From Comamonadaceae bacterium OH2545_COT-014 (GTDB taxonomy: Bacteria > Pseudomonadota > Gammaproteobacteria > Burkholderiales > Burkholderiaceae_C), in assembly GCA_003859965.1 (NCBI GenBank), contig RQYR01000028.1, forward strand, positions 1 through 37,458: a DNA stretch of 37,458 nucleotides. Reading direction: 5' to 3'. The notes beneath the pieces are model-generated. The model made no database searches. It was not told the origin of the DNA and worked only from the letters and a program-made list of their open reading frames with translations. Of this stretch, positions 1-37,458 are shown piece after piece; the first letter of the stretch is position 1; every line of letters begins with the position of its first letter. The position numbers were made by a program, and so were the translations under genes.

Positions 1-81
1 GATTGAGCAGCACTGATACGCTCGCCATCACCTGTCACCCTTGTCCTCGTACATGTGTCACCCATGTCTCCGGTCCATACA

Positions 82-100
82 CCTCTCCCAAAGGGAGAGG
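82..100. repeat. Short palindrome in the left intergenic stretch (1-352)
   Basis: The 352 bases left of purT hold no gene that I can support. The only structure seen is a perfect 8-bp inverted repeat, CCTCTCCC-AAA-GGGAGAGG. It resembles the palindromic intergenic repeats common in GC-rich beta- and gammaproteobacteria; a degenerate relative lies near 7290-7330. No T-run follows, so it is not a classical terminator. Confidence 0.35.
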
Positions 101-352
101 GTGTTTTCCTGTGCTCGGCACGCACAGTCATCTTTTTGGAAAACGTCAATAGGTCGGCTGGGCGGCAATGGCAGCGCGCCTCAGGCAGCGTGCGTTCGGG
201 GAGACCGGCGCACCGCTTGGTGGGCCTTGATTGGGTGGCTTGCCGAGGCGTGCGTTTGAGGCGTGCTCGCGCTCAGGACGAACAGGGCGTTGGCATGGCT
301 CGGGCGGTGCACCACGGTCATTCACGGCGCGCGCCGGGCACTTTTCACAACA

Positions 353-1570
353 TCAAGCCACGCGCGGCTTGACCAGGCTCGCCGCCTGCCTGGCCCGTTC
401 GCGCGCGGTGTCCACATCATCGGCCCAGGCCAGGGCCACGCCCATGCGGCGCTTGGCAAAGCTTTCGGGTTTGCCGAACAGGCGGATGTCGGTTTGCGGC
501 ACGGCCAGGGCTTGGGCCACGCCGTCAAAGACGATGCCTTGGGCGTCTACGCCGCCATAGATCACGGCGCTGGCGCCAGGGCTTTTGAGCGCGGTGCTTA
601 CGGGCAGGCCAAGGATGGCGCGGGCGTGCAGCTCGAATTCGTTTTGCCATTGCGTGGTCATGGTGACCATGCCGGTGTCGTGCGGGCGGGGGCTGACTTC
701 GCTGAACCACACCTGATCGCCTTTGACGAACAGCTCCACGCCGAACAGGCCCAAGCCGCCCAGGTCGTCTGTTACGGCGCGGGCAATGCGTTCGGCCTCG
801 GCCCGTGCGGCGGGCGGCATGGGGTGGGGCTGCCAGCTTTCCACATAGTCGCCCGCGACCTGGCGGTGGCCGATGGGGGCGCAGAAGTGGGTGTCGATGC
901 CGCCTTGGGCGTTGCGGGCGCGCACGGTGAGCAGGGTGATTTCGTAGTCGAAATCGATGAAGCCTTCCACAATCACGCGGCCCTTGGCCACGCGCCCGCC
1001 TTGCATGGCGTACTCCCAGGCGCGGGCCACGTCGGCGGGGCCGTCGATCTTGCTTTGGCCCTTGCCGCTGCTGCTCATCACGGGTTTGACGACGCAGGGG
1101 TAGCCGATGCCGGGCTGCCCATCCGCACCATCGATGGCGGCTTGCAGCTCGGCCAGCGAATCGCAGAAGCGGTAGGGGCTGGTGGGCAGACCCAGGGTTT
1201 CGGCCGCCAGGCGGCGGATGCCTTCGCGGTCCATGGTCAGGCGGGTGGCGCGGGCGGTGGGCGCCACGCGCACGGCGCCGGCGGCTTCCAGCGCCTCAAG
1301 CACGGGGGTGGCAATGGCCTCGATCTCGGGCACCACCAGGTGGGGCTTTTCGGCTTCGATCAGGGCTTGCAGTTGCGCCGCGTCACTCATGGTGATGGTG
1401 CGGGCGTGGTGGGCCACCTGCTGGCCGGGGGCGTTGTCGTAGCGGTCTACGGCGATGGTTTCTACGCCCAGGCGCTGCAGGGCGATGAGGACTTCTTTGC
1501 CCAGTTCGCCGCTGCCCAGCAGCATGACGCGGGTGGCTGAAGGAGACAAAGGGGTGCCGAGGGTGGTCAT
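353..1570 (-). CDS. purT: Formate-dependent phosphoribosylglycinamide formyltransferase (GAR transformylase 2)
   Basis: This 405-residue ATP-grasp enzyme uses ATP and formate to formylate glycinamide ribonucleotide, the third step of cytosolic de novo purine synthesis, without folate. The N-terminus has the nucleotide-binding-like loop [11 protein letters not shown] at about residues 17-27, followed by [10 protein letters not shown], both typical of PurT. The ATP-grasp part follows, with [16 protein letters not shown] near 150-165 and the metal/ATP-binding end [15 protein letters not shown] near 270-285. The length matches the family (about 390-400 residues). It begins at ATG with a GGAG about 10 bases upstream. 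It stands 85 bp downstream of the DUF2130 gene on the same strand and could be read through from it, though I see no shared pathway. Identification is firm. Confidence 0.96.
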
Positions 1571-1655
1571 GGCGGGGCTCCGGTGGTTTTGCTCTTGTTT
1601 ATGTAGCAGTTAGGGCAGAACAGTTGGGCGATAAGGCGGTTTTCAGTTCATGCCG

Positions 1656-3098
1656 TCAAGTCGCGTCCTCTGGCGGGGCGTTGTTTTTCAGCTCGGCGAA
1701 CTTGGCGGTCATGGTGGGGTTGCCGCGCGTGAGTTTCTTGATGGTCAGGTCCTCCGCCTTGTCGTTGGCCAGGCGCAGGTTGTTGGCGGATTTGTGCAGC
1801 GCTTCCTTGGTTTTTTCCAGGTCCTTGATGGCTTCGTCGATGCGCTTGATGGCTTCCACGAAGCCGTCGGAGGCCAGTCGCCAGTTGCGGCCAAAGGCTT
1901 GCTTGAAGCTGTCCAGCTGTTCTTCAAAGCGCGTGATGTCGAGGTTCTGCGCTTTCACCAGCGCCAGCTCGTTCTTGTAGTGCAGCGCGCCTTGCGCGGC
2001 GTTGCGCAGCAGCGTGATGATGGGAATGAAGAACTGCGGGCGCACCACGTACATCTTGGGGTAGCGGTGCGACACATCGACGATGCCGCCGTTGTACAGC
2101 TCGCTCTCGGGCTCCAGCAGCGACACGAGCACGGCGTATTCGCAGCCTTTTTCGCGGCGGTCCTTGTCCAGCTCTTTCAGGAAGTCTTCGTTCTTTCGCT
2201 TGGTGGCGGTGGTGTCGGCCTCGTTCTTCATCTCGAACATGATGGAGACGACTTCGCTGCCGTGCGCGTCGCGGTCGCGGAAGATGTAGTCGCCCTTGCT
2301 GCCGCTGCTGGCGTCGTTGTCCTTGCCGAACTCGGCGCGGGCGAAGGCGGTGGCGCGCAGGCGGTTGAACTCGGTTTCGCAGTGCAGCTCCAGCGTTTCG
2401 CCCAGCATCTTGGTCGAGAGGCGCGCCTTCAGGTCGCGCAGGCGTTCGATGGCGTCGTCACGGTCCTTGATCTGGGTTTCGTAGCGCTCTTTCAGCGCCT
2501 GCTCGGCCAGCTGCTTTTCCAGCGCAGCGCGGTCCAGCGCGTTGCGCAGGGCGTCGCGCTCGCGCTCGGCGGCGGTGCGCGCCTCGGTCACGGCCAGTTG
2601 CTGCGCGGCTTGCGCGGCCTGGGTTTGCGCCTGCAACTGGTCTTGCAGTTGCTGGATGCGCGCGTCGCGCTCGGCCGTGGCCTGTTGCAGCGCGGCGGCT
2701 TGCTGCACCTGGGCCAGCTGGGCGGCGGCGGCGCTGTCCTGGCGCGTGCGCTCCAGCTCGCCGCGCAGGGTGTCGCGCTCGCGCTCCACGGCGGCCAGCG
2801 CCTCGGTCACGGCCAGTTGCTGGGTGACGGCCGCGGCGCTGAGCTGCGCTTGCAGCTGCTGGATCTGCGCGTCGCGCGCGGCGGCGGCCTGTTGCAGCTC
2901 GGCCTGCAGGCGGGTTTGCGTCAGTTCCACGGCGGCGCGCTGGGCCTGCTCGGCGGCGGCTTGCTGTTCGTGCAGGCGCTCGTGCAGCTGGCGGGCGAAT
3001 TCCTGGTCGCGCACCTGGCGCACGATGTCGGCGTAGGCCGATTCGTCGATGCGGAAGGCGCCGCCGCAGTGGGGGCAGGTGATGTCGTGCGTGTGCAT
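1656..3098 (-). CDS. DUF2130 family coiled-coil protein
   Basis: This 480-residue cytosolic protein of unknown function begins at the ATG giving [15 protein letters not shown]; a longer upstream frame would run into psd. The start of the protein carries one CxxC pair that looks like half of a zinc ribbon. Residues about 30-235 form a long Ala/Gln/Glu-rich coiled coil with two near-repeats ([20 protein letters not shown] and [20 protein letters not shown]). The C-terminal half (about 240-430) is the DUF2130 domain, with [28 protein letters not shown] and [12 protein letters not shown]. The EMKNE motif is reminiscent of PD-(D/E)XK nuclease cores, but I cannot confirm that fold. It lies 11 bp downstream of psd and is probably co-transcribed with it. 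The domain call is good; no function is assigned. Confidence 0.85.
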
Positions 3099-3109
3099 GC
3101 GCCGCCCCT

Positions 3110-3967
3110 TCAGCCCAGGGCCTTGCCCATCATCTGGCCCATGCGCACGCTGGCGGCGGGGGCCCAGCCGGGGTTGAAGCGCAGCGTGCCGTGCGGCCAC
3201 AGCAGCACCACGGTGGAGCCGAGCAGAAAGCGCCCCATTTCCTCGCCCTGCTGCAAGCGGATGTCCTGGCTGTCATACAGCCAGGTGCGCGGCTCGCCGG
3301 TGCGCGGCGGGTTCACCACGCCGTGCCAGGCGGTGGCCATGCTGCCGACGATGGTGGCGCCCACCAGCACCAGCGCGAAGGGGCCGCGCACGGTGTCGAA
3401 CAGGCAGACCACGCGCTCGTTGCGCGCGAACAGGCCCGGCACGCCGCGCGCGGTGGCGGGGTTGACGGAAAACAGATCGCCCGGCACGTAGCTCATGCGC
3501 AGCAGCCGGCCGGCGCAGGGCATGTGGATGCGGTGGTAGTCGCGCGGGCTGAGGTAGAGGGTGGCGAACTGCCCGTTGTCGAAGGGCGCGGCCAGGGCCG
3601 CGTCGCCCGCCAGCAGGGCGGTGGCGCTGTAGTGGTGGCCCTTGGCCTGGAAGATGTGCCCGCGCTCGATGGGGCCGAACTGGCTGATGGCGCCATCCAC
3701 CGGGCACACGTAGTCGGCCTGCGCCAGCGGGCGCGCGCCTTCGCGCAGCGGGCGGGTGAAGAAGTCGTTGAAGCTGGCGTAGCTCTCGATGCGCGGGTCG
3801 GCCGCTTCGCTCATGTCCACGCCATAACGGGCCACGAAGCGGCGGATGGCGGCGTGCGTCAAATCGCCCAGGCGGGCGCGGGCGGCGCGCCCGGCCAGCT
3901 CGGTCAGCAGGCGCTTGGGCAGCAGGTACTGGGGCCAGACGGCCAGGCGGTCGGAAAAGTCGTTCAT
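3110..3967 (-). CDS. psd: Phosphatidylserine decarboxylase proenzyme
   Basis: Psd decarboxylates phosphatidylserine to phosphatidylethanolamine at the inner face of the cytoplasmic membrane. The 285-residue protein shows the family hallmarks: [10 protein letters not shown] near 65, [11 protein letters not shown] near 90, [12 protein letters not shown] near 140, and the self-cleavage site LLGSTV near 247, where cleavage at Gly-Ser creates the pyruvoyl group. The length fits bacterial Psd. I start at the ATG ([13 protein letters not shown]); a TTG three codons upstream is possible but less likely. It precedes the DUF2130 gene on the same strand. Upstream lies a heptanucleotide repeat tract (4026-4067) that separates it from the Bug-protein gene. 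Confidence 0.95.
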
Positions 3968-4025
3968 GGGGGGCAATCAGCGGGGGGCCGGTGCGGGGCG
4001 GCCGGGCGGGGCCGATTGTATTTTT

Positions 4026-4067
4026 CGGGCGGCGGGCGGCGGGCGGTGGGCGGCAGGCAACGGGCGA
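4026..4067. repeat. Heptanucleotide tandem repeat (CGGGCGG)
   Basis: Six consecutive 7-bp units are visible: three perfect CGGGCGG, then TGGGCGG, CAGGCAA and CGGGCGA. The tract lies between the stop of the Bug-protein gene and the start of psd, inside the probable psd leader. Heptamer tracts can change copy number by slipped-strand mispairing, so the psd leader could vary in length. That consequence is inference. Confidence 0.6.
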
Positions 4068-4076
4068 CGGCGGCGC

Positions 4077-5117
4077 CTATTCCAGCGTGATGCCCCGGCG
4101 CTGGATGAGCTGGCGGTACACGCGCGCCTTCTCGTGCGCGTGGCGCAGGGTGTCGGCGGCGTGCCAGAACAGCGGCTGGTAGGCAAAGCCGTCCAGGCGG
4201 GCCTGAAGCGCCGGCTCGCGCAGCGCGCGGGCCACGTCCTGCGCGATCCGGCCCTGCCGCGCCGCCGCCATGCCCTTGGGCGCGGCCAGCACCACGAAGG
4301 AGTCTTGCACCACGCCGGGCGGGCCGCCCGCCTCGGCCAGCGTGGGCAGGCCGGGCATTTGCGGAATGCGGCGCGGCCCGGCCACGGCCAGGTAGCGCAG
4401 CTTGCCGGCCTGGTACATGCCCTGCGAGGACGGAATGCTGCCCAGCGACCAGGCGACCTCGCCCCGCGCCAGCGCGGTGAAGAGTTGGCCCGAATCGCGA
4501 AAGGGCACGTGCCGCATGTCCACGCCCGCGGCCAGCGCCAGTTGCTCGCCGCCCAGGTGGCCGGGGCTGCCGATGCCCCAGGAGCCGTAGGTCATTTGCC
4601 CCGGCTCGGCGCGGGCGGCGGCCAGCAGCTCGGCCACCGAGCGCCACGGTGCGCCGGTGGGCACGGCCAGCAGAAAGGGCGTGCCGAACAGCGGGGCCAC
4701 GGGGTCATAGGCTGCCAGCGTGACGAAGCCGCGCGAGGGGTAGAGCAGCGGCAGGGCGGCGAGCTGCTCGCTGTCGAGCTGGATCAGCGTGTGTCCGTCC
4801 GGCGCGGCGTGGCGCGTGGCCTCCAGCGCCACCAGCCCGCCTGCGCCGGGGCGGTTCTGGATGACGACCGGCTGGCCCCAGCGCCGCGCCAGCGGCGTTT
4901 GCAGGGCGCGCAGCACGGCGTCTGGCCCGCTGCCGGGCGGAAACGGCGTGACCAGCGTGACGGGCCGGGCGGGAAAGCGCGCCTGCGCGCCGTTGGCGGT
5001 GGCCGCGGCATCGGGTGCGGAAGGCGCGGCGCGGCTGGCCCGCAGGGGCAGGGCCGTGGCGGCCAGGGCCAGGGCGGCGTGGCGGCGGCTGAGGTGGGCA
5101 GGGCGGGGGGCGGGCAT
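4077..5117 (-). CDS. Tripartite tricarboxylate transporter-type substrate-binding protein (Bug/TctC family)
   Basis: This 346-residue periplasmic binding protein belongs to the Bug family, which is greatly expanded in Comamonadaceae and Bordetella and usually binds carboxylates. It has an N-terminal export signal with an Arg-Arg pair (SRRHAALALAATALPL), possibly Tat-type. The Bug hallmarks follow: FPARPVTLVTPFPPGSGPD near 50, VIQNRPGAGG near 90, and PGQMTYGSWGIGSPGHLGGE near 165. The C-terminal half carries LPTLAEAG and the expected end. I use the ATG at 5117; the TTG at 5132 is in frame but weak. No membrane partners (TctA/TctB) lie nearby, so it is an orphan, as most Bug proteins are. Its ligand cannot be read from sequence. 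Confidence 0.9.
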   Translation of the reverse strand: MPAPRPAHLSRRHAALALAATALPLRASRAAPSAPDAAATANGAQARFPARPVTLVTPFPPGSGPDAVLRALQTPLARRWGQPVVIQNRPGAGGLVALEATRHAAPDGHTLIQLDSEQLAALPLLYPSRGFVTLAAYDPVAPLFGTPFLLAVPTGAPWRSVAELLAAARAEPGQMTYGSWGIGSPGHLGGEQLALAAGVDMRHVPFRDSGQLFTALARGEVAWSLGSIPSSQGMYQAGKLRYLAVAGPRRIPQMPGLPTLAEAGGPPGVVQDSFVVLAAPKGMAAARQGRIAQDVARALREPALQARLDGFAYQPLFWHAADTLRHAHEKARVYRQLIQRRGITLE

Positions 5118-5259
5118 GTCGATCAGCGGCAAAGCCGCGGCGGTTGGCGTGGGGTGCGGAGGCGGCTCATGACACGGTTGCTATCACGAATATAGCTAAC
5201 AAGGTCGCCAATACGGCCCCCAATGCCATTTTGGCTTGGGGCCACTGGCGCCCCCTGGC

Positions 5260-5961
5260 TCAGTCTGCCGGGCCGATGGTCAGCGCGATTTCGCCCACGC
5301 CGTCGATGCCGCCGCTGAGCCGGTCGCCCGGCTGCACCGCGCCCACGCCCTCGGGCGTGCCGGTGTAGATCAGGTCGCCCGGCCGCAGGTGGTAGTAGTG
5401 CGAGAGGTTGGCCACCACTTCGGGCACGCGCCAGATCATCTCTTTCAGGTCGCTGTCTTGCCGCACTTGGCCGTTGACGGCCAGGTGGATGCGGCCGGCG
5501 GCCGGGTGGCCGATCTGGCTGGCGGGGCGCAGCGCGCTGATGACGGCGGCGTTCTCGAAGTCCTTGCCGAAGCTCCAGGGCCGGCCGGCCTGCTTGGCGG
5601 TGTTTTGCAGGTCGCGCCGCGTCATGTCCAGCCCGCAGGCGTAGCCCCACACGCAGGCCAGCGCCTGTTCAGGCGTGACGCGAAAGGCCGGCTGGCCGAT
5701 GGCGATGACCAGCTCCATCTCGTAATGCAGGTTTTGCGTGCCGGGCGGATAAGGCGCGGTGGCGCCGCTTTCCACCAGCGCGGCGGGGGTTTTGTGAAAG
5801 TAAAAGGGCGGCTCGCGCTCGGGGTCGGCCCCCATCTCGCGCGCGTGCGCCGCGTAGTTGCGGCCCACGCAGAAGATTCGCGCCACGGCGTAGCGCTGGC
5901 CGCTGCCGTGCACAGGCACGCTGGCCTGGGGGGCGGGGGGGAAAACGTAGTTCTGGCTCAT
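5260..5961 (-). CDS. Fumarylacetoacetate hydrolase family protein (fumarylpyruvate hydrolase-like)
   Basis: This 233-residue metal-dependent hydrolase is of the short FAH type (FAHD1 or NagK-like), which cleaves or decarboxylates beta-diketo acids from aromatic and amino-acid breakdown. It shows CVGRNYAAHAREMG near 30, the metal-binding ELVIAIG near 78, GYACGLDMTRRDLQ near 100, KDFENAAVISAL near 127, and the C-terminal LRPGDLIYTGTPEGVG. I start at ATG 5961 (MSQNYVFPP), because the upstream part of the open frame is low in similarity and lies in intergenic DNA. The Bug-protein gene follows about 140 bp downstream, so a shared substrate is conceivable but unproven. The exact substrate is unknown. 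Confidence 0.88.
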   Translation of the reverse strand: MSQNYVFPPAPQASVPVHGSGQRYAVARIFCVGRNYAAHAREMGADPEREPPFYFHKTPAALVESGATAPYPPGTQNLHYEMELVIAIGQPAFRVTPEQALACVWGYACGLDMTRRDLQNTAKQAGRPWSFGKDFENAAVISALRPASQIGHPAAGRIHLAVNGQVRQDSDLKEMIWRVPEVVANLSHYYHLRPGDLIYTGTPEGVGAVQPGDRLSGGIDGVGEIALTIGPAD

Positions 5962-6263
5962 GAAAAGGCTTTCTGACGAGAGCGGCGGAAGGGGCGGCGC
6001 AAAGGCCTGCCCCGCTGGCGGGGCGCGGCCGGGATGGGGGCGTTTATAGCGGCTTGGCGCGGCTTGCCGCCAGGCGGCATGACGTGGCCGTGATCCGGCC
6101 GCCATCCGCTGGCGGCCAGGTTGGGGGCTGTGGCTTGGGCAGCGTGGCCGCAGCGCCAAGCCAGGGGCGCTGCCTAGCCGCTTGCTACCATGCGCGTTTG
6201 GCGCGGGCGTCGGGCCCGCGTTGATGGCAACGTGCATTCACAAAGAAGAAACGGAGTTTTCGC
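5962..6263. other. Divergent intergenic region between the FAH gene and hbd
   Basis: This 302-base stretch separates two divergently read genes and must hold both promoters. I see no convincing -35/-10 pair. The right end contains a clear ribosome-binding site, AAACGGAG (6249-6256), 7 bases before the hbd ATG. No small gene is supported here. Confidence 0.5.
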
Positions 6264-7118
6264 ATGAGCATCAGCACCGTCGGCGTCATTGGCGCTGGAA
6301 CCATGGGCAACGGCATCGCGCAGGCCTGCGCCGTCAAGGGCATCAACGTGGTCATGGTGGATATTGCCCAGGCCGCAGTGGACAAGGGCCTGTCCACCAT
6401 CGGCAAGAGCCTGGACCGCCTGATCGCCAAGGACAAGATGAGCGAGGCCGACAAGACGGCCGCGCTGGGCCGCATCAAGGGCAGCACCAACTACGACGAC
6501 CTGAAGGGCGCGCAGCTGGTGATCGAGGCCGCCACCGAAAACCACGAGCTGAAGAACAAGATCCTCAAGCAGCTGGGCGACCTGCTGCCGCCCGAGGTCA
6601 TCATTGCCACCAACACCTCGTCCATCTCCATCACGCAGCTGGCCGCCGTGACGGGCAGGCCCGACAAGTTCGTCGGCATGCACTTCTTCAACCCGGTGCC
6701 GATGATGGCCCTGGTGGAAATCATCCGCGGCCTGCAAACCAGCGACGCCACGCACGACACGGTGAAAGCCCTGGCCGAGACGCTGGGCAAGAGCCCCATT
6801 ACGGTGAAGAACGCGCCGGGCTTTGTGGTCAACCGCATCCTGGTGCCCATGATCAACGAGGCCTTCTTCGTGCTGGCCGAAGGCCTGGCCACGCCCGAGG
6901 ACATCGACACCGGCATGAAGCTGGGCTGCAACCACCCCATCGGCCCGCTGGCGCTGGCCGACATGATTGGCCTGGATGTGTGCCTGGCCGTGATGGAGGT
7001 GTATCTGGAGGAGTTTGGCGACAGCAAGTACCGCCCCTGCCCGCTGCTGCGCGAGTACGTGGCCGCCGGCCGCCTGGGCCGCAAGAGCGGCCGTGGCGTG
7101 TACGACTACGCCAAGTAA
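6264..7118 (+). CDS. 3-hydroxybutyryl-CoA dehydrogenase
   Basis: This 284-residue NAD(P)-dependent enzyme interconverts acetoacetyl-CoA and (S)-3-hydroxybutyryl-CoA (Hbd/PaaH family), acting in fatty-acid, butyrate or aromatic catabolism in the cytosol. The Rossmann motif GVIGAGTMGNGIAQ is at residues 8-21. The catalytic region shows NTSSISIT near 115-122 and the catalytic His in GMHFFNPVPMM near 138. NAPGFVVNRILVPMINEA near 185 and NHPIGPLALADMIGLD near 223 complete the active site. The length is exactly that of the single-domain bacterial family. A good Shine-Dalgarno (AAACGGAG) supports the ATG. The gene is alone on its strand and ends at a strong terminator. Confidence 0.95.
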   Translation: MSISTVGVIGAGTMGNGIAQACAVKGINVVMVDIAQAAVDKGLSTIGKSLDRLIAKDKMSEADKTAALGRIKGSTNYDDLKGAQLVIEAATENHELKNKILKQLGDLLPPEVIIATNTSSISITQLAAVTGRPDKFVGMHFFNPVPMMALVEIIRGLQTSDATHDTVKALAETLGKSPITVKNAPGFVVNRILVPMINEAFFVLAEGLATPEDIDTGMKLGCNHPIGPLALADMIGLDVCLAVMEVYLEEFGDSKYRPCPLLREYVAAGRLGRKSGRGVYDYAK

Positions 7119-7154
7119 GCGCTCGAAAGCCCCCGGCTTCGGCGCCGGGGGAGG

Positions 7155-7190
7155 AAAAGCCCGTGCAGGATTGCTTGCACGGGCTTTTTT
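7155..7190 (+). terminator. Rho-independent terminator of hbd
   Basis: A 13-bp perfect stem (AAAAGCCCGTGCA pairing with TGCACGGGCTTTT), an 8-base loop and a final run of six T lie 36 bases after the hbd stop. This is the strongest intrinsic terminator seen in the window. It protects the convergent ATPase gene from read-through. Confidence 0.92.
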
Positions 7191-7489
7191 CATGGGCGGC
7201 TGGCAGCGCGCCATCGTGGCGGCGCACCTGCCGGGGGCGTGGCTTCCGGGCCATGCCTTTCAAGGTCTTGGGCCCTGCAGCGCCAAGCGTCCTCCCCCCA
7301 ACCCTCTGCCGCAAGCGGGAGCGGGAGCGCGGTGGCGCCATTGGCAAACCCCGCGGCGGTTTTCAAATGCCCTTCGCCTGGGCGCGGGGCGCACTGGGCG
7401 CCTGCCTTCGCAGGCATGGCGAACGATGCGAACAATGGCCTGCGCAGGGCTGGCGCATCCAGTGCACAAGACCTTGCAAGACATGGGCT
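7191..7489. repeat. Intergenic stretch with degenerate palindromic repeats
   Basis: No gene is supported between the hbd terminator and the ATPase stop. The stretch holds two degenerate copies of repeat types widespread in related genomes. Around 7290-7330 the sequence CCAACCCTCTGCCGC-AAGCGGGAGC pairs imperfectly. Around 7399-7425 GCCTGCC-TTCG-CAGGCATGG forms a small hairpin. They look like decayed REP-like elements. Confidence 0.4.
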
Positions 7490-10400
7490 TTAGGGCCGCG
7501 GTTGCAGGCGCTCGATCTCCTGCTCCAGCGCCTCGATCTGCTGGTGCATTTGCGCGTCCGTGCCCATGCGTGATTCCACTGCGCGCACCAGCGGCATGAT
7601 GAGTTGGCGGTAGGTGACGGACAGCGAGAGCAGGGCGTCCACCATGCGCTGCTCCTGCGCGCGGTCGCTGTGCTGGGTCAAAGCCTGGGTGCTGTCTTGC
7701 ACGGCCTTGAGGGCGGCGGCGCTGGCGTCCAGCGCTTCGCGCAGGCGGGTCTGGGCGGCGGCGTTGCCGTCTTGCAGGTGCTGCGCCAGTTGCACCAGCG
7801 CCTGGCTTTCGGGCGAGGGGGCGGGCGGCTGGCCGAGCTGGCGGGCCAGCGTGGCCAGGGGCCTGGCGATCAGCAGGTTGCCCCGGCTGAACTGCCGGGC
7901 CAGGTGGTCCAGGGTTTTTTCGGGGTTGAGCGCCTGCAGGCTGCGCGAGATGTCGAGCAGGCCGCGGGTGACGCGCACGCTGGGGTCGTCGTCGGCGCCG
8001 CCCATCTGGCGCTGGCGGCGGTATTCACCCTCGATCTGTTGCCAGCGCTCGGCTTCTTCGGCGGTGGGCTGGCCGATGAGGTGGGCGAGCTGCAAGAGGT
8101 TTTCTTCCGCGCCGGTGGTCAGGGTCTGCGCCTCGCCGCGGTAGTGGTCGCGCAGCAGGCTGGCAATGTCCTGCGGCGTCATCAGCGGGGTGACTTGCGG
8201 CGCCAGGCGGGCCATGTTGCGGTAGCTGCCTTGCAGCTTGAAGGGCGGGGCCTGGCGGTAGCGGTCGTCTTGCGCGGCGGACTGGATGTAGGCCTGGTTC
8301 ACTTTCAGGAGCACGTCGCGCACGTCCATCAAGCGTTGCAGCAGGTTTTTGATTTCGTCCAGCTCGGCGGCGCTGTAGGGGTGGGCCAGCTCGGCGGGGT
8401 CGATGGCTTCGCCCTGGGCCATGCGCGCGAGCAGGGGCACGTCCCTGGGGTCGCGCGCGGCCAGCGGCTGGGTGACAGGGTGGCTGGTGAGGCTGTTTTC
8501 AATGTAGGAGAGCGCGAACACCGCCTCGCGGCCGGAGAGCACGTCGCCCAGGTTGTAGATGTCGGCGCGGTTGGCCAGCATGTCGGGGATGCGGAAGGCC
8601 TCGCCCGATTCGGTGTAGGGGTTGCCCGCCATGACGATGGCAAAGCGCTTGCCGCGCATGTCCCAGGTGCGGGGCTGGCCCTGCCACACGCCTTCGATGC
8701 GGCGGGTGCCGTCGGCCAGGGCGATGAACTTCTGCAGAAACTCCGGGTGGGTGTGCTGGATGTCGTCCAGGTACAGCATGACGTTGCTGCCCATGGCCAG
8801 GCCGAGGTTGAGCTTTTCCAGCTCCTGCCGGGCGGCGCTGTTGGGGGCAGTGGCGGGGTCGATGCTGGTGACGCCGTGGCCCAGCGCGGGGCAGTTGATG
8901 CGCACGAATACCAGGCCCAGGCGGTCGGCCACGTATTCCATGAGCGTGGTCTTGCCGTAGCCGGGCGGCGAGATGAGCAGCAGCAGGCCCGAGCGGTCGC
9001 TGCGGCTGGCCTCGCCCGCCGCGCCGATCTGCTTGGCCAGGTTGGCGCCGATCAGGGGCAGGTACACCTCGTCAATCAGGCGGTTGCGCACGAAGGTGGA
9101 CAGGGGTTTGGCCTGAAACTGCGCCAGGTGCAGGCGGGCGCGTTCTTGCGCCAGCAGGTCGTGGCGCAGCGCCTGCAGCGCCTGGTAGCCGGGCAGCGCG
9201 TGTTGGCGGTGGTGGCGCACGCGCTGCCAGAAGTCATTCAGATCCAGCGTGAGCGTGCCGTTTTCAATGCGCGGGTGTTCGCTGCGCAGGCCGGTGACGT
9301 GTGTGTGCCGCGCGGCGTTGATGCGCCGGCGCGGCGCGGCGCAGGCCAGGCAGGTGGCGGCGTCGTCCACGCTGGCCAGCCGGGCGGCGCGGTCTTCGTG
9401 GTCTTGCGCGGAGGCGGGCGCCTGCGACTGCGCGAAGGCCAGCGCCCATTGGCGCGCGGTGCGCCAGGCTTCCAGCGGGCTGGCCGCTTGCAGGTCGCGC
9501 TGCCAGGCGGCGTGCTGGCCGCCGTGGTCCAGCGCGCGTTCCAGCGCGGCGGCCAGGTCTTGCCCGCTGCCGCTGACCACCCAGGTCACGGGGGCGCCGG
9601 GCAGGGTTTCGTCGGCGCCGGTTTCGTGCGCGCTGGCGCCCAGTTCGCGCACCAGGTAGGCCGCGGCTTCGGCGCACAGGGTGTCGCATGCCTGGCGCCG
9701 GTCTGCGTCTTGCTGGCCGGGCGGGCACAGTTCATCGGCCAGGCCGGGGTGGGCTGCCAGAAAGGCGGCCAGCAGCGATTGGGCTTCCCGCGCCAGGGCG
9801 TCCAGCGCCAATGGCGCTGAAAACAGCTGCGCCATGCGCTGCCCGGCGCGTGCGCGGCGGGCGAGCATCTGGCGGGTGTCGTCCGGCAGGCCGGCTGTCC
9901 ACAGCAGCAAGGCCAGCGCACGCGCGGCGGGGCTGTAGATGAGCAGGCCGGCGGCGGCCTGCATGGGGGCCAGGGCGCGCACGATGGCCAGCGCGTCATC
10001 GTCATGGATGCCGCGCTGGTAGCCCTCCTGGTAGCGGGCGGCGGCAAAGCGGCGCAGCGGCTCCAGCAAGGCGGCGGGCGGGGCGGCGTCGGCAGGGGTT
10101 TCGGCCAGCTGCACGAGCAGTTCGTCCCAGCCGGGTTCGGCCTGGCCGGCTTGCAGGGCGTCCAGCCATTCGGCGGCCAGGTATTCGGCGCGGGCCAGTT
10201 GCCCGGTTTCAGAGGCCAGGTGCTGGCCCCAGTAGGGGCGCAGGGCGTTCAGCCGTTCGTCGCGGGCGGGGGCCAGGTAGTCGGTGCCGGTGATTTGCCA
10301 GGCCAGTGCGGGCTGGCCGTTTTCCTCGTGCGCGACGAGGGTCAGGTCAATGGGTTGGCGGTTGACGGTGAAGGCGTGCGCGCCCAGCCGGATGTCGCCT

Positions 10401-13057
10401 GCGCCGCCGCCGGCGGCCAGCTCGCGCTGGTCGCGCACGGTGCGCGTGGCCTGCGCTTGCGCGGTTTTCAGGCGGGTGGCCAGATCGTCCGCCGCTACGG
10501 CGGCGCCCAGGCGGCGCAGCTCGGCGATTTGCTCGCGCAGCTTGGCGAGCATGGGGTCGGCGGCGAAGTAGCTGTGGACCTGGTTCAGATCGGTCAGGCT
10601 GGCGGCGCGGCGCGCGGCGCCGTCCAGTATGCGGCCCGCCGCGTCGGCCAGAGCCTTGGCGCGGCGCTGGCGCGCATCCACCAGCGCCTGCCGGCGCGCG
10701 CTCATGGCTTCGTAAACGGCCTCGCGCTGGGTGGCAATGTCGGCCAGAAAGTCTTCCTGCTCGGCAAAGCGGGTTTCAATGTCTTCCAGCTGTGCCAGCA
10801 GGCGGGTGAGGGCTTCGTCGCATTTTTCGGGCGTGTCCGCCAGCTCCAGCGCGTTTTCCACCGCCTGGCCAAACAGCTTGAATTGCGCGCCGAATTCGGC
10901 CCGCTGCTCGGCCGCGCCCAGGGTGCGGCGGCGCTGGCGGGCGTCGGCGCGCAGGCGGTTGATGTCGGCGTAGAGCAGGGCGATGCGGTCGAGGATGGCG
11001 GTGCGCTGCACGGCATCGCTCCCCTGGGCGTGGCTTTGCAGCAGGCCGATTTGCTCGCTCAGCAAATCCAGCCCGGCGGCCTGCGCGTCCAGCGCGGCCA
11101 GCCATTGCCCGATTTGCGCGGCGCTGTCGGCCTGCGGCAGCTGCGCGGCCACTTGGGCCAGCACCTGGCGCTGGGGGTCGAAGGCTTTGTCCTGGCTGAG
11201 AAACTGCAGGGCGCGTTCGCCCACGCGCTGCTGTTCGGCGGCCAGCTGCCCGGCCATGCGGTCGATGCGGGGCAGGTCGGCGTAGCGCAGCTCGCGCAGG
11301 GTGTGCAGCTGGCCCTGGCGCTGGCGCAGGCGGTCGAGCGCCTGCACGAAGTCGGCGCTTTCGCGCCACATCTGGGCGGCCAGCTCGCCCAGCAGTTCGC
11401 GGGTTTGCGATTCGGCGGTGTCCAGTGCGCGGGCGGTGCTGGCGCGGATGGTTTCGACCTTCTCGAACTCGGCCAGCGTGGCTTGCGCGGCCTGCTCGAT
11501 GGCGTGCAGGTCGGCGGCGATGTGTTGCACCTCGGGCGCGTCGAGCCAGAAGTAGGCGTCGCGCGCGCGCTGGCACTGGCGGATCAGGTCTTCATAGGCC
11601 GCGCGGGTGGGCGCTTGTTCGCGCACGGCGCGGGTGATGCCGTTCAGGTCGGAGATGCCGCGCACCAGGTCGGCATTGCCCACGCGGGCGTGAAAGCCGG
11701 CGCCCTTGGGCTGGGCGCTGGCGTGTTCTTCGGTGGCGAACGGGGTTTGCCACAGCTGCATGGGGTGCACGCGGGTGGCTTCGCCGCGCGCGGCCTGGAA
11801 GACGAGCAAGCGGCCGTCGGCAAAGCGGGCGTAGCCATCAGCCAGGATGGGCGCGGCCAGCTGCTTGTGGATGAGGTTGTAGGTGAACAGGGCGTAGCAG
11901 CCGGCGTCCGGCGCGGCGGGGCCGCTGGCCTGGCTGGCGGGGGCGGGCACGTTGCCGTAGAACACGTAGGCCACGTCTTCGCCATTGGGCGAGCGCAGCA
12001 TGCGGGAAAAACGCAGGTGTGCGGCCAGATCGGGCGGCAGGTCGAAGCGCTTGTATTCGCCCGATTGCAGGTAGTAGCCGCCGGGGAAGATGATGCCGTG
12101 GTCCTCCGGCAGCTGCACGCATGAGGCGCCAATGGCGTCGATGCGCTCCACCTGGCGCGTGCGCGGGTTGAAAACCAGGTAGCGCGCGGCGCTTTCGCGG
12201 TAGGGCCGCACGCGCAGCAGGATCAGCAGGCCCCGCCGGGCGTAGGCCACTTCGGCGTCGCCTAGCGCCTGGCTGGCGTCTTCCACCGGCTCGCTGTAGA
12301 TGCCCAGCCCGGTTTCGGTGTTATTTTCCACCTTTACGGTGAGGTGGCCGCCCAGGGTGTCGACGAACACCGTGTCCAGGATGTTGATGTGCGGGTGGCG
12401 GCCGCCCACGTGCTGTTCACGCGTGACGGGCGTCCACTCGAAATCATGGCTGGGCGGCGGGGCGATGTCGCGCTCGCCCCGGTTGTCCACGTAGGTCAGT
12501 CGCCCGTCGGCCTCCATGCGCCAGCGGAACACGCGCGTGTCTTGCCGCTGCTGGCCGATCTGGAAGGCGGCGAGCAGGTATTCCTGCGTGTGTGTGAGCT
12601 GCTGCAGCGTGGCCTGCTTGTAGTAGGTGTACAGCTCGCGGAAATCGGCCACGAAGCGCTCATCGGCCAGAAAACTGCCTTCCAACGGCAGGGGAATCAG
12701 CTCGTCGTGCTCGGCGTCGCCTTCGGTGTGGGCCAGCTCGTACAGGGCGAACACGTCGCCCACGGCGGTTTCCTGCCGCAGCCCCATGAACACGTTGTAG
12801 CCAAACAGCAGCCGGTTCGGGCCGATGCGCACCATGTCGCGCGCCACGCAGTTGTGCTCGGTGCGCGCGCGGGTGCGCAGCAGCAGGCGCTGTTCGGTCT
12901 GGCCGAACTGCGCCATCCGCTCGGCGTTGAGCGCCTGCGTCTTGGCCAGCAGCGCATCGCCTTGCTGTGCCAGGCGCTTTTTCAGCAGCTCGTAGCTGCT
13001 GCTGGCGGCCACGGCGGCGTCGATGGCGGCTTCTTCTTGGGGGGCGAGGTCACTCAT
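7490..13057 (-). CDS. Giant coiled-coil AAA+ ATPase of the 'DNA repair ATPase' (DUF3686-type) family
   Basis: This is a very large (1855-residue) cytosolic ATPase of unknown function. The N-terminal about 470 residues look like the DUF3686-type domain (RIGPNRLLFGYNVFMGLR, IIFPGGYYLQSGEYKRFD, ISDLNGITRAV). A long coiled coil (about 500-900) and a variable middle region follow. The AAA+ module is near 1300-1650: Walker A PPGYGKTTLME near 1365, Walker B VMLYLDDIQHTHPEF near 1428, sensor 1 MAGNPYTESGEAFR near 1475, and GSYRNMARLAP as the probable sensor 2 region. The ATPase core is MoxR-like. The C-terminus ends in another coiled coil. The DNA-repair name is inherited annotation and not shown by the sequence. 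It stands directly downstream of the flotillin/YqiJ/PspA genes, interrupted only by a toxin-antitoxin pair, which suggests a membrane-remodelling or stress role. Confidence 0.9.
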   Translation of the reverse strand: MSDLAPQEEAAIDAAVAASSSYELLKKRLAQQGDALLAKTQALNAERMAQFGQTEQRLLLRTRARTEHNCVARDMVRIGPNRLLFGYNVFMGLRQETAVGDVFALYELAHTEGDAEHDELIPLPLEGSFLADERFVADFRELYTYYKQATLQQLTHTQEYLLAAFQIGQQRQDTRVFRWRMEADGRLTYVDNRGERDIAPPPSHDFEWTPVTREQHVGGRHPHINILDTVFVDTLGGHLTVKVENNTETGLGIYSEPVEDASQALGDAEVAYARRGLLILLRVRPYRESAARYLVFNPRTRQVERIDAIGASCVQLPEDHGIIFPGGYYLQSGEYKRFDLPPDLAAHLRFSRMLRSPNGEDVAYVFYGNVPAPASQASGPAAPDAGCYALFTYNLIHKQLAAPILADGYARFADGRLLVFQAARGEATRVHPMQLWQTPFATEEHASAQPKGAGFHARVGNADLVRGISDLNGITRAVREQAPTRAAYEDLIRQCQRARDAYFWLDAPEVQHIAADLHAIEQAAQATLAEFEKVETIRASTARALDTAESQTRELLGELAAQMWRESADFVQALDRLRQRQGQLHTLRELRYADLPRIDRMAGQLAAEQQRVGERALQFLSQDKAFDPQRQVLAQVAAQLPQADSAAQIGQWLAALDAQAAGLDLLSEQIGLLQSHAQGSDAVQRTAILDRIALLYADINRLRADARQRRRTLGAAEQRAEFGAQFKLFGQAVENALELADTPEKCDEALTRLLAQLEDIETRFAEQEDFLADIATQREAVYEAMSARRQALVDARQRRAKALADAAGRILDGAARRAASLTDLNQVHSYFAADPMLAKLREQIAELRRLGAAVAADDLATRLKTAQAQATRTVRDQRELAAGGGAGDIRLGAHAFTVNRQPIDLTLVAHEENGQPALAWQITGTDYLAPARDERLNALRPYWGQHLASETGQLARAEYLAAEWLDALQAGQAEPGWDELLVQLAETPADAAPPAALLEPLRRFAAARYQEGYQRGIHDDDALAIVRALAPMQAAAGLLIYSPAARALALLLWTAGLPDDTRQMLARRARAGQRMAQLFSAPLALDALAREAQSLLAAFLAAHPGLADELCPPGQQDADRRQACDTLCAEAAAYLVRELGASAHETGADETLPGAPVTWVVSGSGQDLAAALERALDHGGQHAAWQRDLQAASPLEAWRTARQWALAFAQSQAPASAQDHEDRAARLASVDDAATCLACAAPRRRINAARHTHVTGLRSEHPRIENGTLTLDLNDFWQRVRHHRQHALPGYQALQALRHDLLAQERARLHLAQFQAKPLSTFVRNRLIDEVYLPLIGANLAKQIGAAGEASRSDRSGLLLLISPPGYGKTTLMEYVADRLGLVFVRINCPALGHGVTSIDPATAPNSAARQELEKLNLGLAMGSNVMLYLDDIQHTHPEFLQKFIALADGTRRIEGVWQGQPRTWDMRGKRFAIVMAGNPYTESGEAFRIPDMLANRADIYNLGDVLSGREAVFALSYIENSLTSHPVTQPLAARDPRDVPLLARMAQGEAIDPAELAHPYSAAELDEIKNLLQRLMDVRDVLLKVNQAYIQSAAQDDRYRQAPPFKLQGSYRNMARLAPQVTPLMTPQDIASLLRDHYRGEAQTLTTGAEENLLQLAHLIGQPTAEEAERWQQIEGEYRRQRQMGGADDDPSVRVTRGLLDISRSLQALNPEKTLDHLARQFSRGNLLIARPLATLARQLGQPPAPSPESQALVQLAQHLQDGNAAAQTRLREALDASAAALKAVQDSTQALTQHSDRAQEQRMVDALLSLSVTYRQLIMPLVRAVESRMGTDAQMHQQIEALEQEIERLQPRP

Positions 13058-13076
13058 GGGTGCAAATCTTGGTAAT

Positions 13077-13105
13077 CAGTACAAAGTACTGTTGATGTAT
13101 ATACT
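13077..13105 (+). promoter_or_regulatory. Promoter and palindromic operator of the toxin-antitoxin pair
   Basis: The perfect palindrome CAGTAC-AAA-GTACTG (13077-13091) is followed by a good extended -10-like element, TATACT (13100-13105). The antitoxin ATG lies about 38 bases beyond, with CGGAG before it. Type II antitoxins with a ribbon-helix-helix fold repress their own promoter through such palindromes, so this is the likely autoregulatory operator. The site also lies 20 bases upstream of the ATPase start and could affect that gene. Confidence 0.6.
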
Positions 13106-13142
13106 TTTGACACGTTCATCCTTCTTTTGTCCGGAGCGAACC

Positions 13143-13424
13143 ATGTCCAAGGAAGCGGTTTTCACCATGAAGCTGGAACCGGAGTTGCGCGCCGCCTTCA
13201 TGGCTGAAGCCGAGGCGTTGCACCGGCCCGCATCGCAAGTGGTGCGCGAGTTGATGCGCGAGTTCATCCAGCGGCAGCAGGAAAGCCGTGCGTACGACGC
13301 ATTTCTGACCGCCAAGGTGGCACAGGCGCGGGCGGATGCACAGGCCGGGCAGGTGCGCGACAACGCATTGGTGGAGGCTGAATTCGCCGCCCGCCGCGCC
13401 GCCGTCCTGACAGGCCAGCCATGA
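13143..13424 (+). CDS. Ribbon-helix-helix antitoxin (CopG/ParD-like)
   Basis: This 93-residue protein is the probable antitoxin of a type II pair. The N-terminus (VFTMKLEPELRAAFMAEAEA, then ASQVVRELMREFI) fits a ribbon-helix-helix DNA-binding fold: a short beta strand and two helices. The rest is a charged helical tail (residues 45-93) that would wrap the toxin. The start is the ATG preceded by CGGAG; an upstream GTG/TTG extension would run through the promoter. The stop overlaps the toxin start by four bases (ATGA), giving translational coupling. It is on the opposite strand to the cluster that flanks it. Confidence 0.85.
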   Translation: MSKEAVFTMKLEPELRAAFMAEAEALHRPASQVVRELMREFIQRQQESRAYDAFLTAKVAQARADAQAGQVRDNALVEAEFAARRAAVLTGQP

Positions 13425-13708
13425 GGCTGGCCTGGACGCGGCACGCAGAGGAGGACCGCCTGCGCATATGGGAGTACATCGCCGCCGACAATCCGCCCGC
13501 CGCCGCGCAGATGGATGCCCTGTTCGGGCAGGCCGCCGAGCGTTTGCGGGCCCACCCGAAGCTGGGTGCGCCGGGCCGCATTGCGGGCACGCGCGAATTG
13601 GTGGTGCATGCGAGCTACCGGATGGTGTATGAGCAGGATGCCGGTGGCGTGCTGATTCTTGCCCTGGTGCACACCGCCCGGCAGTGGCCGCCGCAAGCCG
13701 CGGCTTGA
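13421..13708 (+). CDS. RelE/ParE family toxin
   Basis: This 95-residue protein has the ParE/RelE pattern: WTRHAEEDRLRIWEYIAADNPPAAAQMDALF at the start, HPKLGAPGRIAGTRELVVHASYRMVYE in the middle, and a final strand ILALVHTARQWP. The Arg and Tyr residues of the TRELVVHASYRMVY segment are those conserved in ParE-like toxins. Relatives either poison gyrase (ParE) or cleave mRNA on the ribosome (RelE); the sequence looks closer to ParE. It is read from the ATGA overlap with the antitoxin and ends 20 bp from the convergent flotillin stop. Confidence 0.88.
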   Translation: MRLAWTRHAEEDRLRIWEYIAADNPPAAAQMDALFGQAAERLRAHPKLGAPGRIAGTRELVVHASYRMVYEQDAGGVLILALVHTARQWPPQAAA

Positions 13709-13728
13709 CCTGTCCCGGGCGCTGCGAC

Positions 13729-15849
13729 TCAGCCCTGGCGCCCCAGCCCTTTCGCCAGCGTGCGCAGCGCGTCTTTCTCCGCGTCTGTCCCCTGGGTGGC
13801 GATTTTGGTAAGCAAGGCCGTGACGCCCAAACCTTGCAGTTCGCTGGATGACTGGCCGGCGGCGGCCAGGATTTGCTTGAGGTCTTCCACCACGTCGCGC
13901 TTGCCCTCGATCTGCTCCTTGAAGGCGGTTTGCAGCGTCTGGCTCTTGGCGATGGCGCTGTCGATGCCCTTGCCCACCGAGAGGGCGCGCACGAAGCTGT
14001 CGAAGTAGGCGCTGTCGCCGCCCACGATGTCGATGTTGGCCTTGCCCAGCGCGGTGCTCATCACGGCGGCCTGCTCGCGGGCGATCTGGGCCTGGGTGTC
14101 GATGGCCTTCATGGCCTCCAGGTGCGTGCGCTCCAGGCGCATGCGGTATTCCTCGTGCTCGCGGGTGTCGGCGCTCATGGCTTTCATGGCCTCGAACTTT
14201 TCTTTCAGGCCGCGCGCCTCGGCGTTGAACTTCACGTCGATGTTGTGGGCTTCGGCGTCGCCAGTGCGGGTCAGCGCCTCGGCTTCGGCGGTGCGCACGT
14301 TGGCCTCGGCCTGGCCGATCTTTTCCTTGCCTTCGGCCTCGGCCTCCATGCGGGCGCGCAGGCCCACGGCTTCGGCCTGGGCCTGGGCCTCGGTCACTTG
14401 CGCCTGGGCGCGGCCCACTTTTTCGGCGCCGGCGGCCTCGGCTTCCATTTGCGCCAGGTGGGCGCTGGCGGCGGCTACCTGCACCTTGGCTTGGGCCAGG
14501 CCAGGGGCGGCGGAGAGGGCTTCCACGCCTTCGGCTTCGCGTTTCTTGGCTTCGGCATCGCGCTCGGCCACTTTCAGGCGGGCGTCGGCCAGCAGCAGGT
14601 CTTCGGCGGCCTTGTGACGGGCGCGTTTTTCCTGCGCTTCGGCGGCCTTGACTTCGATGACCAGCTTTTCCTCGGCCGCGGCCTGGGCGGTGATGACGGT
14701 GGCCTTGGCGGTGCGGTCGGCCTCGGCCACTTCGCGCACTTCCTTGATGGCTTCTTCCTGTTCGGCCACGGTGCGCTCGACCACGATGCGTTCGCGGATC
14801 ACGTCGGCAATGGCTTTTTTCTGGATTTCGACGGCGCGCTCGGCGTCAATGCGCTGCAGCGTCACTTCTTTCTCGCGCGCCACCACTTCCAGGTCCTTGG
14901 CGCGGGTCACGCGCTCTTGCTCGATGACGACGGCGCGCTTGCGGTTGTTTTCGGCCACTTCCTTTTCGCGCAGCACGTTTTCCTGCTGCACGGCCACCTG
15001 CTGCTCGGCCTGCAGGCGCGCCAGCTCGGCGCGGGTGCGTTCTTCGGCCTGGATCTTGGCGGTTTCGGCCTCCTCGCGGGCCTGCACGGTGGCCACTTCG
15101 CGCTTTTGGCGGGCGGTGGCGTCCATTTGCTGGCGCTCCAGCTCCAGCAGGGCTTCCTGCGTTTCCACGTTCTTCTTCTTGATCTGCATTTCCTCGTTGC
15201 GGCGCAGCTCGTTGGTGATGACGTGTTCCACCGCGGTCAGCTCGGTGATTTTCTTGATGCCTTGCGCGTCCAGGATGTTGTTGGCGTCCAGGCGCGACAG
15301 CGGGGTTTGCTCCAGGTAGTCGATGGCGGCGTCTTCCAGCACGTAGCCGGACAGGTCATCGCCAATTTGCTCGATGATCTTGTCGCGGAAGCGGTCGCGC
15401 GCCTGGTACAGGTCAACGAAGTCCAGCGCCTTGCCGGCGGTTTTCAGCGCCTCGGAGAACTTGGCGGAAAACAGGTCTTCCAGCGTTTGCTGGTTGGAGG
15501 CGCGCTCGCAGCCAATGCCCTGGGCCACGCGCAGCACGTCCTCGGCGGTCTGGTTCACGCGCACGAAGAACTTGACCTTGATGTCGGCGCGGATGTTGTC
15601 CTGGCAGATCAGGCCCTGGTCGCCCGAGCGGTCGATGTCGATGGTCTTGATGGAGATGTCCATCAGCTCGGCCTTGTGGATGATGGGATAGACCATGCGG
15701 CCGGTGAAGGTGACTTCCGGCGCGGCGCGCAGGGTGTTGACGATCAGCGCCGTGCCTTGTTCGACCTTGCGGTAGAACTTGGCGAACAGGGCAAAGACGA
15801 CCAGGATGAAAAAGACGGTGATGCCAATGGCGATCAGGATGGGTTCCAT
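13729..15849 (-). CDS. Flotillin family protein (YqiK-like)
   Basis: This 706-residue protein is anchored by one N-terminal membrane segment (ILIAIGITVFFILVVFALFA, residues 4-23). An SPFH/Band 7 domain covers about residues 28-200 (VEQGTALIVNTLRAAPEVTF, DNIRADIKVKFFVRVN). A long Ala/Glu-rich coiled coil (about 200-610) with AEAEG-type repeats typical of flotillins follows, then a short C-terminal helical region. Bacterial flotillins gather in membrane microdomains and scaffold other proteins. It lies 74 bp downstream of the YqiJ-like gene, the same pairing as yqiJ-yqiK in Escherichia coli, and the two probably act together in the inner membrane. No strong ribosome-binding site is visible before the ATG. 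Confidence 0.93.
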   Translation of the reverse strand: MEPILIAIGITVFFILVVFALFAKFYRKVEQGTALIVNTLRAAPEVTFTGRMVYPIIHKAELMDISIKTIDIDRSGDQGLICQDNIRADIKVKFFVRVNQTAEDVLRVAQGIGCERASNQQTLEDLFSAKFSEALKTAGKALDFVDLYQARDRFRDKIIEQIGDDLSGYVLEDAAIDYLEQTPLSRLDANNILDAQGIKKITELTAVEHVITNELRRNEEMQIKKKNVETQEALLELERQQMDATARQKREVATVQAREEAETAKIQAEERTRAELARLQAEQQVAVQQENVLREKEVAENNRKRAVVIEQERVTRAKDLEVVAREKEVTLQRIDAERAVEIQKKAIADVIRERIVVERTVAEQEEAIKEVREVAEADRTAKATVITAQAAAEEKLVIEVKAAEAQEKRARHKAAEDLLLADARLKVAERDAEAKKREAEGVEALSAAPGLAQAKVQVAAASAHLAQMEAEAAGAEKVGRAQAQVTEAQAQAEAVGLRARMEAEAEGKEKIGQAEANVRTAEAEALTRTGDAEAHNIDVKFNAEARGLKEKFEAMKAMSADTREHEEYRMRLERTHLEAMKAIDTQAQIAREQAAVMSTALGKANIDIVGGDSAYFDSFVRALSVGKGIDSAIAKSQTLQTAFKEQIEGKRDVVEDLKQILAAAGQSSSELQGLGVTALLTKIATQGTDAEKDALRTLAKGLGRQG

Positions 15850-15922
15850 GGGGGGCGCTTTCGGTCAGGCGGGGTGACAGCGGGGGTTGAGGGAAAAGGG
15901 AGAAGGGAAAAGGAAAGGGGGG

Positions 15923-16570
15923 TCAGGGCGCGTCCAGCGGCTGCACCAGAAAGCGCTGGCTGGCGGCGTCGTACTCGACGATCAGCGCCTGCTGGCCGCG
16001 CGCCAGCGTGTTGGGGCGGGGGGCCCAGACGCGGATGTTCAGGCTGGCGCCGCGCTGCGCCACTTCGGCGCGGCCCTGGCGCTCGTCCACCACGCCGGTG
16101 AGGATGCGGCACACCTGGCCCACCAGCGCGGCATGGCTGGGGGCGTTGTGCGTGACGAACAGCCGGCGCAGCGGCCGCACCAGGCGCGCCGTGATGACCA
16201 CCGCCAGCGCCGCGCTGGCCAGCAGCGCCGCCAGCGCGGCCAGCCAGTGCATGGGCCCGGCGGGCAGCAGCGGCAGCAGCCACATGCCGGCCAGGCAGCT
16301 CAGCGTCCAGCCCGTGAGGGCGAGCAGGCTGAGGGCGATGGAAAAGGGCACGCCGCCCAGGCCGAAGGCGAGCACGTAGCTGGCGATCTGGCCCAGGCTG
16401 TCGGGGCTGGCATCGGCGTGGGCGCTGATGTCCAGGTCGATGCTGCTGGATTCGAAATCCACCATGCCCAGCAGGGCCAGCACCCAGTACACCAGCGCCA
16501 CGCCCAGCAGCACGGTGTAGATGGCGGTGGGAAAGGCGCTGACGGCGCTCAGAAAGCTGGCGGCGGGCAT
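15923..16570 (-). CDS. YqiJ-like inner-membrane protein with C-terminal OB-fold (NfeD-like)
   Basis: This 215-residue protein has about four membrane segments: YTVLLGVALVYWVLALLGM near 18-36, two between about 66 and 105, and LAALAALLASAALAVVITA near 112-130. A soluble C-terminal OB-fold-like domain follows (LVGQVCRILTGVVDERQGRA onward). The architecture matches YqiJ and NfeD partners of flotillins, which bind them through the OB domain. Two in-frame ATGs occur; I choose the second (16570) because GAGGAGG lies 6 bases before it and directly abuts the first. It is part of the minus-strand cluster and is the upstream neighbour of flotillin. Confidence 0.85.
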   Translation of the reverse strand: MPAASFLSAVSAFPTAIYTVLLGVALVYWVLALLGMVDFESSSIDLDISAHADASPDSLGQIASYVLAFGLGGVPFSIALSLLALTGWTLSCLAGMWLLPLLPAGPMHWLAALAALLASAALAVVITARLVRPLRRLFVTHNAPSHAALVGQVCRILTGVVDERQGRAEVAQRGASLNIRVWAPRPNTLARGQQALIVEYDAASQRFLVQPLDAP

Positions 16571-16676
16571 GGGCATCCTCCTCGGGGTGGTGTGTTTCGG
16601 CGGCAGGCGGCTGGTGCCGGGGCGGCCACCCTTTTATGTTTTTGGGCTTCAGGGCAGAAACAGCAATAGTTTATTG

Positions 16677-17021
16677 CTATCTTTTTTGATTTTTCTGGCT
16701 GACGAGGGCAAAGGCCATCAGCTCGCGTGTGGCGGCTTCCTTGATGCTCAGGCGGTCGTCGGGCGCCAGGCCGTAGCGTTCGGCCAGCAGCGCGTAGTCA
16801 TCGGCGCCCAGGGTCACGGTCAGGCGCGGGCGCTTGGGCTTTTCCGCCACCGGCAGGCCCAGCACCAGGCGGATTTGCGTGGAGGTGGAGACGTGGCCGT
16901 GAAACGCGGCGGTGCGCACGGCTTCCATCACGGCCTCTTCCACGTCAAAGGCCACCTGCACGGCGCGCAGGGCGCTGTCGCTGCCCTGCCAGCGCGCCGG
17001 CTTGCGGGCTGCGCCGTTCAT
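16677..17021 (-). CDS. Uncharacterised 114-residue protein coupled to pspA
   Basis: I do not recognise this protein. It is soluble and basic at both ends. The middle to C-terminal part (RLTVTLGADDYALLAERYGLAP, then KEAATRELMAFAL) has the strand-helix-helix rhythm of a ribbon-helix-helix DNA-binding protein, and an earlier stretch (VSTSTQIRLVLGLP) could be a second such helix. Its start overlaps the pspA stop by four bases (ATGA), so it is translationally coupled to PspA. It is the best candidate in the cluster for a regulator, possibly acting on the 34-bp palindrome at 18346-18379; that link is inference. The stop codon lies inside a small inverted repeat (AGCAATA-GTT-TATTGCT). Confidence 0.75.
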   Translation of the reverse strand: MNGAARKPARWQGSDSALRAVQVAFDVEEAVMEAVRTAAFHGHVSTSTQIRLVLGLPVAEKPKRPRLTVTLGADDYALLAERYGLAPDDRLSIKEAATRELMAFALVSQKNQKR

Positions 17022-17767
17022 GACGGCGTGCCGGGGGTGGCGCCCGGGGCGGGCGCGGGGGCGCCGCCGCTGGCTGCGGACTGGCGGGTGCGCAGGCGCG
17101 CCAGCACTTCGGTGGCGCGCACGGAGGCATCGTCGCCAATGCCGGCGCTGGCGAGCTTTTGTTCCAGCGCGCGGTGGCCGAACTCCTGGTCCAGCTCCTC
17201 GGCGGCGGCCATGCGGTCAGCCAGGTCTTCGTGGCGCTTCTTGATGCGCTCCAGCGATTCGCGCGCGCTGGTGAGCTGCGAGCCGCTGGCGCCCATGCTG
17301 TCGGAAATGCTTTGCGTGGCGCGGTAAACGCTTTCGGTGGTCTTGGCGATGCCGATCTCGCGCTCGTGTTCGCGCACGCGGGCCTCGGCGCTGCGGATCA
17401 GGTCTTTCAGGCGGCTGACCTGCATGGCATAGGCGGCGTGGGCCTGGCTCTGGGTGTTCAGCTCGGCCTCCAGCGCGGCCACGCGCGTGGCCACGTCCAG
17501 CGCCAGGTCTTCGCGGCTTTTGTCCAGCGCCTGCACGGCCATGTCTTCATGGCGCAGGATGTCGGCCTTCAGGCGCTCGATCTCGCGCGCGCTTTGCTTT
17601 TCCTTGGCCATCACGCCGGTCAGTTCGGTCTTGGCCTGCTGGATGCTGGCCTTGGCGTCCACGATTTCCTGCTCGTAGATGCGGGTGGCGTTGGCGTCCA
17701 CCACGCTCTGGCCCAGTTCACGCGCGCTGCCGCGCAGCAGGGTGACGAGTTTCTTGATGACGGACAT
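17018..17767 (-). CDS. PspA/IM30 family protein (YjfJ-like)
   Basis: This 249-residue, almost wholly helical protein is of the PspA/IM30/Vipp1 (ESCRT-III-like) family, which polymerises on the inner membrane and stabilises it under stress. The start MSVIKKLVTLLRGSARELGQ is the amphipathic membrane-binding helix, and long coiled-coil helices run from about residue 30 to 210. The C-terminal tail (about 225-249) is a low-complexity Ala/Gly/Pro stretch. AAGGAGA before the ATG is a strong ribosome-binding site. It follows the DUF2170 gene, the same order as yjfI-yjfJ in E. coli, and couples to the 114-residue gene. No pspF, pspB or pspC is nearby, so this is not the classical Psp operon. Confidence 0.92.
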   Translation of the reverse strand: MSVIKKLVTLLRGSARELGQSVVDANATRIYEQEIVDAKASIQQAKTELTGVMAKEKQSAREIERLKADILRHEDMAVQALDKSREDLALDVATRVAALEAELNTQSQAHAAYAMQVSRLKDLIRSAEARVREHEREIGIAKTTESVYRATQSISDSMGASGSQLTSARESLERIKKRHEDLADRMAAAEELDQEFGHRALEQKLASAGIGDDASVRATEVLARLRTRQSAASGGAPAPAPGATPGTPS

Positions 17768-17865
17768 GGGGGTCTCCTTTTCAGGGGGTCATGAGGGAGC
17801 ATGGAAGGGGGCCAGGTTTGGCGTGTGCCGCCGCGCCCGGCGCTTTGGGGCTTGCCTTTGAGGGC

Positions 17866-18279
17866 TTATTTCAGGTAGTCGGCCAGGGCGTCCAGCGCGT
17901 CGAGCGCGTTGTCGGAGAGCACGGCCACCTCGTGCGCCACGTCTTCGGTGCGCGCGGCGCGTGCCAGCGCGCCTACCAGCACGTAGCGGCCATCCACCCG
18001 GCCAAAGGCCGAAAGGGGCACGGCGGGGTTGAGATCCAACAGGGCTTCCAGCAGCTCGGCGCGGCGCTCAGGGCGCAAGTCAGCCTCGGTCCACAGGTAG
18101 CACAGGCAGAGCGTCTGGGTGTCGGAGCAGGTGACGAAGATGGGCAGCTCCTCGCGCCCTTCGATGCTGACCTGCACCACTGGCACATCGCCCGCGATGG
18201 GCTGCAATTGCACGGCCAGGCCGCCCATCAGGGCGGAGGTGAGGGTGTCCAGGTTGTTCAGCTGCTCCAGCAGGTTCAT
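17866..18279 (-). CDS. DUF2170 family protein (YjfI-like)
   Basis: This 137-residue acidic soluble protein of unknown biochemical role matches YjfI, the usual upstream partner of PspA-like YjfJ. Visible landmarks are VVQVSIEGREELPIFVTCSD near 35-54, CLCYLWTEADLRPERRAEL near 59-77 and PLSAFGRVDGRYVLVGAL near 88-105. The start is the ATG with AGGAGG five bases upstream; the longer open frame upstream runs through the palindromic operator and is not coding. It is the first gene of the minus-strand cluster and sits just below the promoter described at 18335-18363. Confidence 0.87.
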   Translation of the reverse strand: MNLLEQLNNLDTLTSALMGGLAVQLQPIAGDVPVVQVSIEGREELPIFVTCSDTQTLCLCYLWTEADLRPERRAELLEALLDLNPAVPLSAFGRVDGRYVLVGALARAARTEDVAHEVAVLSDNALDALDALADYLK

Positions 18280-18334
18280 CGCATCCTCCTCGTGTTGCCG
18301 CCAGGCGCTGACAAGGTGGCCTGCGGTGAACGGA

Positions 18335-18363
18335 AGTGTCTGCGCTTTGACATGAAATGTCAA
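18335..18363 (-). promoter_or_regulatory. Probable sigma-70 promoter of the DUF2170-PspA cluster
   Basis: On the minus strand a perfect TTGACA (18358-18363) is followed by a 17-base spacer and GACACT (18335-18340), which keeps the two most conserved -10 positions (A2 and T6). The start of the DUF2170 gene lies about 55 bases further. The -35 lies inside the palindrome at 18346-18379, so a protein bound there would block or replace RNA polymerase contacts. No sigma-54 GG/GC pair was seen, unlike the classical pspA promoter. Confidence 0.5.
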
Positions 18364-18379
18364 GACATTTCATGTCAAA
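18346..18379. promoter_or_regulatory. Perfect 34-bp palindromic operator, two GACAT-N3-ATGTC boxes
   Basis: A 16-bp arm (TTTGACATGAAATGTC) is repeated in inverted form after a 2-base spacer with no mismatch. Each arm is itself a palindrome of the form GACAT-N3-ATGTC (18349-18361 and 18364-18376), so the site is two operator boxes 15 bp apart. Further half-sites (TGTCAAA) continue at 18374-18388. It is placed over the probable -35 of the DUF2170-PspA cluster and is almost certainly a repressor or activator site. Confidence 0.8.
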
Positions 18380-18505
18380 CCTGTCAAAGCGGCCAAACCT
18401 TTCAAAACGGCACGACAAAAAACAGGGCATGGCCCATCCGCGCGCCGCCATTGAAGATGGCATGGGGATTGAGAAGGCGGACGGCGAGTCCGCGAACAGG
18501 CCTGG

Positions 18506-18832
18506 TCAGCCTGAAATGGCTGCCAGCGCCTCGGCCAGCGCCTGGGCGCTGTCGGGCCGCACCAGGCGGACCTGCTCCGCGCCGTCTTTCAGAAAAATCA
18601 GCGTGGGCCAGAGTTTGACCTTGTACGAGCGGCCCAGAGGCCGGCCAGGGCCATCTTCCACCTTGATGTGCGGCACGTCCGGGTGTGCCGAGAACGCCTC
18701 GCGCACCAGTGGCTGCGCCCGCTGGCAGTGGCCGCACCAGTTGGCGCCGAATTCCAGCACCAAGGGGCCGCGCATGGCGTCCACCTCGGCGCGGCTGTGT
18801 GTTTCGGGAATGAAAGTGTCGGTATAGGGCAT
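18506..18832 (-). CDS. Thioredoxin family protein
   Basis: This 108-residue cytosolic thioredoxin-fold protein has the active site NWCGHCQRAQP near residues 32-42, the cis-Pro strand LWPTLIFLKDG near 69-79 and a C-terminal helix. WCGHC differs from the usual WCGPC of thioredoxin 1 and is more like disulfide isomerases, so its redox potential is probably higher. I start at the ATG giving MPYTDTF; the longer frame to 18895 would add a basic 21-residue extension without an evident export signal. It is transcribed away from dapA and alone on its strand. Confidence 0.88.
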   Translation of the reverse strand: MPYTDTFIPETHSRAEVDAMRGPLVLEFGANWCGHCQRAQPLVREAFSAHPDVPHIKVEDGPGRPLGRSYKVKLWPTLIFLKDGAEQVRLVRPDSAQALAEALAAISG

Positions 18833-19072
18833 GACGGGCAGGGCGGCGGCGCGCGGTGATCTGGATGGCGTGAAAAAACGAAAGGCCGCCATCATGCCGC
18901 AGCGGGTGACGGGGGCGCCAGAGGCTCGGCCGGGCTGAGAACCTGTTCAAAGTCTCGGCGCGGCGGGCGCATGTCCACCGTGCGCTGCTGCCGGCGATCC
19001 GGGCGCCGGACAACGCTCTAGAATGCGCCGTTTCCGCTCTTGGCGCACAGCATTCAACAGGAACCCGGCCCC

Positions 19073-19957
19073 ATGACCCCCATTACCGGCAGCATCGTCG
19101 CCCTTGTCACCCCCATGCTGGAAGACGGCAACGTGGACTACCCCACGCTGCGCAAGCTCATCGACTGGCACGTGGCCGAAGGCACGGACTGCATTGGCGT
19201 GGTGGGCACCACGGGCGAATCGCCCACGGTGAGCGTGGACGAGCACCAGGAAATCATCCGCGTGGCGGTGGAACAGGCCGCTGGCCGCGTGCCCGTGATG
19301 GCCGGCTGCGGCGCCAATTCCACCGCCGAAGCCATTGCGCTGGCGCGCTACGCCAAGCAGGTGGGCGCAGACTGCCAGTTGCAGGTGGTGCCCTACTACA
19401 ACAAGCCCACGCAAGAGGGCCAGTACCAGCACTTCAAGGCCATTGCCGAGGCCGTGGGCGACTTGCCCATGGTGCTGTACAACGTGCCCGGCCGCAGCGT
19501 GGCCGACATGCAGCACGACACCGTGCTGCGCCTGGCGCAGGTGCCGGGCATCGTCGGCATCAAGGAGGCCACGGGCAACATCGAACGCGCGCAGTGGCTC
19601 ATCCGCGAAGCGCCCGAGGGCTTTGCCATCTATTCGGGCGACGACCCCACCGCCGTCGCGCTGATGCTGTGCGGCGGCCAGGGCAACGTCAGCGTCACCG
19701 CCAACGTGGCCCCGCGCCTCATGCACGAGCTGTGCGTGGCCGCGCTGGCGGGCGATGTGCGCAAAGCCATGGACATCCAGTTCCGCCTGATGCCGGTGCA
19801 CAAGCAGCTGTTCGTGGAGGCCAACCCCATCCCCGTCAAATGGGCCATGGCCCGCATGGGCCTCATGGGCCCGGCGCTGCGCCTGCCACTGACGCCGCTG
19901 ACGCCGGCCAACCATGCCGTGGTCGAGCAGGCGCTGCGCAGCAGCGGTTTGCTATGA
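19073..19957 (+). CDS. dapA: 4-hydroxy-tetrahydrodipicolinate synthase
   Basis: DapA condenses pyruvate and aspartate semialdehyde in the first committed step of the lysine and diaminopimelate branch. The 294-residue protein shows [10 protein letters not shown] near residues 43-52, the Tyr of [13 protein letters not shown] near 107-119 and 132-136 (LYNVPGRS), and the Schiff-base Lys of GIKEATG near 160-166. The length is exact for the family. ATG 19073 is chosen over a TTG 11 codons upstream. bamC follows 68 bp downstream on the same strand, the same order as dapA-bamC (nlpB) in E. coli. Confidence 0.97.
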
Positions 19958-19973
19958 AAAACGGAGCTATCAG

Positions 19974-20006
19974 CGCCCGTTGAACGGGCGTTGAAGGCTT
20001 TTTTGT
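19974..20006 (+). terminator. Weak hairpin with T-run between dapA and bamC
   Basis: A 6-bp GC stem (CGCCCG, loop TTGAA, CGGGCG) is followed eight bases later by six T. The gap makes it a poor intrinsic terminator; it may act as an attenuator lowering read-through into bamC. The preceding TTGCTATGAAAAACGGAGC resembles intergenic elements common in Comamonadaceae. Confidence 0.35.
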
Positions 20007-20025
20007 CATCAAAGGAATGCATCTC

Positions 20026-21183
20026 GTGAAGCCTGTTGTTGCACCCCCTTTTCGTCTTGCCGCGCTGGCGGCCACCCTGGCGCTGGGCCTGGGCGCCTGC
20101 TCGGTGCTGGAGCCGGACAAGATCGACTACAAGAGCGCGGGCAAGGGCGTTTCGCTGGAAGTGCCGCCGGATCTGACGCAACTGCCGGGTGCATCGCGCT
20201 ATGCCGTGACAGGCGGCGCCGTCACCGCCAGCGGCTACGCGGCGGGCCAGGCGGCAGCCAGCGCGGCGGGCGGCGAAGCCACGGCGGTTACGCAGCTGGC
20301 CGACGTGCAATACCACCGCAACGGCGCCGAGCGCTGGATCAGCGTGAACCGCCCGGCCGACCAGCTCTGGAACCCCGTGCGCGACTTCTGGATGGAAAAC
20401 GGCTTTCTCATGGCCATTGACCAGCCCAACATCGGCATCATGGAAACCGACTGGGCCGAAAACCGCGCCAAGCTGCCGCAAGACATCATCCGCGCCACCA
20501 TTGGCAAGATTTTCGACAACCTCTACTCCACCGGCGAGCGCGACAAGTTCCGCACCCGGCTGGAGCGCAACGCCAGCGGCGGCACCGACATCTTCGTGAC
20601 CCACCGGGGCATGGAAGAGGTGTACTCCAGCAGCCAGAAGGACCAGACCGTGTGGCAGCCGCGCGCCAGCGACGTGGAGCTGGAAACCGAATTCCTGCGC
20701 CGCCTGATGGTCAAGCTCGGTCTGTCCAAAGAGCAGGCCGATGCGCAGACGGCGGCGGCCCGTGCCACCACGCAGCCGGGGCAGCCGGGGCAGGCGGCGG
20801 CCGCTTCCGCCGCGGCCCCTGCCGCCCGCATCGTCAGCGCGGGCGGCCAGCCTGCCGTGCAGCTGGACGAAAGCTTCGACCGCGCCTGGCGCCGCGTGGG
20901 CCTGGCGCTGGACCGCACGGGCTTCACCGTGGAAGACCGCGACCGCAGCAAGGGCACCTATTTCGTGCGCTATGCCGACCCGGCTTATCAGCCCAAGGAG
21001 CCGGGCTTCTTTGGTCGCCTGTTCAACCGCGCCGCGCCGCCCATTCCCACCACCAAGTACCAGATCGCCGTGCGCGAGGCCGGGCAGGCCAGCGTGGTTG
21101 CCGTGCTGGGCGAAAACGGCGGCCCGGTCACGCCCGAGGTGGCGCAGCGCATCGTCAAGCTCATCGCGGACGAGCTGAAATAA
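20026..21183 (+). CDS. bamC: Outer-membrane protein assembly factor BamC (NlpB)
   Basis: BamC is a lipoprotein of the BAM complex that inserts beta-barrel proteins in the outer membrane. The precursor of about 385 residues has a lipoprotein signal ending in the lipobox LGAC near residue 22-25. The conserved unstructured stretch that binds BamD follows (DKIDYKSAGKGVSLEVPPDL), then two helix-grip domains (about 85-210 and 270-385) joined by an Ala/Gln-rich linker. I prefer the GTG at 20026 because AAAGGA lies nine bases upstream; the ATG at 20017 directly abuts that site but remains possible. It lies behind dapA, as in many Gram-negative bacteria. Confidence 0.93.
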   Translation: MKPVVAPPFRLAALAATLALGLGACSVLEPDKIDYKSAGKGVSLEVPPDLTQLPGASRYAVTGGAVTASGYAAGQAAASAAGGEATAVTQLADVQYHRNGAERWISVNRPADQLWNPVRDFWMENGFLMAIDQPNIGIMETDWAENRAKLPQDIIRATIGKIFDNLYSTGERDKFRTRLERNASGGTDIFVTHRGMEEVYSSSQKDQTVWQPRASDVELETEFLRRLMVKLGLSKEQADAQTAAARATTQPGQPGQAAAASAAAPAARIVSAGGQPAVQLDESFDRAWRRVGLALDRTGFTVEDRDRSKGTYFVRYADPAYQPKEPGFFGRLFNRAAPPIPTTKYQIAVREAGQASVVAVLGENGGPVTPEVAQRIVKLIADELK

Positions 21184-21582
21184 GCCAAGGCGAGAACGCG
21201 CCGCTTCAGCCGTGCACGCATGCGCCGCCATGCCTTGGCCTGCCAAGGCACGGTGGTTTGGGTTGTGACAGGCGTAAAAGCCCCGCCGCAGCCAGGGGGC
21301 GCCCGCGAACCCTCCGTGCCAGCGCCGCCTGGCGGTGTGCCGCCCGGCAGTGTGAGAGGCATGGCGCGCGCGCATGCGCCGCATGCCGCTTCCCCGTCTT
21401 TGGCGGCTTGACAGCTTTCATGGGCCCCCAACGTCGATGACCGACACGGCTTGAAACCGTCATGCCCGTGAAAGCCGCCATCCGTGCCCGCCCCGCCTTT
21501 CTGCTGGACGCCTGCGGACACGGCTGGCGGCGCTGAAGCGCCCAAGGCCGGTCTCAGCAAGCCCCCGATCACCCCTTCTTTC
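21184..21582. other. Intergenic stretch with decayed repeats
   Basis: This 399-base stretch holds no gene I can support. Near 21460-21540 it carries a degenerate form of a common palindromic repeat (CATGCCCGTGAAAGCCGCCAT) followed by GC-rich inverted scraps. A possible hairpin CCTTGGCC-TG-CCAAGGC is at 21233-21248. No promoter stood out. Confidence 0.4.
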
Positions 21583-22365
21583 ATGCTGCGCTTTCGTTCC
21601 CTGGCCAGCGGCAGCGCTGGCAACGCCACGCTGGTGGAAGCGGCCAGCGGCGCCACCACCACGCGCGTGCTCATCGACTGCGGCCTGGGCGCGCGCCAGC
21701 TGACGGCGCGGCTGGCGGCGGCAGGCCTGGCGCCGGCGGATCTGCATGCCATCTTCATCACCCACGAGCATGGCGACCACGTGGGCTGTGCGCCCGCATT
21801 CGCCGCGCGCCACGGCATTGCGCTGTGGACCAGCCCCGGCACCTGGCAGGCGCTGGGCCAGCCCGCGCTGCCCGACGCCCGCCTGCTGCATTGGGCGCAT
21901 GACGGCGCGCCCTGCGCCGTGGGCGACGTGCTCATCACCCCCTTCACCGTACCGCACGATGCCCGCCAGCCCTTGCAGCTGACCTGTACCGACGGCGCGC
22001 GCCGCCTGGGTTTGCTGACCGATCTGGGCCACGTCACCCCGCACGCGCTGCGCCACATGGCTGGCTGCGCGGCGCTGCTGCTCGAATGCAACCACGACCC
22101 CGACCTGCTGGCCGCATCGCACTACCCGCCTTTTCTCAAGCGCCGCATTGCTGGCCCGCACGGCCACCTGAGCAACGCCCAGGCCGCCGCCGCCCTGGCC
22201 GCGCTGCGCCACGACGGGCTGCACACCGTGGCCGCCGCGCACCTGAGCGAGCGCAACAACCGCCCCGCCCTGGCCCAGGCCGCCCTGGCGGGCGCGCTGG
22301 GCTGTGCGCCGGCCGACGTGCTGTGCCTGACGCCCGAGGCTGGCGGCCCGTGGCTTTCGGTCTGA
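21583..22365 (+). CDS. Metallo-beta-lactamase fold hydrolase (YycJ/WalJ-like)
   Basis: This 260-residue cytosolic hydrolase is of the YycJ-like branch, predicted to be a nuclease-like phosphodiesterase. The N-terminus LRFRSLASGSAGNATLVEA is the family signature. The metal-binding motif THEHGDHVG is near residue 57-65, further ligands are in TVPHDA near 124 and LLTDLGH near 143, and the LLLECNHDP segment lies near 166. The start is the ATG at 21583; the 33 codons upstream in the open frame are low-complexity intergenic DNA. The gene stands between bamC and the phosphomannomutase gene on the same strand. Confidence 0.9.
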   Translation: MLRFRSLASGSAGNATLVEAASGATTTRVLIDCGLGARQLTARLAAAGLAPADLHAIFITHEHGDHVGCAPAFAARHGIALWTSPGTWQALGQPALPDARLLHWAHDGAPCAVGDVLITPFTVPHDARQPLQLTCTDGARRLGLLTDLGHVTPHALRHMAGCAALLLECNHDPDLLAASHYPPFLKRRIAGPHGHLSNAQAAAALAALRHDGLHTVAAAHLSERNNRPALAQAALAGALGCAPADVLCLTPEAGGPWLSV

Positions 22366-22445
22366 CGCGGCGCCATTCACGGCGTTGGCCCGGGGGGGCC
22401 AGCAGACGGCCCGGGGCGGCCAGGCCGCTTTCTACAATCGCCGTC

Positions 22446-23900
22446 ATGCAAGTGACCCCCAGCATCTTCAAAGCCTATGACATTCGCGGCACCACGCCCG
22501 TGACCATCAACGAAGCCTTGGCCGAAGCGCTGGGCCGCGCCTTTGGCACGCACGCCCTGGCCGAGGGCGAGCGCACCGTGGCCGTGGGGCGTGACGGGCG
22601 GCTCTCCGGCCCGGCGCTGGCCGCTGAATTGATCCGCGGGCTGGTGGCGGTGGGCATCGAGGTCATCGACATCGGCCAGTGCACCACGCCCATGCTGTAC
22701 TTCGCCGCCAGCACCTTGTGCCAAAGCGGCATCCAGGTCACGGGCAGCCACAACCCGCGAGACGACAACGGCTTCAAGATGGTGCTGGCCGGCCGCGCCA
22801 TTTACGGCGATGACATCCAGGCGCTGCGCCGCATCATCGAAGAAGAAAGCTGGCAACCCAAAGAGGGCGGCAGCGTGCGCCAGGCGGACGTGCTGCCCGC
22901 CTACCGCGAGCGCATCGTGGGCGACGTGCGCCTGGCGCGCCCCGTGCAAACCAGCGGTCAAAGCGCCAGCGCGGGCCTGTGCGAGATCAAGCAGGTCATG
23001 ACGCGCCCCATGAAAGTGGTGGTGGACTGCGGCAACGGCGTGGCCGGCGCATCGGCCCCCGGCATCCTGCGCGCCCTGGGCTGCGAGGTGATCGAGCTGT
23101 TCACCGAGGTGGACGGGCGCTTTCCCAACCACCACCCCGACCCCTCCAAGCCCGAGAACCTGCGCGACGTGATCCGCACCCTGCAGGACACCGACGCCGA
23201 GCTAGGCCTGGCCTTCGACGGCGACGGCGACCGCCTGGGCATCGTCACCAAGGACGGGCAAACCATCTTCCCCGACCGGCAAATGATGCTGTTCGCGCAG
23301 GACGTGCTCACCCGCGTGCCCGGCAGCACCATCGTGTTCGACGTCAAATGCAGCCAGCGCCTGGCCCCGGCCATTGAGGCCGCAGGCGGCGTGCCGCTGA
23401 TGCACAAGACCGGCCACTCGCTCGTCAAGGCCAAGATGAAGGAAGTCGATGCCCCGCTGGGCGGCGAGATGAGCGGCCACATCTTTTTCAAGGAGCGCTG
23501 GTACGGCTTTGACGACGGCACCTACGCCGCAGCGCGCCTGCTGGAAATCTTGAGCCGCTATCCCGACCCCAGCGCCGTGCTGAACGCCTTGCCCAGCAGC
23601 CACAGCACGCCCGAGCTGAACGTGCCCTGCGCCGAAGGCGAGCCGCACCGCCTGGCCGCCGAGCTGCAAGCCCTGGCAGCCGATACCTTCAGCGCCCCCG
23701 CCCAGGTCAACACCATCGACGGCCTGCGCGTGGACTGGCCCGACGGCTTCGGCCTGATCCGCGCCAGCAACACCACGCCCGTGCTGGTGCTGCGCTTTGA
23801 AGGCCACACGCCCGAGGCGCTGGCGCGCATCGAAGGCGACATGCTGGCGCTGCTGCGCCGCGTCAAGCCCGATGCGCAAGTGGGCGGGGCGGCGCACTGA
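22446..23900 (+). CDS. Phosphomannomutase/phosphoglucomutase
   Basis: This 484-residue alpha-D-phosphohexomutase (AlgC/ManB type) interconverts hexose 6- and 1-phosphates, feeding GDP-mannose, LPS core or exopolysaccharide synthesis. It begins with SIFKAYDIRG. The phosphoserine loop TGSHNPRDDNGFK is near residue 98, the magnesium loop FDGDGDRLG near 257, the sugar-recognition motif GGEMSGHIFF near 338, and the phosphate-binding loop RASNTTPVLVLRFEG near 440. All four active-site elements are intact. The ATG gives the canonical N-terminus; the open frame upstream overlaps the MBL gene and is not coding. Confidence 0.95.
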   Translation: MQVTPSIFKAYDIRGTTPVTINEALAEALGRAFGTHALAEGERTVAVGRDGRLSGPALAAELIRGLVAVGIEVIDIGQCTTPMLYFAASTLCQSGIQVTGSHNPRDDNGFKMVLAGRAIYGDDIQALRRIIEEESWQPKEGGSVRQADVLPAYRERIVGDVRLARPVQTSGQSASAGLCEIKQVMTRPMKVVVDCGNGVAGASAPGILRALGCEVIELFTEVDGRFPNHHPDPSKPENLRDVIRTLQDTDAELGLAFDGDGDRLGIVTKDGQTIFPDRQMMLFAQDVLTRVPGSTIVFDVKCSQRLAPAIEAAGGVPLMHKTGHSLVKAKMKEVDAPLGGEMSGHIFFKERWYGFDDGTYAAARLLEILSRYPDPSAVLNALPSSHSTPELNVPCAEGEPHRLAAELQALAADTFSAPAQVNTIDGLRVDWPDGFGLIRASNTTPVLVLRFEGHTPEALARIEGDMLALLRRVKPDAQVGGAAH

Positions 23901-23924
23901 GTGCGGGCGCTTGCCGTGACGGCC

Positions 23925-24704
23925 ATGCCCAGCCTTGCCCTGCGCCGCGTGGCCGTGGCTCAGACCCTGCCCGTGGCGGGCGATGTGGCGGCCAATGTGC
24001 AAGACCACCTGCGCTGGATGGAACAGGCGGCGGAGCAGGGGGCACAGTGGTTGCAGTTTCCCGAGCTTTCACTGACGGGTTATGAACCCGAGCACCTGGC
24101 TGCTTGCGCACTGCCCCCCGACAGCCCCGTACTGAACGCCCTGTCGCAAGCCGCGCAGCGCCTGCGTCTGAACACCGTGGTGGGCCTGCCGCTGGCCTGC
24201 GCCGCCCCAGCGGGCGCCAAGCCGTGGATAGGCGCTGTGCTGTTGCACGCCGATGGCGGCCGCACCGCGTACCGCAAGCACCACCTGCACGCGGGGGAAG
24301 ACGCCTTTGCCCAACCGGGCCATGCGCCCGCCTGCGTGGTGGCGCTGGGCGGCACGGCGGTGGGACTGGCCATCTGCGCCGACGCCAATCACCCTATCCA
24401 CGCCCAGCGTGCCGCCGAACAAGGCGCACGCCTGTACAGCGCGGGCATTCTGACCACCGCCGCAGGGGTGCAGGCCGACAGCGCCCAGCTTCGCCGCCAC
24501 GCCGTGCGCTATGGCTGGCACGTACTCATGGCCAACTTTGGCGGCTCCACGGGACCTTACGTCGCCGCGGGTCAATCGGCCATTTGGGGGCCGCAAGGGC
24601 AGTGCCTAGCCCAGGCGTCCGGCGATGGACCGGCATTGGTGGTGGCGGATGTGGGCGGCGATGCGCCAACGCCCAGCCCTTTGTCCGTCGCCGCGTTGCC
24701 ATGA
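23925..24704 (+). CDS. Carbon-nitrogen hydrolase (nitrilase superfamily)
   Basis: This 259-residue cytosolic amidohydrolase keeps the nitrilase triad: Glu in FPELSLTGYEP near 45, Lys in YRKHHLHAGE near 115 and Cys in LAICADANHP near 150. The substrate amide or nitrile cannot be read from the sequence. The stretch between Lys and Cys is compact, as in the small aliphatic amidases of this family. I use the ATG at 23925; a GTG overlapping the phosphomannomutase stop (23901) would add eight residues. It closely follows the phosphomannomutase gene and is probably co-transcribed with it. Confidence 0.88.
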   Translation: MPSLALRRVAVAQTLPVAGDVAANVQDHLRWMEQAAEQGAQWLQFPELSLTGYEPEHLAACALPPDSPVLNALSQAAQRLRLNTVVGLPLACAAPAGAKPWIGAVLLHADGGRTAYRKHHLHAGEDAFAQPGHAPACVVALGGTAVGLAICADANHPIHAQRAAEQGARLYSAGILTTAAGVQADSAQLRRHAVRYGWHVLMANFGGSTGPYVAAGQSAIWGPQGQCLAQASGDGPALVVADVGGDAPTPSPLSVAALP

Positions 24705-24763
24705 GCCGCGCGCGCTAGCACATGGCCACCTGGGCTTCCCGCCCCAAGCCGCAAATGCGCACC

Positions 24764-24919
24764 ATGACGAGCGATCTGGCCGACGCCTCAAACCTACCTG
24801 ACGATTTGCCCAATCTGCCCAAGCAATCGCTGGGGTTTTACGCCAAGCTGTTCGGCGCGTGGATAGGCATGGGCTTCAAAAATCCGCCCATTGCCATCAA
24901 GGAGAAGCTGCATGTCTGA
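24764..24919 (+). CDS. Small uncharacterised protein preceding alkD
   Basis: This 51-residue open frame (MTSDLADASNL, ending IAIKEKLHV) has a short hydrophobic middle, FYAKLFGAWIGMGF, with weak amphipathic character. It overlaps the start of the alkylation-repair gene by eight bases (ATGTCTGA), and the AAGGAG that serves the next gene lies inside its last codons. That tight arrangement is the main reason to think it is real. I do not recognise a family. An upstream ATG (24722) would lengthen it by 14 residues. It marks the left edge of lower-GC DNA. Confidence 0.5.
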   Translation: MTSDLADASNLPDDLPNLPKQSLGFYAKLFGAWIGMGFKNPPIAIKEKLHV

Positions 24920-25646
24920 CGAAAAAATCGACATCGAAAACATCAACATGCCGGGCAAAACCGCCCACCCCAAGCCTGAGCATAAGACCATGATCGACAG
25001 CGAAGCATTACTGGCCGCTCTGCACAGCGCCGCCGACCCCGAGCGCGCCGTGCCGATGAAGGCGTATATGAAAAACCGCTTTGATTATCTGGGCATTGCC
25101 AAGCCCCACATCGCCCAGATTTGCAAGCCGTTTTTCAAGCAGGCGGCAAAACAGGATATTGATTGGCGATTCGTCGCCCAATGCTGGGAAAGCCCGTACC
25201 GCGAGCTGCAATATTGCGCACTGAACTATTTGAAAGCCATGCAAAAACAGCTCACGCCGCAAGACATCCCCCGCCTTGAAAAACTGATTACTGAAAAATC
25301 GTGGTGGGACACGTCCGACGTGCTCGACCGCATTGTCGGCGGCATTGCCTTGAATTACTCGGAAGTGAACGCCGTGCTGCTGGACTGGAGTCGCAGCGAT
25401 AATATCTGGCTGCGGCGCGTCGCCATCGATCACCAGCTTTTGCGCAAAGAAAAAACGGATACCGCGCTCCTGGAGCAAATTATCCGCAACAACCTGGCGC
25501 AAAAAGAATTTTTCATCAACAAAGCCATCGGTTGGGCATTGCGTGACTACAGCAAAACCAACCCCGCATGGGTGCGTGCATTCATCACCCGCCACCGAAG
25601 CCACATGGCGGCTTTGAGTATCCGCGAAGCGGAAAAGTATCTGTGA
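24912..25646 (+). CDS. DNA alkylation repair protein (AlkD-like DNA glycosylase)
   Basis: This 244-residue all-helical HEAT-like repeat protein is of the AlkD family, which removes 3-methyl- and 7-methylpurines from DNA without base flipping. Residues matching the AlkD active cleft are visible: KSWWDTSD near 129-136 (Trp and Asp), WLRRVAI near 166-172 and IGWALRDYSK near 206-215. It starts at the ATG after AAGGAG; an internal ATG at 24990 would drop a 26-residue charged extension. Base use is clearly poorer in GC than the genes to the left, and a Neisseriaceae uptake-sequence hairpin follows the stop directly, so it was probably acquired by transfer. Confidence 0.92.
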   Translation: MSDEKIDIENINMPGKTAHPKPEHKTMIDSEALLAALHSAADPERAVPMKAYMKNRFDYLGIAKPHIAQICKPFFKQAAKQDIDWRFVAQCWESPYRELQYCALNYLKAMQKQLTPQDIPRLEKLITEKSWWDTSDVLDRIVGGIALNYSEVNAVLLDWSRSDNIWLRRVAIDHQLLRKEKTDTALLEQIIRNNLAQKEFFINKAIGWALRDYSKTNPAWVRAFITRHRSHMAALSIREAEKYL

Positions 25647-25674
25647 TGCTGCCTGAAAGCTTTTCAGGCAGCCT
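25646..25674. repeat. Inverted pair of DNA uptake sequences after alkD
   Basis: An 11-bp perfect stem (GCTGCCTGAAA, loop GCT, TTTCAGGCAGC) starts at the stop codon. The right arm extended to 25663-25674 is, on the minus strand, exactly AGGCTGCCTGAA, the Simonsiella-type DUS. The left arm (25646-25657, ATGCTGCCTGAA) matches 11 of 12. In Neisseriaceae such pairs sit behind genes and double as terminators; here no T-run follows closely. Confidence 0.85.
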
Positions 25675-25776
25675 GGTCGGTGGGGCGCAAGGGTTTTTTA
25701 GAGCGTGTTATACACTTTCCGGCTCCCGTGCGAGAACGCCTCGGTGTGCGCAGTACAAAGCGCCGTCTGCACCGTC

Positions 25777-25901
25777 GCCGACTGGACGCTCAGCGCCGAA
25801 CACATGGCGCAACTGGACGCCGCCAGCTTCCGCATGCCGTCCTATCCCTACTACCCCTATTGGAACGGCCAGTTCGCCGAACTCAACCCGCCGCCGGTGG
25901 C
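25777..25901 (+). pseudogene. 3' remnant of an aldo/keto reductase gene
   Basis: These 125 bases are nearly identical (a handful of mismatches) to 29170-29294, the last 125 or so bases of the aldo/keto reductase gene further right. They encode the same C-terminus (ADWTLSAEHMAQLDAASFR, then PYYPYWNGQFAELNPPP). The rest of the gene is absent and the stop is lost. The likeness resumes at about 25940-25967, around the stop of the convergent lysR gene, which resembles the marR stop region at 29322-29347. This is a scar of recombination between two gene 3' ends. Confidence 0.88.
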
Positions 25902-25962
25902 TGCAGGGTTTAGCACGGGCACGCCGAATCCGCGCTCATTCTTTCTGCATGAGCGTTGCCGC

Positions 25963-26871
25963 TCAGGGGGGATGCCAATCAAGCCCGGCCAGCGCTTCGG
26001 CTAGGTAATCGACAAAGGCGCGCACGCGCGGCGGGGTGTGGCTGCGGGTGGGCATCACGGCGTAGATGCCGCTGTCGGGCAGGCGGCAGTCGGGCAGCAC
26101 GCGCTCCAGCCGCCCGGCGCGCAGGTCTTGGTGTACGTGCCAGAGGGAGTGGATGGCGATGCCCAGCCCGGCGATGGCGGCCTGGCGCAGGGCGTCGCCG
26201 TAGTTGCTGGCCAGGCGGCCGTGCACGCGCACGCTTTCTTCTTCGCCTTCGGGGTTGATGAGGCGCCAGTAGTGGTGCGGGTGGGGCTGGCTGTGGTGCA
26301 GCAGGCAGTCGTGTTCGGCCAGGTCGGCAATGCGCTGCGGCGCGCCGCGGGTTTTCAGGTAGCCGGGGGCGGCGACGAGCGCGCGGCGGTTGTCGGCCAA
26401 GCGCCGGGCGATCAGGCTGGAGTCGCCCAGCGTGCCGATGCGGATGGCCAGGTCAAAGCCGTCGCCCGCCAGGTCGATGGGGCGGTCATCCAGATGCAGG
26501 CAGATGTGCAATTGCGGGTGGGCGGCGAGAAAGCCGGGCAAGAGCGGGTTGAGGTAGTGGCTGCCGAAAGAGGGCGGGGCGGTGAGGCGCAGGGCGCCGC
26601 TGATGCGCTGGCTGTGCTGTTGCAGGCGGCTGGCGAGGGCTTCGAGTTCGGTCACCAGCGGGCGGCCTTCTTCAGCCAGCGCCAGCCCTTCGGGCGTGGG
26701 GTGCAGGCGGCGCGTGGTGCGGTGCAGAAGGCGCAGGCCCAGTTCGCTTTCCAGCCGTTGCAGGCGCTGGCTGGCGACGGCGGGAGAGATGTCCATGTGC
26801 CGCGCGGCGGCGCTGATGGAGCCGCTGTCGAGCACTTGCAGGAACAGGGCGATGTCGCTCAAGCGGTTCAT
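25963..26871 (-). CDS. LysR family transcriptional regulator
   Basis: This 302-residue regulator has a winged helix-turn-helix at residues 5-64 (IALFLQVLDSGSISAAARHM, then AVASQRLQRLESELGLRL) and a two-lobed effector-binding domain from about 90 on (LRLTAPPSFGSHYLNPLLPGF, FDLAIRIGTLGDSSLIARRL). It resembles the DsdA/PecT-like LTTRs that control nearby transporters and reductases. It is divergent from the MFS gene, with a palindrome between them (26951-26969), so it probably regulates the MFS-aldo/keto reductase pair. The effector is unknown. Confidence 0.93.
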   Translation of the reverse strand: MNRLSDIALFLQVLDSGSISAAARHMDISPAVASQRLQRLESELGLRLLHRTTRRLHPTPEGLALAEEGRPLVTELEALASRLQQHSQRISGALRLTAPPSFGSHYLNPLLPGFLAAHPQLHICLHLDDRPIDLAGDGFDLAIRIGTLGDSSLIARRLADNRRALVAAPGYLKTRGAPQRIADLAEHDCLLHHSQPHPHHYWRLINPEGEEESVRVHGRLASNYGDALRQAAIAGLGIAIHSLWHVHQDLRAGRLERVLPDCRLPDSGIYAVMPTRSHTPPRVRAFVDYLAEALAGLDWHPP

Positions 26872-26950
26872 GGCGTTTGCGGCAGGCGGGCGGCGTTTGC
26901 CTGATGGCGCGGGTGGTTCGCGGTGGCCGTAGTGGTCATTTTGGCTCCTG

Positions 26951-26969
26951 TTTCAATTTTTCTTTGAAA
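26951..26969. promoter_or_regulatory. Candidate LysR operator (TTTCAA-N7-TTGAAA)
   Basis: A perfect 6-bp inverted repeat with a 7-base spacer lies in the divergent promoter region between lysR and the MFS gene. Its 19-bp span fits a T-N11-A LysR-type box. The region is AT-rich compared with its surroundings. Confidence 0.5.
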
Positions 26970-27050
26970 GAGATTCAAGAATACGCCGGTTTATCCGGGT
27001 AATCAAAAAGCGGATAGTGCGCGCTTTTCCACGATAAGAAAAGGATGTCC

Positions 27051-28244
27051 ATGCCGCTTTCTGCCCCTCAACGCCTGCCGCTGGCGGTGTATGCGCTGAC
27101 CATTGGCGCGTTCGGCATCGGCACGACCGAGTTCGTCATCATGGGGCTGTTGGTGCAGGTGGCCGCCGAGTTGCAGGTGACGCTGCCGCAGGCGGGTTGG
27201 TTGATTTCCGCTTATGCGCTGGGGGTGTTTTTCGGCGCGCCGCTGCTCACCCTGGCCACGCGGCGCTTGCCGCACAAGGCCACGCTGCTGGGGCTGATGG
27301 CGGTGTTTACCCTGGGCAATCTGGCCTGCGCGCTGGCGCCCAGCTATGGCTGGCTGCTGGCGGCGCGGGTGTTGACGGCGCTGGCGCACGGCAGCTATTT
27401 CGGCGTGGGGTCGGTGGCGGCGGCGCAGCTGGCGCCGCCGAACAGGCAGGCGCAGGCGATTGCCCTGATGTTTACCGGGCTGACGCTGGCCACCTTGCTG
27501 GGCGTGCCCGCCGGAGCCTGGCTGGGCTTGCACTACGGCTGGCGCTCGACCTTTTGGGCGGTAACGGCCATTGGCGCGCTGGCGGCGCTGGTGGTGCTGG
27601 CCTTGGCGCCGCGCACGCAGGCCGATGCGCCGCCGGGACGGGTGCGCGATGAAGTGCGCCAAGCGCTGCGCCTGCCGGTGCTGCTGGGGCTGGGCATGAC
27701 GGTATTGGGCTTTGGCGGCCTGTTCGTGGTGCACAGCTATATCCAGCCCATTCTGATGGAAGCGGCCGGATTTGCCGAAAGCGCGGTCGCGCCCATCCTG
27801 CTGCTGTTCGGCGTGGGCATGGTCATCGGCGGCCTCGCGGGCGGCAAGCTGGCCGATCGCGGTGTGGCGCGCGCGTTGCTGATCAGCCTGCCGGGGCTGG
27901 CCGCCGTGCTGGCCCTGATGACCGCCGCCTTGCCCAGCCGCCCGGCGGCGGCAGGGTTCTCTCTGCTGCTGGGCGCGGCCGCCTTTGCCACCGTGCCCGC
28001 GCTGCAAATGTGGGTGCTGCAACGCGCAGGCCGGGCGCAAAGCCTGGCCTCCAGCCTCAACATCGGCGCGTTCAACCTGGGCAATGCCATTGGCGCATGG
28101 CTGGGCGGCGTGGTCATCGCCCAGGGGCTGGGTTTGCAGATGCTGCCGCTCATCGCCGCCGCCTTGCCGCTGCTGGCCACGATTGTGGCCTGGGTGGCCA
28201 TCCGGCGCGAGCGCTTGCGCCGACCTGAAAACCTTTTCCACTGA
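27051..28244 (+). CDS. MFS transporter, DHA1 family (AraJ/YdhP-like)
   Basis: This roughly 397-residue inner-membrane exporter has twelve predicted membrane segments. The family start GAFGIGTTEFVIMGLLVQVA is near residue 17-36. The loop motif A equivalent (LATRRLPHKATLLG) lies after TM2, and the antiporter-type stretch FTGLTLATLLGVPAGAWLG is near 140. Members export sugars, arabinose-like compounds or drugs by proton antiport; the substrate is not predictable. The second ATG (27051) is six bases behind AAAAGG and is preferred over 27045. It precedes the aldo/keto reductase gene by 19 bases, so the two form an operon. Confidence 0.92.
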   Translation: MPLSAPQRLPLAVYALTIGAFGIGTTEFVIMGLLVQVAAELQVTLPQAGWLISAYALGVFFGAPLLTLATRRLPHKATLLGLMAVFTLGNLACALAPSYGWLLAARVLTALAHGSYFGVGSVAAAQLAPPNRQAQAIALMFTGLTLATLLGVPAGAWLGLHYGWRSTFWAVTAIGALAALVVLALAPRTQADAPPGRVRDEVRQALRLPVLLGLGMTVLGFGGLFVVHSYIQPILMEAAGFAESAVAPILLLFGVGMVIGGLAGGKLADRGVARALLISLPGLAAVLALMTAALPSRPAAAGFSLLLGAAAFATVPALQMWVLQRAGRAQSLASSLNIGAFNLGNAIGAWLGGVVIAQGLGLQMLPLIAAALPLLATIVAWVAIRRERLRRPENLFH

Positions 28245-28263
28245 TATCCAAGGAGTCATCCCT

Positions 28264-29301
28264 ATGCAATACCGCTTCCTCGGCCAATCCGGCCTGAAAG
28301 TTTCCGCCTTCGGCTTCGGCGTGGGCACCTTTGGCGGCAAAGGGCCGCTGTTTTCCGCTTGGGGCGATACCGACGCCCATGCCGCGCGCCGCCTGCTGGA
28401 CATTTCCATCGACGCCGGCGTGAATTTCTTCGACACCGCCGACGTCTATTCCGACGGCGAATCCGAGCGCGTGCTGGGCGAAGCCCTGCGCGGGCGGCGC
28501 GACCAAATCATCTTGTCCACCAAAACCGCGCTGCGCCTGGGCGAAGGCGTCAACGACGCCGGCGCGTCCCGCCACCGCCTCTTGCGCGCGGTGGACGCCA
28601 GCTTGCAGCGCCTGGGCACGGATTACATCGACCTCTTGCAGCTGCACGCCTTTGACGCCCGCGCCCCGCTGGAAGAAACCTGGCGCGCCTTGGACGACTT
28701 GGTGCGCGCGGGCAAACTGCGCTACGTGGGCGCCTCCAACTACGCCGGCTGGCAGCTGATGAAAGCGCTTGGCATCAGCGAGAGCCGCGGCTGGGCGCGG
28801 CCGGTGGCGCATCAGGTGTACTACTCGCTGATCGGCCGCGATTACGAATGGGAGCTGATGCCGCTGGCGCTCGACCAAGGCGTGGCCGCAGTGGTGTGGA
28901 GTCCGCTGGGCTGGGGGCGGCTGACCGGCAAACTGCATCGCGGCCAGCCCCTGCCCGAAGGCAGCCGCCTGCACCAAACCGCGCAATTCGCCCCGCCGGT
29001 GACGGACGAACACCTGTGGCGCGTCACCGATGCGCTGGACGCCATCGCCGCCGACACCGGCCGCCCCGTGCCGCAAATCGCGCTCAACTGGCTGCTGCAA
29101 CGCCCGAGCGTCGCTACGGTGCTGATCGGCGCGCGCAATGAAGCGCAACTCCAGCAAAACCTCGCCGCCGCCGACTGGACGCTCAGCCCCGAACACATGG
29201 CGCAACTGGACGCCGCCAGCTTCCGCATACCGCCCTATCCCTACTACCCCTACTGGAACGGCCAGTTCGCCGAACTCAACCCGCCGCCGGTGGCGGTGTG
29301 A
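28264..29301 (+). CDS. Aldo/keto reductase
   Basis: This 345-residue NADPH-dependent TIM-barrel oxidoreductase reduces aldehydes and ketones in the cytosol. The tetrad is visible: Asp and Tyr in FFDTADVYSDGESE near 57-70, Lys in ILSTKTALRLG near 87, and the position usually held by His within DLLQLHAFD near 123-131. The cofactor-binding SPLGWGRLTGK and VLIGARNEAQLQQNL segments are in place. It resembles the YajO/YghZ-type potassium-channel-beta-like group. It follows the MFS gene closely. A second copy of its 3' end survives as a remnant at 25777-25901. Confidence 0.93.
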   Translation: MQYRFLGQSGLKVSAFGFGVGTFGGKGPLFSAWGDTDAHAARRLLDISIDAGVNFFDTADVYSDGESERVLGEALRGRRDQIILSTKTALRLGEGVNDAGASRHRLLRAVDASLQRLGTDYIDLLQLHAFDARAPLEETWRALDDLVRAGKLRYVGASNYAGWQLMKALGISESRGWARPVAHQVYYSLIGRDYEWELMPLALDQGVAAVVWSPLGWGRLTGKLHRGQPLPEGSRLHQTAQFAPPVTDEHLWRVTDALDAIAADTGRPVPQIALNWLLQRPSVATVLIGARNEAQLQQNLAAADWTLSPEHMAQLDAASFRIPPYPYYPYWNGQFAELNPPPVAV

Positions 29302-29340
29302 GCATTTGCGGCCTGTGTCTGCTCTGCATGAGGTCGCCGC

Positions 29341-29871
29341 TCAGGGGTTTGGTGTCTGCCCCTCCAACACCCGCAGCAGGGCGGCAAGGCCGGCATCCAG
29401 TTGCTGGCGGGCGTCGGGCGGCAGGGCGGCGAGCAGGCGGGATTCGTTGTCCACGTGGGGAGGGAGGGCGCGCTCGATCAGCGCCTTGCCGCTGTCGGTC
29501 AGCTGCACCAGCAGGCTGCGGGCGTCGTCGGGGTTGGGCAGGCGGCGGATCCAGCCTTGCGCTTCCAAGTGTTTGAGGCGCTGGGTCATGGTGCCGGAGG
29601 TGATCATCAGCGCCGCGAACAGGGCGGTGGGGCTCAGCGTATAGGGCGCGCCGCTGCGGCGCAGGGTGGCGAGCACGTCGAAGCCGCCGCTGCTGAGGCC
29701 ATGTTCGGCAAAGACGGTTTCAAGCCGGGGCTGGATCAGCGCGGCGCAGCGCTTGAGGCGGCCGATCAGCGCCATGTCGGCGGTGGGCAGTTCAGGCAGT
29801 TCGCGCTGCCATTGGGCGACGATGGCGTCCACGGCATCGGGCGTTGCTTGGTGATCGGGCTGGGTCTTCAT
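29341..29871 (-). CDS. MarR family transcriptional regulator
   Basis: This 176-residue winged-helix regulator has the MarR core at residues about 60-130: GLSSGGFDVLATLRRSG, LFAALMITSGTMTQRLKHLE as the recognition helix region, and the wing RRLPNPDDARSLLVQLT with the conserved Asp-Arg pair. MarR proteins are dimeric repressors released by small phenolic or oxidant ligands. It is divergent from the EamA exporter gene with two operator-like palindromes between them, so it very probably represses that exporter and itself. Confidence 0.94.
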   Translation of the reverse strand: MKTQPDHQATPDAVDAIVAQWQRELPELPTADMALIGRLKRCAALIQPRLETVFAEHGLSSGGFDVLATLRRSGAPYTLSPTALFAALMITSGTMTQRLKHLEAQGWIRRLPNPDDARSLLVQLTDSGKALIERALPPHVDNESRLLAALPPDARQQLDAGLAALLRVLEGQTPNP

Positions 29872-29904
29872 GGGCGGTTCCTTGGCGGGCGACAGGCCGT
29901 CATT

Positions 29905-29924
29905 TTATCTTGACGTAAAGATAA
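29905..29924. promoter_or_regulatory. MarR operator 1 (TTATCTT-N6-AAGATAA)
   Basis: A perfect 7-bp inverted repeat with a 6-base spacer lies 34 bases from the marR start. A second site of the same layout follows at 29941-29964. Confidence 0.75.
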
Positions 29925-29940
29925 TTGGCGAGCAGAATGG

Positions 29941-29964
29941 ATTTGTCTTTAGTTGAAGATAAAT
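29941..29964. promoter_or_regulatory. MarR operator 2 (ATTTGTCTT-N6-AAGATAAAT)
   Basis: A 9-bp inverted repeat with one mismatch and the same 6-base spacer as operator 1. The two centres are 38 bp apart. It sits 14 bases before the EamA ATG, over its ribosome-binding region, where a bound repressor would block expression. Confidence 0.75.
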
Positions 29965-29978
29965 CGACAGGAGCCTCC

Positions 29979-30875
29979 ATGAACCCGCCTCCCGCCCGTT
30001 ACCCCTTGCTGCTCATGACCACGGCGCTGGCGCCGCTGATCTGGGGCAGCACGTACTTGGTCACCACCGAGTTTCTACCGCCGGACCGGCCTTTTCACGC
30101 GGCTTTGCTGCGCTGTCTGCCCGCCGGGTTGTTGCTGCTGTTGTGGACACGGCGCTGGCCGCAGCGCGGCGAGTGGCTGCGCTTGCTGCTGTTGGGCGTG
30201 CTCAATATCGGCCTGTTTCAGGCCATGCTGTTCGTGGCTGCCTATCGCCTGCCGGGCGGGCTGGCGGCCATTCTCACTTCGACGCAAATCCTGATGGTGC
30301 TGGCGCTGTCCTGGCTGTTGGGGCGACAGCCGCAGCCCAAGGCCGCGTGGTATTGGGCGCTGGCGGGCGTGGCCGGTATTGCGCTGCTGGTGTATTCGCC
30401 GCAGGCGCGGTTCGATGCGCTGGGCATGGTTGCGGCGCTGGCCGGGGCGGCCTCGATGGCGCTGGGGCTGTGGTTTTCCAAGCGCTGGCAGTCGTCCATG
30501 CCACTGCTGGCTTTTACCGGTTGGCAGTTGGTGGCTGGCGGCCTGTTTCTGCTGCCGCTGGCGCTGTGGCTGGAAGCGCCGCTGCCGGCGCTGACCCTGC
30601 GCCACTGGGGCGGCTATCTGTATCTGTGCCTGGTGGGCGCGGTGCTGGCCTATGCGCTGTTTTTCCGCGGCATCCGCCTGCTGCCGCCTGCGGTGGTGTC
30701 CTCGCTGGGCCTGCTCAGCCCGGTGTGCGCCTTCGCGCTGGGCTGGGTGTTTCTCGACCAGCGCCTGAGCCTGCCCGCGCTGCTGGGCTTCGGGCTGGTG
30801 CTGTGCGCCATCTACGGGGTGCAACGCGCCTTGCAGGGCAAGGCTTCCCAAAATGCGTCCAAGGAGTCCCCATGA
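29979..30875 (+). CDS. EamA/DMT family exporter
   Basis: This 298-residue inner-membrane protein has ten predicted helices in two EamA repeats. The first repeat begins LAPLIWGSTYLVTTEFLPPD and the second is about residues 150-285, with LSLLSPVCAFALGWVFLDQRLS-like composition near 245. Members export amino acids, metabolites or drugs. CAGGAG lies six bases before the ATG. Its stop overlaps the following nitroreductase-like start (ATGA), so the two were an operon. It is divergent from marR. Confidence 0.93.
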   Translation: MNPPPARYPLLLMTTALAPLIWGSTYLVTTEFLPPDRPFHAALLRCLPAGLLLLLWTRRWPQRGEWLRLLLLGVLNIGLFQAMLFVAAYRLPGGLAAILTSTQILMVLALSWLLGRQPQPKAAWYWALAGVAGIALLVYSPQARFDALGMVAALAGAASMALGLWFSKRWQSSMPLLAFTGWQLVAGGLFLLPLALWLEAPLPALTLRHWGGYLYLCLVGAVLAYALFFRGIRLLPPAVVSSLGLLSPVCAFALGWVFLDQRLSLPALLGFGLVLCAIYGVQRALQGKASQNASKESP

Positions 30876-31476
30876 ATCTGATTGAACTGCTGCGCCGGCG
30901 CAGCTCCGCCCATGCCTTTGCCGAAAGCGCCATCAGCGATGCCGAACTGCGGCATCTGGTGCAGGCCGCCAGCCTCGCGCCCTCGGCCTTCCATCTGCAA
31001 AACGGGCGCTTCACCGCCGTGTGCTCGCCCGAAGCCAAGCAGGCTTTGTACGAAGCGGCTTTCAGGCAGCCCAAGATCGTGCAGTCGGCGCCGTTTTCAT
31101 CATCAGCGGCGATCTGTTGGGTTACCAAGCCCTGGCGGACAGGTTGCAGCCGGTGGTCGCAGCCGGACAAATGGATCAGGCCACCGCCGACGGCTGGGTG
31201 GCGTTCGCCCAGTCCGCCTTCCACGAACAACCCCAGGCCCAGCGCGACGAGGCCATCCGCAGCGCTTCGCTGGCGGCTATGGCGCTGATGCTGGCCGCCA
31301 CCGAGGCTGGCTGGGCCAGTTGCCCCATGAGCGGCTTCGACCCCGCCGCCGTGCGCAAGCTGGCGGGCTTGCCGGAAAGCCATCTGCCCGTGCTGCTGGT
31401 GGCCGTGGGCAAAGCGGCGGCGGCTCAGGCGCAAAAAGTGCGGGCGCCAGTCGAGCAGGTGTGGCGGCGGATTTGA
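30872..31476 (+). pseudogene. Nitroreductase family gene, copy A, with -1 frameshift
   Basis: The first 65 or so codons give a nitroreductase N-terminus (MNLIELLRRRSSAHAFAES, then ASLAPSAFHLQNGRF). Near 31085-31100 the frame must move back one base to continue into VFIISGDLLGYQALADRL and on to the normal C-terminus VEQVWRRI. With the shift corrected the protein would be about 201 residues, right for the FMN-dependent nitroreductase family. Unshifted, translation ends at 31288 after 138 residues. The start overlaps the EamA stop. Copy B (33582-34186) is about 95% identical and has the same shift; a 3' fragment is at 37010-37189. A near-exact uptake sequence (TTCAGGCAGCCC, 31061-31072) lies just before the shift. 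Confidence 0.85.
31061..31072 (-). repeat. DUS-like sequence inside nitroreductase copy A
   Basis: On the minus strand this reads GGGCTGCCTGAA, 11 of 12 matches to the Simonsiella-type DUS. It is coding sequence for FRQP. The same sequence occurs in copy B. Confidence 0.55.
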
Positions 31477-31584
31477 GTGGTTGGTGTGGTTGTACGGCTC
31501 AAAACACCGGGCGCAGCCATTTTTCGGGCATCAGGACGGCGGCCCGGCTATGCCGCCAGCGGCGCTCATGTGCGCAGGCCGGCG

Positions 31585-32055
31585 CACATTCACGCCATCG
31601 CAGCCGTCAGTCGCGCCGCCAGCGCCAAAGCCTTCTTGCAAGCCTTGCACAAGACCTGCCCCATTCGGATCAGCAAGATATTGACCGACAACGGCAAGGA
31701 GCTCAGCAACGGCCTGTTGGCCTGCAATGGTGCAGCGGGCAAGCCGCATGAGTTCGATGCGCTGTGCGCGCAGCTGGGCATTGAGCACCGCCTGACGCGA
31801 CCGCGCACACCCAGAACCAACGGCATGGCCGAGCGCTTCAATGGGCGCATTGCCGACATCCTCAAGACCCACCGCTTCAACAGCGCCCAAGACCTGCAGC
31901 AAACGCTGCTGCGCTACGTGGCCTTGTACAACCACCAGCTGCCGCAGTCTGCCCTCAAGGGCCAAACGCCCATGCAGGTCATGAAACTATGGCATCGAGA
32001 ACGGCCTGATCTGTTCAACAAGCGGCCATATGATCGTGCGGGATGTGACATCTAA
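31585..32055 (+). pseudogene. Truncated IS481-type transposase
   Basis: About 155 codons of the C-terminal half of an IS481-family DDE transposase remain. The second catalytic Asp is in ILTDNGKEL and the Glu is in RTNGMAERFNGRI. The N-terminal helix-turn-helix and the first catalytic Asp are missing, so it cannot be active. The break is close to the end of nitroreductase copy A, and the stop overlaps the lysR stop at 32052. The terminal GGATGTGACATC near 32040-32051 may be the surviving right end of the element. Confidence 0.85.
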
Positions 32056-32957
32056 AGATTGCCCAAGATGTCGGCTATCTGCGCCCGCAGCCAGCACAAG
32101 GCCGGGTCGTGCGCGTTGCGCGGGTGCCAGATCTGGCCGAACACGAAAGGCGGGATCGGCAAGGGCGGCTCGAAGCGGCGCAGGCGGGGCGTTTGCGCCT
32201 CGGGCGGCAGGCTGCGGCGGGCGATGGTCAGGATGAATTCCGTGCCGGGCAACAGCTCGGCGGCCACGCGCCAATGCGGCAGGCTGACGGCGATGCGGCG
32301 GCGCAAATGCCGCTGTTGCAGGGCGCGTTCGATTTCACCCTCCATGTCCGGGCGCATGGCCACCGCCACGTGCGGGCGTGCCAGCCAGGCTTGCAGCGAC
32401 AAGGTGCCGCCCGGCGGCAGGTTGGCGGCATCGGCCACGCTGACGAAGCGTTCTTCAAACAGCGCCTCGTGCTGCACCTGCGCGGGCGGCTGCGGGAAAA
32501 CGCCCAGCGCCAGATCGGTTTGGCCATCGGCAACGGCGGCCAGCATGGCCTCGCGGCTGCCTTGGCTGATGCCCAGCGTGATGTGCGGGGCGTGTTCGCG
32601 CAGTCGCCGCAGCAGGGCGGGTAGCAGCAGCGTGGCCGCGTAATCGGACATGGCCAGGCGGAAATGCCGCTGGCTGTGCGCAGGCGTGAATGGCTCCGGC
32701 ATCACCACCTGCTGCAAGCCGGCCAGCGCCTGTTGCAGCGGTTGCTGCAAGGCCTGCGCCTTGGCGCTGGGGCGCAGCGTATTGCCTTCGCGCACCAAAA
32801 GCGGATCGTCGAACAGCTCGCGCAGCCGCGCCAGGGCATGGCTGACGGCGGGCTGGCTTTTATGCAAACGCGCGGCAGCGCGGCTGATGTGCCGCTCCTG
32901 CAATAGCACGTGCAGGGTCAGCAGCAGGTTGAGGTCGATGCGGCTCAGATTATTCAT
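32052..32957 (-). CDS. LysR family transcriptional regulator
   Basis: This 301-residue regulator has a helix-turn-helix at about residues 4-63 (LLLTLHVLLQERHISRAAAR, HKSQPAVSHALARLRELFDD) of the NodD/NahR-like group that begins with RIDLNLL. The effector domain follows from about 90 (HFRLAMSDYAATLLLPALL, DLALGVFPQPP). I use ATG 32957 because the ATG five codons upstream lies within a palindrome that is probably an operator. It is divergent from the YdcZ-like gene and probably controls it. Its 3' end abuts the truncated transposase. Confidence 0.92.
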   Translation of the reverse strand: MNNLSRIDLNLLLTLHVLLQERHISRAAARLHKSQPAVSHALARLRELFDDPLLVREGNTLRPSAKAQALQQPLQQALAGLQQVVMPEPFTPAHSQRHFRLAMSDYAATLLLPALLRRLREHAPHITLGISQGSREAMLAAVADGQTDLALGVFPQPPAQVQHEALFEERFVSVADAANLPPGGTLSLQAWLARPHVAVAMRPDMEGEIERALQQRHLRRRIAVSLPHWRVAAELLPGTEFILTIARRSLPPEAQTPRLRRFEPPLPIPPFVFGQIWHPRNAHDPALCWLRAQIADILGNL

Positions 32958-32962
32958 AGAGA

Positions 32963-32977
32963 GAATATCCAATATTC
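32963..32977. promoter_or_regulatory. Candidate operator GAATAT-CCA-ATATTC
   Basis: A perfect 6-bp inverted repeat with a 3-base spacer lies right at the lysR start, in an AT-rich 95-base divergent promoter region. It is probably the autoregulatory site of the adjacent LysR protein. Confidence 0.5.
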
Positions 32978-33052
32978 AAAAATAGAATTTCCATAAATTA
33001 AAAGAATAATGAATCATGCCGCCTGAGCGAAATATTTTCAATAGGAGGCGAT

Positions 33053-33511
33053 ATGCAGACCCTGTTTTTATTGGCCGCTTTTTTAATCGGCATGGCGGTA
33101 CCGTTTCAGGCCGGTGCCAATGCCTTGCTTGGTCGAACCCTGGGGCATCCCTTGTGGGCGACTTTGGTGTCGCTGCTGGTCAGCTTGTTGTGCGTGCTGC
33201 CCTTGTTGCTGTGGTTTCGCGTGCCCGCCGCCAAATTCCCGGCAGTGTCCGCGCTGCCGTGGTGGGCATGGTCGGGCGGGCTTTGGGGGGCGGCCTTCGT
33301 AACCGGCGCATTGTTGCTGGTGCCGCGCATCGGCGCGGCGCCGTTCATGCTGTGCGTGGTGGCCGGGCAGGTGTTGATTTCGGTCGCCATCGACCATTTC
33401 GGCCTGATGGGCTTGCCGGTGAAAGCGGCCAATCCGGGGCGCATCGGCGGGGTGGCGCTGGTGCTGCTCGGCGCGGCCTGGCTGCAATGGGCCGGGCGAG
33501 GCGAAGGTTGA
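33053..33511 (+). CDS. DMT family protein, YdcZ (DUF606) type
   Basis: This 152-residue membrane protein has five predicted helices and the one-repeat DUF606 layout: FLIGMAVPFQAGANALLGRT at the start, PLWATLVSLLVSLLCVLPLL, then WWAWSGGLWGAAFVTGALLL and ISVAIDHFGLMG. Such half-size transporters work as dimers; substrates are unknown. AGGAGG lies five bases before the ATG. It is divergent from the adjacent LysR regulator. Confidence 0.9.
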   Translation: MQTLFLLAAFLIGMAVPFQAGANALLGRTLGHPLWATLVSLLVSLLCVLPLLLWFRVPAAKFPAVSALPWWAWSGGLWGAAFVTGALLLVPRIGAAPFMLCVVAGQVLISVAIDHFGLMGLPVKAANPGRIGGVALVLLGAAWLQWAGRGEG

Positions 33512-33581
33512 GCGCCCTTGCGCCATGCCGCGTGTCCTGTCAGCCGTGCACCCATGGTTTTATTCAAAGGAGTCCTGATTC

Positions 33582-34186
33582 ATGAATTTGATGGGACTGC
33601 TGCGCCGGCGCAGCTCCGCCCATGCCTTTGCCGAAAGCGCCATCAGCGATGCCGAGCTGCGGCATCTGGCGCAGGCCGCCAGCCTCGCGCCCTCGGCCTT
33701 CCACCTGCAAAACGGGCGCTTCACCGCCGTGTGCTCGCCCGAGGCCAAGCAGGCTTTGTACGAAGCGGCTTTCAGGCAGCCCAAGATCGTGCAGCCGCCG
33801 CCGTTTTCATCATCAGCGGCGATCTGCTGGGTTACCAAGCCCTGGCGGAGCGATTGCAGCCGGCGGTCACAGCCGGGCAGATGAACCAGACCACCGCCGA
33901 CGGCTGGGTGGCGTTCGCCCAGTCCGCCTTCCACGAACAACCCCAGGCCCAGCGCGATGAGGCCATGCGCAGCGCTTCGCTGGCGGCCATGGCGCTGATG
34001 CTGGCCGCCGCCGAGGCAGGCTGGGCCAGTTGCCCCATGAGCGGCTTCGACCCCGCCGCGGTGCGCAAGCTGGCGAGTTTGCCGGAAAGCCATCTGCCCG
34101 TGCTGCTGGTGGCCGTGGGCAAAGCGGCGGCCGCTCAGGCGCAGAAAGTGCGGGCGCCGGTCGAGCAGCTATGGCGGCGGATTTGA
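33582..34186 (+). pseudogene. Nitroreductase family gene, copy B, with the same -1 frameshift
   Basis: This copy runs parallel to copy A from its ribosome-binding site (AAGGAGTCC) to a few bases past the stop. It has MNLMGLLRRRSSAHAFAES at the start and VEQLWRRI at the end. It needs the same -1 shift near 33795-33810 to join the two parts; unshifted, it stops at 33884 after 100 residues. Apart from the shift, no other disabling change is seen in either copy. An internal DUS-like TTCAGGCAGCCC is at 33771-33782. Confidence 0.85.
33771..33782 (-). repeat. DUS-like sequence inside nitroreductase copy B
   Basis: Minus-strand GGGCTGCCTGAA, 11 of 12 matches to the Simonsiella-type DUS, at the same gene position as in copy A. 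Confidence 0.55.
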
Positions 34187-34261
34187 GGGGTTGGTGCGTC
34201 GGCTTGATGTGTGCACCGATACGCTACGGCGCCACTGCGGCGCAACGCCAAGGCGGCTAAT

Positions 34262-34434
34262 CCGATCTGGACAAAGGCATTGCCAAGCTGATCGCCTACG
34301 GCACCGCCTTTCTGGCCAACCCCGACCTGCCCCGGCGCTTTGAGCAAAACGCCCCGCTCAACCCGGCCGACCGCGCCACCCTGTTCGGTGGCGGCGAAAA
34401 AGGCTATACCGACTACCCGGCGCTCAATGCCTGA
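34262..34434 (+). pseudogene. 3' remnant of an Old Yellow Enzyme gene (NemA-like alkene reductase)
   Basis: The last 57 codons of an OYE-family flavoenzyme survive: LIAYGTAFLANPDLPRRFEQ, then PLNPADRATLFGGGEKGYTD and the stop. The PLN..DR...GGG..GYTDYP ending is diagnostic of N-ethylmaleimide reductase relatives. No start or flavin-binding part is present. It abuts nitroreductase copy B and is followed by a terminator, so a whole gene once stood here. Confidence 0.85.
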
Positions 34435-34503
34435 GCCTTGGCTTGCAAGGATGGACAGGCAAGCGCGGGCTGCCCATCACAACCATCGCCCCTGCCGGAA
34501 AAG

Positions 34504-34532
34504 CCAACGCCCGCACTATGGGCGTTGGTTTT
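34504..34532 (+). terminator. Rho-independent terminator after the NemA remnant
   Basis: A 9-bp stem (CCAACGCCC, loop GCACTAT, GGGCGTTGG) followed by four T. It belonged to the decayed reductase gene on the plus strand. Confidence 0.75.
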
Positions 34533-34544
34533 GCACAAGCAGCT

Positions 34545-34556
34545 TTCAGGTAGCCT
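34545..34556 (-). repeat. Exact Eikenella-type DNA uptake sequence at the arsI 3' end
   Basis: The minus strand reads AGGCTACCTGAA, 12 of 12 matches to the AG-eikDUS dialect. It begins with the last base of the arsI stop codon region. It is a single copy, not part of a hairpin. Confidence 0.85.
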
Positions 34557-35008
34557 CAGGACGGCTGTTTTGTCGGGCAGCAGGGTGTATTTGTATTGCC
34601 TGCGGCGTGTTGATTTTCAGGTGAAAATCGGCTGCCGCCATAGACTGGAACTTCCGCCAAAGTGTGAAATGCTTCCCACACTACGCCTTGCGGGTCTTGC
34701 AGCCAGTGTTTGTCGGAATGGGCATAACAGCAATTGGCCGCCGGTTCCGCCCGCGAAATCAGGCCGGCCTGCTGCACGCGCTGGTGAATTTCCGTCAATT
34801 CTTCGGCACTTTCAGCCTGAATGCCCAAATGGTTGATGCCACGGCCTTGGGCGCGCGTGGAAATGGCAAAGTTGACGCGCGGGTCTTCCAGCATCCATTT
34901 GGCGTAATCGTCTTTACGCACGGTGGGCGCGCTGGCAAATATACCGGAATAAAAACGGATGTTTTCTTCAAGATCATCAACGGAAAGGTGGATGTGCAGA
35001 CGCTTCAT
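34556..35008 (-). CDS. arsI: ArsI/CadI-type dioxygenase (organoarsenical C-As lyase candidate)
   Basis: This 150-residue vicinal-oxygen-chelate protein is the last gene of the ars operon. ArsI uses Fe(II) and oxygen to split the C-As bond of trivalent methyl- and aromatic arsenicals. The likely metal ligands are His5 or His7 (MKRLHIHLSV), His60 (GINHLGIQ) and Glu112 (VVWEAFH). The vicinal Cys pair that binds the arsenical is present as C93-C94 (ANCCYAHSDK), which favours ArsI over a plain glyoxalase. A Cys pair also occurs near the C-terminus (TPCCPTKQ). It starts 13 bases after acr3, with AGGAGT before the ATG. Confidence 0.87.
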   Translation of the reverse strand: MKRLHIHLSVDDLEENIRFYSGIFASAPTVRKDDYAKWMLEDPRVNFAISTRAQGRGINHLGIQAESAEELTEIHQRVQQAGLISRAEPAANCCYAHSDKHWLQDPQGVVWEAFHTLAEVPVYGGSRFSPENQHAAGNTNTPCCPTKQPS

Positions 35009-35021
35009 GGTTTGACTCCTA

Positions 35022-36032
35022 TCAGTGGGGCGAGGAACGCCGGTTCAGCCAAGCCACCAGCGACAGCATGACCGGCACTTCCACCAGTACGCCAACCACG
35101 GTAGCCAAGGCCGCCCCGGAATGCAGACCGAACAGCGATATGGCCACGGCCACCGCCAGTTCGAAAAAATTGCTGGTGCCAATCAGGCAGGCTGGCGCGG
35201 CAATTGCCGGCGGCAGTTTCAAGCGCATGGCAAGGCCGTGTGCAAGAAAAAATATGCCGTAGGTTTGTACCAGTAGCGGAATGGCAATCAGCAAAATGAT
35301 GAAAGGCTGGCTCAAAATGGTTTGTGCCTGAAAGGCAAACAGCAGCAATACCGTCAGCAGCAAACCAGCCATGGAAAAAGGCTTGAGCTTCACCGCAAGC
35401 CGGTGAATGCGAGCGGCTGCGTGTTTGAGCAGCACGCGGGTCAGCCAGCCTGCCACAAGCGGCAACAACACATACAGCACGGTGCTGTAGATCAGGGTTT
35501 GCCAAGGGATGCTGATATTGCTGATACCCAGCAAAAAGCCTGCGATCGGTGCAAAGGCAAAAATCATGATGACATCATTCACCGAAACCTGCACCAAGGT
35601 ATAACCGGCATCCCCGCGTACCAGCTGCGACCAGACAAAGACCATCGCAGTGCAGGGCGCAACACCCAGCAAGATCATGCCGGCAATGTATTGTGTGGCC
35701 GATGCTTCGTCCACCCAACCAGAAAACAAAAAACGGAAAAACAACCAGCCAATCAAAGCCATGCTGAATGGCTTGATCAGCCAGTTGACAAATACCGTCA
35801 GTAACAAGCCCTTGGGCTGGCTGCCCGCTTTTTTCACGGCAGACCAATCAATCTGCACCATCATCGGATAAATCATCAGCCAGATCAGCAATGCGACCGG
35901 CAGATTGATGTGCGCCACTTCCATGCGGGCAATGGCGGCAAACAGATCCGGTTGCCATGTACCCAACAAGACGCCTGCCGCAATGGCCAACGCGACCCAC
36001 AGGCTTAAAAAGCGTTCGAAAATCCCCATCAT
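35022..36032 (-). CDS. acr3: Arsenite efflux transporter Acr3
   Basis: This 336-residue inner-membrane carrier extrudes arsenite, driven by the proton gradient. It has ten predicted helices. The conserved Cys of TM4 lies in [17 protein letters not shown], and the conserved Glu of TM9 in [39 protein letters not shown] near the start is also family-typical. The ATG overlaps the arsC stop by one base (TGATG), giving translational coupling. The longer open frame upstream is the antisense-like shadow of arsC and is not used. Base composition is poorer in GC than the left half of the window. Confidence 0.95.
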
Positions 36033-36445
36033 CAAACCCTTGCCCGCACAATTTCGCCATCTTCCTTGACAAAATCTGCCGTCAACGCCACAGGGGCGAT
36101 GTCCAGCAGCACTTCCGATGGCCGGCACAGGCGCACACCCAGTTGCGTCACCACAATGGGCCGATTGATCAAAATCGGCTCGGCCAGCATCGCCTGAATC
36201 AGCGCATGCTCGTCCAGTGTTTCGTCCGCCAGCCCCAATGCGGCATAAGGCGGCACATTGGTGCGCAGCAATTGCCGCGCGGTGAGGTTCATTTTTGCCA
36301 GCAAATCACGCAAACAGGCTTCATCGGGTGGGGTTTGCAAATAATGAATCACCTCAGCCTCCATCCCCAGATGACGAATCAAGGCCAGGGTATTGCGCGA
36401 GGTGCCGCAATCAGGATTGTGGTAAATCGTGGCAGTGTGTTTCAT
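36032..36445 (-). CDS. arsC: Arsenate reductase, glutaredoxin-coupled type
   Basis: This 137-residue enzyme reduces arsenate to arsenite with glutathione and glutaredoxin. The catalytic Cys13 lies in [13 protein letters not shown]. The arginines that hold arsenate are in LLRTNVPPY near 60 and in ILINRPIVV and GVRLCRPSE near 93-110. The length is that of the E. coli plasmid R773 ArsC type. The gene is between arsR and acr3; an ArsR box lies 12 bases upstream of the ATG, so the operon may have a second regulated start here. Confidence 0.94.
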
Positions 36446-36456
36446 GGTTTCAACTT

Positions 36457-36472
36457 ATCAAGAATTATTGAA
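36457..36472. promoter_or_regulatory. ArsR box 2 (ATCAA-GAATTA-TTGAA)
   Basis: This near-palindrome sits between arsR and arsC. It matches box 1 (36899-36914) at 14 of 16 positions. Both carry the TCAA-N6-TTGA pattern of ArsR-family operators. Confidence 0.7.
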
Positions 36473-36497
36473 ATGATAGGCGATAAAAAATAGCGCA

Positions 36498-36839
36498 TCA
36501 GCAAGCGCCCTGCGTATCACAGCATTCGCGGCTGTTGCGGCAGCAGTTGTTGCTCAAGAACCGGGTCAGTGCCAGCATCAGCTCCAAATTGGCGTAATAG
36601 CGCACAAATCGCCCCTCCTGTTGGCTGCTGACCAAGCGCGAGTGGCTCAAGGTTTTGAGATGAAAAGACAGGTTGTTTGACGCCAGATTCAATTGCCTGG
36701 CCAAATCGCCTGCCGTCATGCCCTGTGTACCCATGGCCGAAAGTGCTTGAAACACGGCCAGCCGCACCGGAGACGACAGACTTTCAAACAAAAAGCTGGC
36801 TTGTTCGGTATCCAGCTCGCGATTCGGTTCGGGACTCAT
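36498..36839 (-). CDS. arsR: ArsR family arsenite-responsive repressor
   Basis: This 113-residue winged-helix repressor (SSPVRLAVFQALS, AGDLARQLNLASNNLSFHLK as recognition helix, RFVRYYAN as wing) represses the ars genes until As(III) binds. The classical ELCVCDL motif is absent. Instead a C-terminal cluster C99-C100 and C106 (NNCCRNSRECC) has the same spacing as the As(III) site of the Acidithiobacillus ferrooxidans ArsR (C95, C96, C102). Two more Cys follow (C107, C113). The start is uncertain: ATG 36887 would add 16 residues with a further Cys pair (TSCCQ), but that stretch contains a perfect palindrome, so I prefer 36839. Confidence 0.92.
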   Translation of the reverse strand: MSPEPNRELDTEQASFLFESLSSPVRLAVFQALSAMGTQGMTAGDLARQLNLASNNLSFHLKTLSHSRLVSSQQEGRFVRYYANLELMLALTRFLSNNCCRNSRECCDTQGAC

Positions 36840-36862
36840 CACTTGCATTTCGGGTTGACAGC

Positions 36863-36879
36863 AGGATGTGGCACATCCT
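36863..36879. promoter_or_regulatory. Palindrome AGGATGTG-G-CACATCCT upstream of arsR
   Basis: A perfect 8-bp inverted repeat around a single base lies just upstream of the preferred arsR start and within the longer possible reading frame. With a one-base centre it is better suited to a dimeric DNA-binding protein than to an RNA hairpin. Confidence 0.5.
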
Positions 36880-36898
36880 ACTCCCATCAAAACAATTT

Positions 36899-36914
36899 TT
36901 CAAGAACTATTGAA
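36899..36914. promoter_or_regulatory. ArsR box 1 (TTCAA-GAACTA-TTGAA)
   Basis: A perfect 5-bp inverted repeat with a 6-base spacer lies upstream of arsR, in the place expected for the autoregulatory operator. A near-copy lies before arsC. Confidence 0.75.
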
Positions 36915-36971
36915 TCATTGATGCGATGTTGTCACTTTGATGGCTCAGAACGGCTCGCACCACTGCGAGGA

Positions 36972-37009
36972 AGGCTGCCTGAAGACAGAAAATCCCTTTC
37001 AGGCAGCCT
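36972..37009. repeat. Inverted pair of exact Simonsiella-type DNA uptake sequences
   Basis: AGGCTGCCTGAA (36972-36983) and its reverse complement TTCAGGCAGCCT (36998-37009) both match 12 of 12 and face each other across 14 bases, forming a 12-bp hairpin. It lies behind no complete gene; the nitroreductase 3' fragment begins at its right edge. Confidence 0.9.
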
Positions 37010-37189
37010 GGGCCAGTTGCCCCATGAGCGGCTTCGACCCCGCCGCCGTGCGCCAGCTGGCAGGCCTGCCGGAAAGCCACTTGCCCGTGCTGCTGGTGGC
37101 CGTTGCTGCTGGTGGCCGTGGGCAAAGCGGCGGCGACTCAGGCGCAGAAAGTGCGGGCGCCGGTTGAGCAGCTATGGCGGCGGATTTGA
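37010..37189 (+). pseudogene. Nitroreductase family 3' fragment, copy C
   Basis: This is the last 180 or so bases of the same gene as copies A and B (ASCPMSGFDPAAVRQLAGLP, then ESHLPVLLVAV), closest to copy B in its end (GAGCAGCTATGGCGGCGG and the GGGGTTGG after the stop). A 16-base tandem duplication (37088-37103 and 37104-37119) breaks its frame. Its left end is fused exactly to the DUS hairpin. Confidence 0.88.
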
Positions 37190-37236
37190 GGGGTTGGAAA
37201 CAGAGTCGCTGACTGCTTGCAATTGCCATTAAAGGG

Positions 37237-37253
37237 AGTAAGATTTCCTTACT
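37237..37253. promoter_or_regulatory. Palindrome AGTAAG-ATTTC-CTTACT upstream of the AbrB-like gene
   Basis: A perfect 6-bp inverted repeat with a 5-base spacer, 23 bases before the ATG. AbrB/MazE-type antitoxins often repress themselves through such sites. A weak TTGCAA (37217-37222) could serve as -35. Confidence 0.5.
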
Positions 37254-37275
37254 TCATCTTTTGAGGGAACAAGCC

Positions 37276-37458
37276 ATGCTCGCCAAACTGACGGTCAAAA
37301 ACCAGATCACCTTGCCCAAGGCAGCCATTTCGGCAGTCGATGCCGCCGAATATTTTGATGTGCAGGTGGAAAACGGCCGCATCGTGCTGACGCCGGTGCG
37401 CATCCATCAGGCGCAGGTCGTGCGCGACCAATTGCAGCAGCTGGGCATCAGCGAGCAA
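37276..37458 (+). CDS. AbrB/MazE-type DNA-binding protein (partial, runs off the window)
   Basis: The 61 visible residues start MLAKLTVKNQITLPKAAIS and continue with AAEYFDVQVENGRIVLTPV, the swapped-hairpin pattern of SpoVT-AbrB proteins. Such proteins are mostly antitoxins (MazE or VapB type), so a toxin gene may follow beyond the window. The ATG is preceded by GAGGGAAC. The end is cut by the window edge. Confidence 0.8.
   Translation, partial: MLAKLTVKNQITLPKAAISAVDAAEYFDVQVENGRIVLTPVRIHQAQVVRDQLQQLGISEQ

Follow-up and report, generated by a model that had tools for sequence, protein, structure and literature searches.

A YqiJ–flotillin–giant AAA+ ATPase core joined by a DUF2170–PspA pair, with a probable ribbon-helix-helix regulator and its putative operator

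The window, a 37,458-nucleotide stretch of contig RQYR01000028.1 from Comamonadaceae bacterium OH2545_COT-014, harbors six minus-strand genes. Their coordinates in the preliminary description were verified by inspection of the sequence and its open reading frames, and Pfam matches to DUF3686, Band_7, PspA_IM30 and DUF2170 confirmed the cluster. Two features were absent from that description: a plus-strand toxin–antitoxin pair that separates the ATPase gene from the flotillin gene and, upstream of the DUF2170 gene, a palindrome. The features are as follows.

7490..13057, minus strand: AAA+ ATPase, 1855 aa (Pfam)
13137..13424, plus strand: putative RHH/RelB-type antitoxin (RHH_9 and RelB matches under cut-off)
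13421..13708, plus strand: ParE toxin (ParE_toxin match over cut-off)
13729..15849, minus strand: flotillin-like protein (Band_7 on the N-terminal part; family homologues)
15923..16576, minus strand: YqiJ/NfeD-like membrane protein (homologues directly before flotillin)
16677..17021, minus strand: S114, the 114-aa protein (AlphaFold2 model; fold matches)
17018..17767, minus strand: PspA/IM30-family protein, YjfJ type (PspA_IM30 match)
17866..18279, minus strand: DUF2170 (YjfI) protein, short form (Pfam; start read from the sequence)
18346..18379, no strand: putative operator region, inverted repeat (sequence inspection; motif comparison)

The DUF2170 gene (94 bits, Pfam) starts with an ATG at 18279 behind a Shine–Dalgarno-like AGGAGG. 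The following PspA_IM30 match (112 bits) is the single one in the 3.1-Mb genome, which is 99.83% complete; against the classical PspA model TIGR02977 this protein scores 15.7 bits, below the curated cut-off of 242.95. The S114 gene shares 4 bp with the stop of pspA. The flotillin-like protein consists of an N-terminal hydrophobic segment, an SPFH/Band_7 domain and a long coiled coil. Pfam gives no match when it is scanned whole and none over cut-off for its C-terminal part; residues 1–197 scanned alone match Band_7 with 41.5 bits. For the YqiJ-like protein Pfam yields nothing over cut-off; within its family, three of 35 members match YqiJ_N (best E 5e-4), one Deinococcus member matches NfeD at E 0.0078, under cut-off, and PDB profiles gave no match. 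In the flotillin–ATPase gap, the toxin matches ParE_toxin with 63.2 bits (cut-off 23), and the antitoxin matches RHH_9 and RelB at E 0.0075 and 0.0012, both under cut-off. A homologous pair occupies the same gap in locus L029, and the pair is an insertion outside the conserved system. A zinc-ribbon gene remnant in the window's gap was considered and rejected, the E-values being at least 0.076 among the ten matches listed.

The giant ATPase comprises DUF3686 (residues 37–503, 609 bits), DUF7902 (624–711), a long middle part and a C-terminal AAA+ module (about 1320–1650; AAA 25.4 bits, AAA_5 24.5 bits). Walker A, Walker B (D[DE]), the sensor-1 sequence GNPYTE and LQGSYRNM are all present in 93 of 96 homologous ATPase frames from 15 loci plus the best 80 of 528; of the other three, one is on a contig that is cut short (L053), one is a broken-gene fragment (L023) and one has a variant Walker B (L103). 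The preliminary description had pictured an AAA+ protein acting as Vps4 does on ESCRT-III; the domain analysis does not support a likeness to Vps4: a Pfam scan at E 0.1 found no MIT domain, and by hhalign the AAA+ profile aligns further with MoxR (111 columns, through sensor 1), a CbbQ/NorQ-type protein (110 columns, through sensor 1) and RuvB (98 columns, E 1e-7, the best score of the four) than with FtsH, a classic AAA protein (33 columns, P-loop only). The RuvB, FtsH and CbbQ/NorQ compared are proteins of the same genome that we take to be correctly labelled. Matches of the AAA+ region to PDB profiles fall mostly in the P-loop region. The module thus appears to lean toward MoxR/CbbQ rather than classic AAA, a lean and not a proof.

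Conservation was followed in 95 loci, namely 15 loci to which the 80 best-scoring of 528 confirmed matches were added, and the set therefore leans to the query. In this set, a flotillin homologue occurs in 89 of the 95 loci and a YqiJ-like homologue, immediately preceding flotillin, in 86. Among the 89 loci whose sequence extends 3 kb or more beyond the ATPase on its upstream side, flotillin is present in 86, in 78 of them within 700 bp of the ATPase and on the same strand. The complete series DUF2170–PspA–YqiJ–flotillin–ATPase was found in 62 of the 87 loci of the set with enough upstream sequence, and since its order is identical in 62 of 62, the arrangement is not due to chance. PspA and DUF2170 are both absent beside the ATPase in 23 of these 87. 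Among 397 genomes sampled from the phylum, ten encode the ATPase (as do seven of 41 relatives); in all ten a YqiJ-like gene adjoins it, and DUF2170 is encoded somewhere in the genome in 10/10, versus 45 of the 387 genomes without the ATPase. Twelve plasmid or secondary-replicon records were found; the 11 loci examined, from Pseudomonadota, Deinococcota, Actinomycetota and Bacteroidota, all contain flotillin, ten have the YqiJ–flotillin–ATPase triad, and in nine PspA was not seen within 8–9 kb upstream. Comparison thus shows a conserved core of YqiJ-like protein, flotillin and giant AAA+ ATPase spanning four phyla, often joined by the DUF2170–PspA pair. The idea of one system is borne out by these counts, as an ATPase usually lacking the flotillin and PspA genes was not observed; of the expected co-occurrence, flotillin and YqiJ emerge as constant partners, and PspA appears optional.

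The S114 protein has no Pfam match over cut-off. Its AlphaFold2 model (pLDDT 77.8) displays two strand-helix-helix units in one chain. In a VIA comparison limited to Foldseek's own candidates, the first 12 rows are F-relaxosome chains taken as TraY, AvtR, DndE and CopG; two strand-helix-helix units per chain are seen both in the secondary structure of the model and in rows 1–9. Sequence identity is 15% to TraY, 20% to AvtR and 6%–15% to DndE. As far as the available text of the respective papers goes, TraY, AvtR and DndE likewise carry two ribbon-helix-helix units per chain, AvtR being a repressor of its own gene (PMC10853773, PMC5569661, PMC12117103), and their biological settings differ from that of S114. 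The model suggests that S114, an unknown small protein in the preliminary description, is probably a tandem ribbon-helix-helix DNA-binding regulator and not a membrane part, and we propose that it represses its own operon. At E 1e-5, no S114 was found in the plasmid collection.

The palindrome at 18346–18379 has two perfect 16-base arms and contains two GACATNNNATGTC sites (18364–18376 and 18349–18361); the 15-bp form TGACATNNNATGTCA occurs at a single place in the whole 3.1-Mb genome. Across S114 loci, GACATNNNATGTC lies at the operon –35 box in 28 of 30, a count in which L022 and L042, both S114 loci, are the same region counted twice. A held-out collection chosen by S114 alone gave 16 of 17; here 24 S114-bearing genomes yielded 20 regions, from which L162–L164, with large open frames and neither DUF2170 nor PspA found, had been excluded beforehand. 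The operator flanks have a median identity of 26%. Loci without S114 encode a DUF2170 of BacA type that is longer, its additional N-terminus being conserved: the long protein of locus L017 scores 348.8 bits over positions 1–206 against the NCBI BacA model NF050185 (cut-off 300), versus 38.5 bits for the short form of the window. GACATNNNATGTC is found in none of 35 long-form loci, 31 of which have TYACATGTRA as their putative operator; conversely, TYACATGTRA occurs in none of 29 S114 loci. Since site and regulator forms co-vary even within the genus Reinekea (R. forsetii, L063, long form; R. blandensis, L096, S114), the operator type appears to track the regulator form rather than the taxon. 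Comparison of the loci thus shows that S114 is accompanied by a palindrome at the operon promoter, apparently an operator dedicated to it. Open reading frame starts were assigned mechanically, and for DUF2170 some of them lie too far upstream (L047, L071, L109), so that their upstream search windows extend into the gene. In the 44 anchored promoters, where the ten bases of GACATNNNATGTC are given by the way the set was built, at least 80% have TT ahead of GACA, and the majority pattern 17 bp after TTGACA is TAnnnT; these promoters are therefore sigma-70 like. Control of this operon by sigma-54 was considered and seems unlikely: of 65 upstream regions, nine have strict TGGCN7TTGC sites, with no common position, and the window's sole such site falls within the DUF2170 gene.

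Six distant copies of GACATNNNATGTC were found, spread over three of 11 genomes searched. Two of the six precede SPFH/NfeD operons (one NfeD–SPFH–SPFH, one SPFH–NfeD), and the other four stand one each before AIM24, an ion channel, a bacterial-PH protein and a gene with an SNF2-type match. In another genome, G007, a site stands ahead of an ATPase operon without its own PspA, and S114 is encoded elsewhere in the genome. Because of these sites before SPFH/NfeD operons and a PspA-less ATPase operon, PspA and raft genes appear to share one regulon.

The gene set of DUF2170, PspA, band-7/flotillin, YqiJ and AAA+ ATPase was already described by Ravi et al. 2024, the available text of which also gives the ESCRT analogy, so the single-system idea is not new (PMC11237479). 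The window resembles their first group (DUF2170, PspA, TM-band7-coiled-coil-flotillin, AAA+ ATPase and a YqiJ/YuaF protein, with a PLD gene in some operons), and DUF2170 of the CesT/Tir type followed by pspA, as in that group, is found here with 94 and 112 bits. Unlike in the window, neither a small RHH gene nor an operator is mentioned for that group in the available text, where an RHH regulator is sometimes the last gene of the second, spermidine-synthase group; the main text names neither Rhomboid nor TerB (PMC11237479). What is new relative to that study is the regulation of the operon by S114 and its operator, as proposed here. The six-gene bac operon of Pseudomonas aeruginosa is a studied relative of this operon. 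As portrayed in the available parts of two reports, it likewise encodes DUF2170 (BacA) and the PspA-like BacB, along with a membrane protein of 23 kDa and a further protein of 76 kDa; its authors propose a sigma-54 site (PMC2587700; PMC10948618). Gene order suggests that bacE would be the ATPase. Unlike BacA as presented there, the DUF2170 of the window is the short form with S114 as a separate protein. In a bacA transposon mutant, the accessible text reports the other five Bac proteins raised 6.1- to 13.5-fold (PMC10948618). The NfeD-like membrane protein and flotillin are also paired in E. coli yqiJ–yqiK and B. subtilis yuaF–yuaG (floT); for neither pair does the available text mention an accompanying ATPase, a PspA or an RHH gene (PMC2636767).

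Taken together, we propose, with a probability of about 0.7, that the operon is the only PspA system found in this bacterium and makes a membrane-stress patch, being self-controlled through the S114 switch, with the ATPase remodelling the scaffold. Initially, S114 would occupy the –35 box as a tandem ribbon-helix-helix repressor, and DUF2170, with a CesT/ExsC-like chaperone fold, would sense PspA or another partner. Upon membrane damage, DUF2170 would free the promoter of the repressor; a BacA-type protein may unite the sensor and a DNA-binding head in a single chain. After induction, PspA would cover the damaged membrane, and flotillin and YqiJ would assemble a microdomain scaffold. Finally, the ATPase would clear or remodel this scaffold, with flotillin as first and PspA as second target.

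That the AAA+ protein instead acts on PspA as Vps4 does on ESCRT-III, with flotillin a mere anchor, was the earlier proposal and is near that of Ravi et al.; the joint presence of PspA and DUF2170 beside the ATPase (62 of 87 loci from the 15 plus best 80 of 528) and DUF2170 in all ten ATPase genomes of the phylum sample favor it. We consider it doubtful, given the 23 of 87 loci of that set and the nine of 11 plasmid loci described above, the missing MIT domain (Pfam) and the MoxR/CbbQ lean (hhalign). As for palindromes serving another transcription factor, with S114 unrelated, locus L099 carries two sites and no S114 was found within the 25 kb seen, and the pairing of S114 with the operator rests on co-occurrence; the co-variation of site and regulator class across taxa, the 16 of 17 loci chosen by S114 alone and the unique 15-bp site in the window's genome make this unlikely.

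An anti-phage defence sensing phage-caused membrane damage would suit the patchy distribution (10/397 and 7/41 genomes), the plasmid occurrence and the defence-like cargo in the flotillin–ATPase gap (toxin–antitoxin, YhcG nuclease). It is nonetheless quite unlikely: PADLOC gave weak matches, at best E 8e-4, to coiled-coil or P-loop segments, the ATPase is in no phage-collection record at E 1e-5, and the operator targets are mainly membrane genes. Least probable, and by our estimate hardly tenable, is a DNA-repair enzyme with incidental neighbours. The repair label, for which the preliminary description saw no visible support, stems from Pfam, where DUF3686 is described as "ATPase involved in DNA repair", and is echoed in plasmid gene names. 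In its favor, recJ lies 1.3–8 kb downstream in 12 of the 95 loci (15 plus best 80 of 528), and the P-loop region is RuvB-like, RuvB also having the best hhalign score of the four compared. However, these 12 loci are all Pseudomonadaceae and share homoserine dehydrogenase, threonine synthase and yaeQ as common neighbours, so the proximity of recJ reflects local chromosome order. Flotillin and YqiJ neighbour the ATPase in four phyla; other recurrent neighbour families, grouped by BLAST with one or two members scanned per family, are identified in part. The repair function thus has little support.

PspA, which is ESCRT-III-like, and flotillins have mostly been separate fields of study. We give about even odds to a broader reading, in which PspA, DUF2170, SPFH/flotillin–NfeD and, where present, the giant ATPase would all belong to one membrane-stress regulon that does not depend on PspF/sigma-54. 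An RHH repressor, either a separate tandem-RHH protein or one fused to DUF2170 (BacA), would act as its switch, and DUF2170 would relay the condition of PspA or of the membrane to the promoter. The short exact operator provides a handle for finding more regulon members by site scanning. Moreover, the predicted S114/BacA-head switch could explain in concrete terms why Bac proteins are more abundant in the bacA mutant. The BacA crystal structure is without the conserved extra N-terminus of the long DUF2170; BacA was thus crystallised without its most conserved segment, which calls for caution in using the structure. If the regulon reading is true, the published BacA structure would be without its predicted DNA-binding head.

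All six minus-strand genes of the cluster (7490-18279), encoding DUF2170, PspA, the 114-residue protein S114, a YqiJ-like protein, flotillin and a DUF3686 AAA+ ATPase, were confirmed in position and family, YqiJ on weak sequence similarity. The cluster is a real finding, and its PspA is the only one found in the genome. An antitoxin/ParE pair (13137-13708, plus strand), absent from the preliminary description, separates the ATPase gene from the remaining genes. Another locus, L029, has a homologous pair in this flotillin–ATPase gap and still retains a zinc-ribbon gene, which the window lacks. The cluster had been read as one membrane-remodelling machine. The idea of a single system is sound, but it is not novel: the accessible part of Ravi et al. 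2024 (PMC11237479) describes the operon and its short form and proposes an ESCRT-like role. Moreover, according to the accessible text of two papers (PMC2587700, PMC10948618), the Pseudomonas bac operon begins with DUF2170 followed by a PspA homologue, loss of which reduces biofilm, swarming and rhamnolipids. The operon itself has thus been described before. For its regulatory layer, no earlier description was found in the literature searched, which lay outside most subscription papers, preprints and supplements; as far as searched, this layer is what is new here.

Searching 397 genomes of the phylum (Pseudomonadota, judged by named relatives) revealed DUF3686 in 10, own genome counted; among 41 relatives it was present in 7. 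In the phylum sample, DUF2170 is present in 10/10 ATPase genomes versus 45/387 others (Fisher p 1.2e-9, relatedness ignored), in eight beside the ATPase and in two elsewhere (G007, G050). Among 95 ATPase loci (15 loci plus the best 80 of 528 matches), profiles built from these loci found flotillin in 89, the YqiJ-like gene in 86, PspA and DUF2170 in 64 each and S114 in 29. Flotillin was missing despite 3 kb of upstream sequence in 3/89 (L028, L046, L095). In the 87 loci of this set with at least 7.9 kb available upstream, DUF2170, PspA, YqiJ-like and flotillin genes are all present in 62, in identical order in every one (62/62); 23 have neither DUF2170 nor PspA, and two just one of them. The ATPase is also carried by 12 plasmid-collection records; the 11 loci examined, spanning Pseudomonadota, Deinococcota, Actinomycetota and Bacteroidota, all have flotillin before the ATPase, and 10 the YqiJ-like gene. 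The constancy of flotillin and YqiJ against the optional DUF2170–PspA pair defines YqiJ–flotillin–ATPase as the stable core.

Walker A, Walker B, sensor 1 and an arginine-bearing motif are kept in 93 of 96 ATPase frames. Walker B usually reads DE; here it is DD in 31/31 aligned members, so hydrolysis may be slow, judging by this motif. One stop interrupts the ATPase gene of G007 (L023 11261-11334, oriented). In Pseudomonadaceae loci (L055-L085 and others), genes for homoserine dehydrogenase and threonine synthase recur upstream, in 10 loci apiece, and yaeQ (14) and recJ (12) recur downstream; these common neighbours indicate a fixed chromosomal place. That the ATPase is a DNA-repair enzyme is highly improbable, the proximity of recJ to some ATPase loci raising the estimate only slightly.

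The gap between flotillin and ATPase acts as a small insertion spot, with a median length of 177 bp and a maximum of 8.7 kb (e.g. L026, L027, L054, L089, L107). A ~180-residue family, zinc-ribbon in the single member scanned, lies in this gap or after the ATPase in 25 loci (e.g. L049 9361-9900). Families with one scanned member each, PLD-like (33 loci, e.g. L064 15185-15874) and rhomboid protease (26 loci, e.g. L017 4346-4894), often follow the ATPase. An 80-residue protein adjoining it in seven loci (e.g. L056 9028-9270) gave weak TerB (E 0.005, below cut-off) and EF-hand matches. On plasmid pQBR103, one row of genes merges two operon groups.

Accessory features outside the window
L054, 8082-9137: YhcG-type PDDEXK nuclease in the flotillin–ATPase gap
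Plasmid pQBR103 (L173), 974-14178: YjfI-PspA-rhomboid-DUF2491-DUF350-DUF1190-glutathionylspermidine synthase and YqiJ-SPFH-ATPase in a single row

Two operator types accompany two regulator forms, the first of them in the window.

Putative regulatory features of the window
16677-17021, minus strand: S114, proposed tandem ribbon-helix-helix repressor
18346-18379, minus strand: operator region TTTGACATGAAATGTCTTGACATTTCATGTCAAA, ahead of DUF2170

The region holds two GACATNNNATGTC sites, and the 15-bp form occurs at this one place in the genome. The 30 S114 loci compared include the window, and two of them, L022 and L042, represent a single region. Of these 30, 27 have the site in the promoter window, or 28 after widening for the over-long ORF of L047, whose site is the only one outside these windows. 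The two without it are L058, where the contig begins at the gene, and L059, where S114 follows the ATPase. The site was absent from all 35 loci with long DUF2170 and no S114, and occurs in 2 of 31 with neither (L023, L099). For a held-out test, 24 of 397 genomes were S114-positive and 20 regions new to the analysis were retrieved; 17 contain DUF2170, 16 of these with a PspA match, and 16/17 have the site ahead of DUF2170 (exception L145). Nine of these clusters, those with gene order mapped, appear to be of the spermidine-synthase type; in L148, Pfam confirmed synthase and DUF350, with DUF4178 slightly below cut-off. In L148-L154, an additional S114-type operator lies ~3.7-4.0 kb before the DUF2170 site, preceding a lipoprotein-like gene, as read from sequence, at the cluster head, which gives two promoters with a site per cluster. 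Flanks of the site lack conservation, with a median identity of 26%, but at least 80% of sites have TT directly ahead of GACA, and the majority consensus places TAnnnT 17 bp downstream of TTGACA. The site therefore lies over a sigma-70-like -35 box.

Where DUF2170 occurs in loci lacking S114, it has ~206 residues and an N-terminal extension, in which conservation is highest (13 of 29 invariant columns in the first 45 residues). The NCBI BacA model spans all 206 residues (348.8 bits); the BacA crystal structure 8q8o matches residues 64-205 only. The extension is weakly MazE-antitoxin-like (10/12 members, best E 0.0079). TYACATGTRA precedes long DUF2170 in 31 of 35 loci, usually as a pair located ~28 and ~50 bp upstream of the ATG, and in none of 29 S114 loci; pQBR103 has one site 28 bp before yjfI. 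In different taxa, each regulator form comes with its own type of site. The long form is accompanied by its site in Delftia (L106), Lampropedia (L089) and Vandammella (L101), and S114 by its site in Zooshikella (L102) and Thiodiazotropha (L108). Reinekea contains both forms: R. forsetii (L063) carries the long one, R. blandensis (L096) carries S114, and both species have the matching site. In G368, G352 and G167 the paired site occurs solely at the DUF2170 promoter; in G171 and G376 it was not found at the same strictness, and in G127 it occurs once away from DUF2170, near genes of type VI secretion. Only a few bases separate a -10-like box from the long DUF2170 ATG downstream of it, with no obvious Shine-Dalgarno sequence (e.g. 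L068 ~5340-5436, read from sequence); the mRNA is possibly leaderless, which could account for differing start annotations.

The narrower form TTGACATNNTATGTC is present in 9 of 11 S114 genomes searched, each with a site at the DUF2170 promoter, and absent from G000 and G358; the reversed pattern had no match in any of the 11. Six distant sites are spread over three genomes.

Sites away from DUF2170
L166: TTGACATNNTATGTC, before SPFH-NfeD (NfeD below its cut-off)
L170: TTGACATNNTATGTC, before NfeD-SPFH-SPFH
L168: TTGACATNNTATGTC, before an ion channel
L169: TTGACATNNTATGTC, before AIM24, overlapping the mechanical ORF start
L171: TTGACATNNTATGTC, before a bacterial-PH membrane protein
L167: TTGACATNNTATGTC, before a gene with an SNF2-type match
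L172 (G127 contig 42), 3383: paired long-form-like site between the type VI secretion FHA gene and the ImpA-VipB row

Furthermore, in G007 a PspA-less short ATPase operon has a site 108 bp upstream of its YqiJ-like gene, with S114 on a separate contig together with DUF2170-PspA. The distant TTGACATNNTATGTC sites together with this one are independent indications of a regulator common to PspA and SPFH genes.

In the accessible part of the BacA paper (PMC10948618), a bacA transposon mutant had the remaining five Bac proteins raised 6.1- to 13.5-fold, and BacA was proposed to control the operon negatively; that part makes no mention of DNA-binding, repression or a palindrome. Alongside the observed gene order, co-occurrence and operator–regulator pairing, we propose a putative model in which S114 and the BacA head would bind their respective operators and repress. 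DUF2170 would couple PspA to the repressor, a role hinted at by the fusion and the YbjN/SicP/ExsC-like fold of DUF2170, and the ATPase would act on the flotillin scaffold.
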